Assembly (NCBI RefSeq): GCF_026914265.1
Contig: NC_069133.1
Location: forward strand, 4,957,985 to 5,021,984
Source of the DNA: Mya arenaria
Lineage: Eukaryota; Mollusca; Bivalvia; Myida; Myidae
Reading direction: 5' to 3'
Length of the DNA: 64,000 nt
Shown here: positions 1 through 64,000 of the stretch, piece by piece
Layout: every line of letters starts with the position of its first letter
How positions within the stretch are numbered: position 1 is the stretch's first letter
The notes under the pieces: model-generated
The model's input: the letters and a program-made list of their open reading frames with translations, nothing else
Database searches by the model: none
Told to the model about the DNA's origin: nothing
Program-made: the position numbers and the translations under genes

Positions 1-610
1 GTTTTATTAGTCAAGGCTCATTTTGAGCATCTGACATAACAATGCAATAAACAATATAAACATTAAAACATATTTAAAACAAAATAATAATGATAATGCG
101 TTAAGTGGAATTTACAATATTTGTTTTTAAATAAATCACAGATGGAGAATGAGACATATTATTATGATTATAAAAATATATAATTTTATTTTGTAAAGAA
201 AGGCCTCCGGCCCATAAAACAACACATACAATACAAAACATAAAGGTTTTAGATTTGTGATTTCTTAATGACAGTCATTTTTTCTTACCTTTTTGTTTCA
301 TAGTTACATTTACGAAGAATGCTATTTTTTTATTCGATCATCGTTTAGACTTTGCATAAGATTTATGAAGTTTTTGAAGTCTTGCCTACCCGTGTACCAT
401 TTATAGATATAAAATTGACTTTCTTGCCTGAATCTGTTACATTGAAAGAATAAATGAAATTCATCTTCTACACAACTGATATCAAAATTAATTAAGCAAT
501 ATCTACACACTCTATTTTCCCTTTTGATACCCAAATGTCGACCAGTCTCAATAAACAATTTATAGCTAGAACATCGAAATCTCGCTAACGATTTCCTCAC
601 ATAAAATGGT
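1..610 (-). mobile_element. LINE retrotransposon, 3' end with ORF2 C-terminal tail
   Basis: The minus strand encodes about 92 residues (322-600) with the Cys/His-rich tail seen after the reverse transcriptase of many metazoan non-LTR elements: ETGRHLGIKRENRVCRYC, then VEDEFHLFFQC. This is followed by an AT-rich 3' UTR reaching the window edge. No reverse transcriptase core is present, so the copy is 5'-truncated near 610. The first ~130 bases recur near 57 kb in the same orientation, which confirms a dispersed repeat. The clade cannot be fixed from this fragment. Confidence 0.7.
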
Positions 611-689
611 AGATTAATACATAAATATTTTTTTTGGATTTAACAAAGTTTTAAAATGCTTACATGTGTCACATCGTGTTGAGTCTCCC

Positions 690-905
690 ACATGTTCCGA
701 CTGACGTAAATCCATCAAATCTGGTCTTGTTAAACGTTTCTGAACGACGTACATCCATCGTATAATTAGAATGTTAAACCAGCGACGTACATCTATCGCG
801 TAGTCAACTTTAAGTGACTTCCAACCCGTGATCAAAAACACACGCGACATATATCCATCGCGTGATCAGAACATTAGCGACGTACATCTATCGCTCAAAA
901 TGTCT
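690..905. repeat. Short irregular minisatellite (GACGTACATCYATCG core)
   Basis: The core GACGTACATCTATCGC or a close variant recurs about four times with unequal spacing (near 746, 783, 845 and 879). No coding potential is evident. Confidence 0.5.
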
Positions 906-1261
906 GATGATTGTTCTGATCATAATGGTTATCATTGTGAAAACAGAAATTGAAATGTGTCATCCATTTCAACTTACATACAGATAAATAAATAATTAAA
1001 AATCAATTCATATTATTTTGGTCATTAATCATGTAAATTGACATACCTCTTCGTTTTCTTTCATTACCAATGTATCCTTCCTTTTCATACACTTTTCGTT
1101 AAAACTGCATATAAATATTTACTATACTTGTTTTGTTAAAACTTTACGTCTGTACCCTTTTCGCTTAAACCTCGTTATGAATGTACTGGATTCGCTGAAT
1201 ACTGCGTCCGGAATCTGTTGGGCCCATGACGGGAGTTTATGTGTTGGATGAAATTAGTCAT
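906..1261. other. AT-rich spacer, nothing recognised
   Basis: No convincing ORF, splice-bounded exon or repeat is seen between the minisatellite and the large satellite. Confidence 0.5.
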
Positions 1262-4200
1262 CCAACATTGCATTGTTCCACGATATATGACACTGTCTAC
1301 ACAACATTGTATCGTGCCCCTACATATGGAACTATCTACACAGCATTTGATAGTGTCCCAATATATAACACTGTCTACACAACATTGTATCGTGCCCCTA
1401 CATATGGAACCATCTACACAGCATTTGATAGTGTCCCAATATATGACACTGTCTACACAACATTGTATCGTGCCCCTACATATGGAACTATCTACACAGC
1501 ATTTGATAGTGTCCCAATATATGACACTGTCTACACAACATTGTATCGTGCCCCTACATATGGAACTATCTACACAGCATTTGATAGTGTGCCAATATAT
1601 GACACTGTCTACACAACATTGTATCGTGCCCCTACATATGGAACTATCTACACAGCATTTGATAGTGTCCCAATATATGACACTGTCTACACAGCATTGT
1701 ATCGTGCCCCTACATATGGAACTATCTACACAGCATTTGATAGTGTCCCAATATATGACACTGTCTACACAACATTGTATCGTGCCCCTACATATGGAAC
1801 TATCTACACAGCATTTGATAGTGTCCCAATATATAACACTGTCTACACAACATTGTATCGTGCCCCTACATATGGAACCATCTACACAGCATTTGATAGT
1901 GTCCCAATATATGACACTGTCTACACAACATTGTATCGTGCCCCTACATATGGAACTATCTACACAGCATTTGATAGTGTCCCAATATATAACACTGTCT
2001 ACACAACATTGTATCGTGCCCCTACATATGGAACTATCTACACAGCATTTGATAGTGTCCCAATATATGACACTGTCTACACAACATTGTATCGTGCCCC
2101 TATGTATGGAACTATCTACACAGCATTTGATAGTGTCCCAATATATAACACTGTCTACACAACATTGTATCGTGCTTCTACATATGGAACTATCTACACA
2201 GCATTTGATAGTGTCCCAATATATGACACTGTCTACACAACATTGTATCGTGCCCCTACATATGGAACTATCTACACAGCATTTGATAGTGTCCCAATAT
2301 ATGACACTGTCTACACAACATTGTATCGTGCCCCTATGTATGGAACTATCTACACAGCATTTGATAGTGTCCCAATATATGACACTGTCTACACAACATT
2401 GTATCGTGCCCCTACATATGGAACTATCTACACAGCATTTGATAGTGTCCCAATATATAACACTGTCTACACAACATTGTATCGTGCCCCTACATATGGA
2501 ACTATCTACACAGCATTTGATAGTGTGCCAATATATGACACTGTCTACACAACATTGTATCGTGCCCCTATGTATGGAACTATCTACACAGCATTTGATA
2601 GTGTCCCAATATATAACACTGTCTACACAACATTGTATCGTGCCCCTACATATGGAACTATCTACACAGCATTTGATAGTGTCCCAATATATGACACTGT
2701 CTACACAACATTGTATCGTGCCCTTACATATGGAACTATCTACACAGCATTTGATAGTGTCCCAATATATGACACTGTCTACACAACATTGTATCGTGCC
2801 CCTATGTATGGAACTATCTACACAGCATTTGATAGTGTCCCAATATATGACACTGTCTACACAACATTGTATCGTGCCCCTACATATGGAACTATCTACA
2901 CAGCATTTGATAGTGTCCCAATATATAACACTGTCTACACAACATTGTATCGTGCCCCTACATATGGAACTATCTACACAGCATTTGATAGTGTGCCAAT
3001 ATATGACACTGTCTACACAACATTGTATCGTGCCCCTATGTATGGAACTATCTACACAGCATTTGATAGTGTCCCAATATATAACACTGTCTACACAACA
3101 TTGTATCGTGCCCCTACATATGGAACTATATACACAGCATTTGATAGTGTCCCAATATATAACACTGTCTACACAACATTGTATCGTGCCCCTACATATG
3201 GAACTATCTACACAGCATTTGATAGTGTCCCAATATATGACACTGTCTACACAACATTGTATCGTGCCCCTATGTATGGAACTATCTACACAGCATTTGA
3301 TAGTGTCCCAATATATGACACTGTCTACACAACATTGTATCGTGCCCCTACATATGGAACTATCTACACAGCATTTGATAGTGTCCCAATATATAACACT
3401 GTCTACACAACATTGTATCGTGCCCCTACATATGGAACTATCTACACAGCATTTGATAGTGTCCCAATATATGACACTGTCTACACAACATTGTATCGTG
3501 CCCCTATGTATGGAACTATCTACACAGCATTTGATAGTGTCCCAATATATAACACTGTCTACACAACATTGTATCGTGCCCCTACATATGGAACTATCTA
3601 CACAGCATTTGATAGTGTCCCAATATATGACACTGTCTACACAACATTGTATCGTGCCCCTACATATGGAACTATCTACACAGCATTTGATAGTGTCCCA
3701 ATATATGACACTGTCTACACAACATTGTATCGTGCCCCTATGTATGGAACTATCTACACAGCATTTGATAGTGTCCCAATATATGACACTGTCTACACAA
3801 CATTGTATCGTGCCCCTACATATGGAACTATCTACACAGCATTTGATAGTGTCCCAATATATAACACTGTCTACACAACATTGTATCGTGCCCCTACATA
3901 TGGAACTATCTACACAGCATTTGATAGTGTGCCAATATATGACACTGTCTACACAACATTGTATCGTGCCCCTATGTATGGAACTATCTACACAGCATTT
4001 GATAGTGTCCCAATATATAACACTGTCTACACAACATTGTATCGTGCCCCTACATATGGAACTATCTACACAGCATTTGATAGTGTCCCAATATATAACA
4101 CTGTCTACACAACATTGTATCGTGCCCCTACATATGGAACTATCTACACAGCATTTGATAGTGTCCCAATATATGACACTGTCTACACAACATTGTATCG

Positions 4201-4892
4201 TGCCCCTACATATGGAACTATCTACACAGCATTTGATAGTGTCCCAATATATAACACTGTCTACACAACATTGTATCGTGCCCCTACATATGGAACTATC
4301 TACACAGCATTTGATAGTGTCCCAATATATGACACTGTCTACACAACATTGTATCGTGCCCCTATGTATGGAACTATCTACACAGCATTTGATAGTGTCC
4401 CAATATATAACACTGTCTACACAACATTGTATCGTGCCCCTACATATGGAACTATCTACACAGCATTTGATAGTGTCCCAATATATAACACTGTCTACAC
4501 AACATTGTATCGTGCCCCTACATATGGAACTATCTACACAGCATTTGATAGTGTCCCAATATATGACACTGTCTACACAACATTGTATCGTGCCCCTATG
4601 TATGGAACTATCTACACAGCATTTGATAGTGTCCCAATATATGACACTGTCTACACAACATTGCATCGTGCCCCTACATATGGAACTATCTACACAGCAT
4701 TTGATAGTGTCCCAATATATAACACTGTCTACACAACATTGTATCGTGCCCCTACATATGGAACTATCTACACAGCATTTGATAGTGTCCCAATATATGA
4801 CACTGTCTACACAACATTGTATCGTGCCCCTATGTATGGAACAATCCACCCAGCATTGCATAGTGTCCCTATATTTGAAACCATTGTGCCAC
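1262..4892. repeat. 78-bp satellite array with 468-bp higher-order structure
   Basis: About 46 near-identical 78-bp units are arranged head to tail. Each unit is two diverged 39-bp halves, one containing ACACTGTCTACACAACATTG and the other GGAACTATCTACACAGCATT. Variant units recur in an ordered pattern with a six-unit (468-bp) period. A GTGCCA variant lies at 1585, 2521, 2989 and 3925 (spacings 936, 468, 936), and a GGAACCATC variant at 1406 and 1874 (468 apart). Because 78 is divisible by three and the unit lacks stops in several frames, three reading frames (two plus, one minus) stay open for over 1200 codons. I regard them as by-products. The end units (about 1262-1290 and 4840-4892) are degenerate, as expected at an array edge. 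Confidence 0.97.
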
Positions 4893-5254
4893 TCTTAATC
4901 CCAAATGAGATGTACCACAATTAAAACAAATGTTTTACATTAACGATAATGATAATATAATATGGCAAACGTTTCTTTTGAATGATATCGTGTTTTATGT
5001 GAAAGAAAGGTGCATACAATACGGTATTTCTACCCTATTATACGACAGTTAATCACGGCAAATCTTAAAAGACTAACAAGTCATTCAATATATGTGCGTT
5101 TCCAGCTATTAAATACAAGGTAACAATCCTCTTATCAGTAATAAGTATTTCATCAATGCATTTTTAGTAAGCAGTTAAAGATTTATCACTCAAAATTTAT
5201 GTTTGTTTAACGTATGTTTTTATCGATTTTAAATAAGAGTGTCACTTTTATATA
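4893..5254. other. AT-rich spacer between satellite blocks
   Basis: No gene or repeat is recognised between the 78-bp array and the degenerate 64-bp array. Confidence 0.5.
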
Positions 5255-5530
5255 TTTGAAACTATCCACATAATACTGTTTAGTGCCACAATATATGGAA
5301 CTAGTTTATGCCTTGTGATATATGAAACTAACCAGACAGCACTGTGCCCCAATACAAATATGAAACTATCGTGTTTTGATATATATGAAACTATCCACAC
5401 ACCACCTTATGGTGGCCCAACATATGAAACTTCTGTGTCGTGATATATATAGAACTATCCACACACCAATGTATGGTGGCCCACCATATGAAACTACCGC
5501 GTCATGATATATATGGAACTATCCACACAC
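5255..5530. repeat. Degenerate left part of the 64-bp satellite
   Basis: Several diverged copies share ATATATGGAACTATCCACAC with the block at 7405-8345 and with one 39-bp half-unit of the 78-bp array. The block is interrupted at about 5530 by a hAT element. Confidence 0.8.
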
Positions 5531-5867
5531 CCACGGGCGTACCTAGGTCAAAATCTAGGATACGCACAGTCTAGGGGGTCCGGGGGCATGCCCCCCCCGG
5601 AAAATTTTGAAATCCAACATCGCATTTGGTGCTATCTAGGGGCCTTTTGGCACGTATAAAATCATACAAATAGATGAATGTTTACCTTAATAAACATTGT
5701 TAGTCCCGATATTTTTTTAAAAAATTCTCCAAAAATCAATACTTGTATTTGAATTAAATAAACAAAAAGATCTGGGGTGATGGGTGGCGTCTCTATTTAA
5801 CATCCAATCCGCTGAATAATTGAGATATTGCGTTGACCAGAAAGGCTTGCGCACCTCACCGGTATAT

Positions 5868-6227
5868 TTAACCACATTCATGGTAAATGTTCATCAAACC
5901 CAGGCCTGACATTCGCTCAGTTGTCATGGTACTCCTCAAATACGTTTTGACTCGACGCATTGTCGAAAATGAGCGCTCATCCGTGGCCGTTGCTACTGGC
6001 ATACACAACAAAACCATGAGGCAGATCCTTATGTTAGGATACGATGCCTCAGTAGCTACGTCCAATGCTTTTTCCAGGGTTGAGTAGGGAGCAGGTGAAG
6101 TTACAGTCCACTTCGCTGTCCAACGTTGACACTCTCGCTCGAAAGTCGGCTCGTCATCTGGCAGGTCTAACTTGAACTCCTGGAATATTTCTATCGTTAC
6201 GGCATGGGTGAGACCGTCGACCTGCAA
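5868..6227 (-). CDS. hAT transposase C-terminal dimerisation domain (last exon fragment)
   Basis: This is the C-terminus of a hAT-superfamily transposase, the region that mediates dimerisation of the DDE enzyme. About 117 residues can be read from a splice acceptor (TTTATTTGCAG) whose exon begins at 6221 on the minus strand. The diagnostic block is VATATDERSFSTMRRVKTYL followed by RSTMTTERMSGLGLMNI, matching the ERSFS..RRIKTYLRSTM signature of hAT enzymes. The stop lies at 5868. The catalytic core and BED finger were not found within the element, so this is a remnant. The open frame on the opposite strand (5887-6087) is a shadow. Confidence 0.85.
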   Translation of the reverse strand: MQVDGLTHAVTIEIFQEFKLDLPDDEPTFERECQRWTAKWTVTSPAPYSTLEKALDVATEASYPNIRICLMVLLCMPVATATDERSFSTMRRVKTYLRSTMTTERMSGLGLMNIYHECG

Positions 6228-6480
6228 ATAAATCTTTATTGTATTTTCGCACTTATGCCATTTAAATATATGCGGCCAATGATCCGGTGCTTATTAGATT
6301 AAAGGGTTTCATTTGTTTCATTAGGATTTTCTTATTATTGTGGAAACGATCAATAATTATTTAATTTTAATATCTTTAATGCATGCGCATGTAAATAAGT
6401 TAGCATAAATGCTACACGATTATTTGGTAAAAACGCACATGATGAATCAGCTCACATACAGTATTAATGTATTCAGATAT

Positions 6481-6680
6481 TAACCCGTTCACTGGCAGGC
6501 AAGTCGTGTACATGCGCGATATTTTTTCAAATTCCGATTTTGTTTCCTCACACTCCCTCGACCTTTTGGTAATATCATTGTGAAAATGTCAAACAACTTG
6601 GATCCAAATGAGACGTCTCATTCGGATCTAAGTTGTTTGAATATATAACGATACTCGGGGTAAGGCAGTGAACGGGTTAA
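6481..6680. mobile_element. piggyBac-type MITE (200 bp, TTAA-bounded)
   Basis: The sequence begins TTAACCCGTTCACTG and ends CAGTGAACGGGTTAA, a perfect 15-bp inverted terminal repeat that includes TTAA on each side. TTAA target sites and CCC-starting termini are characteristic of piggyBac elements. A second internal palindrome is centred near GAGACGTCTC at about 6619. There is no coding capacity, so it is non-autonomous. Confidence 0.8.
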
Positions 6681-6957
6681 AACCTACATGGTATTACCAA
6701 TGTAGTTTTATGATTGGTGCATTGCATCACAAACTATTCGTTTTATTCCTTGATTACACTACCTTTGGAGGCAGCAGATACTGTGCCTTGTACCGTCCAT
6801 TGCCGTTCAACAGCCGTGCGTCTAGATCAACAAGCAAATGGTCTACGAACGAGCCGAGATAGTAAACAAACGGTTGTGGATAAGCTAAGAGAAGAATTTC
6901 GATAAGGATGTTTTAATAAACCATGCAAGATATATCATAACATTATATAGTACTGAC

Positions 6958-7178
6958 CTGGAAGGGAACTTATACTGGTGAACGTTGTTCCAAGTTGCGG
7001 TTAATAGCTCTTTCTTCTCACTGTCGTCTACTTTTTGCCCGAAAATACCACCGTAAGGCGGATTAAATGTCTGTTCAGTCATTTTTAAAAGTCCCGCCTT
7101 GTAAACATCATTCGGATCATTTACCAGGAGGTCAACAGGATCCACACCGATTTGGCAGGTTATGGGAAAATAACGCAT
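6958..7178 (-). CDS. Unrecognised exon-like ORF inside the hAT element
   Basis: The minus strand is open for about 70 residues (including TEQTFNPPYGGIFGQKVDD and LLTATWNNVHQYKF) up to a plausible donor (CTTCCAG then GTCAGT) at 6957. It lies upstream of the transposase exon on the same strand, so it may be another piece of the same element's ORF. I do not recognise a domain. No start codon choice is defensible. Confidence 0.3.
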
Positions 7179-7404
7179 GTATAACTTAAGTTGAGATCTA
7201 CATCGTGATCACCTTTTTTGGGAAATTTAGGTATTACACTATAAAAACCAACAAACGATAAAATTCTGACGTAATTATTTCTTATACCCCCCCCCCCCCA
7301 GCCTTTACTTTTTATTGCATTTTTGGAACTTTTATTTTTTCGCTTTTTTCTGACGAAGTGTACGCATTGGCGTACTGGCGTATGCCTGGGTACGCGCCTG
7401 CCGG

Positions 7405-8345
7405 ACACACCAATGTATGGTGGCCCACCATATGAAACTACCGCGTCATGATATATATAGAACTATCCACACACCAATGTATGGTGGCCCACCATATGAA
7501 ACTACCGCGTCATGATATATATGGAACTATCCACACACCAATGTATGGTGGCCCAACATATGAAACTACCGCGTCATGATATATATGGAACTATCCACAC
7601 ACCAATGTATGGTGGCCCACCATATGAAACTACCGCGTCATGACATATATGGAACTATCCACACACCAATGTATGGTGGCCAACCATATGAAACTACCGC
7701 GTCATGATATATATGGAACTATCCACACACCAATGTATGGTGGCCCAACATATGAAACTACCGCGTCATGATATATATGGAACTATCCACACACTAATGT
7801 AAGGTGGCCCACCATATGAAACTACCGCGTCATGATATATATGGAACTATCCACACACCTGTGTATGGTGGCCCAACATATGAAACTACCGCGTCATGAT
7901 ATATATGGAACTATCCACACGCCAATGTATGGTGGCCCACCATATGAAACTACCGCGTCATGATATATATGGAACTATCCACACACCATTGTATGGTGCC
8001 CCACCATATGAAACGAAACTTCTGTGTCTTGATATATATATGAAACTATCCACACAACACTGTACAGTGCCCAACTACTGTGTCTTGATATATGTAGCTA
8101 TATACACTCCACTGTAGAGTGCCCCAACATAAGAAACTACTGTGTCTTGATATATATGTAACTATCCACAGGACACTGTATAGTAAGTACCCTTATATAT
8201 GAAACTACTGTGTCTTGATATATATGAAATGATCACCATAATATGACAATGAGCCCTAGGTTATATGAAGCTATCCACACAATATCGTTTTGCACCTAGA
8301 TAGATGAAACCATCTACTCACATTGTATCGAACCACAAATGTTTA
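7405..8345. repeat. 64-bp satellite, right block
   Basis: About nine regular 64-bp units (7405-7990), each with CACACACCAATGTATGG and GAAACTACCGCGTCATG, grade into degenerate copies to about 8345. The first 39 bases of the unit resemble one half of the 78-bp satellite unit, so both arrays derive from one family. Confidence 0.9.
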
Positions 8346-8501
8346 AAACGGACCACTTAGCATTGTATCGAAGAACAATATGATATCATTTCTTTCCAAC
8401 AAATTGTATTCTAACGGAATTTGAACGAATTTCCAGAACGTTGGGCATGTGCTATTGCTAAAATCCCAACCCCCATTGAGCCTTTATCGTTATACTTTCA
8501 G

Positions 8502-10031
8502 ATGAGAAGTCAAGGTTACATGAGATATATCAGACTCGAACAGCAACAGAAGCCGGAGAGGCTGTTCTGGACTCCTTTGGTAGAAGCTCTGCTCCAAATA
8601 AGTGGATGTCCTTCCTAAATGCACTTGAACAAGAAGGTTCGTTAATTTTAGTTAAGGTTTTGATATATACGTATAGTTATGAGCTTCTTATACATTCATA
8701 TCTATATGTTCTATGTCAACATTATTGTTTAATATGCATTTTATGAATCTTATAAATAAATGATTATAATGACCATTTTATCACAAGCGCAGACCAAAAA
8801 AACACCTACCTTCGCTGATGATAAAGCGAACACCACAAGGAAATGTGTATATCCAATCGTTTTAATTTCGTTTAACAGTAGAATGAATACTGGGATGAAA
8901 TCCAATAAGAATCACAACATAAAATTATACTTTTAAGGAAAATTGCTTTCTCACAATGTGACGTTACTGCCGGTTAAAAGACGTCACAATTGGTAATATT
9001 TCAATAGGTCAATTCCGGTAAAATTCTGAAAGCGGAACGTGTTTTATTAAAAATCAAGTTGAAATATAATGTTTTCCTCTCAAAATTTAGATGGTAAATT
9101 AATAACTTTATTAAAAAATATCTCTATAATAAGCACACAAAGAAAAACACATGTATGACTTACTAGAGTATTACTAAATAAGAGAATCATTCTTTCAAAT
9201 AAACTATATACAAACATGCGTGGTTATATGTTTTCTGGACAATAGAAATAGAGCAATGTAATATTACACATCTGTTATACTATAAAAATGATGGTTATAT
9301 TGAAATGGAAACAAGATTTACATGTTCTACTTGAACATATGTGCTTGGGTTTACTTCTAATTCGTATGCACCTATTTTACACTGATCCATTATGCACTTT
9401 TTTATATCTTTTTCACATTAAGTATGTATCACTATATATACAAAACAACAAAAGATCAAAGCAAACACAAACTTTTTAAACGATGTTTTATACTTAATAT
9501 GAATTAGCCATACATTCATTTTTTTACGATAACCGATCCGGTAATGTTTTAATTGTATCTACGAGTTGGCTTATTGTGGATGACAAGCCAAACAGATAAC
9601 AACAATTGTTACATTCTTAACCTTTGTTTGTCACATTTTCAGAGCTTGTATACGTCAAGTCTTTGCTGGAAGAAGACAATGTAGATTCGGAAGAGGACAG
9701 GTTAAGAGGTCGAAAACGGATACGACTCGTTGGTCCAGATTTATTGAAAAGTATCAATCCAATAGACCTAATAAGCAGCCTTGTTTCGAAGAAGGCTATA
9801 ACAGAAGACGACCGCGATGAAGTGCTAAATCTATGTCATACCAAAAGCAGATTGTATGGTCTAATGTGCCTTTTGCGCAGAATGCAGACCCGATTGCGTC
9901 CTGCGCAGAATGCAGTCTCAAATCGACCAAGGGAATGGCATTACGCGTTCCTTTGCGCGCTTCGGGATAACGACTACACCTCGGAGTGTAATCTTTTAGA
10001 ACCGGATTTTGTGGCGGTGTTTTTATTTTAG
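8502..10031 (+). CDS. CARD-only paralog of the RIG-I-like receptor N-terminus (partial, two exons)
   Basis: Two exons encode tandem CARD-type death-fold sequence, the signalling module through which RLRs engage MAVS-like adaptors. Exon A, 8502-8636, follows acceptor TTATACTTTCAG; it is 135 nt with phase 1 at both ends, the same length and phases as exon 2 of the RLR at 41859-41993. Exon B, 9643-10031, reads EELVYVKSLLEEDN, then LVGPDLLKSINP, KKAITEDDRDE, REWHYAFLCALRD and LLEPDF, and stops at TAG. The RLR equivalents are [47 protein letters not shown] and LEPDF. Exon B fuses what the RLR splits between exons 3 and 4. No counterpart of RLR exon 1 (start codon, first 44 codons) was found; satellite DNA lies immediately upstream. 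No helicase remains were seen downstream. It could be a decoy or adaptor gene whose first exon is far upstream, or a dead partial duplicate. Homology is strong; whether it is expressed is unknown. Confidence 0.72.
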
Positions 10032-11924
10032 CCACATTAGAGTTTAGGTCTTAACTTTATGAAAGACCACAAACACAATTTTTCACTGTTTCTTTCTTTA
10101 TTTATACAGTTTTAACAATTTTAATTCCAATAACAATTCACAGTAAATGTCCTAAATAGTGAATAGTAAGTAATGAATTTATTTCCAGATGTTAACACTT
10201 TATAACTATTATAATCCAACAATTTGTCATATATCCAATTTATAATTGATAGTCCGATGTTTTAAACCTTTATAAATTCTTTTTATTTAACTCCTTTTAA
10301 ATCACTTGTAACTCTTTTTAATTATAATTCCTTTTAATTAACTTTTTAACTCTTTTTTATTCTAACTTTTTCAACTCTTTCCTAAACGCCCAACAAAGGC
10401 CTTTTATACTATTATTTACCGCCAAAACAAACATGAAGTGCACGAGTATTGTGAGTAGCACGAATTCCTGTGATATTCGTGCGACTCCGCCGGAGCAATG
10501 ACACCGTTGAATAACACCGGTAGACTCATGGCGATTAGTTACAAGGTCAACGGTGCAAATGAAAGAATGTTATACTTAAACGATTAAACTGTAATATTGT
10601 AAAAAAAACTTAAGGTAATACAAATTAAAGTTTAAACAAATGATAACAATATAACATCTGTATAACATAAGAATCAATCTCAAAAGTATTGTATATTTAA
10701 CTAACTCATATTAGAATAAAAGTATGTTATTTCGCGATGTTCGCGACAGATTTCTTGGAATGCCCCCATATATTTGATCCTGAAACATTTGTAAGAATTT
10801 CGTAATTAAATTCAAAGTATTCCTATATTTAGTTATACTAGTATGTCGTGACCTATTATAAAATCAACAGAAAACAATTAAAACGGCCATGCTTTCATAC
10901 ATTTATTAATGGGCCCGAATTATTATGATTATATAAGCTACTTTCTGAGAAAAAAAAAATACTGTACACATGCCTTTAAAAATGAATATTACGTAAACAA
11001 AATGTTCTTTAAAGGGAAAACCACAACCGATTGGGTAAAAAGAATCCACCTCTTAATAAATAAAATTGATGTAACTTTTCTTAAAAAGCTTGTGGCACGT
11101 TCGAAAAAATATCACTATGCGAACAATCTTTGAAAGAAACAAACAGTACGGGGCAGCGCTCAATCGAAAAGGTCAAGTGAACTTTCTCTAGCATCTTTTA
11201 TGGACCTTGATAGTCAGTCAAACATTTCTCGAAAGTAACAGAATCAAGAGGAATGAAGAGGAATGATTATTGTTTTGGTTAATATCATCACTATTGTTAT
11301 AACTATTGCTATAAACATTCGCCAATACTTTCATAAGTGGGGTCTGGCTCGGAAAATTACTGAATGCACTTACGTTGACGAAATTTTAAAACGTTTAGTA
11401 TACCATATCCGACAGAAATGACTTTGCGCGTGGAACTATGATTTCTTTGATGGATCTAACTATGTCAATAATTTGATAATTGAATATGTTTTAAATTTAC
11501 TGTGTATATCTTATACAAGCCAATTTTGTTTGATATGGTTTATGACATCATAATTGATGCTATTGTATGAACTTGTGTTTTGAAACTCGAAATAATTTGA
11601 AATGTGAAATTGTAAGTGTTGTTTATAAGTTATATGTGTATGCTTACTCTCTGGTCATATGTTTTTTGCAGCTTCATTTTTGGTGCATAAATATATTACA
11701 AATATGTATTTTTTGTCCGTATTGTTAAACTCGCCATTGAGACCCCAGTGTTATGTCTTGAAAGACGTAAAATCTTCCAACGTTTGCTTGTTATTTCAAA
11801 AGTTAAGTGTGAACAGCTGCATTCATCTGATATAGATAATTGGAAATTTAATGTACATGTGTTTTAATTACTTGGGTATTTACGTTATCTGCCAGACAAT
11901 ATTACAATATTTAGTGGTAAGTGG
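10032..11924. other. AT-rich region, no clear gene
   Basis: Contains only short open frames, one of which (11263-11421) is listed separately. No helicase sequence follows the CARD exons, and no polyadenylation signal is convincing just after 10031. Confidence 0.5.
11263..11421 (+). CDS. Small ORF with a predicted membrane segment
   Basis: A 52-residue ORF starts MIIVLVNIITIVITIAINI, a strongly hydrophobic stretch long enough to span a membrane, and continues with a basic tail (IRQYFHKWGLARK). It is 1.2 kb downstream of the CARD exons on the same strand. CARD plus membrane anchor is the architecture of MAVS, but no splice path joining them was found. It may be chance. Confidence 0.2.
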   Translation: MIIVLVNIITIVITIAINIRQYFHKWGLARKITECTYVDEILKRLVYHIRQK

Positions 11925-12012
11925 TCACCAAGCCGGACAAGTGGGTTTTCTCCGGGCACTCCGGTTTCCCCTTTAACACAAGACCACATTCTCGCGCACC
12001 ATCGTGCCAACG
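11925..12012 (+). mobile_element. SINE central-domain fragment
   Basis: Contains GTTTTCTCCGGGCACTCCGG, then a CACATTCTCGCG segment and GTGCCAACGAGAG. The same order of motifs occurs inverted in the SINE at 37075-37235 (TTTTTCTCCGGG, ACAGTCTCGCG, GGTACCAACGAG), so the two share a central domain. The tRNA-derived head is not clear here. Confidence 0.5.
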
Positions 12013-13260
12013 AGAGTGATTAATTTAAATTGTAATAGCTTGTTTCACCTTTATCCGGGCTTTCTCCGATTTATTACAATATCAGAGAGCATTATTTGCT
12101 AAACTGTCCGTAAACTGTTCGCACTTTTTACATTTACTGCCAAACTACCTTGAAATGGTCCAACTTAATAATCTCAAGGTCTTATGACAGATCAGCAATA
12201 ATACGGACGATGTTCTGGCGACCTCCCATACAGGGCAAGATTTGTCCGATACAACCATTGATGGTGATGATATGCCCATCGGCTCCTGTTCCTTGGCAGC
12301 ACGAGTGTGTTTGTTTAGACTCTAAACATTCATTGTAATAGTCTTTTTCCAAGACTATTTTCCGGGAAATCTACCACTCCGAAACTCATTCAAAACATAT
12401 GCAAGGTTGTATTTTTTGAAGAAGCCTAAATATATTCTGTTTAAAGCCAAGCAATTGCAAGTTTAAACTAAAGCGCACCAGTGTTTGAACAAATATATTA
12501 TTGGCAAGAAACTTATCTGGTAGCCTGAATAATTGTCCAAGGAAGTGTAATTTGTTTTAGTCCACTCCACAATTTCTTCAACAGATTCAATATTTTAATA
12601 AGCAGGCCAAATTAAAGTCAGTGTTTGTGGGTGCACTCAACTGTTGATTTTGTTTAATAAATTTTCTGTGTGAAATTTCCAATTAATGCATGTCCGTTCT
12701 CGAATAGTTGAACCAAAGCGGAGAACCATAATATGCCTTTGACATTACAACATTTTCATAAATTGTCCTTAGAGTAAGAGGATTGAGTTTAATTGTGTTA
12801 AAACCGCTGTGCAGAATTGAACTAAATGTCCCCCTCAACTTCGTGACCGCTTCCGTAAAAATTAAGTTTAAACTACTAAACTTATATTACAATATTTCAA
12901 CAAATGCATTCTTAGATCATCTACCATTTCCAAAGTCATTTTGATTGCTGTATAACTTAAGTAGGAAGCTTATATTACCGACTGCTTAGAGGCCGCAGAT
13001 CTTACGAGAAAAACATAACACTGATTATTTAAGGCACGTATAAGGAGATTTAAGAACAGAGCTAGGGTTATAATCGTTCAACATAGTTGGCACACAAGGA
13101 CATACATACATGACATTCCATCAAAAGGTCATGCTAACAATTGTAACGGCAAAATGGCGTTAATAACTCAAACAGAAATATTTCTATTGTATTGCAGTAT
13201 TTAGTCTTGTGAATCGAACTATGGCAACCACTTGAAACAGTATTCGATTTTAGATCCGTA
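12013..13260. other. AT-rich region, nothing recognised
   Basis: Short open frames only (for example 12150-12338), none with family features or good splice boundaries. Confidence 0.5.
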
Positions 13261-13270
13261 CATCAATACT

Positions 13271-13375
13271 TATAAAAGCCATTTCACATTGATTCTTTGT
13301 TATGCGTCTGGACAGCTCTTATTTCAAAACCTACATTCCTACTTGGATTCACACAAAAGGCGCTCGGACAAAAAT
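13271..13375 (+). promoter_or_regulatory. Possible TATA promoter and first exon
   Basis: TATAAAAG at 13271-13278 is followed, about 100 bases later, by a consensus donor (AAAAT then GTAAGT at 13376). The interval would be a short untranslated first exon. No downstream coding exon could be linked to it, so the gene it would serve is unknown. Confidence 0.25.
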
Positions 13376-13380
13376 GTAAG

Positions 13381-15529
13381 TAATTCAAACCTTAAATAGC
13401 TGATTCAGAGATTCCACAGGGCGCCTTTGTCGAAACACTTCGAATACATGTACAGCATCTCGGCGTTACTCACCCTCTGTGTGCGCGTATGACCTACACT
13501 ATTTGCAGCCAAATGAACAGGCATCAAGATTTGAACAAAAAATATAAATCTATGTTGAATCATTTGTCACGCTTTTCGATTTCAATTCACATTCTAATGA
13601 AAATGTTTGTTTTCGTATTGCAAATATAAAAACAAAACAAAAAACAACAACAAATGTATCCATTTTTAATAATGAAAAAAACCGCTTTTTCAAATGATTT
13701 TTTATAAAATAAACCCCATCGTGCCTAACACTTTGGGCGTTTTCACCAGTGTTTGCTTTTGTTTTTTGTTCGGTTTTGAGCTGAATGAACTCAATAAATG
13801 AAGCTGATAGAAGAAGAAGGCGGCAACTGACAGCTATGACAGGTGGGGGACCAACGCCCCAATGAGAAGAATGGGAGGTTAAGGAAAACACTATTCTCGA
13901 TGAAATTATTTATCAAATGGATGTATTTCTTTTATTCAGAAATGGTGGTGAATAAGATATAGCACTGTTATAGAAAGATGATGATAACGGCAAAATATTG
14001 GAGATTATTATTGATGATGTTCATAATGTGATTAAAGCTTTATTTGATTAGAATTTCAATTGAAAAGTTGAATCTGTAACATATTTATCAATTTCATTGT
14101 GGAATCTGCAGTTATCGGGTTTCATGAAGTTGACACTATTTTAAAGGTTAATTTAACAGTTACGCAGCGTAGGAAATCAAAGCACTGAAAGTTCTGAGGG
14201 ACGGTGCCTCTGGTGTATATGCAGAAAAATATACAGGGAGAGCTGCCTGGTTTCAAAATCGTCGTTGTTATCAACTATTGACAGTTTGGTTATTTCAAGA
14301 GCCAACTTTCGTCATGCATAACTATTTTTTATGAATGCATGTTAAGCAAGCGATCACTTCGTACGAAGTTGCGTACGATGATTTCTGCGACCGTTTTATT
14401 AACGCTTTCGTACATAATTACTCTTCAAAAGGGGGAAGAATCGGACTAAAAATGTAAACAAACCGTAGATGTGAGTATACTAAAAAAATCGCAAATAGTG
14501 ATTTGATCTGCTTCGCTTTTCGAATAATCAAAATAGATATTTACTATTTATTTTAATAAATATAGTGGGTGGTAACCTTTTGTCGACTACGGTTGCTACG
14601 GCAAGGTTTGACCCGTTTAAACAGCTGTTTCTGTGTCACATTGCAATGTTTTCAGGTTATGACACATTTCGATACCAACTATATTTATTTCTTATCGCTT
14701 GTACTGTGTATAATAATTGTTATGGCGTTAACATGTTAAATAATCACATCCCAAAAGGTAAATGTACTATTACGTTCGTTAATTCTTTGTTCTATTCGAT
14801 TGAAAACCCCGGAAGTACAAAATTAAGAAAGAGTTTAGTTAGCGAATATTATTTGAACTGTATCTTAAGGTATGTAAGTTTACACACTCAAATATGTTTT
14901 AATATACAATTCTATATACTAACCAGTATACAAATGACATTTGTCATTACAAATAGGTATACCTATTGTCAATTACAGTATCATCTTCGTTTGTTGTTGA
15001 TTGCAATCTTTTGAAAGAAAAGCTCAGTCATCTGAGATGCAGTGTTGCATCACTGAAAAGCATTGGGTGTGACTGTATATCTCAGCGTATGATTAAACCT
15101 ACTATTGCAAAAACTATGCAAACAGTAAACGGGGAGTAGGATTATTATTATATTTTTTATTGTTATTATTTCAAAAACAGATGCAATTGCCATTAAAACA
15201 TTGTATGAAATAAGAAAATACTTGCTACTGCAATACAAAATATCACTGTCAAGGCAGGCATTTCAATTGAATTTGAGAAATGGCTTTTACAAACAAATTT
15301 GTACTGTAGTGTTGTTTTTTTATCTCTTAAGATAAATGTGTATTTTTACAAGAAATATTATCAAGAATTGTATTTAAAAAAAAAAGTAGACCATTTCTTT
15401 TTCATTTTACTAACAACTTTCACGTTTTATGGATACTAGTAAAGATTTATGTATCTTCTATTTTACAGGTGCCCATCATAGAGTGTTTCTCTTTGCCTGC
15501 AATCAGGATACATCAACTGACCTTTGAAC
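13381..15529. other. AT-rich region, nothing recognised
   Basis: Includes open frames at 13550-13891 (minus) and 14565-15014 (plus) without recognisable domains or splice context. Confidence 0.5.
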
Positions 15530-15640
15530 TGTGTTTTCCAACTTGGGATTCAAACACATGCCCTCTTGGGTAGGAGAAAGTCAGACAAACACCTGTGGCT
15601 ATATCACTATACTTCTTCAAGTCTCGCTCTATGAGTGATC
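15530..15640 (-). mobile_element. tRNA-derived SINE fragment
   Basis: On the minus strand an A-box-like ATATAGCCACAGGTG is followed by a B-box-like GTGTTTGAATCCC at tRNA-like spacing. The match to RNA polymerase III boxes is imperfect, so this is a decayed SINE rather than a tRNA gene. Confidence 0.4.
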
Positions 15641-16626
15641 ATGATGTGAAATAAAACAAAACGCAGTCATCTTTTTGTCATAATAAATAAGTTATGAACA
15701 AATAAAATATTTCAATCATTTTATTCATTCGTTATTTTGACAAACAGTATGAATAAACATACATGTATACCAATAGACAAACAAATATTTGGCAAAGAAT
15801 GGGCACAAAAATATGAGAATATTGAAGTTGGAGATTTATTGTTAATATTGATTTTAATGTGACAGAAAATGCCCCAATTTGCCAAAAAGCATTGAATATC
15901 AAATGACATTGCTTGAAAATACAAAATTCTGCCCAAATGAGCATAGATCTGTGAGTTGCTGTCTGGTATTTGTTTATAAAAGTCATGATATATAAATCAA
16001 AGTTTAAAAAAAAATGTTGCAAACATAAAACAGTGGAGGATCTGATGTTATGTTGAAATGATATACTCGTATAAGCTATTTAAACTGTATATGAGCAGAT
16101 TCTTATGGAAATATGAGCTTTAAGTATTACTTTATTCCAAAATGGTGACCTAGAAGGTTTAGTTCCTTGTATTGGTCAATGTTATATTGTTCACTTAACA
16201 GCTTGAGGTAAATGCAAGATATAATACAGTCAAGTTCAGAAACTGCTCAACAGTTATAATAATAAACCCTTCCTCTCAATATGGTGTACATTTGTGGGAA
16301 GTTATATCAAATCCTTCAAAAGGTAAAAGAGACATGGAGCAGACACACTTTGTAACAGACGGACAGACAGACAACTCGAGCTAAAAGAATTAGTCTATTT
16401 CAGGAGGAGACATACTTAGCCAAATGGTTCTTGAGAAAAAGTCATTGAAAATAATTTATAAAAAGTACAATAAACAGGCAGTCATAAAAGTTAACATGAA
16501 CACTGACTTAGGCTTAGATGAGCTGGATGAAAAATGTCTTTAACAAAAGAATTGAGAAGTTGCCCAAAATGTTACAGCTACATGTAAGAAATGAGCCAAG
16601 TGTCAACAAGAGATGTTTGTCAAACA
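15641..16626. other. AT-rich DNA with a decayed repeat near 16130-16390
   Basis: The stretch ending at GACGGACAGACAGACAAC (about 16375) resembles the simple-repeat end of the tandem-repeat elements found elsewhere in the window. No genes are seen. Confidence 0.4.
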
Positions 16627-17860
16627 TTATGCCCCCACCTGAGCGCCATGTTGTCAGGATTATATGAACAATTGAATGAAATAAGCATAGACCGAAATGA
16701 CAGCTGATTAGTCACTGACATTGGATGCCGTTGAGGCAGTTTTAAGATTATGACCATTTAAAGTGTGAGGATAGACTGGGTTATGACCATGACCTTTGAC
16801 TCTATGAAATCAAAATCCATATGAGTCATCAGCTGGTCTACTAAAATCTAAGTGTCAAGTTTGAGGGACATGGGTTCAGGCATTGACAAGTTATCACACA
16901 GACAAGCTTTTTTTCAATCAATGTCACTGTGACCTTGACGTTTGACCCGATGACCCCCAAAATGAAAAGGGGTTATCTACAGGTCAGACACAACTCCAAG
17001 TCCGGTTTGAGGGCCATGGGTACAGGCATTGTCAAGTTATCACTCGAAACATTTTCGCATTCAAGGTCACTGTGAACTTGACCTTTGACCCAATGACTCC
17101 TAAAATCAATAAGCGTCATCTCCTTGTCAGGCCCAACTTCCATGTCAAGTTTGATGATCATAGGTTCAGGCATTGTTGAGATATCACTGGGAGAAGATTT
17201 GTTATCTTTTTTGCATTAAAGGTTATTGTGACCTTGACCTTGGCTCGATGACCCTCAAAGTTAAGAGGGGTCATCTACTGGTCAGGCACAACCTTTATGT
17301 CAATTTTGATGACCATTGGTCCAGGAATTGTCGAGTTTGCTTTCAAGATCACTGTGACCTTGACCTTTGACCCCTAAAATCAATAGGGGTCATCTACTGG
17401 TAAGGCCCAACCTCCTAATCAAGTTTTAGGGCCATGAGTGCAGGCATTGTTGATTTATCACTTGGACAACCTTTTACCATTCAAGGTCACTCTGACCTTG
17501 ATCGTTGGCTCGATGATCCCCAAAAACAATAGGGGTCATCTACTGGTGAGGCCCAACTTCCATATCAAGTTTGATGACCATAGGTCTAGGCATTGTTGAG
17601 TTATCACTCGGACAAGCTTTAAAATTAATTTACCATTCAAGGTCACTGTGACCTTGACCTTTGACCCGATGAGCCCTAAAATCATCTACTGGTCAGGCCC
17701 AACCTTCATGTCAAGTTTGATGACCATACGTCCAGGAATTGTTGAGTTATCACTCGGACAAGCTTTGGTCTACAGACGGTAGACGGTACCGACCGACTGA
17801 CCGACCGACCGACCGACATGTGCAAAGCAATATACCCCTCTTGTTCGAAGGGGGCATAAT
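16627..17860 (+). mobile_element. Inverted-repeat element with internal tandem units (copy 1)
   Basis: Perfect 11-bp terminal inverted repeats, ATTATGCCCCC and GGGGGCATAAT, bound about 1.23 kb. The body is a run of diverged tandem units, each with an AGGTCACTGTGACCTTGACC-like motif and a 'GTCATCTACTGGTCAGGCC' motif, then (GACC)n just before the right end. An inverted second copy lies at 45793-47109 inside an RLR intron. No transposase is encoded, so it is non-autonomous. The ORFs at 16973-17370 are translations of the repeats. Confidence 0.8.
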
Positions 17861-18800
17861 AAAAAATGTCTTATTATGCACAACAGTAATTACATTGACA
17901 GAGACATTTTTCCTTTGAAGTATTTATAAATTGAGTCAGTAGCTGAGTCCTTGGATGACATAACAGTGCAGTATGTTGGTTATAAAATTTGTTTCCTTTT
18001 TAAATGATATGCCAGCATGTATAAAGATGGTCTCTTCTTCCTGTATAGAGTCAACATCAAAGTCCACAGTAAATAGATTTATGTGAGTTGCAAGAAGACA
18101 GAATTTTCAAGTTTAAACAATTTACAATGTTGAACTGATGTAAATAGTTGCTCAGATCACAGCAAGAGTAAACTGAATCAGAATGAATCCATTGAGGGTG
18201 TTGAAACAGTTTCTGTTTGAAGGCTGTTCAACTCAAGCACAATCCTTTGATATGAGATGGTGGCATAAACTGTTTTGTGAATTTTGTCCTTGAAAAGTCT
18301 TTGGTAGTCTCAAGTATCACCTTGAAGAACAGTTAAGATGAATTTTGTAGAGATTGGAAAGTCTATTGCTCTTTCGGTAACTTTCATTCTAGGTTCTGAA
18401 GTATTTGTGACATGGCGCTGAGTCTCTGAAACGAAAAACAAAAACTTTTTAAGAGCAAAAAAAACAATGATATTTTTTATAGAGTACATATACAAGATAT
18501 TTTAAATTTACACCTTTTAACAGTCACAGAATATTTCACAGAGCCACTTGTAAAATACGTATAATAAAACATCTGTTGTTTTCTCAGTTAGATAAAGGGC
18601 ACAACTCAAAATCTCTTAAAGCCGGATTTATAGACCTAATAATTAGGACCCATACATCATATACAAATAAAATACAATAACATTAGTGTATTGTCTCTGA
18701 CATGACGGACGGCTATAATGATACCTTGAATTTGGTTCTTTGACAACAGACTTATCTGCTAGAAATCATTAAAAACCCTTTTTATTTCTTTTGTTTTCTT
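17861..18800. other. AT-rich region, nothing recognised
   Basis: No supported gene or repeat. Confidence 0.5.
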
Positions 18801-18802
18801 TA

Positions 18803-19135
18803 AGGCTGCACTCTTACAGATTAACAGTTTTGATAATATTTTATCTTTTGTCCAGGAATGAGCCAATTTTGTGTAAACATCTGAAAACCAGCGATACAAA
18901 AATGCTGACAAAAAATTTTATCGCAGTTTTTCATATTTCTGTCGCAAATTAATGTTTTTGAAAAATGCATAAAACATTAATTTTTAAAAATAAATATGAA
19001 AACTTGCAATGTGATTTTTTCAGCAGTCTTATATCACTTTTTGCTATGCATTTTCACATGCAATGTTACATATATACAGTATCCAGTGATGTGGATCATT
19101 CCATATATATGCTGCACATCTTTAATATTATAAAA
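18803..19135. mobile_element. Foldback (long inverted repeat) element
   Basis: Two arms face each other around about 18970. The left arm has CTGACAAAAAATTTTATCGC and GCAAATTAATGTTTTTG; the right arm has AAACATTAATTTTTAAAAA, then TTTTTTCAGCAGTCTTATAT. The arms are diverged and the right end has decayed. No coding capacity. Confidence 0.6.
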
Positions 19136-20165
19136 AAAAATGTTTATAATTATAGAATGTGCATCAAACTATATGCATGATAAGCTTAAAAGTTTGTATT
19201 AAATTGAGATTTGGTAAAAAAAATGCTACAAACTGACTGTAAATACATACATAATGCACGATTTCCACTTGATTTGCTCTTGTGGTGTATTAACTTTTAT
19301 CTTGATTATAAATAACACAAGTAAACCGGAAATATGGAAATTTAGTTACCCATCCAGAAACCTGCAGTTCTGTGAAACAATCCGTCCCGCCTAGTTACCA
19401 GCATCTTGGATCCATGTCAAGATCTGAAATAAAAAATGAATAATATATTTATTTATAAACAGGCTGTTTTCTTTCTGAAGCTTAAAATATGGTTGACATT
19501 TTTCTTTAAATGCAAGGTGGTTTCTGTTTTAATAAAGCCATTGCTTGAGCTCAAGTATTCATCAGTCGTGGGGTTCAAGATCTGAACCTGTCCCACTTTT
19601 GCACCCAGGTTTACCGTACTAATATTATACGGTTCATGAGTGTGTCCCAGTACTAACCCACACAGGTCAGATTGTTTGCAAATTAAGTTATCAGGAACGG
19701 TTGATAGAGCACAAACTTGCAAACAGGGAGTCCCCAGTCCAAGATTGAAAAAAAAATGTAGTTTGGGACAAACAAGTCTCCCAACTGTGACACATAGAGC
19801 TTATGCTTACCTTCTGGCTGCTCTGGATATTTTAAACATACTTTTTGACTAGCTACAATAATGAGCAATCAACGATACTTTTATTTATTATTTTGACATT
19901 TCTTATGTATCCCTGTAACGCTAAAACTCTCTACCATTTAACATTGAGCGAAAGAATAAATAGTTATATTATGCATCGATGTTGAATAATAATGACAAAG
20001 TTGTTCAATATATACCCGACAGTGATCTAAACTGGATTTAATTAGTCATTAGAGTCGTTATTTTCACATAAATATATTCTTGGTCACGAATACCGTTATA
20101 CATGTACACAACCTGTCAGATTTTGGAAATTGCTAGACTTTTAAATTAAATACTGTAGCTACTTT
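19136..20165. other. AT-rich region, no clear gene
   Basis: Open frames at 19453-19722 (minus) and 19640-19852 (plus) overlap on opposite strands and show no domain. Confidence 0.45.
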
Positions 20166-23100
20166 CTAGTTCTGAGTGATGATCAAAAGTCAATTACTAT
20201 TTTTTGTCGTTTGTGACTATTACAGTCTAAGTGATGATCAATCGCTAGTCAATAATTGTATTTTTTTGTCGTTAGTGACTTTTACGTTCTGAGTGATGAT
20301 CAATAGTGGATATTACTATTTTTCTGTCCTTTCCTACTTTTAAGTTCTGAGTGATGATCAAAAGCCAGTCAATATTACTATTTTTATGTCTTTTCCTTCT
20401 TTACGTTCTAAGTGATGATCAATAGCCAGTCGATATTACTATTTTTCTGTCTTTTCCTAGAAAAATAGTTAATATTACTATTTTTCTGTCGTTTACTTTT
20501 TTTACGTTCTGAGTGATGATCAATAGCCAGTTAATATTACTATTTTTCTGTCGTTTCCTTCTTTTACGTTCTGAGTGACGATCAATAGCCGGTCAATATT
20601 ACTATTTTTCTGTCTTTTCCTACTTTTACGTTCTGGGTGATGATCAAAAGCCAGTCAATATTACTATTTTTCTGACTTTTCCTACTTTTACGTTCTGAGT
20701 GATGATCAATAGCCAGTCGATATTACAATTTTTCTGTCTTTTCCTACTTTTACGTTGTGAGTGATGATCAATAGCCAGTTAATATTACTATTTTTATTTT
20801 ATTTTTTCTACTTTAATGTCTGAGTGATGATCATTAGCCGGTTAATATTACTATTTTTGTCGTTTTTAACTTTTACGTTCTGAGTGATGCCAGTTAATAT
20901 TACTATTTTTCTGTCTTTTCATTCTTTTATGTTCTGAGTGATGCCAGTTAATATTACTATTTTTCTGTCTTTTCATTCTTTTATGTTCTGAGTGATGATC
21001 ATCAGCCAGTTAATATTACTATTTTTGTCGTTTTTGACTTAAACGTTCTGAATGATGATCAATAGCTGGTTAATATTACTATTTTTTGTCGTTTTTGACT
21101 TTTACGTTCTGAGTGATGATCAATAGCCAATTAATATTACTATTTTTCTGTCTTTTCCTTCTTTTATGTTCTGAGTGATGATCATTAGCCATTTAATATT
21201 ACTATTTTTTGTCGATTTTGACCTAAACGTTCTGAGTGATGATCAATAGCTGGTTAATATTACTATTTTTTGTCGTTTTTGACTTTTACGTTCTGAGTGA
21301 TGATCAATAGCCAATTGATATTACTATTTTTCTGTCTTTTCCTTCTTTTATGTTCTGAGTGATGATCATTAGCCAGTTAATATTACTATTTTTTGTCGTT
21401 TTTGACTTTTACGTTCTGAGTGATGATCAATAGCTGGTTAATATTACTATTTTTTGTCGTTTTTTTAATTTAACGTTCTGAGTGATGATCATTAGCCAGT
21501 TAATATTACTATTTTTTGTCGTTTTTAACTTTTACGTTCTGAGTGATGATCAATAGCCGGTTAATATTACTATTTTTCTGTCTTTTCCTTCTTTTATGTT
21601 TTGAGTGATGATCATTAGCTGGTCGATATTACTATTTTTTGTCGTTTTTGACTTTTATGTTCTGAGTGATGATCATTAGCCAGTTAATATTACTATTTTT
21701 TTTTTTTTTTAATTTAACGTTCTGAGTGATGATCAATAGCCGGTTAATATTACTATTTTTGTCGTTTTTTTAATTTAACGTTCTGAGTGATGATCAATAG
21801 CCGGTTAACATTACTATTTTTTGTCGTTTTTTTAATTTAACGTTCTGAGTGATGATCAATAGCCGGTTAATATTACTATTTTTTGTCGTTTTTTTAATTT
21901 AACGTTCTGAGTGATGGTCAATAGCCAGTTAATATTACTATTTTTTGTCGTTTTTTTTAATTTAACGTTCTGAGTGATGATCAATAGCCAGTTAAAATAT
22001 TACTATTTTTTGTCGTTTTTTTAAATTTAACGTTCTGAGTGATGATCAATAGCCGGTTAATATTACTATTTTTTGTCGTTTTTTTAATTTAACGTTCTGA
22101 GTGATGATCATTAGCCAGTTAATATTACTATTTTTTATCGTTTTTTTAATTTAACGTTCTGAGTGATGAACAATAGCCGGTTACTATTACTATTTTTTGT
22201 CGTTTTTTTAATTTAACGTTCTGAGTTATGATCATTAGCCAGTTAATATTACTATTTTTTGTCGTTTTTTTAATTTAACCTTCTGAGTGATGATCATTAG
22301 CCGGTTAATATTACTATTTTTTGTCGTTTTTGACTTTTACGTTCTGAGTGATGATCATTAGCCGGTTAATATTACTATTTTTTGTCGTTTTTTTAATTTA
22401 ACGTTCTGAGTGATGATCAATAGCTGGTTAATATTACTATTTTTTGTCGTTTTTTTTTTAATTTAACATTCTGAATGATGATCAATAGCCGGTTAATATT
22501 ACTATTTTTTGTCGTTTTTTTTAATTTAACGTTCTGAGTGATGATCATTAGCTAGTTAATATTACTATTTTTGTCGTTTTTTTAAATTTAACGTTCTGAG
22601 TGATGATCATATGCTGGTTAATATTACTATTTTTTGTCGTTTTTGACTTTTACGTTCTGAGTGATGATCATTAGCCAGTTAATATTACTATTTTTGTCGT
22701 TTTTTTAATTTAACGTTCTGAGTGATGATCAATAGCCGGTTAATATTACTATTTTTGTTGTTTTTTTTCAATTAAACGTTCTGAGTGCTGATCTTTAGCC
22801 GGTTAATATTACTATTTTTGTTGTTTTTTTTAATTTAACGTTCTGAGTGATGATCAATAGCCTGTTAATATTACTATTTTTGTCGTTTTTTTATTTTAAC
22901 GTTCTGAGTGATGATCAATAGCCAGTTAATATTACTATTTTTGTCGTTTTTTTAATTTAACATTCTGAGTGATGATCAATAGCCGGTTAATATTACTATT
23001 TTTGTCGTTTTTTTAATTTAACGTTCTGAAATTTAACGTTCTGAGTTATGATCATTAGCCAGTTAATATTACTATTTTTGTCGTTTTTTTAATTTAACGT

Positions 23101-25195
23101 TCTGAGTGATGATCAATAGCCGGTTAATATTACTATTTTTTGTCGTTTTTTTAATTTAACGTTCTGAGTTATGATCATTAGCCAGTTAATATTACTATTT
23201 TTGTCGTTTTTTTAATTTAACGTTCTGAGTTATGATCATTAGCCGGTTAAAATTACTATTTTTTTTTTTTTTTTAATTTAACGTTCTGAGTGATGATCAA
23301 TAGCCAGTTAATATTACTATTTTTTGTCGTTTTTTTAATTTAACGTTCTGAGTTATGATCATTAGCCAGTTAATATTACTATTTTTGTCGTTTTTTTTAA
23401 TTTAACGTTCTGAGTGATGATCAATGGCCGGTTAATATTACTATTTTTTGTCGTTTTTTTTAATTTAACGTTCTGAGTTATGATCATTAGCCAGTTAATA
23501 TTACTATTTTTGTCGTTTTTTTAATTTAACGTTCTGAGTGATGATCAATAGCCGGTTAATATTACTATTTTTTGTCGTTTTTTTAATTTAACTTTCTGAG
23601 TGATGAACAATAGCGGGTTAATATTACTATTTTTTGTCGTTTTTGACTTTTACGTTCTGAGTGATGATCAATAGCCGGTTAATATTACTTTTTTTTGTCG
23701 TTTTTTTTAATTTAACGTTCTGAGTGATGATCAATAGCCGGTTAATATTACCATTTTTTGTCGTTTTTTTAATTTAACGTTCTGAGTGATGATCAATAGC
23801 TGGTTAATATTACTATTTTTTGTCGTTTTTGACTTTTACGTTCTGAGTGATGATCAATAGCCAGTTAATATTACTATTTTTGTCGCTTTTTTAATCTAAC
23901 GTTCTGAGTGATGATCAATTGCCGGTTAATATTACTATTTTTTGTCTTTTTTTTAATTTAACGTTCTGAGTGATGATCAATAGCCGGTTAATATTGCTAT
24001 TTTTTGTCTTTTTGACTTTTACGTTCTGAGTGATGATCAATAGCCGGTTAATATTACTATTTTTTGTCGTTTTTTTAATTTAACGTTCTGAGTGATCATC
24101 AATAGCCTGTTAATATTACTATTTTTGTCGTTTTTTTAATTTAACGTTCTGAGTGATGATCAATAGCCGGTTAATATTACTATTTTTTGTCGTTTTTTTA
24201 ATTTAACGTTCTGAGTGATGATCAATAGCCGGTTAATATTACTATTTTTGTTGTTTTTTTAATTTAACGTTCTGAGTGATGATCAATAGCCGGTTAATAT
24301 TACTATTTTTGTCGTTTTTTTAATTTAACGTTCTGAGTGATGATCAATAGCCGGTTAATATTACTATTTTTGTCGTTTTTTTAATTTAACGTTCTGAAAT
24401 TTAACGTTCTGAGTTATGATCATTAGCCAGTTAATATTACTATTTTTGTCGTTTTTTTTTAATTTAACGTTCTGAGTTATGATCATTAGCCAGTTAATAT
24501 TACTATTTTTGTCGTTTTTTTAATTTAACGTTCTGAGTTATGATCATTAGCTGGTTAATATTACTTTCTTTTTTTTTTTAATTTAACGTTCTGAGTGATG
24601 ATCAATAGCCAGTTAATATTACTATTTTTGTCGTTTTTTTTAATTTAACGTTCTGAGTGATGATCAATAGCCGGTTAATATTACTATTTTTTGTCGTTTT
24701 TTTAATTTAACGTTCTGAGTGATGATCAATAGCCGGTTAATATTACTATTTTTGTCGTTTTTTTAATTTAACGTTCATAGTGATAATCAATAGCCGGTTA
24801 ATATTACTATTTTTTGTCGTTTTTTTAATTTAACCTTCTGAGTGATGATCATTAGCCGGTTAATATTACTATTTTTTGTTGTTTTTGACTTTTACGTTCT
24901 GAGTGATGATCATTAGCCAGTTAATATTACTATTTTTCTGTCTTTTCCTTCTTTTACGTTCTGAGTGATGGTCAATAGCCAGTTAATATTACTATTTTTT
25001 ATTTTATTTTTTCTACTTTTATGTTCTGAGTGATGATCATTAGCCAGTCAATATTACTATTTTTTGTCGTTTTTTACTTTAACTTTCTGAGTTATAATCA
25101 AAAGCCAGTCATTAATAATGTTTTTTTGTTATTTATGAATTTTACGTTCTGAGTGGTGATCATTAGCCGGTCAATAATATATTTTCTTACTTTTA
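20166..25195. repeat. 62-bp minisatellite, about 80 copies
   Basis: A unit of roughly 62 bp is repeated for 5 kb. It combines TTCTGAGTGATGATCAATAG, GGTTAATATTACTATTTTT, and either GTCGTTTTTTTAATTTAACG or a GTCGTTTTTGACTTTTACG variant. The T-run length varies, so unit length drifts. The left third (to about 21700) mixes CTGTCTTTTCCTTC variants; the centre is more uniform, as expected when recent expansion homogenises the middle. Small deletions (about 20880-20960) and partial duplications (about 23025 and 24390) are present. Confidence 0.95.
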
Positions 25196-25282
25196 TGTGC
25201 TGAATGATGATATATTTAAGTGCAATATTTGATTAACTTTGATTTTATTACAGATTGTACTGTTTCTAGTAAATAATGAGAA

Positions 25283-26514
25283 ATGGCTAGATGTTATACA
25301 ATATCATACATCATGATGTCACCAACAATGTCATGTTCTGAGTATTGGGAAATAGTTGGAGACTCAGCAGTGCAGAAACTAGTTTACTCAGGTATGTTAA
25401 ATGGCTGCTAGGTTACTGTTTGAAAAAATAGTATGCAGATGTGCAAGTGACATTGTGCAACTTTGGGCGTTGGAGAAAATTGTTACAATTTTTGAAGATT
25501 TAATACTTTAACTATTCTCATGTTTTTATAGCAACCATGGCTCTCATCCTTAAAGCATTGCAATTGGCTTTTTAAAAAGACCTGATTGTTGGATAATACC
25601 TTAATGCATCATTAACTTTTTCTTTATTTATGTTCCATATGAGATTCTATAATCAAAATTAATATTACTAGCTTTAATAATTATTGACATTTCATTTGAC
25701 TTTTGACATGTCTTTTGAGTGCTTCCTTAGTCATTAATGTGTAATCATTCAGGGCCCTTATCGCATTCTGTAATGGCTCATTCACCTACAGCATGGCCAA
25801 AGGTTTATACTATTCATCCATGTATTTGTAAAAGAAATGTTTGCATTTTAAAGAGTGTCAGTCAAAAAATAAATGAGCATAATAACCTTGAAGTGATCGG
25901 TTACAAAAGTTGTTATCTTCCAAGCATGGAATATAGTCACATGTAAGTCATGTTCTGCTCTATATTTACAGAATATTTGTTCCAACTGACGGATGATATT
26001 GTCAGATAAGAGCACATTGGCAAGTTGCAGACGTTGACTTTCTGAATTACAGAAAATAGTTTCAGTCAGGTATTGTACATCATGATTGGCATATATATTA
26101 AAAATTTAGTTTTGAACAAAAATTAGCAAAAATGTTTTTTGATAGAGAAATAACAGTGTTTTTCAAGAACATTTTCATTAACAAATTAGACATAAATCTC
26201 ATTGAGATTTTATTTTACATGTCGCAATGCAAAAACAACCAAAAATGGACAGTATATACTTAAGTATACATGAATGGACCAAAACTGCCAAACTTCAATC
26301 CTTGAAAGACCAGAAACTTTCATAATTGAGGTGAATGCACTCATGAAAGTTCCAAATATCAGCAAGTAGTCAGCAAGTCATAACATATTGAAGTTTTCTT
26401 ATAAAACTTTGAAAATGATGGCATATAGTATTTTTCTTTATATCTTCTTTTGTTTGTGTTTCAGGATACCAGAAAGCATCAGGACTTCCAGGGCATGGCT
26501 ATAGCTCCTCCTGA
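25283..26514 (+). CDS. Weak two-exon gene candidate, 52 residues
   Basis: Exon 1 coding 25283-25391 starts at ATG in a good context (GAGAAATGGC) after an acceptor at 25253 and ends in a phase-1 donor (TTACTCAG then GTATGT); it includes SEYWEIVGDSAVQKLVYS. Exon 2 coding 26465-26514 follows acceptor TTTGTGTTTCAG, continues GYQKASGLPGHGYSSS and stops. AATAAA lies at 26558. The phases agree. However, no family is recognised, a second frame of exon 2 is also open, and an internal exon (for example near 25740-25938, before GTAAGT) may be missing. It may be a real small or rapidly evolving gene, or coincidence. Confidence 0.25.
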
Positions 26515-26564
26515 AAGAACATTAGAAACACTTGATTATTTGTGTGAAATACTTTGAAATAAAA

Positions 26565-27899
26565 AATACTCTTACTGCATGATTTAATTCCTAAAGAAAA
26601 TCAATAAACCTAAAGAATGATTTATATATATATATATGTAAAAATATGTTCCAATAAAAGTATCAATTTTTACATTTATCTTTTTAATTTGAATTGCTAT
26701 GAGTATGGATTAAAACCTCTGAAAAATAAAGACAATGGAAATATTAACAGAATCTGGATTTATTTAAATCTAGAGATTTTTTTATAGTCGAGTTAAATGT
26801 CTATCCGGGTCACCTTATTTCCATACATCCATGTAGCAGATACTTCATTTGCTATGTTTGTATCAGAAACATGAATTTCTGATGCTTCTGAAATTTTAAC
26901 TTTATTAAACAAAAAAATAACAATTCAAGAGAAATATGTATCATGTATGTGAAATGAAATGATGGCTGTTATTTCTCAGTAGTTAAACATTTATCTAAAA
27001 ATACAATATTATGTATGTATGTTGGTTTTAGAACAAGTCATTATAAAACAGAATATTTCTGAAAAGTATCAAATGATATGAAGCATAATCAAGCATACCA
27101 ATGCATCATTTTTAATTACAAATGAAAAGAAGATCATAGAAAAAACTGTTACCCAAAATTGTTTTCTATAAAATTCAAAAATTGTTTTTTCTTATTCTAA
27201 ATGTGGGGAACAGTATACAATCACAAACAGTTGAAACAATAATTTGAAACATGAATAGAAGGTGTACAAAGAAATATTGTTGTTGAGCCTGCTCCTCATA
27301 TGAGTGAAGTTGGGAAAATATCCGGCTAATAATACATTTTACCTCTTACAATATGTGATTACGATACCATACATGTAAGGTAGCAAGGACATCTGAACAA
27401 CGAAGCTAGTGTGAATACTTCTATTTGAATTATATTCTTTAATTCCATTCCTTTGTTGTTATTTTCCTCTTCATCCACTTCATCGAGCTTCACAGTTTCT
27501 TGTCTGGTGAATCATCAATGCAGATAGTACATTACATAATTGGTAGGAAAACTAATTTTCACTGCCAACATGATTACTACCGACATCAACATAAAATTCC
27601 TGTCAAAGCTGTAACCTTTTATTTATAACTTCTATTCTATCATTTTCTTTGTAAATTTGTTATTATTGATATATTGTCCTTTGTTTGACAAATTTCATTT
27701 CCAGTTTCTTTCTAGCATATGTTTCTAAATTCTCCAGATCATTAGGCGACTGGTCCATGTTCTTTCTAGCCCTTAGAAGGTGGTTTCGAATGTTTCTGCT
27801 GTTCAGAAAAAAACTTTTGTTGGCCAAACTTATGCCCGGCAGACAAAGTGTCCAGACATTCTCCTTTAGGTGTTTCTTCACACTCCCAGTGTCTGTTAT
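26565..27899. other. AT-rich region, no supported gene
   Basis: Contains a TA microsatellite near 26620. The minus strand is open from about 27940 to 27663 but runs out of the neighbouring GC-rich repeat and shows no domain. Confidence 0.45.
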
Positions 27900-29560
27900 G
27901 CACCAGTCAATTGTAACCACGCCGCCCCCCAGGTCCGGGGAATAGCGGGGACTGACTTTTGGTCCAGCCAATCCTGGGTGCAAATCCCCGCCCTGTGGGG
28001 ATGAACTGATGGTAAAATCCCCACCAAATGCCCCGAACCCTGGGGACACTAGGTAAGGCCATACATGCCGGCGGGGGGAAAAATACCCCGGAATTTCGAT
28101 CCATCCCCTGGTCTCCCGGCGGGAGATAAAAATCCCCCGGAATTTAATTTTTTTTTTTTTTTTTTAAATTTTACATCAGGCAATAATGACAAAATCAAAC
28201 CACAGTATGTGAGTGAAACTCTCCAAAAGTAAACTTTTACAACAAGTGATCAATTAATTTGTAGTAATTATCAAAGGCAAAGAAATATTACTCTTTTGGA
28301 AGGAAGAAATTTATAATATTTATTCTATTCTCTTATTGTCTGAAGGTCATCAAAGCTGATAGAATTAAGCACAATTTTTTAAAAGACTTCGGAGGAAGGT
28401 AAATTTAATTTAATTGTCTCGAAAACATATTTTTCCAATGACATATTTTGTTTTGCAAGTGATTACAGTATGACATGACAGTTTATCATAAAAATATGAT
28501 AAATCATGACATAAAATAATTCTGTATAATGAAAAAGTTAGAGGTTTTCAAAGCAAACTATATGTGAATACATTTTTTCATACTTGCGTCTAAAAATACT
28601 TTAAAATTTCGCCAACTTAGACCTGCTAAAAAAATCCCCCTGAATACAACCAAAATCCCCCTGAATTTTCAGCCTTTTGAACAAATCCCCCTGAATGGTC
28701 CCCAGAAAATATGGCATGTATGGGTAAGGCCCATTCCTCACTATGTTTAGCGCGAAGACAAAACCACGGCATTCACCCTGGCACTGCCGGGGCCACCTGG
28801 AAGATAAAAACACGGCCCATTTCTCTGGCTATCCCAGGTATACCGCTGGACCTGGGGAGGCCATGGTTACTTTCGACTGCTGCATTATACCTTCTTCGAA
28901 TAGCTTATAAATCTTTGCAAAGACCCTTTCATCCATGGGCTCAGATAGTCCAGCAGCATTTGCAAGGTAATGCCATTTATAACTTTGTATATGATTTCAT
29001 AGAAGTCTATATTTACCATTTGCCAATATTTGAGGACTAATAATAAAATTAAAATCAATCAGCATGTTTGCACTTGACCCCATCAGTAACTTTACATTTG
29101 TTTATTTAAAACTTTTAACCAACAACATCCTTTACCTTTATATTATTACGGGAGTAAGTTATTTCGATGTCTGTACATATTTTGTATAAACATGTTGATT
29201 ATATAGTGTTGCTTTCAATATAAACTATCTTTATCATTAACTTCAGTGAAATCCCCGCCAAATGCCCCCGCCCCGCACCCCAGGGACCCTAGGATAGGCC
29301 AAATTCCACCTTTTATGGCGCAGACAAAACCACTGCATTCCTCCGGCACTGCGGGGCCACATAGAAGTAAAAACACAGCCCATTTCCAGTATACCGCCTG
29401 ACCTGGTGGGGCTGTGGATACAACTGATTGTGCATAACACATTCACTTGGCACTGCGGAGCTACCTTGAAGGTTAAAACACGGCCAATTTCCCCGACTAT
29501 CCCCAGACCTGGGGGGACCGTGGTTACAACTGACTGATCAAATAATGCATAGATCCTTCC
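27900..29560. repeat. GC-rich interspersed repeat, diverged copies
   Basis: Blocks at about 27900-28059 plus 28723-28880, 29247-29420 and 29440-29560 share CAAATGCCCC, GACAAAACCACGGCATTC, GGCACTGCCGGGGCCAC, AAAACACGGCCCATTTC and GTGGTTACAACTGACTG. The base composition contrasts sharply with the AT-rich surroundings. One copy is split by the MITE at 28060-28722. The minus-strand frames (27907-29563) arise from the low density of stop codons in GC-rich DNA. Confidence 0.7.
28060..28722. mobile_element. hAT-like MITE with 8-bp target-site duplication
   Basis: Perfect 10-bp termini CATACATGCC and GGCATGTATG enclose 663 bp, flanked by exact duplicates GGTAAGGC at 28052-28059 and 28723-28730. Eight-base duplications are typical of hAT elements. 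The flanking repeat continues uninterrupted across the element when compared with its other copy near 29290, which is an unoccupied site. The ends carry CCCCCGGAATTT and CCCCCTGAAT motifs. No transposase. Confidence 0.88.
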
Positions 29561-31175
29561 CATAGTACTTTACAAGCAAACAAACCCACTCTCATCACAA
29601 TTAAGTGATAATAAATTTTTTCTGAGTGGCAGTTATCATAAATTTGGGCTTTGAAATGCTGTTAAAACGTATATGGTTATCTAAAGCATTAGTCTTTTTT
29701 AACATCACTCAATGATAGTCTGTCACAGCAAAATAATTATAAATGGTGAGCTCAAACATTGAGCTTGACATTCTTCGACCACTGTACAGGCTATTTTTCA
29801 TCGCCCAGAACTAATCTTTCAGTGAAATCACCATATGGTTGGCTAAAACATTAGCAAAAGCAAGCATGCTTGAATCAAAGTATTGAAATCTTCATATGCC
29901 TGAATGTTGAAGTTGATTTTCCGCAACATTGTCAACACTGTAAGCAGCCATGAACGTTTGTAACCTCCTTTTCTAAGAGTTCAAGCTGCAGACAACAGTT
30001 TATAAACATTATGATCTTTGTTGAGCGAATGAAAAGTCGCGACCCCTATGACTTTCAAATTAAAAACATTCTGTTCATGTGAAATGTCAGAATTAGTCAA
30101 TAGTTTAGTTATTTGCGAAAATAGAACATGCAGGAAAAGATTCCACATGAAATGCGTCGGCATAAAAATTAAAAATAGACGATCAGTTGGTAGAAATACA
30201 TAAGACAACTGGTCGTGGCAGTGCATTTGCTGCAACAAAATCAATAGTTAAACAAAATAAAAATAATAGAATTCCTGAAGTACTGAGTTAACCTACAAAT
30301 TTGATTTACATGTAGTTATGCACTGTTTCTTTTTGTATTTCTATTATCAATAGTATACTTATAACTGAATTTAATATGAAAAAAAACACACATAATGTGT
30401 TTGTTAATCATGACATTAATTTTAGTACATGTGCATATTTTATGTTTTTATCTTTGTCTTAATTTATTATTTGTTTTATTGATATAAAATATGAAAAAAA
30501 TGGTGACATAATTATCACAGGCATCTGAATCATTGTTTGTCACTAAAATGTTGTTTAAAACCATTTTGGGTACATACAATGAGATAAACAACACATCTGA
30601 AGATATTTGGTGTCTTTGATATACAAAAAAGAAACAAGGTATGTAACTCAAACTTACCCGATTTCACGGTAGAGTCCAGTTTTATGCAAATTTCTCAACC
30701 AACATAAAAACAATCCATTTTTAAATAAGTGACATGGAAAGAAGAGTCAATTACCTTTAAAATGGTGTGCGATATGTTGGTATAACTATATTGTCTTTAG
30801 ACAAACAAGCATAATTCAATGTCCAATTCTCGTGTTTTTCTTTAGTCGGAAAGAGTCCAGCAAATTCAAATCGTCAATTTTCCCCGTGTAAACAGTACTA
30901 AACACAGACCTATTGAAGTTATTTTATGCTTCAGTGTACAGATAAATTAATTCCATTCCATAATATCACGAAAACCCTAACATCACAATGTTAGAAACAA
31001 CTGTATCAGTCTTTAAACTAAATCCTCTTTAAATTTCGTAGGCAGCTGGCCATTTTACCCACAAGCGCCCCTGGTGGAGATGATGTCATTGACATGTACA
31101 TTTACCATCTTTGTACCGGTATTTGTCAACAGTATCATTTAGTGCGACGTACATATGCTCATAATGAACCAACAG
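29561..31175. other. AT-rich region, nothing recognised
   Basis: Short frames only (29981-30244 and 30448-30651, both minus), no domains or splice support. Confidence 0.5.
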
Positions 31176-32634
31176 CCCAGCAAACATTTGACGTTGGAAA
31201 GATGTTGTAACAACGTCAGAAACTGACGTTGGATATATGTTATATATTGGTTGAAAATGAAAGTTTTTTAGACGTCAGATTCACGACGTTGAAACAACGT
31301 CGGAGTTACGACGTTAGAACAACGTCGGATTTACGACGTTGGAACAACGTCGTGATATCGACTAAAATCCATTGTATAAACATGCATACCACACAGGTAA
31401 CAGGTAATTAAGAATTACCACAGGATTTACCTACATTCATTAACAAACAACTCCGGAATGTACAAGTTTAATTTTCACAACAAATCTGTACAGACACTCA
31501 AACTGTTAAATGATAAAGGCACATTAAACTAATGACACATGGTAAATTTATATGTTTAGAGATGTAGGTTAATTAACGTGTGTAAACAGTTCGTCCTCCA
31601 CCCCGTTGTCTGTCTGGAGCGTACTTCAGACAGAATCCAAATTGCCCCATCAACCTCATGTTCAGTAGCAGAAAACACAGTGACACTAGCTGAAATACAT
31701 AAAAATCTTGTTAAATTAAATGATATTGACTTGAAATTGCTGAAAATATAGTTTTGATATCAAATTCCACACAACAAAATTTCTCAAGTTTTTGGTACAA
31801 TATTTTTTTCATTATCTCTTAGTTGTAATACTTATATTTCAGTAGAGAACAATTAACACTGTTTTCTCATACAAAAAAGTACAAATCGGCGCGATACCAA
31901 TTGAGGGCGAATCGGGTTGAATTACATGTATGCTAAATTTTCATTGAAACCGCCTTGTAAAACAACAGAAAATTATTGCTATAAACCGTTAAACATGCAT
32001 TGTATCAACTTACCTTATTGTATAATTTTAAAAATGTACAGTCGAGACTCTAGAGGAGTAATTGACTATTTCTATCTCGTCAATATTCGTACAACACATG
32101 AGCAATATGGCGGATCGAAATGGGTTCAAAATTGCGCGCGTCTATTTTTAGATAAGGAATTAAACATGCATTTTTTTCGGAATTATCCAAATGCGGGATT
32201 TGAAACTATCGATCTACGTATTTCTGTTAATGTTTGTTCAACAAGATGATTTTAACAACAAAAAAAAAACAAAAAGAAAGAAAAAAAGTCTATAAACATG
32301 CGACACCATGCGGAAATTCCAATTACAGAAACCAAGGGCACCGACAAGGGAAGCAACTTGAAAAATAAAATGATCGAGTTTTAGTATTTATTTGCAGCAG
32401 TATCACGATTTTTCGAGCAACTTCTTGTTACATCATGTGTATATCATGTATAAACTTACAAATACAACATATTACAAACAATAACCAAATCACAACGTCG
32501 GTTCGATGTCTAATTGCGACGTCGGACTGACATCGTGATTTTGACGTTGATACAACGTTGTATTTAAGTCGCCGACGTCGCGACCTAAATCAAACCTATA
32601 TCCAACGTTGATCCAACGTCATGTGTTTGCTGGG
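31176..32634. mobile_element. 1.46-kb inverted-repeat DNA element with ACGTTG subterminal repeats
   Basis: Termini CCCAGCAAACA and TGTTTGCTGGG are perfect inverses over 11 bp and, with interruptions, extend through TTTGACGTTGGA and TCCAACGTCATG. Each end has a cluster of short repeats built on GACGTTG/CAACGTC (31188-31353 and 32489-32618). Such subterminal arrays usually bind the transposase. No transposase ORF is seen; family not assigned. Confidence 0.75.
31573..31689 (-). CDS. Exon-like ORF inside the inverted-repeat element
   Basis: On the minus strand a strong acceptor (TTTTTATGTATTTCAG) is followed by 38 open codons and a stop: a hydrophobic stretch LVSLCFLLLNMRLMGQFGFC, then LKYAPDRQRGGGRTVYTR. 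This could be the terminal exon of a small membrane protein, native or carried by the element. I do not recognise the family and found no upstream exon. Confidence 0.3.
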   Translation of the reverse strand, partial: LVSLCFLLLNMRLMGQFGFCLKYAPDRQRGGGRTVYTR

Positions 32635-32989
32635 AGGGTACTAATGAAACACTGAGTGTTGGGAGAGTCTGTCGTTTCGAGGCACATTGAAATATGACAG
32701 CCCCGTTTTCCTCCTCACACTCTGATGCATCGGCTAAAAAGGTCGACACTGCGCTTTTACCCGACATGTGTCTGTTAAGATTATGTTTTCCTTTTTGAAG
32801 ATTAGTGAGTAAGGTGTTGAAAGGTGCTCATACAATTGTGAATTGGTGGAACCTGAGTGCATAATTAGATTTGCCTCTCCTTGTCTATGCAACATCAATC
32901 CCTTTCCCTCGCCACTTCGTTAGATCTAAGTCCAGTTGTGTAGGTTTTCAATAAGGTTGTTTGAAATGGTCCTTGCATCACTTCGTGGC

Positions 32990-33600
32990 AGTTCTAAAAA
33001 AACACATTTATTTCCTTACCAACAATATACCGCACACAAACACTCATCTGTTCTGTTACACTAATATCAGTCATTTCATCAACTATGATGCCAAAAAACT
33101 GGCATTTTGAAACATCACATACAATCTTTTCACGTATATAGTCAACCATACATGTAATGTTTCCATTTGGAATTGCGATGTATACTTCGCATTCTTTAGA
33201 CTACTTTTCAGATGGTTGGAAAGTTGTTCATCATGTCTGCTTATCCAGTTAATAAAGAAGTTAAAATTGCTACCCTCGCGGTTTTGATCTTTTAACCACC
33301 TCCCTCTAAGAGGAATTTCTCGTGATGAAAGTGTTATAATAACTGGGTGAACTATGGCAATAAGAACATGTCTGTTTTCGAATAATTTATCGGAATAAGC
33401 TGTGCTCAACAATGCATTTATCGATTCTGTTTTTCCTGTACAAACTTTTTTAAATATCACACTAGCGGTTACCTCTTTAATACACATGTGTTTTAGAACT
33501 ATTGTGACTTGGTAAGATACCTATTTTAACCCTTAACAGCATTTTCCAATCTTTAAATGGTGAACAATTAAATTCTATGTGCCTAACATCTGCATGTGCA
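32990..33600 (-). pseudogene. Decayed hAT transposase (ZMYM1/DUF4371-like)
   Basis: Reading down the minus strand from about 33580: FKDWKMLLR, then (33487-33150) IPLRGRWLKDQNREGSNF, NFFINWISRHDEQLSNHL and NAKYTSQFQMETL, matching the DUF4371 region of hAT transposases and ZMYM1-like host proteins. After a shift of frame near 33150 the next block is CDVSKCQFFGIIVDEMTDIS followed by EQMSVCVRYIVGKE, the expected catalytic neighbourhood (IVDE then TD). A stop near 33530 and the frame change mark it as broken. A donor-like GGTAAG near 33015 might instead end an exon. This is DNA-transposon debris. Confidence 0.75.
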
Positions 33601-35053
33601 AACAAAAATTCACTATCGGCATACCGTAGCCAGTTACAGTGCGTCTCCCTAGAAATGTTGAACTTTCTCTGTTTAATTGCAGGTTACTTGGAACAGTTTA
33701 ACATTGAAGTTAAGAATGTTAAATATCTCTTCATACGAAAACTGTCTATGACCAAAACTGCTAAATCCGGACAAACTGTAAAGAGTGTGGAATAAAACAT
33801 TGGAGCAGGCAAAGTAGTTACGACATGAAGTGATAAATACCGGTGCTGCTTGCTTTCGACTTTTTTGCATCACACAGGCGTTTTATTTATAGGTCATACT
33901 AGTTAAATGCAGTTCTTCTCAATGAATCATTGTCGGACCTGGACCTTAGTATCACTTTGTGCAAGTCGTAATGATTTTGTAACCCTTACGTTCATGGCCG
34001 TAAATCTTGACAATGCAGAGGATCATATCAATAAAACCGTCTGCGCCAACCACTCAAAATGTGTCCAGGTCCATCACAAACCCCGATTCTTGACCTGTAT
34101 GAAGCGATGTCTACCAATGTAGGGTAAAATTCATGCGGAATCTTTTGAACAATAGCGCGCAAAAATTGCTGTCGAACGGAGTCGGACAAGGCTCAATAAC
34201 AGCGAGGATCGTGCCTGAACTTGCCTTAGCATCTATAGCTGTTACTACGACATAATACATAATTGTTCTTAGTTCTGTTATATTGTGGTGGTGTCTCGAA
34301 TTCAGATGCAAATTTATTACTTTTCATTACCTTTTTTTATTTTTGCATTGCAAATTTTAACCGATGCTGCTGCCTCGGTGTGCCTCAGTGTGGCTACGGC
34401 GCTGTACAGTAGCAGTTGTAATACCGATGTTTGTAATGCTACTCGCAGTTTTACGAAATGTTTACGATTACCCTTTAAGTTATTTTCATGAAAGAACACA
34501 GCACTTTACAGAATGGGTAGTTGTTTCGTCAACATATCAAGTTTACAGTTCGTCAACCTTATTATAATTAGCAAATAATGTTATCACTGTGTTCACTGTT
34601 CAGTGCTCAAATTCATCTTACTTTTTGTAAATGTATGTATGGATATAATAAGGACTAACTTCTTTGAATGATCTTGCTTTCTTATGATTGAGGAATTTGT
34701 ATTTATTGACCACCATTTCTAGACAGCATCTGTTTTGAAGTTCAATGCTTCGTGACTCGTCGCCAACCAACAGAGTAAAAACGGCGTTGAATAAACAATT
34801 GCCATCACCGGTGCTACGGATAGCTATCTTGGTGGTCGCCTGATATTCCCGCAGGTATGTATTGGCTATTTCGTCCTGTTGGTGTGTTTCAAAATCAGAA
34901 TGAAGTCTTGTTTGAATAGGTATGTCTTTGACAAACAGTTTTTCCTTTTTACTCCATTTAATAAACTCTCAACTCCTATATCTGAATCACGCCTAAGTAA
35001 GCACTGGTTTTCGTTATATTATAGAGGTAATATTATTTATTTTATTATTCCAG
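33601..35053. other. Mixed spacer, no supported gene
   Basis: Several overlapping short frames lie on both strands (34285-34567 especially), none with domain evidence. A donor at 34855 (CCCGCAG then GTATGT) precedes the next exon, but the reading frames do not join without a stop. Confidence 0.4.
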
Positions 35054-35453
35054 ATATGTCTTCATGAACGCCGGAGGAAATGACATCGATGGGCACTGTC
35101 GACCCGAAGAGATCGCTACCAATATAATGAGGCTAGTGTCTGAATTGAAGCAGCGTGGAACAGAGCGTGTGTGGGTGTCTGCCATCGTCCGGAGAGGAAG
35201 ATTTCCGGCACATACGACAATGACACCAACAAAAATCAGAAAATCAGTAAATGAAAGACTTAAAAAGGCTCTTGTGGATGATTATGTCGACATGGGGAAG
35301 CGTCTGACATTCACCAGACATTATGATAGAGACTTAATTGGTTCACCCGGGCAAAAGGGAAGGTGGCATGGACGTGTTTCTTGGAACAGTCCTAAGGTCA
35401 TTCGCAAAAACGCAAAGGGCAGACAAGCGAAAAGTCCTCATGAATGTGGATAA
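35054..35453 (+). CDS. SGNH-hydrolase-like terminal exon (partial)
   Basis: After acceptor TTTATTATTCCAG the frame reads YVFMNAGGNDIDGHC, then LVSELKQRGTERVWVSAIVR, and stops at 35453 after about 132 residues. The GGNDI block with a following helix and a VWVSAIVRRGRF strand resembles block III onward of SGNH-fold esterases (GxND, oxyanion-hole Asn). The usual C-terminal D-x-x-H is not clear; RWHGRVSWN is the nearest candidate. The exon with the GDS serine block was not found upstream. In molluscs such domains often sit in multicopy or transposon-linked genes, so it may be a fragment. Confidence 0.45.
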
Positions 35454-36439
35454 TAGACTTGTAGTGAGTTTAAACTGATGTTAAGTTTTATATAAATGTT
35501 TTTATTTGTACTCCATGATATGTTTCATTGCTATGTACGTGCTTTAAATTGAATGAATAAATAATGAAAAAATCTTTGATTCCTTGTCTACTTATTGTTT
35601 AAGTAAATCATTGCCATAACTCAACTCAAATATAACACATATATATATATACTTATTCACTGTTTTCGTATTTTAGTCATACCGGGTATGACTAAAATAC
35701 GAAATAGTCTATTTTCGCGAAAATAGCTTTGTTGACTAAAATACGAAAATAAGATTAGAAATGTTTGTCATTAGGTAGATTTTTTTTGAGATAAAAACTT
35801 AGTTTATATCATTCTTATATTCAGGTGACGGTTATTTAGCATTAAGTAATGATTTTATCGAAAATAAGGCTATTTTGGGCGAAAATATTATTATTTTTTG
35901 GTGAAAATAGAATTATTATTTGGTACGAAATCATTAAGATATACTAAGATATATGTATTATATTCAAGGGGGAGGACGTAATTTGATTTCTGGCAAACAT
36001 TAAGTGAGAAAATTTTCATGGCAAACAAAATGGCGTATTTTTATTGACAAGTGCCGATTCTGGGACCATTTTTGCCTGGTAAGTTGATCATTTACCAGGA
36101 GCGTCATAGAACGCAGTAATTTTAAATAACTAAAAATAGCGTTTTTTACGATGAATTATGTTTTATTTTAATTAAAAGTCTTGCAAACATATATATTTGA
36201 TTGCGCTTTATTGAAATGACATACTATATCTTTCATAAACCATACTGAAATAAATGAAATAAGAAGAGCAACGATCACATGATATGACATTCTTAATGTC
36301 ACAATAAATGAATACATTGCAGGTTATTTATTATCTTTAAGCAAGGACTGTTAGCAACTGCGGAATGCCACTCTTGATTTTTATTTAAATTTTAAATGCA
36401 ATGGAACGGTTTTCCTTATGAACATTCTACTCTTATGGC
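35454..36439. other. AT-rich spacer with a palindrome
   Basis: Apart from the palindrome at 35664-35704 and several CGAAAATA motifs (35700-35920), nothing is recognised. Confidence 0.5.
35664..35704. repeat. Perfect 41-bp palindrome
   Basis: Arms of 20 bases (TTTCGTATTTTAGTCATACC) mirror each other exactly around a single central G. A third partial copy of the arm (GACTAAAATACGAAA) follows at about 35734. It could fold into a stable hairpin or cruciform. Confidence 0.95.
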
Positions 36440-36958
36440 CACACATATCTATATCCGCAATGACGGCCACACATATCTATATCCGCAATGACGGCCACAC
36501 ATATCTATATCCGCAATGATGGGCACACATATCGATATCCGCAATGATGGCCACACATATCTATATCCGCAATGATGGCCACATATATATGTATCTACAA
36601 TGACAGCCACACATATCTATATCCGAAATGATGGCCACACATATCAATATCCGCAATGATGGCCACACATATCGATATCCGCAATGATGACCACACATAT
36701 ATATATCCACAGTCGGCCACATATATCTATATCCGCAATGATGGCCTCACATATATATATATCCGCAATGATGGCCACACATATCTATATCCGCAATGAT
36801 GGCCACACATATCTATATCCGCAATGATTGCGACACATATCTATATCCGCAATGATGGCCACACATATATATATCCGCAATGATGGCCACACATAGCTAT
36901 ATCCGCAATGATGGCCACACATATATTTATCCGCAATGACGGCCACACATATCTACAT
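36440..36958. repeat. 28-bp minisatellite, about 18 copies
   Basis: Tandem units built from GGCCACACATATCTATATCC and GCAATGAT with scattered substitutions. The ORF running through its right end (36908-37309) is not considered coding. Confidence 0.93.
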
Positions 36959-37074
36959 ATGTGTAAAATTTCCTTCATTCGCCATAATTTTGGTCAAGGA
37001 GATATAAGAAATCTTTATTTTTTATTTTTTTTATCTTGCAACATTAGTGTTTTTTTACAACATTATATAAATCA

Positions 37075-37235
37075 TGCTCGTTGGTACCGGATGTTACGCG
37101 AGACTGTGGCCATGTGTTGTGAGGGAATCGGAAAACCCGGAGAAAAAAACAACATGTCCAGTTTGGTGACTCACAAACATGCGTCCAGGCCGGGAATCGA
37201 ACCCGGGCGGCTAGGTGCTAACCACTTCCTTAATG
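37075..37235 (-). mobile_element. tRNA-derived SINE
   Basis: On the minus strand GTGGTTAGCACC (A-box region) is followed by a canonical B box, GGGTTCGATTCCCGG, then a central domain with TTTTTCTCCGGGTTTTCCG, ACAGTCTCGCG and GGTACCAACGAG. The head matches the internal promoter of tRNA-derived SINEs. The central domain is shared with 11925-12012. Confidence 0.75.
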
Positions 37236-37437
37236 ATTCCATTCGTACTTATCATTCATCACGTAGTTATAAGTTCATTGAGTGCATATTTATAATAAAT
37301 AAGATATAACTTTGAAGGTGCATAGTACAATTAATTACAATAAATATAAAGAAGCAATAGCTCTTAGACTAATACATTCTAATCAATACGTAGCGGCATT
37401 AGTGAACACAAACTGACGTGGCTCTTGTTTTGCCTAC

Positions 37438-37460
37438 GAAATGAAATCGAAAGCGAAAGT
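37438..37460 (+). promoter_or_regulatory. IRF/ISRE-like GAAANN array
   Basis: Four GAAA cores occur in 23 bases with spacings of 5, 6 and 6 (for example CGAAAGCGAAAGT), the arrangement bound by interferon regulatory factors (GAAANN repeats). It lies about 200 bases upstream of a consensus donor at 37646 and 3.6 kb upstream of the RLR start codon on the same strand, so it is a candidate promoter element of that gene. Function is inferred from the motif only. Confidence 0.4.
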
Positions 37461-37499
37461 AGAATTTTAGAAAATAGAGTTGGGGTGATTTTAAGAAAA

Positions 37500-37645
37500 T
37501 ATTGGGAAGACCGTCAGTGAATACAATGGAGTGTTTGGATATGTTCAATTTGTTTGTCAATAATATACCATTCAAAAGGCTTTGTTAATCTTAATAGATG
37601 ACATTACTCTACCTTGGAAACCATACGAATTGTATAAATTAAGAG
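37500..37645 (+). other. Candidate 5' untranslated exon of the RLR gene
   Basis: The sequence ends AAATTAAGAG followed by GTAAGTATGG, a near-perfect donor. The RLR coding exon is preceded by an acceptor (TTTTACATTCAG at 41003-41014) a few bases upstream of its ATG, which calls for an upstream noncoding exon. This is the best donor I see in the right interval and it lies just downstream of the IRF-like array. The exon start is a guess. Confidence 0.3.
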
Positions 37646-38755
37646 GTAAGTATGGATTTAAAATTGTTTGCATATAATCATTAAAACTGCATGACTAGAA
37701 ATGGCACAGTATAGCAGACAACCAATAAGAATATAGGGCATCATCAAATAGATATGTCTAGATAATACTCAATAGAATTTGTTGAACAGATAGAATATTA
37801 ATGTTTTACTTGACTTCATTTATTTCTTCTTTAAAACATTGAATCAGGAAGTGAAGGTTAACGTACGTACAATGTATACATGTTAACAGTGCATTACGCA
37901 TGGTATAGTTTATAACCATTAGCTCAATGATGATAAGCATGTTTTCTTCAACAAGGTTAACCGATTATATTTGATAAATGCATAAATAAAAAAAAGAAGA
38001 TAGAATGAGTTTAAAGCGAATGTCCTAGATTTTAACATAGTCTGATTTTAATCAATAATTCGATTTCCTAAGCCAATTATCAAGCAAGGTAAAATCTGGT
38101 TTTCCAGGTACAGAGATTTTAAAACTACGGGCAATCTCATGCATTGATGTTATCTGCACTGAACTCTTAAAGGAAAATAAAGATAGCATTTATCTTTTAG
38201 ATGTATATTAAATTATCTTTAAGTTTTAACGGTTTTATTGTATTAAGTTTTTATCATCACAGACGCAGCTATGTTTATATATATAGAATACTGCACTTAA
38301 TTTTATACTGATATGCAATGCAATCAATACTGAATGTCAGGGTTGTAATGAGATTGAATTGCACAAGAAGCCTAGTGAGGTTGTTTATATCGAGTGAATG
38401 GAATGTATATAGAGCTTTTGATACGTAAGTGCAAAACTATTGCACTTCAATTGGGACAGTTATAATGATAAACCCTAAAAGGCGAAAAAATCGAATTGAT
38501 GTCTTTTTCATTAGAATTTATCAGTTACTAGTATACCATACAATTTATGACGTATACAAACTAATAATGACTTACATGCAGCCAAACATAGATTGATATT
38601 TTTATACACACATTATGTTTGATATGTGTAATATGCTGAGGACTGGGTTATATTTAGCCCAATATTAAAAATAATGTTTTATGCCTTTAAATGTGAACAG
38701 AATATTGGACAAATTACATTATTATAAGAAATGTAATTAAATCTTCGCAGATATA
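37646..38755. other. AT-rich region, nothing recognised
   Basis: No coding sequence or repeat is seen; it would be the first part of a 5' intron of the RLR if the upstream exon is right. Confidence 0.4.
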
Positions 38756-40225
38756 AAACAAGGCATCGTCATCAAGGTGAGCTTTTGTGAACGGTTTTTG
38801 CCTTCGTCCGTCCGTCCGTCAACAATTGCTTAAAAACATCTCCTCTAAAACTACCTGGCCAAATTCAATGAAACTTCACAGGAAGCTTCCTTGGGTGTCC
38901 CTCTACAAAAATAAAACAAGGGTCACGATTGATTAACAACAACATCAACAAAATGGCCGACTTCCTGTTTTACTTAAAAAAAGCATCTCCTCTTAAACAA
39001 CCAGTCCAAATTCAATGAAACTTTACAGGAAGCTTCCTTGGGTGACTCTCTACAATAATACAACAAGGGGTCACGATTGGTCAACAACATCATCAACAAC
39101 AACAAAATGGCTGACTTCCTGTTTTGATTTAAAAAAAACAACATCTCCTCTGAAACTACCCCTCCAAATTCAATGAAACTTTACAGGAAGCTTCCTTGGG
39201 TGACCCTCTACAAATACATCAAGGGGTCACGATTGGTCAACAACAACAGTAAAAACAACAAAATAGCTGACTTCCTGTTTTGCTTTGAAAAAACATCTCC
39301 TCTGAAACTACCACTCCAAATTCAATGAAACTTTACAGGAAACTTCCTTTTGTGATCCTCTACAAAATGCAACAAGGGGTCACGATTGATCAACAACAAC
39401 AACAGCATCAACAAAATGCCCAACTTCCTGTTTTGCTTTAAAAACATCTCCTCTGAAACTACCTGGCCAAATTCACTGAAACTTTACAGGAAGCTTCCTT
39501 GGGTATCCCTCTACAAAAATACAACAAGAGGTCACGATTGATCAAAAACAACACCAACAAAATGGCCGACTTCATGTTTTGCTTTAAAAAACATCTCCTC
39601 TAAAACTACCACACTAAATTCAATGAAACTTTACAGGAAGCACCCTTAGGTGACCCTCTACAATACAATAAGGGGTCAAGATTGATCGACGACAACAACA
39701 ACAACAACAATATGGTTGACTTTCTGTTTTGCTTTAAAAAAAAAACATTTCCTCTAAAACTACCAGTCCAAATTCAATGAAACATTACAGGAGGCTTCCC
39801 TGGGTAGCGTTCTACAATAAAACAACAAGGGGTCACGATTGATCAACAACAACAACAATCTGGCCAGCTTCCTGTTTTGCTTTAAAAAACATCTCCTTTG
39901 AAACTACCAAGCCAAATTCACTGAAACTTCAGGAAGCTTCATTGCATGACCCTCTACACAAATAAAACAAGGCATTGAGATTGATCAGCAACAACAATAA
40001 TAATAAAATGGCCGACTTACTGTTTTGCTTTAAAAACATCTCTGAAACTACCAGGCCAAATTCAATGACACTTTACAGGTTTGCATGACCCTTTACAAAT
40101 ATAAACAAGGCATCGTCATCAGTAAAGATATGTTTAAATTGCAACATTTGTATTAATGCTTTATCACAGAGTTGTTGCCCTTTGCTTAGGTGAGCGTTTT
40201 AGGGCCATCATGGCCCTCTCGTTTT
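38756..40225 (+). mobile_element. Tandem-repeat element with (GTCC)n head
   Basis: Starts near AAGGTGAGCTTTTGTGAACG, then CGTCCGTCCGTCCGTC, then about nine diverged units of roughly 150 bp, each with AAACATCTCCTCT, AATTCAATGAAACTTTACAG, AAGGGGTCACGATTG and TGGCCGACTTCCTGTTT. It ends near TAGGTGAGCGTTTTAGGGCC followed by ATCATGGCCCTCTCG. The layout parallels the other two tandem-repeat elements in the window, but the sequence differs. No protein is encoded. Confidence 0.75.
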
Positions 40226-41022
40226 AATAAATGTTTTCCTCAATGAGGACGTGCAAATCAATGTTTTGCTGCCTCGAATACCTATATAACCCTCACCTAT
40301 CTATCACTTAACTTATTCGGTAAATCTACTATATCGTAGAAATTACGGGACAGACCACGTACGTCGGGGATTTTTCTCGAAGGCCATATTTACGCTATTT
40401 GAAACAACAAACTTACGAATGCTTTTTACGTAATTCTACGCTCATTTTAACATTTCATACTTACGAACTATTTAGTACAACGCAGTTACATTAAATCTAA
40501 ATGCATTCTAAAAACTTACGAAAATATTAGAGTTGCACATACGTTAGTCCATTAGTAAACGGACCCTGGTCCCTAGCCCCAACGCCGTGGAAGTGTTACT
40601 GATAGTGATTTGTGTAATTAACAAACATTGTTTAATTTGGAATTACCTTTCAAAATTGACTCCAAAAAGACGACGGAACACGGATTAGTAATCTTCAAAT
40701 TCACGGTCACTCGTATATATGCCCTTCAGCATTAGTTTAATATTTTGGCCATATCAGATAAGATTGATTAAGGTATTGTTTACACACACATGTTTATGAT
40801 TTATTTAAGTATTTGCCCGAGTCGAGCAATATCATGTCAATGGGGCTTTCTGGGGTGTTATCAATTCTGTGATAGTTCATTTTATATGAACGTAATGCCT
40901 CCATTCACAAATAAAAAAATAGTGACTTGTCTTGATTATATTTTGTAGTATTGTGGGATATTCTTATGCAGCTAAAGGTCCTGCTTATCAGAAGATGATA
41001 TGTTTTACATTCAGACTAAGGG
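40226..41022. other. Spacer directly upstream of the RLR start
   Basis: No repeat or gene is recognised. It ends in acceptor TTTTACATTCAG (41003-41014), 8 bases before the start codon. Confidence 0.45.
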
Positions 41023-44000
41023 ATGGCTTCATTTGAAGAAAACATGGAATCGCGGGTAGAACTGCGGGTCAGACACTGGAGACCAGCTATTGTCCAATGC
41101 ATCCAGACCCATCAGTTATGTACAAGGCTAGCTTCTAAAGGGATTATAACGGATGGTAGGTCCTGATGCCCCAATTGCTTGACACGTCACAGAATTAAGC
41201 TAAGATTCCTATTTCTTTTTGGTATATATTTTTTAAAGTTAATCATGATAAACTTCTTGTGTTTATGTAAAATCAAATAAAAGCATGTCATTTTCTAAAT
41301 GTAATAAGGATTTAAACCTATTCTGCTTCATATTTTTCCACGATTTTGTGTCTATATGCAATGTTTACAAATATTAGAGCACATAGCCGGTTGTCTCTTA
41401 CTAGTGTTAAGGTTGTTACGTAGCTCAGATATGGCCTATTTGATATAAAGATAACGTTATTCCATCAGGTGATTTAAAAGAAAATATTCGCTAATAATTG
41501 CGTAGATCTAATGCACAATTTCCATATTCATAAATACGGCATACTTGGTGAGGACCTGATATATAACATATAATTATACTGTTTAATGCATATCATGATA
41601 ATGCTATACATATACATATACAAATACTTAACATGCAGATAATACAACTGTTACAGACATATAATAATACAGTTATATGCATAGAATACAATTGTGTACT
41701 GTATTTAATAGTACTCTATTATACAGAGATTTTGTTACATGCTGATAAAAGTCATGCATGTAATACTAATAAATACATGTTTATATTATAATACTGATAT
41801 ATTCATATATCATCTTTGTTTAATGAATATAATCAGCTGTAAACTTGAACCTTTTCAGCTGAAAAAACCCGGATATGTGACCTTTATCGGAATAAATCAT
41901 TTTTTGATGCAAGTAACGAACTGTTAGACATTGTGATCAGGAAAAAACAAGCACACAAGTGGGCTCTTTTTTTGGAGGCACTCGATGACGAAGGTATTTT
42001 AAGCATGTGATACGTTCCATTATTATTTTGGTAAAAATTGTTTTACTAGTAAATAAAGATAGAGATTAAAAAAAGATAGTGAGTACTTTATATCCATGTT
42101 CATATTTTTTGTGATAGGTATGGAATATGTGAAGTCGCGTTTAATAGCATCAGATATAGAGTTACCAGAAGAGAGAGAGCACGGAAAGACGATGCTTCAG
42201 TTTTTTGGCCCTGACCTAGAAAAGCAAATTGATGAGCCTCTTAAAATAGCAAGATTATTAAAGAATAAGAAGGTTATAACTGATGTTGACTTGCAAGAAA
42301 TAACGAATTCGACTCTGCAACGGTCAACAGATCTTGCTGTGCACATTCTTTTAACAAGAATGCAATGCCATAAGAGGTATGAACGTTTTCTTACTTGAAT
42401 AATATAATAAATGGATGAACACAGCTTGTCATTGATTGCTTGGAAAGCTTTACGCATTTGGTTTTTCTTAGTTCTTGAGCTCGAATGCGACAAAAGCCAT
42501 AAAACAGTAAGCTTATACAATACAGAAGAGTCTACTGAGAGCACATTGCATTATTAAACCTCCACACATCGGTTACTGCCGTACAATAACTACTGCCACC
42601 ACGCATGTCATGTGGTGATAATCAATATCACGTGACGTCATTCAAAAAGGTAAAAAAACTCCTTTGAAACACCTTACTTTTTTAACTTTGAAAACAACGT
42701 ATCTAGATGGAACATTAATAATTTATTGCATACAAACTTGTGACAAATACGTAGTTTTCAAAAAAAAGGTTATATCCTTAAAATCCAGATATTTTTCACT
42801 TGGTGATAGAGTTCTTCTTTCCTTATGAAGGGAGATCACTACGTACTAGTTTTTGCATAAGAATGCAGTGAACGACATGTCAACTATCATTCATCGAACA
42901 GGCTAAAACACTGATATGCGTTAAAAATGTAGTTATGTAATGTATTATATTAACTTATTTAATTACATTTGAGTCTGCTTCCTGTGTTAAGGCCAATACT
43001 AGTTATCATTTTGAGATGTCTTGACCGTAGTCTGCTTAATTGAGCGTTTCAAATTTAAGACCAGCAGAGTGGTACTATGAGTTCCTGTGTTCACTCCGCG
43101 ACGAAGGCTACCAACATCTGGCAAAACAATTGGAACCAGATTTCCTTAACAATCCATCTGCGTGTATGCCTAAATTTGGTAAGATGTCATGGATTGAATT
43201 GAACAGAAATAAATAGCGTGGTATTCAAAGAATAACAAAGTTATGTCTTCTATGGTTCTAAGTTAAACAGTTTTATAGTTGCACCATCAAAATTCACATG
43301 TTTAGATATACGTTGTTATACTCAAACCTCTTAATTCAGGTCCTATTCAACATTCAAAAAAAGAGAAAGAGCACGTGCTTGAAGGTAATCTCAAATATTT
43401 ATATTTTAGCAACAATACCAGTTCTATTCCGTTTAAAAATACTTATGCATGTCTATTTTTTCTACTGATACTACTGCATTATTTACTTTAAGTGTTGTTC
43501 AGTTGTCTTGTTTTTGTTTATATTAGCAGAAGAACGAAAAGCATAATAATAGAAAATAAATCGCTTCTGCATTTTTAAACATCAGTTATCTAAGTTTATC
43601 GCTCAATAATTACATATGATAGTTCTGACATCTTCACCTTAAATACTTAAGATAACATGGAGTTCGAGCCAAGCAATGACCTTAACGCACCAGCCCCATC
43701 TACAAGCGAAACATTTGAATCGAAGTCGGAGACAGAAGTTCAAGAAAAAATACTTCAGAAGGAAACCGATAGTGGAAATCTAATTTATAGCACGACAGAT
43801 ACTGAAAACTTAAAGGACCTGAACATAAAGCCTGAGAGAATGAAGTCGGTTGAGGAATTTAAAGGTATTTAAAGTATAGTGTTTAATTCTGTAGTAAACC
43901 GATATTATGAATTAAAACAAATCAAGTTGATTATTTCCATGCGCTTCGCGTTCTTTTTCAGTATGACTTATTAAGTATAAACATGGTAATGAAAAAAAAA

Positions 44001-47000
44001 CAACAGTGAGAGTGGTCATTTTATCAACCAGTGCTATTATTGAACAGTTGCAATCACACCAAGGCTGCTGTTTACAAAGTTTGAATATAAAAAGTGCATA
44101 CAAAAGATTCTCCTCACACATGTTTTGCTATGATTTCAGTGTAGCGTACTTTAGTACTTCACTTACTATGACTATTATGGTTTCAGACAAAACAAATGAA
44201 TCCGACGAGGAAAGTGAAGAAGAAAATACGCTTGCTTCTGATTACGAAAGCTCAGATGCTGAAGAAGAAAAACGTATGTACTGATATTAAACAAAGTTGA
44301 ATGAAGTATATACACATATACAAATAAGACGCCATGCCATTGCAGAGTAGTTCATTTGAAGAAAGTCCGTGATAACATCATATTGAAAAGCACAAATTGT
44401 TGAAAAACATATGAATCAGAAACTGCTTTCTGTTCTATACTGTTTATTTTTAGCAAAACCTCATTCACTAGAGTTGAGGGATTATCAAATAGAGCTTGCA
44501 GAGGACGCTATAAAGGGAAGGAACACGATAATATGCGCTGAAACCGGAACCGGAAAGACTTGGGTTGCTTTGCATATTGTTGCCAGCCATCTTGCAGCAG
44601 CTAGCAATTGTAAGCGTTTTAATGCATTTACGGCACAAGCGACGCGGCCAAAAGTTTATAATTCATGTAATTGCTCTGCTGTTGCTGGTTTTCACCTCAA
44701 GACCCATTGTTCTCTCTTGAAGCATTGATATAAATCTGTTCCACCTCTATAGTCTATTTCTGAATTTTTCACATCTTCTATATACAAAAAATATAGAATA
44801 CTACGCTTGTATTTTGAATACTAGTACCTACAACATCTCATTAGACATGTTCTTAAAACACGATGCATTAACTATTGAAACTTTTTTTGTCATACATTTA
44901 TGAATTAATTTATAAACGTTAAAACACAGCAGGGAAACCAAGGAAAGTAGTGTTTATGGCCAGAACAGGCGTTTTAATCAAGCAACAGGCGAACAGGTTC
45001 AAACGCTTTCTACCCCAATACCAGGTTAGACTTAACGTGTTCGATCGATTAACTGAAGCTCTTAATGTATACTTACTTTAATCAGAGCCTTGGTTGGTTG
45101 TTAAAAGCACAATGTCAGATCTAACATTGTTTAGGGCGAATACGTTATTAAATCATATTTGGCAAATACCTTTTTTTGCCAAAACACATAGTATTATTAA
45201 GACAAGAACACTTTTTATGATATGAGCCGCAGTAGCCTTAGACCATATTTTATACAATACGTTGCGTAAAATTAATTGTTTAATACAAATACGCGTACAA
45301 CATGATCTTGCATTTGTATTTTAGACCAAACTAATTACTGGTGAGGAAGAGACCATATTTTATACAATACGTTGCGTAAAATTAATTGTTTAATACAAAT
45401 ACGCGTACAACATGATCTTGCATTTGTATTTTAGACCAAACTAATTACTGGTGAGGAAGAAGATTCCCGAATGATTGACGCCTTTGTTCCCAACTATGAT
45501 ATCATGTGTTTCACACCGCAAATACTGGTAAACAACCTCGATAGCAAAAACATTGAAACCCTCAGCAAATTTTCGCTGTTGGTTTTCGACGAGTGTCACC
45601 ACACAAGGGGAGATGAGCCTTACGCCAGACTTGCTCGAAGGTATCTCGTAGAAAAAGGAAGACAGACAGCAGGATTGCCACAGGTAAATGGCACAATTGT
45701 TCATAGTATAAATAGTTTCGGTTCTTGGACATGTATTTGATGTTAATTTGCTAAATAGTTTTCTGAACTTAATTAACTTGTCAGTTTCTTAATTATATCC
45801 CCCTTCGAAGGAGAGGGGTATATTGCTTTGCACATGTCGGTCGGTCGGTCTGTCGGTAGAACAAAGCTTGTCCGAGAAACAACTCAACAATTCCTTGACG
45901 TATGGTCATCAAACTTGGCATGCAGGTTTGGCCTGACCAGTAGATGACCCCTGTTGACATAAGGGCTCATCGGGTCAAGGTCACAGTGACCTTTAATGGT
46001 AAAAGAATTTTAAAGCTTGTCAGAGTGATAACTCAACAATGCCTAGACCTATGGTTATCAAACTTGATATGGAAGTTGGGCCTGACCAGTAGATGTCCCC
46101 TATTGTTTTTGGAGGACATCGGGTCAAGGTCACCGTGACCTTGAATGGTCAAAGGTTGTCCGAGTGATATCTCGACAATGCCTGCACCCATGGCTCTCAT
46201 ACTTGACTTGGAGGTTGGGCCTGACCCCTATTGATTTAAGGGGTCATTGGGCCAAAGGTCAAGGTCACAGTGACATTGAATGATCAAAGGTTTTCTGAGT
46301 GATAACTCATCAATGCCTACACCCATGGCCCTCAAACTTGACTTGGTGGTTGGGCCTGACCAGTAGATGACCCCTATTGATTTAAGGGGTCAAATGTCAA
46401 GGTCACAGAGACCTTGAAAGCAAACTAGGCAATTTCTGAACCTATGGTCATAAAACTTGACATGAAGGTTGGGCATGATCAGTTTATGACCCCTCTTGAC
46501 TTTGAGGTCATCGGGCCAAAGTCAAGGTCACAGTTACCTTTAACGCAAAAATAGCAAATCTTCTCCCAGTGATATCTCAACAATGCCTGCACCTATGATC
46601 ATCAAACTTGACATGGAAGTTGGGCCTAACCTGTAGATTACCCTTATTGATTTAAGGAGTCATCGGGTCAAAGGTCAAGTTCACAGTGACCTTGAATGCG
46701 AAAATGTTTCAAGTGATAACTCGACAATGCCTGCACCCATGGCCCTCAAAACTTGACATGGAGTTGCGTCTGACCTGTAGATGACCTCTTGTGATTTTTA
46801 GGTGTCATTGGGTCAAAGATGTTAGTCACAGTGACCTTGAACGAAAAAAGCTTGTCTGTGTGATAACCTGTCAATGCCTGCACCCATGGCCCTCAAACTT
46901 GGCATTTAGGTTTTTGGTGACTCCTATGGATTTGGAGGTCTTAGAGTCAAAGGTCATGGTCATAACACACTATATCCTCACACTTTGAATCTTAAAACTA

Positions 47001-50000
47001 CCTTAATGGCATCCAACTCCAGTGACAAATCAGCTGTCATTTCGATCCATGCATATTTCATTCAATTGTCCATATAATCCTGACAACATGGCGCTCAGGG
47101 TGGCATAATGTTTGACAAACATATCTTGTTATGGATACATTTGTGTCAGCAATGAAAACTACAGGGACAGGCTCAGTATTCAAAGTGAAATATAAAAAAA
47201 ATTCATATGCGTAAGGTACCCAAACGACACTGAACTAAAACACCACAATATCAATGTGTCAATGGGTGTTGTTTACAGATGATTGGTCTAACAGCGTCAG
47301 TCGGTGTCGGGCCATCGAGAACCGTTGAGGAAGCTGTTGATCATATTCTGCACATTTGTGCTAGGCTTGACACAACACTTTTATCAACTGTTGAACGGTG
47401 CAAGGAAAGCCTACTGAAATGGGTCAATATACCGAAAGAAGGTTAGTTCATTTCAGCTAATTACATACTACGTTAAGCTTATAGCTAAGTGTGTCGTCTT
47501 GCACAGTATCACTATTGATAGCAGGGTAAGCCCAAACTGCATCCGCTTGATTTCTTTCTTTTCTTGAAATATAACTCGACCAAACGTAAAGTTCAACCAA
47601 GTTAAGATATATTTTTTGAATAACAGAAGTTGTAAAGATGGTTACACGGGTCCCTGACCCTGGTAGGGACATCATGCTAAATGCGATGGATGACACAGAA
47701 TCGTTACTTGAAGGTGAGCTTCCAATAGCTTTGTTTACTAGTCGGTTTAAAAGTTAAATGTTGTTTGTAAATCTTGTCAATATACGTTTAGATAGGATGT
47801 GATGATAGTATTGGTGTTGCTGAATCGATAATCGATTCGACTTGAAATAAGGGTTTTGATTTACTTTAGAATAATATCAAATGTGTATAGTTCTGTTTAT
47901 TGTGTGTGACTTTATAATGAAGCAAAAAAGTTCATAATCTGGAAGCTGCATTCATGACCACGTTCAATTAATTCATGAGTTTGTTTGCTATAAACTGTAA
48001 TTGTTGTTTCTGATTCTGATAAACCATGCTTGAAAAGGTTTTAAGAGTCTTTAAATATTTAACTGACCTCTCTACATTATATATTGGGAAAATTTTCTTA
48101 GCTGTACAGGAAGGTGAAAGTTTAGTAAGAACAAAACATATGGTACAGTCTTTAATATGATAAATAGGCTTAGAATATGCTACTTTGGGCAAATATGTAG
48201 CCACATGGATTATAGATCTACAACATCGGATGACGTTTTAAACGACGATTATATATGGTAATTGTTTATAACTTGATGAGAGACATCAATATGGTTTTCC
48301 TGGACCTTCTGGATCATTGAATATGACGTGTTCATACCATACATTATTCCGCCTCAACCGTAATATGTGATGTTAAATCCGATGCAATTACAATTATTGC
48401 AAATAAACCACCAACCGGGACTATTGTTTAAATATACGGTATACAGTTTTAGCTACTGAAATATTAAAAGTAAAACCAAACGTATAATTCCAATTACAGA
48501 TATGGCGTTTTTACAGCCTGATCTTACTGATTTAATGATAGAGAAAAAGCCAGCGGAAAAGGAGTCACAGGCTTATAACAAGTGGACTGGTGATATTGAA
48601 AAAGCGGCGCAACTGAACGTAACAGATCACGAAACGGCTCGAGACATCAGCTCCTGTGCACGATATTTGAATGTACATCATTATGTTGTCATTTATTATG
48701 TATTTCCTTACATCAGGCATGTATAAAAAGTTTGTGTTGCAAGCTTCATTAGTAGTTGAATGTTTTCAATGTTACAAAATGTGTGATTGTGATAAACAAT
48801 AATCTTCATGTACGCATATATATATTTTCTATATTCAAGCAAACCATTGCGTATGCACACGTTCTTTTCAGGTGTACAATTCCGCTCTGGAAGTCAACAA
48901 CCTTTTACAACTGAAACACGTCATCAAGTACTTGGCAGATAAACATAACCTTGAAATGCAAGGGAAAAGCAAGCACACAGATCAAGAAAAAATTCTATTC
49001 AAAAAATTGTTGGGTAAGTGTTACAAATTGTTGTATACAATATGTGAGAGCGAACGAACTGCTGAAAACTTTTGAATGTGTATTTCTTTAAAACAAAATA
49101 TAGCTTTTTTATTTAACAGAAGGCACAAAGTGATATTCATATAAGTATTCTTTAACAGATGTTCAGAAAAAATTGTCTGCTAGAGCAAGGGAAAAGGACA
49201 CTGAAAATCCAAATGTGAAAATCGTCAGCGATCAATTGCGCCAGATGATTCAGGAAAAGGGGGATGACTCGCGAGCAATTGTGTTTGTGAAGGCACGGGC
49301 TACATGCAGAGCACTGGCAGAGTATATCGATAGAGATCTTCGAGAAATTGGTGTCAGAGCTCATTCACTATATGGCCAACAAACCCGCGGAGCGGACGAA
49401 GGTAAGAATCAAATAAAACAGATTGAGAATGTCGATTTTCGTACAAACTCGACGCTTTAGGACAGCCTTGGTGTTAGCGTTAATGTTGTCGTCGTCGGAA
49501 ATGTGCTTAAAGCTCAATATTATTCATTCCTCAAAACTATTACGATATTCACATGAAGATTAGTACACAATACAAGTGGTATTAAATAGCAAGGCTCATG
49601 ACTGTGTCTTAACAAAGTGTCAAATTTGTAGCCGTTAACACATAAGGGGAAATGAGCATTTGCATACTCTTGCGCACTAAACCTTTTGTTTAATATATAA
49701 GTATCTCTACTTTCACAAATGATTACAGTTGACATTACGGAAGAATGTTTATGGTTGTCAATTTCATTTGATGTAATGTAGTATTTTAAAAAGTCAAACT
49801 AAGTCGCTACATTTTTTTATAAAGATATTTAAATTTCTGTGTGGTATGTCTGTGATGTTTGTCCGTTGTTTGTTTCCGGTTCAGTTTCCGTAATGCCCTA
49901 GCTTTGTATCGTGATTAAAGTTTGCCTACTTGGCTTGTCCATGTAGCTTCAATTGTATAGCATCATCCAGTAATTAAGCCATATTTTATGACCAAAGTAA

Positions 50001-51049
50001 CACTTGTACTATTGGTATTGTTAAAAATCCTACAGGTATGACTGAGAGCGTTCAAACCGAGACTGTAGAAAAGTTCAGGGAAGGGCATTACAAGGTGATG
50101 GTTTGCACCTCCGTCGGAACAGAGGGCATAGACGTTCCTGATTGTAACATCGTGGTGAACTACAACTACTCCGGGGATGAAATAACCAAGATACAAATGA
50201 AAGGTCAATAGATCTCTGTTCACAGTATATCCAACTTCAATCCACTGCTATTAAATACTTTCGAAATGTCTTTCATTCAGTCTCTAGCCAGGCAAAGATG
50301 AAGCGAAACATAATATACGTATTTTGTGGTATATACGAAAAACGGTTTTTAGTTTAACACACACAAGACCGTTTCATGATAAATAGTAACATACATGTAT
50401 TGTTTATGGTATTTTGTTTCTATTCTCAGGTCGCAGCAGGAAAAAGGGCGCCACTCATGTTATCGTTGGAAGCGACAAACAAGTGGAACAGGAAATGGTG
50501 AACGCGTACAAAGCAAACATGATGTATAAGGCGATGGACGATTTTAAGCGGCTTAACCCAAAGAACATTGGGTATAAGGTTGCTATTTACCAGAAGGAGG
50601 AGATGCAAAAACATAGATATAAGATGGAATACGAAAAGGCTAAGAAAAGCAAAATGTCGGAAGATGATCTGGAAATACTTTGCAGGAGATGCAACACAAA
50701 GGCCTGTCTGGTCTCTGACATTCGAAAGCTTGGACATGACCATCTTGTCTTGGACAAGAGTTTTGCTAACAGAATCACCACGAAACCGCACAAATCCCCC
50801 AAAAAGTACGACGGCATAGAAAAGAAATCTAAAATGTTCTGCAAAAAATGCCCGTTGGACTGGGGCATAGTTGCAGAAAGGGATGGCGTCGACCTTTGGA
50901 TTTTGAAAATACAATGCTTCAAATTTCGGAACATGCGTTCTGCCGATGTTTCAGCATACAAGAAGTGGATAGAAGTTCCATATGCTGTCCCCGAGATGAA
51001 CCTGGAAGACATTCCAAAGTTCTTTGGAACTGTAGACGAAGTAGCCTGA
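41023..51049 (+). CDS. RIG-I-like receptor: two CARDs, DExD/H helicase, C-terminal RNA-binding domain
   Basis: A cytosolic viral-RNA sensor of the RIG-I/MDA5 family. Seventeen coding exons join in phase to 1028 codons: 41023-41155, 41859-41993, 42118-42376, 43060-43178, 43340-43384, 43652-43864, 44187-44273, 44454-44609, 44930-45024, 45435-45683, 47279-47441, 47627-47713, 48500-48672, 48872-49013, 49159-49401, 50036-50203, 50430-51049. Residues 1-210 form tandem CARDs; 215-330 an acidic, Ser-rich linker. The helicase starts [13 protein letters not shown]; motif I AETGTGKT (about 359-366), Ib FTPQIL, II DECHH (about 466), [40 protein letters not shown]. Motif VI is IQMKGRSRKKG, where MDA5 has QARGRAR, so the first Arg is Lys but GRxR is kept. 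The C-terminal domain has the zinc cysteines CRRC (907, 910) and CKKC (960, 963) followed by DWGI, as in RIG-I and MDA5. Overall length is like MDA5. Intron 10 holds an inverted-repeat element and its acceptor is duplicated. Start chosen for the ATG after the last acceptor. Orthology to RIG-I versus MDA5 cannot be settled here. Confidence 0.95.
45241..45460. repeat. Exact 110-bp tandem duplication over an RLR splice acceptor
   Basis: 45241-45350 and 45351-45460 are identical. Each contains the acceptor (TTGTATTTTAG) and the first 26 bases of exon 10. Using the distal acceptor (exon from 45435) keeps the frame to motif II. Using the proximal one (exon from 45325) reads into the second copy and meets a stop within about 23 codons. 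The proximal copy also contains a donor-like ACTG/GTGAGG that could end a 16-nt microexon. Confidence 0.98.
45793..47109 (-). mobile_element. Inverted-repeat element with internal tandem units (copy 2, in RLR intron 10)
   Basis: The reverse complement of the family at 16627-17860: it starts ATTATATCCCCCTTCGAAGG, then (GGTC)n, repeated units with AGGTCACAGTGACCT and CAGTAGATGACCCC, and ends near CATGGCGCTCAGGGTGGCATAAT. The termini are less well kept than in copy 1. It lies between the RLR exons for helicase motifs II and III, antisense to the gene. The plus-strand frames at 45944-46988 are repeat translations. Confidence 0.85.
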
Positions 51050-51318
51050 ACTGTTTTTATTCAAATGGAACTTTGATCAGCTTTCCTTCGACATAAGTCG
51101 ATACATTTAGAGATAACAGCTCTTTATTTATATATCTGAATCTGTGGACGGTGTATATTATGAATGTATTAGACTTGATTATTAAACTTGTATTGTTATT
51201 ATCTAAGGATCAGCAGTGTGTATGCCCTTATTTTGCGTATTTGCTTTATGTTTTGGATGTAAATCAGTCTTTTAGTGCAAACTATCAGTATTGTTTTGAA
51301 ATTCTATTTATTAAGTTT

Positions 51319-51324
51319 AATAAA
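51319..51324 (+). other. Candidate RLR polyadenylation signal
   Basis: AATAAA lies 270 bases after the RLR stop, in an AT-rich 3' region with ATTTA motifs. It is the first clear hexamer downstream. Confidence 0.4.
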
Positions 51325-52765
51325 AAAAAACGGAATATAATACGAATAACTGTATACTTTGAAGTACTACATGAACTTATTTGTCTGAAGCACCAATTGT
51401 AATTATTTAAATGAATATAAACAAATAAACAAGCTAAGGGAAATAATCTGTTTTAGGAGCATTATTGTTTTAAGGAAAACTTCTTGTGTTGCGCTTTCTG
51501 ATACGAGGTAGGTTTCTTTAGGTTTAATTAGGCGAAAGGTGTTATTTATCTTGAACGATGTTTATTCAACGGCAACACTTTTGTTCATCAAAAACCGAGA
51601 CAGGTTTGATGTAGTGTTAATTTTCAAATATGACAAAAGATGTATTTAAATTTGTTTGAATGTTCTTTTTATTAAAGAGTCATGCCTGTGATGTATATTC
51701 TGTATATATTATCTTTAAAACCATATTTTTATTGTTGCTGACATGCATTGTGTATTTTGTTACAAGGTACAATACTTGCAATATTGCTTTGTGTTTGTTG
51801 GAATGTTTATGTTAGAAAGGATTGACGAAAAAATGAATTAAGATAATTGACCTGTATAAATATGCTTTTTGTGAAGTAAATGCTGATATATCGGAAATAT
51901 ATTTTCCTTGTAAGAAGAAATATACCAAAGTTAGACATATTATCTTTTAGGATATAAATTTTGTTGAAACACGCTATTTCAAAATGTTAAGAGATATAGA
52001 ATATGTATCTCACCTCAAACAAAAATGACGCTTTCCCTTTTTGTTGAGGTCGGTAACATCATCAAGGTACTTATAACCCGATTAAATATAAATATCCCCA
52101 ACATTTGTCCGGCATTCCAAGTTTATAAAGATATTTAACCTAGTTAAAAGTCACTCAGATACGAAAAATCCGAAATTCCATACATTAATAAGGGAACTCG
52201 AACTTTGAAAGAAGTTCTTGATAAGTCCAGTTTTAGGAAAGAGAATATAGCCACAACAAGTTTCCAGAACCAGATTATATTGTAATAACAAACGACTCAA
52301 ACAAGCCATCGAAAAACAAATATTCGTTTGAGAAATTGTAATCTGCAATTCGCCAGCCTGTTGAAGATGTGAATAAGTTTACCATTACACAATAGACCCA
52401 TGACGGAGCGATTTTTAACGCATCACTTAAGTACTGCCGGGTCAGGCTACGCATAAGAAGAAGAAGGAAAAGAAGGAGAACAAGAATGAGAAGATGAAGA
52501 TATACTGATTATTTGTTGGAATTAAGTAAAAAAGCACGGTCGAAATTTTCAATTGAATTACAATGCAAAACATAAAAGAATGAAACAAATAAAACATTAT
52601 GGGATTACATGACAATATAATATGAAAGTCCGTGCAATAAATAATTGAAAAATTACAATAATAATTGATTTGTCATATTTTAAGGTATAAAAATGTTCAG
52701 AAATGTAATCTGTTTTTGAAAGGCGAAATAAATACTTTTGGCTTGTATATTAATGAGGCTCGAAA
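51325..52765. other. AT-rich region after the RLR, nothing recognised
   Basis: No supported ORF; a purine-rich GAAGAAGAAGG stretch occurs near 52460. Confidence 0.5.
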
Positions 52766-52769
52766 AGGG

Positions 52770-52895
52770 GGAAAAATGGCCCTCGGAGTAATTTAAGAGG
52801 TTCGAGGAACGGGTCTTTAGGCACTCGGAGTGATTGAGGAGGTTCGAGGAGCGGGTCATTAGGCACATGGAGTGATTGAGGAGGGAGCCAGGAGG
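52770..52895. repeat. 42-bp minisatellite, about 2.5 copies
   Basis: Units share GGCACTCGGAGTGATTGAGG and GGTTCGAGGAGCGGGTC. The 42-bp period keeps the minus frame open but this is not taken as coding. Confidence 0.8.
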
Positions 52896-53573
52896 CTGTC
52901 TGAGTGGTCGAGTGGTTTATACATGAAAGCGCAATAACTGCAATGACATTCCCAACTGTTGCACAACGCTTTTGAATTGAATTGAATAGCAGCCTTTAAA
53001 AATTATTCATTTTCAAGGTGGCTGATTTATATAGGTATAGAAGGGTTCAACAGAGCGCACTTTTCCTGTATTTGCATACATGGCTATAATAAATTATAAT
53101 GAATTACATAAAACGTTAAGCGTGTAGCAAACATGTTGTTTTGAATTGTCACTCTAACGCCTTCCACGAAACATTGATTAAAGAACCTGGACCTATCTTT
53201 GTGCCTTATATTTAATTTTTAATACGTCGGTTAGGAAAACTAAGATTTTCTTAATTAATCATTGGATTAAATTTACATGCAATAAGTCAATAAGTTCTGG
53301 ATCAGTCCTTGTATTTATATGGAAAATGCTTGTAAAATAAATAAAACTACACCTAAAAAACACAAGAACAACTCCGTTTCGTATAAGACATTTGTTTTAC
53401 ATAATTAGACATTTCTGTTACTTAAAACAAGCACGTGTTGCAAAACTATCAGAGACAAATGTGTTATGGAATTAAATGGCGTCTGCATTCTGCATTGTCC
53501 AAGGTTGTGTAATTAATCCCCGAAACATTCGACCCCGCTCCAAAGTATCTCTGAGTGATTCTCACATTTAAGT

Positions 53574-54477
53574 TTATTCCTTTTGCTCTGCATTAAACTG
53601 AGGAATTTCGTTACTGTCCAAGACCTTATCGAACTGATAATTCCGCTTAAGGATGGCGTAGTTGACGGCTTCATGTCCTAAGTTACCTGTGTCTTTACAT
53701 TGATTAACTGTCTTCTTTATGGCTTTATAGATGGCAGCTCGCTTGATAGCGTCAAACCACGTCAGCTTGGTACTTTTAACGGGATTGTAGGGATAAGAGT
53801 GAGGTTGTGCTCATAAACTGGTTTAACCCCCCACCCCCAGTAAATTTACATTTTACTGACTGTTCCAAGGCGGTACCTAACAATCCTTGATAAACATACC
53901 TAGTTTTTTTTACATAGTATATATGCGCTAAGCTGTTTGTGGAGTTTTATGCTGTTGTTCCAGGTTTGTGTTTTTTGTTTTTGTGTTCTCTGTCTTTGGC
54001 GTTAACCCTGTGCCATTAAACAGGGTTTAAGTTTAAACGTTTAGCTACTGAGTTTTTTTCTGTAGTTTTTCACATAAGTATTTGCCCCCAAATGTTTATC
54101 AGGGCCTTTCTGTAAGTACCTCGCATATCCTCCAAAACATCCTTCTTGGCTTCGCCTTCACTAAGGTCGGTATCTGCCTGCATAAGTTCACCACGCACTT
54201 CCTCCTCATAGTGAGATTGACACCCTCCGAAAGCCTCATCGACAAGCTCTTGCCAAGGATCAATACCCGAAGATTTCTCCGAGGTTACAGACATGTTGAC
54301 GTCATTGTTATCAGACTCGTTTTCATCAACAGGTTCCAAAATATCGTCTTGGTCAGTAAAGTCAGACATCGCGTCTTCATCCGAATCTTCGTTTAAATGA
54401 GCAGATATTTTATGTCGCAACATATTATCATGTCTTCCGAAACTTTTCAAAAAAAATGTCACACTGGTACATCGCAA
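53574..54477 (-). pseudogene. Broken multicopy zinc-finger-like gene, C-terminal part
   Basis: The minus strand reads SFGRHDNMLRHKISAHLNED (end of a C2H2-like finger, H-x4-H), an acidic linker, IDPWQELVDEAFGGCQSHYE and DMRGTYRKALINIWG (54477-54075). It resumes at 53790-53574 with KLTWFDAIKRAAIYKAIKKT, AVNYAILKRNYQFDKVLDSN and a stop. I recall this combination as a multicopy uncharacterised family in molluscs, but cannot verify that. About 280 bases of unrelated repeat separate the halves, and no upstream exon with further finger residues is evident, so the copy looks broken unless the interruption is an intron. Function unknown. Confidence 0.5.
53790..54069. repeat. Interspersed repeat splitting the zinc-finger-like gene
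   Basis: Contains ACTGGTTTAACCCCCCACC on one side and ATTAAACAGGGTTTAAG on the other, giving an imperfect inverted relation, around TGTTCCAAGGCGGTACC. Exact ends and family are not determined. Confidence 0.4.
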
Positions 54478-54480
54478 CGA

Positions 54481-55640
54481 ACTCCTTTAGCGCTAATGAG
54501 GAGGAGTGAGTGAAACATTCAGCTTAATACTTGCCCTATGGTTACGAAGTTTACGGACTTTTCTGAAGTTTGTCTCGGATTTTTCTGCCTAGACGACGCC
54601 ATCTTTCTTGACCGTCATGCATGCTTTTGGTGATAGCTGTCGTCTATTCAGCCGGGAAAACCATCCGTACATACATTTTGGAGCAAAGCTCCTGTCTTTT
54701 CCGACGCTCAGCTTTTTAATTTTCTTCTCATCTTATTTGGTCATGTATCAAATAGATCCATTTTTTCCCCAATTATGTATGACTTGACTACTTGTCATCC
54801 AAACACTTACTGAGGTTGAAAACTGCATGACACTTGGTTTTAAAAAGGCATCATTTACTGCGCAGGATTGTGCCAAGTCTATTCCTCAAATGAAACAAAA
54901 ATGTTTTCTGATCCTGAAACGTTTGCTCACAGCATAAACATGTGTAGGAATAAAACGCGCAGGTATGCCATACTTGTAAATGGTGTAACAGATAACTCCA
55001 GGAAAAAAGAAAAAGTAGCAACATTTGATGTACGTATAAAAACGAACTCCGTTCTCATTTCGATCCATACAAATGCAGATCAGTCGAAGATACGTCGTCG
55101 GACTTTGACTTTAATTCAACACATTATATTAAAGTATATTTGTCAAGGGGAGCGCACAATACAACCCTTGCGTTTTTCAAAGTCTTAGAAAACACCACTT
55201 GAAACTTATTAAAGCATTCTTGACACTCATTCTTGCCTATTATGTCCTCGTCAATTCCTCCTGTCTCCTGTTGAATTTGAGGTACATATTGATGCGGCGA
55301 AAGAAGACTCTGAAAAAGAACAAGACCCTACAAATCAAAGGACAAGGGCAAATACTGCAAAATGATTTTCTTATTTGGATTATTTGATCATCCCAGAAAC
55401 AGTCAGTTTTTGAGATAACTTAGGGGGAGGGTGTTAATTATTAAAACATTGGTCATAATTTTGTAGACCCTTCCGCGTGTCACATGATAATAATTAGGCG
55501 ACGGCATTCAAAAAAGTTATTTTTTTAAATATATTGTTTTATTAACTGTAAACTTAATGTTCTTTCCTGAAACTTAAATGCAATATTACATAAACACGCG
55601 CAAAATATATATTTATCAAAAATAAAAAAGACAAGCCAGT
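54481..55640. other. Spacer, nothing recognised
   Basis: Frames at 54868-55188 and 55199-55387 show no domain. Confidence 0.45.
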
Positions 55641-55655
55641 CCAAAGGACAGCTAT

Positions 55656-56884
55656 ATCCCCCGCCGTTGTTTTTTTAGTATATTTTGTTTTCCTCGCAAC
55701 CTGACTGGTACGGTGAATCTGACCAAAATTGTACACAACCACTGGTCAAGAGTGGGAAAATAGAAAATACAAGTGGTTTGATCGGTAACCTAAATATTCT
55801 TGGATATATGAACATATTATAAAAGGATATCTGTTAAAGTTATTCATATTGTGTGTGTAATGTAGATCAGATCAATGTCAAGGTTATTTTGGCTAAAAAA
55901 AGGACAATGGGTCATTGTTTTATAACATCTATTAAATAGCAAGCCATATTTTTTTTCGATAAAGTAATATGGTAATCCATCAATGCATAAGTTATAGCGC
56001 GGACACGAGCATGTGTACTCTGACCTTGTCTCGTGTGACCTTGAGCTTTGAGGTATGGACCCGAGTCAAGGTCACTGCACATCGCCTCAATAAGGACAGC
56101 ATTTGTACCAAGTAATATGGTAATCCATCCATGCATAAGTAAGTTATAGCGCGGACACGAGCATGTGTACTCTGACCTTTAAGTCCCTCATGTAACCTTG
56201 ACCTTTGAGATATGGACCCGGGTCAAGGTCACTGCACATCGTCTCAATGAGGACAGCATTTGTACCAAGTAATATGGTAATCCATCAATGCATAAGTAAA
56301 GCATAGCCCGGACAGGAGTACGTGTTCTGTGACCTTTAAATGTCTCGTGTGACCTTGACCTTTGAGGTATGGACCCGGGTCAAGGTCAATGCACATCGTC
56401 TCAATGAGGACAACATTTGTACCAAGTAATATGGTAATCCATCAATGCATAAGTAAGTTATAGCGCAGGTACGAGCATGTATACTCTGACCTTTAAATGT
56501 CTTGTGTGACATGTACCTTTGAGGTATGGACCCGGGTCAAGGTCAATGCACATCGTCTCAATGAGGACATTATTTGTACCAAGTAATATGGTAATCCATC
56601 AATGCATAAGTAAGTTATAGCGCGGACACGAGCATGTGTACTCTGACCTTTAAATGTCTTGTGTGGCCTTGACCTTTGGGGTATGGACCCGGGTCAAGGT
56701 CACTGCACATCGTACCACAGAGGACAACATTTTTACCCAGTAATATGGTTATCCATCATTGCATAAGTAAGTGATAGCGCGGACACGAAATGTTACAGCC
56801 ACACGGACAGACGGACGGACAGAAAGACTGATAGATGGACGAAGTGCATTCCTATAATCCCCTCCCCACTCCGTGGCGGGGGAT
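55656..56884. mobile_element. Inverted-repeat element with ~155-bp tandem units
   Basis: Perfect 10-bp termini ATCCCCCGCC and GGCGGGGGAT bound about 1.23 kb. Inside are five to six units, each with TAATATGGTAATCCATCAAT, AGTTATAGCGCGGACACGAG, TGACCTTGACCTTTGAGG and CGGGTCAAGGTCACTGCAC, followed by GACGGACGGACAG before the right end. Same design as the 16.6-kb and 45.8-kb copies but a different sequence. No transposase. Confidence 0.8.
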
Positions 56885-56989
56885 TATTAATAACCTTAAA
56901 TCAAGTTCGTTGTCTTAGGCGGTGGCACAGACTTTCTCTGCTGGAGAAAGGATATCACTCAGTAGGAAGAAGAAAAAAAGCAAGTTTTA

Positions 56990-57370
56990 GAAGTCAAGGC
57001 TCATTTGGAGCATCTGACATAACAATGCAATAAACAATATGAACATTAAAACATGTTTAAAATAAAATAATAATGATAATGATAATGGGTTAAGTGGAAT
57101 ATTGGAATATACAGGAAAAAAAATCAAAGCTTGAAAATGAGACATATTATGATTATGAAATTATATAATGTGAACAAGGAAAACAGGCATAAAATATTAT
57201 CTAAACAAAGGCATTATTTTTATACAGAATAAAGTAATCTTAAGAAAGTTAATCTATTTGTACTATTCATAAGTTGGTAAAATTTTAAAGTATTTGGATT
57301 ATTGTAATTATAACCATCAATATATTTTTTTCTTATATAGCACTCGTGAAATAAAATACGATCTTACACT
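56990..57370 (-). mobile_element. LINE 3' end, second copy
   Basis: GTCAAGGCTCATTTGGAGCA and the following ~120 bases match the start of the window with a few substitutions and an extra TAATGA unit, then diverge. No ORF remains. Confidence 0.7.
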
Positions 57371-59263
57371 GAAAAAAAAAATCTGTTTCTTTTATGCTTA
57401 TTTTCGGAGCTTTATTAGTTTTTTTAAATGTATTTCTTAATTAACCCTTTTTTGAAAAGGGTTTTATTTACGCCCCTCACGCAAAATTATAGCTGTCAAC
57501 TTTTTTATTTTCGGTTTGTTGAGAAAAAGATCTCTGTTATTATTCTTATAGTTTATTATTCGCTCGTTTTTTAGTGCAAAGCTTATATGAACAGTAATCA
57601 ATTAAGTTTTATAAGTGCACATATGTTCCAAAAAATAACGAAAACACTTTTATTTTAAGCGGGGCATGAATGCTGCCATTTAATAAATGAAAATTTGAAA
57701 GGTCAAATGTGTTAGCAAAACAAATGCGGATAATCATTGGATTTTAAACATTTTTCTTAGTTTTAGAGTGTTTCATGATACATGAATATTCAGTCATCTT
57801 ACTGTCAGAGACCAGTCTGTTTCGCTTGAAAACAGGTTTGTTTTCCAGGTAAAGACTGAATGCCACGCTAGTTTGTTGCCGAATTTTGAGGCGTGGGTGG
57901 TGTAAAAAATAGATTATCTGTAATGTGTTTCGTGATTCCGGGAAGCTCGTTTTACGTATAACAACGACAAACAGTTCAAAATACATTTGAACGATGATAT
58001 AAAATTCTATTTATGTTCGAACAGTTGTTCTCGTCTGTAATTTGTTTGGTATGAAGCAAATGTTCGAACATTCAGCTTCAAGATCATGAAAACGTTTGCG
58101 GTATAACCGGTAATAAATGGTATAATTTCAAAATATATATTTATTTAAATTTATAAAACATTTCTTTAAATTTTAAACTATGCCAAAATTTTCTGGTTCA
58201 AAGTGTTCTGTTTTGATCAAGGAGAAGTAACTACAAAGGATTTTAAAAGTAGTTCTGCAAGTTGATATTTTCACTCCTTATTTTGCAGTGAAAATATAAT
58301 TTTTTAAAGATGCGATAATTTACTTGATTGATCTCTTGTGCTAGACCAGTTTTGGATAAACTGGTCATGAAGTCGATGCTTAACAAGTTTTTTAAAGCAA
58401 CTGGAGAACTAACATGTTGATCGAACCAAATTGTCAATTCGCATCGAACACAATGTAACTGTTGACTGCTACTCTAGTAAGTTACCTTTCGCTATTATAA
58501 AAATCGATAGTACATGCGTTAAAATGAAATGAAGATACATCGGTAAAACAACGCACGATCTTGTTATAATTAAATGACAGTAAAAGCGAGTGATCTACAA
58601 GTGGCTTACACTCCGGATAAAACTATTTTTGTGTGCCAAAAGGATAAATAAAGTGAACAAACTACAACATTTAAAATATAACAAGTGACTGAAGGTTTTA
58701 TTCGAGTTGCATCAATTTAACATTGCTTGTCTCAAAATTAGGCAACTATTTTCTGATAATAAAGTAATCATTTTAGCAATAAATATAAGTGAAATCCGGA
58801 GACCTTAATTCGGACCGAAAAAAATATTTAACGAGAAAACGTAATGGAAGACAAAAGAATGCCTTGTTGTATGTAGTATTCGTCAATTGTGGGAGAAAAG
58901 TTTATTTAGGCGTTTTTAAGTTAACGTAAACGGGAACATTGTAAGCTCTGGTAAGTTAATAAACAAACATTGAATACAATTCACTATACTTTAATCTATA
59001 AAACTTCATAATAATATGGAAAATGGATATGTTTGTACGTGTTATAAACTATGCTAAATTAAAAATGCGCTGAATGTGGATGTATGTTTTCAAAAAGACT
59101 GACTTTAAGTTGTGTTCCAAGTGTGCATTTGTAGCTTTTTCCTTTCCTCTAGCTAATGTTTAATGCTTAAACATGAACAAGTAACCAATGTTTTAACGAA
59201 AAAAGAAGAAACTAAACGCAACTAAATAAAATCTCTTTCTTTTGCTTCTTTGAACTTAAACTT
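57371..59263. other. AT-rich region, nothing recognised
   Basis: Short minus frames (57744-57986, 58243-58437) without domains. Confidence 0.5.
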
Positions 59264-59562
59264 AAAGGCCTAGTTTAAGGAATGTTTGACATTATAATCC
59301 CCTGCTGTGCATCTCCTGCTAATTGCACCCGTGCCACAGTAGGGGCCAATTTCCTGTGTATTCGTTTATTGGCTCAGTGCCATTTAAGGTCCATTTTTAA
59401 AATAAAACATCCAAAACTTCACAGCAGGATACTCAGATTGGAGATCTGATAAGACAATTCGGCAATAAGATTTAGATCAATTAACAGAGGTTGTGTACAA
59501 ATACACGGGTTTTTTTTGGAGGGGGGACGCGGTCACTTTAAGAAGGCTTAAACTAGGCCTTT
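59264..59562. mobile_element. MITE with perfect 16-bp inverted repeats
   Basis: AAAGGCCTAGTTTAAG at 59264-59279 and its exact reverse complement CTTAAACTAGGCCTTT at 59547-59562 enclose 299 bp. No coding capacity; target duplication not clear, superfamily unassigned. Confidence 0.8.
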
Positions 59563-60260
59563 GCCTTTAACTCATTGGTTCATTTAATTCCTCTTTATAC
59601 ACGATTTAAATGTCATGCAACACCCTGTCTTTTCATCAAAGACATTATGTCATAATACAGTTTACAAAAATACACACCGTCCTTCAGGAATGCGTACTTA
59701 CAAAATGTGTGTCATGTCATACAAAAAAGTGTGTCATGTCTTACAAAGAAAATTCATCCTTTATAACAAACACGACTTCTATGTATATGTTATGCAGCTT
59801 ATTTCGCTACTAGGCGAGCGAGTTAAACTATAAAATCAATTGTAAGACCAGATAAATTGTACCCCGGCTTTGAGTAATAGGCAGGAAATCACCTGTATCC
59901 AGCTGGTCAAAGAGGAACAACTATTAATAATTCCCTACCAAAGGTAGCGATATGATTTGTTTCCCTTGTCCCAGGGGTAAATCCTAGCAAAATCTAAAAA
60001 CATAAGATCGCCACAATCCTGCAATCATCAGCAAGATTTGTTTCCCTTTTCCAAAGGACAAACCCTAGAAAAATATGAAGAACCTAAGCTGGCTCCACTC
60101 ATTTTTCTACTTTTTTTGTTTACAGTTTCTAGTTTTTAAATAGACACACTTGATACAAGCTAAGGGATTCCGACCAATAATGTATATATCTGATAGTTCC
60201 ATTACCCTTCATGTTAAATTGTATACTTATTGACTCAGTGTGTGTATACCACGTGATGAA
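59563..60260. other. Spacer, nothing recognised
   Basis: Two overlapping short plus frames (59610-59833) in AT-rich DNA, no domain. Confidence 0.5.
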
Positions 60261-60263
60261 TTA

Positions 60264-60691
60264 CGTCATAAATGCTACGTCGGAAGGCAATATTTTGCTT
60301 CAAATGAAGACTTTAAACTAAAATAACTTTTCTTTTTCTTTACCATTTTAAATGAAACAAATGGCAGTCTTTGCCGCTTAAAGAGCACCACCTTCGCTAT
60401 TACGGAGTTTGATAAGGCGATTTAGTTTCATCAAACACTTCGACAAACCTGTTTCCAAAATAATGTTTTGTCAATGCGCCTTCAGGTGGCGGTTTTGTGA
60501 AAAGGGTTCTCGAAGTGTTTTAAGAAACTATACTCTCAATCAAACCCTTGTAAAAGACCAAATGCGGGGCTTTGTAAGCGGCGAAGACTGCGCCAAGTTT
60601 CATTTGATATGGCGAATTAATAGTAAAGTTATCTTTGTTTAAAGTCTTCATTCGAAGCAAAATATTACCTTCCGACGTAGCATTTATGACG
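60264..60691. mobile_element. Harbinger-like MITE, long inverted repeats, TTA duplication
   Basis: CGTCATAAATGCTACGTCGG at the left mirrors CCGACGTAGCATTTATGACG at the right. The arms extend to about 55 bp with a few mismatches. TTA flanks both ends (60261-60263 and 60692-60694), the 3-bp TWA target duplication typical of PIF/Harbinger elements. Confidence 0.82.
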
Positions 60692-61001
60692 TTATTTATA
60701 ACATGGTACATTGTATTCACACACTATGATGGCTAATTTGCAATCTAATGATCGAAAGTACACCATACATAAACTTATTACAGCTTGTGTATTTGTTCTT
60801 TATTTAAACTAAAATCGGATAATAACTCAAAATGTGAAATCTTTGAAGACCGAACAATCTTGTTTATTGTACTATTTACATTACAAAACCTTTTTAGAAT
60901 CCATTTTAATATGGGGTCACCAGGCATATCAGATTCACTTATTTGTGGTTCTGATACCTTAAAGGCGAACAATATAGGTTAATGCCATTCTTTTTTTAAA
61001 G

Positions 61002-61254
61002 AATGCATTTTCGTGTTTAACTCATTTGACTTTAATGATAAAATAATGCATATGATTTAGGTAAAGATAAAAAATATAAGCGAAATTATGGCGCATTTTA
61101 ACAAGGAAATTTGTGGCCACGTGGTCATTTATAAAAAAAAAACACACACTTTTTTTTATAAAGGCAAACATATTTTTATCTGAACCTAAATCATGTGCTT
61201 TTTTGTTTTAATCATTAAAGTCAAATGAATTAAACATACTCATGATAATGCATT
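61002..61254. mobile_element. Foldback element
   Basis: The arms contain CTCATTTGACTTTAATGAT and, inverted, ATCATTAAAGTCAAATGA, with outer AATGCATT on both sides and an inner ATGATTTAGGT/ACCTAAATCAT pair. The centre is A/T-run DNA. No coding capacity. Confidence 0.75.
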
Positions 61255-63205
61255 GAAGTTAGAAACATTCTTTTTTGCATCAACGTATATTATGCGTCTT
61301 TAAGTCTCACAAATTCAAATTTACATATTTTGCAAATTATTTAAATGTACAATACCATTATCGACGAGTTTTTCCGATGAAAATTTTAACTGCACAACTA
61401 AACATTGAAATTTAATATTAAACCAATAACGGGATATAAATGGTTATTCAGTTTTGAACAAATAAGATAAATAGTTAAATGTAAATCAATAATAATGATA
61501 AGGTATTAATAAATTTGAAACGATTCTTTGTGAAGTATTTTACCTTTCAATGACAGATGCCTTGATCTCTTGATAATGCTAGTTCTATACGTAGTACATG
61601 AAAGATCTTTGGCAGCGCGTTTATGCACTGAAGTGTGCTATGATATAATTATACAATTGGGAAATCCGTGTGGAATCCCATATCTTATATAAATAGAGTT
61701 GTAAGAGGAATCCCATGTCAGTTATCTCTGTGAGGCACAAACTTGTTCTACCTTAATAAAGTTGTTGGGAAAAAAGTGAAATTAATGCAAAATAAAGATA
61801 ATAAAAGCTTTTATTGGAATGGGAACGGTAAGTGTTAAACTTCTTAGTTCTGATTTTAAGGTAGAATTATGCATGTACTGTATGAGCGTAACAAAATTAG
61901 TGGTGATTTATTTCGTGTTATAAGTGTTCCTGATCTGGGAATATGACCTAGTTTGCGTGTTCATCGTCATCATCATGTCAGAAATTAGTAAGAAAACAGT
62001 AAAACATAACAATATAATTATATTAATTTTAAACATAAGATAAACATAAAAGTTTTAAATATAATATATTCGAGTATCATGATTTAAACATTTCCGTGAG
62101 AATGAACGTCTTCGCGAGGTTAACGGATTGAATGATAACCTACAACATTACACATTAACAGACAGCTTTCCAAATTTAAATGTGTACAAAATATCAATTT
62201 TTAAAATTGGTGTTTCGAAATTGAATCCAACCAGATATACACATTTTCGCGAACTACCTCGATATTTAAATAGTACAGAACTAAGTATTACAGCCAGAAA
62301 ATTTAATTGAATGTGTCCTGAATTTTTGAAGAAATACACACCACCGCGTGCTTAGTCGAGAATTGAATGTTTACCAAAATCTGTACCGCTATGTATCTTG
62401 ATATTGAATTTGTAAAGAAATAAACACCAACGCCAACGCGTGTATGGACAAACATAAGCATTCCCGCGATGTATCTGGAAACTTGTTACGTACATAAAAT
62501 GGACATTGCGGCCCCCGAAATATCGCAAATTTGAACAGGCACACATTGGCGTCAACTTTATTAAGTAAGTGCAACATGCCATGCGCTTTACAACCATTTG
62601 AATCACAAGGTTTAACTTAATATTTGGCATTGTTACTTAAAGATTGCAAGTTACAGGAAGTATATGTACAACATGTTGTGGTTTTACTATTTTATTTTTC
62701 CCTATTAAGAGTACTTTGTGAATACTCTGTTCCGTAATTCAGTAATTAGCAGAAAAGTATTGTGACACAATCATCACGCTGATTTGGAATTGATAGCCCT
62801 CCATATGACTTACGTCTGAAATAGGAGAACGGCTTCACTTTACTGGCAATGTCTGAAGTTCTCGCCAACATTTGCCCTGATTGGAGGATACTTGATAAAT
62901 ATACACTTCGTATATAATTTTTAAATATAGAGAATTTTAGACTACGCCAAATGCATAAAATTTCCCCATTAACTAGACATGAACTAAAGGTAACATGTGC
63001 TCTGTCATTGTGATGACATCTGTTTTTTTTTGTTTACTTTTCCAAATAAGCTGTTTGATGTTAAATTGTACCTGTTGTACACTTAAATATTGCCATATTG
63101 CGTTGTTTACGTCTCGCTAAGGCTACTATATACTATGTACGTTTATCCATCGTGAGTAAGACAAGGTTATTTTGTAATCTTCATATTACATCCGGGTAAA
63201 AGAAA
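61255..63205. other. AT-rich region, nothing recognised
   Basis: Frames at 62128-62630 lie on both strands with no domain or splice context. Confidence 0.5.
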
Positions 63206-63247
63206 ATGGCAGCCAGCTGCATGACAATACTAAATCTTACCGGAAAG
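63206..63247 (+). CDS. Possible first exon of a gene leaving the window
   Basis: ATG in a strong context (AGAAAATGGCAG) opens MAASCMTILNLTGK and ends in phase 0 at GGAAAG followed by GTTAGG. Too short to identify; no second exon was found before the window ends. Confidence 0.3.
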
Positions 63248-64000
63248 GTTAGGTCATCAAATGATAATTTGATCAAGAAAGGTGAATTGTAATGTGTAAA
63301 TTGATCAGGATTATGTTTGTGTACATAATGTGTTCAGGTTTAGTGTAAAAATCTTAAATGTTCGTTGCCCAAGGCATTATTTAACAGAGCTAACAGGTAA
63401 ACAAAAGTGGATGGGGGAAAAGGACGAATCGAAGTTTGGATTCTGTCTTACCTTTCAACAGCCTTGATCACTATTGCAATGTGGGTTACAAGAAAGACTG
63501 TGGATATGTATCTTGACTCACTGTGGAAAAATCAAAGTAGTGACATCTCGTTTGTCTTATAGTTTGGTCATGAATGTCGTTTGAAAGTCATTTGGGACCA
63601 AATAATAACAAACAATTAAAAGGTTGTATTTGCCGTTTTGCTTGCATTTCTCTACAATTCTGTGTATTTTGGTACACTATTTTACATTAGGCAATTTTGA
63701 TGTTCAATTTTTATCACAACGGAAGCAGCTGTATCAAACGTCAAGTAAAACGAGGTAAACAATAAATATAAAATTTTAGACCAATGATGTATTTACAATT
63801 GTGAACACTAAGAACACGTTTTTTCTAATTTTTATGTGCTTTGTTAAAGCCATGTAGTTCATATAAAACAGTTGTGTAGAAATTAATCCCGATTAAGCGT
63901 TCAAATATTTTGGGCACATCATTCTGTGATTCGAAATTGATAGTTATGTTGCCAAAAGCATGTCAGGCAATGTTTAAAGCGAAGTCATTTCCTGTCTACC
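63248..64000. other. Window end, nothing recognised
   Basis: Would be intron 1 of the gene suggested at 63206. No other features are seen. Confidence 0.4.

Follow-up and report, generated by a model that had tools for sequence, protein, structure and literature searches.

The window, by which we mean the whole 64,000-nucleotide stretch of Mya arenaria DNA that was analysed, has animal-like DNA with a GC content of 34.5% and contains a domain-complete RIG-I-like receptor (RLR) gene. Upstream of this gene and on the same strand lie two candidate exons, A and B, that would encode RLR-like CARD sequence. The distance from the stop codon of exon B to the RLR ATG is 31.0 kb, in agreement with the original prediction of a CARD-only copy upstream of a full-length RLR. 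The features of the two loci are as follows.

5358-8226, no strand: stretch of 64-68 bp satellite copies, interrupted by an hAT fragment, whose end is about 275 bp from exon A
8502-8636, forward strand: exon A, 135 nt, phase 1 at both ends, corresponding to RLR exon 2, which encodes the later part of CARD1
8606-8608, forward strand: first in-frame ATG of the visible exons, read from the translation and the sequence
8637-9642, forward strand: A-B intron of 1006 nt with 28% GC
9643-10031, forward strand: exon B, CARD2, equivalent to RLR exons 3 and 4 fused, ending in TAG
10017-10018, forward strand: weak alternative donor (GCG/GTGTTT), phase 0, the use of which would bypass the exon B stop
41023-51049, forward strand: domain-complete RLR, with CARD exons followed by helicase and C-terminal exons
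41023-41155, forward strand: RLR exon 1, first part of CARD1
41859-41993, forward strand: RLR exon 2, 135 nt, phase 1 at both ends
42118-42376, forward strand: RLR exon 3, most of CARD2
43060-43178, forward strand: RLR exon 4, end of CARD2, ending in phase 1
43651-51049, forward strand: remainder of the RLR, comprising a probable linker exon, DEAD, Helicase_C, RIG-I_C, RIG-I_C-RD and the stop

In Pfam searches of the RLR, its CARD exons match CARD_2, and its later exons, joined by eye beforehand, match DEAD, Helicase_C, RIG-I_C and RIG-I_C-RD; the linker exon gave no Pfam match. Within this gene, a segment of about 110 nt, including the start of an RLR helicase exon (GACCAAACTAATTACTGGTGAGGAAG), stands twice in tandem (45240-45349 and 45350-45459, recognized by eye). 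This tandem repeat (45240-45459) is either a local duplication or an assembly fault.

At the candidate locus, exon A is preceded by TTTCAG and followed by GTTCGT, with a codon split after its first base at both ends. Exon B begins at position 9643, directly after CACATTTTCAG, and its frame is open up to the TAG at 10029-10031. When spliced, A and B form one intact frame, which has 173 residues if the split first codon is not counted, and these 173 codons run without disruption, as had been claimed. The splice sites were scored against a generic table of human type, with four RLR donors and three RLR acceptors as comparison. Specifically, the exon A donor scores 1.17 (-0.35 to 3.97 for the donors of RLR exons 1-4), while the acceptors of A and B score 2.11 and 3.03 (-7.05 to 2.69 for the acceptors of RLR exons 2-4). 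The candidate sites, in or above the RLR range, are therefore plausible by sequence. A retrocopy was rejected on the presence of the A-B intron with these plausible sites, although the CARD2 intron is missing.

Sequence comparison qualifies A and B as homologues of the N-terminal RLR CARDs. The BLASTP alignment of A plus B with the RLR CARD exons (105 bits, E 3e-33, 62 of 169 residues identical) begins with the first complete codon of RLR exon 2 and continues as far as LEPDF in exon 4, verifying that exon B aligns through both CARD2 exons before its TAG. In a separate comparison, protein identity between the candidate and the RLR CARDs is 38%. Exon A alone is 32-34% identical to RLR exon 2 (tblastn) and equals it exactly in length and phases (135 nt, phase 1 at both ends), as originally described. 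Human RIG-I exon 2, which encodes residues 36-80, is likewise 135 nt long. A chance match was rejected: local scores of 270 for A plus B and 77 for exon A alone stand far above the maxima among 2000 and 5000 shuffles (56 and 40, respectively).

The candidate matches Pfam CARD_2 at E 2.6e-6 with 27.8 bits, narrowly missing the cut-off of 28.2, and RLR exons 2-4 match it with 38.9 bits. With CARD2 alone, the candidate scores 20.5 vs 28.6 bits for the RLR in CARD_2, and slightly higher than the RLR in PF00619 CARD (16.5 vs 14.7 bits). The proposal that the candidate CARD2 fits CARD_2 better than that of the RLR proved wrong, RLR exon 3 alone having been compared. Exon A alone (ORF 8480-8746) shows no Pfam match at E ≤ 1. 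The AlphaFold model of exon B is poor, with a mean pLDDT of 53.4; a Foldseek search with this low-confidence model ranks RIG-I CARD structures in the top three places (best E 0.09) and returns no match at E 0.001 or better. In PDB sequence searches, an unrelated lectin (E 0.076) ranks above RIG-I CARD2 (E 0.15) for the candidate; RLR CARD2 alone retrieves one MDA5 chain at E 0.99, and the RLR CARD exons retrieve nothing at E ≤ 10. A two-row profile search of the PDB places the CARD11 CARD first (E 0.03) and RIG-I at E 0.042. No relative was found among the viral and prokaryote contigs scanned, collections that are uninformative on bivalves.

Sequence divergence indicates that the split from the RLR is old and that synonymous change is close to saturation, because third positions and fourfold sites are near background and introns and flanks are not collinear. 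Specifically, among 164 aligned codons, 82 first, 100 second and 55 third positions are identical (50%, 61% and 34%), while composition alone predicts 25-28% per codon position and about 26% for position 3 (positions 1 and 2 vs 3, p = 4e-6). Only 2 of 17 fourfold sites are identical. The NG86 method gives a dN of 0.65; dS was not obtained, and hence no dN/dS ratio. Introns and flanks show no collinear similarity to those of the RLR, the best blastn piece being 28 nt long (E 0.008) and in a non-equivalent place. A recent duplication was rejected on the near-background third positions and the non-collinear introns, verifying the earlier view that the duplication is not recent.

Neutral evolution of the candidate was simulated with 1500 runs per step and an assumed indel rate of 0.12 per substitution. 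The frame stayed free of stops and frameshifts in 45% of runs at d = 0.01, 22% at 0.02 and 2.2% at 0.05, and not one of the 1500 runs was free of them at d = 0.1 or any higher step; with indels left out, so that stops alone count, the frame survived in 28% at d = 0.05 and 8% at 0.1. Furthermore, nine neutral versions of RLR exons 2-4, made at d = 0.5 without indels (32-43% identity), contain 5-13 stops each, and none of the nine keeps a Pfam match at E ≤ 1. Unlike these versions, the candidate keeps its CARD_2 match (27.8 bits). The simulated frame loss, together with the loss of the Pfam match, shows that the protein was under selection for most of the divergence, and that this selection preserved both the frame and the CARD sequence. 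The original suggestion that an old, open frame hints at selection is thus borne out as a signature of past selection, visible in the codon positions, the neutral simulation and the neutral versions. This signal could reflect a product that was either already short or still a complete RLR.

An old pseudogene was rejected on the nearly nil neutral frame survival, the 0 of 9 neutral versions with a Pfam match and the codon-position pattern; the hallmarks of a pseudogene, frame disruptions and long neutral drift, were not found in the 173 intact codons. The dead partial duplicate that had been considered at the outset therefore fails as an old death but may stand as a recent one: death within about 0.05 substitutions per site is compatible with the data, because neutral frame survival is still 45% at d = 0.01 and 22% at 0.02.

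Exon B differs from RLR CARD2 in that it lacks the intron that splits the latter, so that the equivalents of exons 3 and 4 are fused, and it carries nine extra residues at the junction, where the DNA is a short repeat with GCGCAGAATGCAG present twice. The repeat stretch (9860-9925) ends in GTCTCAAAT, a sequence similar to the final bases of RLR intron 3, GTTTCAAAT (43043-43060); this likeness is possibly a leftover of imprecise intron loss, or chance. After LEPDF, the candidate diverges at once from RLR exon 4 and reaches its stop within 7 codons. The DExD/H helicase and RIG-I_C-RD that are hallmarks of an RLR are absent from the candidate, which stops after CARD2, and tblastn detects no helicase, linker or C-terminal relics in 1-41000 or 51101-64000.

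These ends of the candidate bear on the proposal of a recently dead remnant: an RLR or CARD gene that functioned through most of its history, in which expanding satellite and transposon sequence then removed exon 1 and a deletion removed the 3′ part, and which is now unexpressed with its frame undecayed. Such a remnant, which we consider possible though somewhat doubtful, is consistent with the abrupt departure from RLR exon 4, with the neutral frame survival at d = 0.01 and 0.02, and with the failure of a low-powered search to find exon 1, in whose expected place lies satellite with an hAT fragment. However, both exons are intact in frame with plausible splice sites, and a recent truncation without physical deletion should have left helicase relics nearby, where tblastn found none.

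No equivalent of RLR exon 1 was detected by tblastn in 1-8500 or by Pfam in the parts of 1-8501 searched, both searches being of low power. The Pfam search covered the three forward frames of 1-1260 and 464 of 850, 465 of 849 and 476 of 849 residues of the frames from 4851, and the rest of 1-8501 was covered by tblastn only. The negative result carries little weight, as even the exon 1 peptide of the RLR itself has no Pfam match at E ≤ 0.1. Most of 1283-8226 consists of 78 and 64 bp satellites and the hAT fragment, and the satellite and hAT stretch at 5358-8226 occupies the place where exon 1 would be expected. The 78-bp satellite (1283-4878; 46 copies, 96% matches) is open over roughly 1220-1240 codons on each strand; such frames arise because 78 is a multiple of 3, and they are unlikely to be genes. 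The hAT fragment, at 5536-7404 between copies of the 64-bp satellite, includes an ORF on the reverse strand (5868-6290) that matches Dimer_Tnp_hAT at E 1.3e-10.

The visible CARD content is the later part of CARD1 and CARD2, with the first part of CARD1 not found in this low-powered search. From a putative start at 8606, the predicted product has 139 residues, comprising the end of CARD1 and CARD2; two more in-frame ATGs in exon B both lie within CARD2. In place of the tandem-CARD protein of the original prediction, the visible exons point to a CARD2-type protein.

The two exons could instead belong to a larger gene, either with an exon 1 that escaped the search or is located beyond the left edge of the window, which would give constitutively signalling tandem CARDs, or with unrecognized downstream exons reached through the weak donor at 10017. 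The satellite may just fill a long intron, and the window starts only 1.3 kb left of the satellite. Moreover, N-terminal domains of lophotrochozoan RLRs are reported to change by exon gain, loss and exonization (PMC8998645). The GCG/GTGTTT donor scores -0.80, close to the -0.35 of the real RLR exon 2 donor, and 10.6% of the GTs in the window score at least that. However, this donor is in phase 0 and RLR exon 4 ends in phase 1, so that it cannot enter the RLR's next exon in frame, and the low-powered tblastn search of 1-8500 gave no exon 1 candidate. We regard a larger gene as unlikely.

That A and B serve the RLR gene itself as distal alternative 5′ exons, A being spliced either to B as a short CARD isoform or to RLR exon 3, is highly improbable. 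The strand is the same, the phase 1 at the end of A equals that at the start of RLR exon 3, and none of the six inter-locus ORFs tested reaches the Pfam cut-off, so that no other host gene is established between the loci. However, this would require a 33 kb intron spanning the start of the RLR itself, and the divergence between A and exon 2 is large for mutually exclusive exons. Between the CARD loci, weak matches below the cut-off were recorded to a GDSL/SGNH hydrolase (35031-35453, forward strand, E 1.6e-5), an OTU protease (34618-34968, reverse strand, E 0.0014) and DUF4371 (32994-33200, E 0.0016); the OTU and DUF4371 frames are possibly transposon-borne.

Judged from the DNA itself, A and B copy exons 2-4 of an RLR-type gene; the copy is ancient and has evolved separately. 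Our best reading, which we hold tentatively and by analogy, is that this RLR-derived CARD-only paralogue acts as a decoy at RLR/MAVS assemblies. The locus would be a small putative gene whose product contains CARD2 and no more than part of CARD1, barring a first exon that escaped the search or is located beyond the window. The product would be unable to sense RNA, because it is without the RNA-binding part, and would act through CARD-CARD contacts alone. It would join or cap the CARD oligomers of neighbouring RLRs, or occupy MAVS, and the net effect would most likely be dampened signalling, as with the caspase-1 CARD-only proteins (COPs) and the human RIG-I splice variant.

RIG-I CARD2 is reported to contact the MAVS CARD (PMC6652118), and oyster RIG-I CARDs are reported to have bound CgMAVS, if CgMAVS kept its transmembrane part, while full-length CgRIG-I-1 did not (PMC5557890). 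Furthermore, a human RIG-I variant without exon 2 is described as a dominant inhibitor (PMC3900705, PMC5536018). By analogy, a product with CARD2 and an incomplete CARD1 is closer to inhibitors than to activators; were an exon 1 present, activation by the intact free CARDs would be more likely. Several points count against the decoy reading: the inhibition by the splice variant is reported not to have been reproduced in duck (PMC3900705), zebrafish MDA5b suggests that intact CARDs without the other parts can activate (PMC5536018), and the RIG-I CARD has been called constitutively active (PMC6652118). In the candidate itself, an exon 1 or start codon upstream of A was not found at low power, with satellite and transposon sequence located there, and its CARD2 scores below RLR CARD2 in CARD_2, with a poor model and no Foldseek match at E 0.001.

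Bivalve RLRs are described as many and often in tandem arrays (PMC8998645). The candidate shares with the two-CARD RIG-I-like receptors (V1 type, PMC8998645) the CARD2 sequence and the 135-nt phase 1 exon 2 seen in the neighbouring RLR, and adjoins an RLR on the same strand; it differs in that it is without helicase, RIG-I_C-RD and CARD2 intron, and the first part of CARD1 was not found. COP/CARD16, INCA/CARD17 and ICEBERG/CARD18 are likewise CARDs without an effector part beside the parent gene family, and are reported to lie beside CASP1, most likely by duplication (PMC3775265). As for the COP attributes of CARD sequence only and adjacency to the parent family, the candidate frame, in its visible exons and with the weak donor at 10017, holds CARD and then a stop, and it lies 31.0 kb upstream of the domain-complete RLR on the same strand. 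However, the parent of the COPs is CASP1 and that of the candidate an RLR, the function of the candidate is putative, and its split is older: reported identity to the caspase-1 CARD is 97% for COP and 53% for ICEBERG (PMC3775265), vs 38% for the candidate and the RLR.

The human RIG-I splice variant resembles the candidate in its CARD2, its damaged CARD1 and its pathway, but is without exon 2 only, whereas the candidate keeps exon 2, has no recognized exon 1 and is without everything after CARD2. The splice variant keeps the helicase and RD. Truncated MAVS isoforms are also described as shortened proteins that restrain their own pathway (PMC5474743), although they come from another gene and the candidate CARD is RLR-like.

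Lophotrochozoan RLR types are reported to differ in what precedes the helicase, with diverse N-termini, and the survey that describes them sorts them by N-terminal domains (PMC8998645); its abstract, Results and Discussion make no mention of a CARD-only gene. No RLR-derived CARD-only gene in molluscs is named in the listed titles of open-licence papers. The more specific claim, that the candidate is a selected one-CARD decoy (CARD2 and at most part of CARD1) of RLR-MAVS assembly that arose independently of the primate caspase-1 COPs, is on the unlikely side. A copy under selection that retains the CARDs without the helicase would be the opposite of RLRs that vary their N-terminus. If true, it would provide a COP-like system for RNA sensing, independent of the primate caspase-1 COPs, and a direct test of whether encoded decoys tune RLR signalling in molluscs. 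One possibility is that the candidate is a small gene with a dampening or tuning role in antiviral signalling; another is that it is what is left of a lost second sensor gene.
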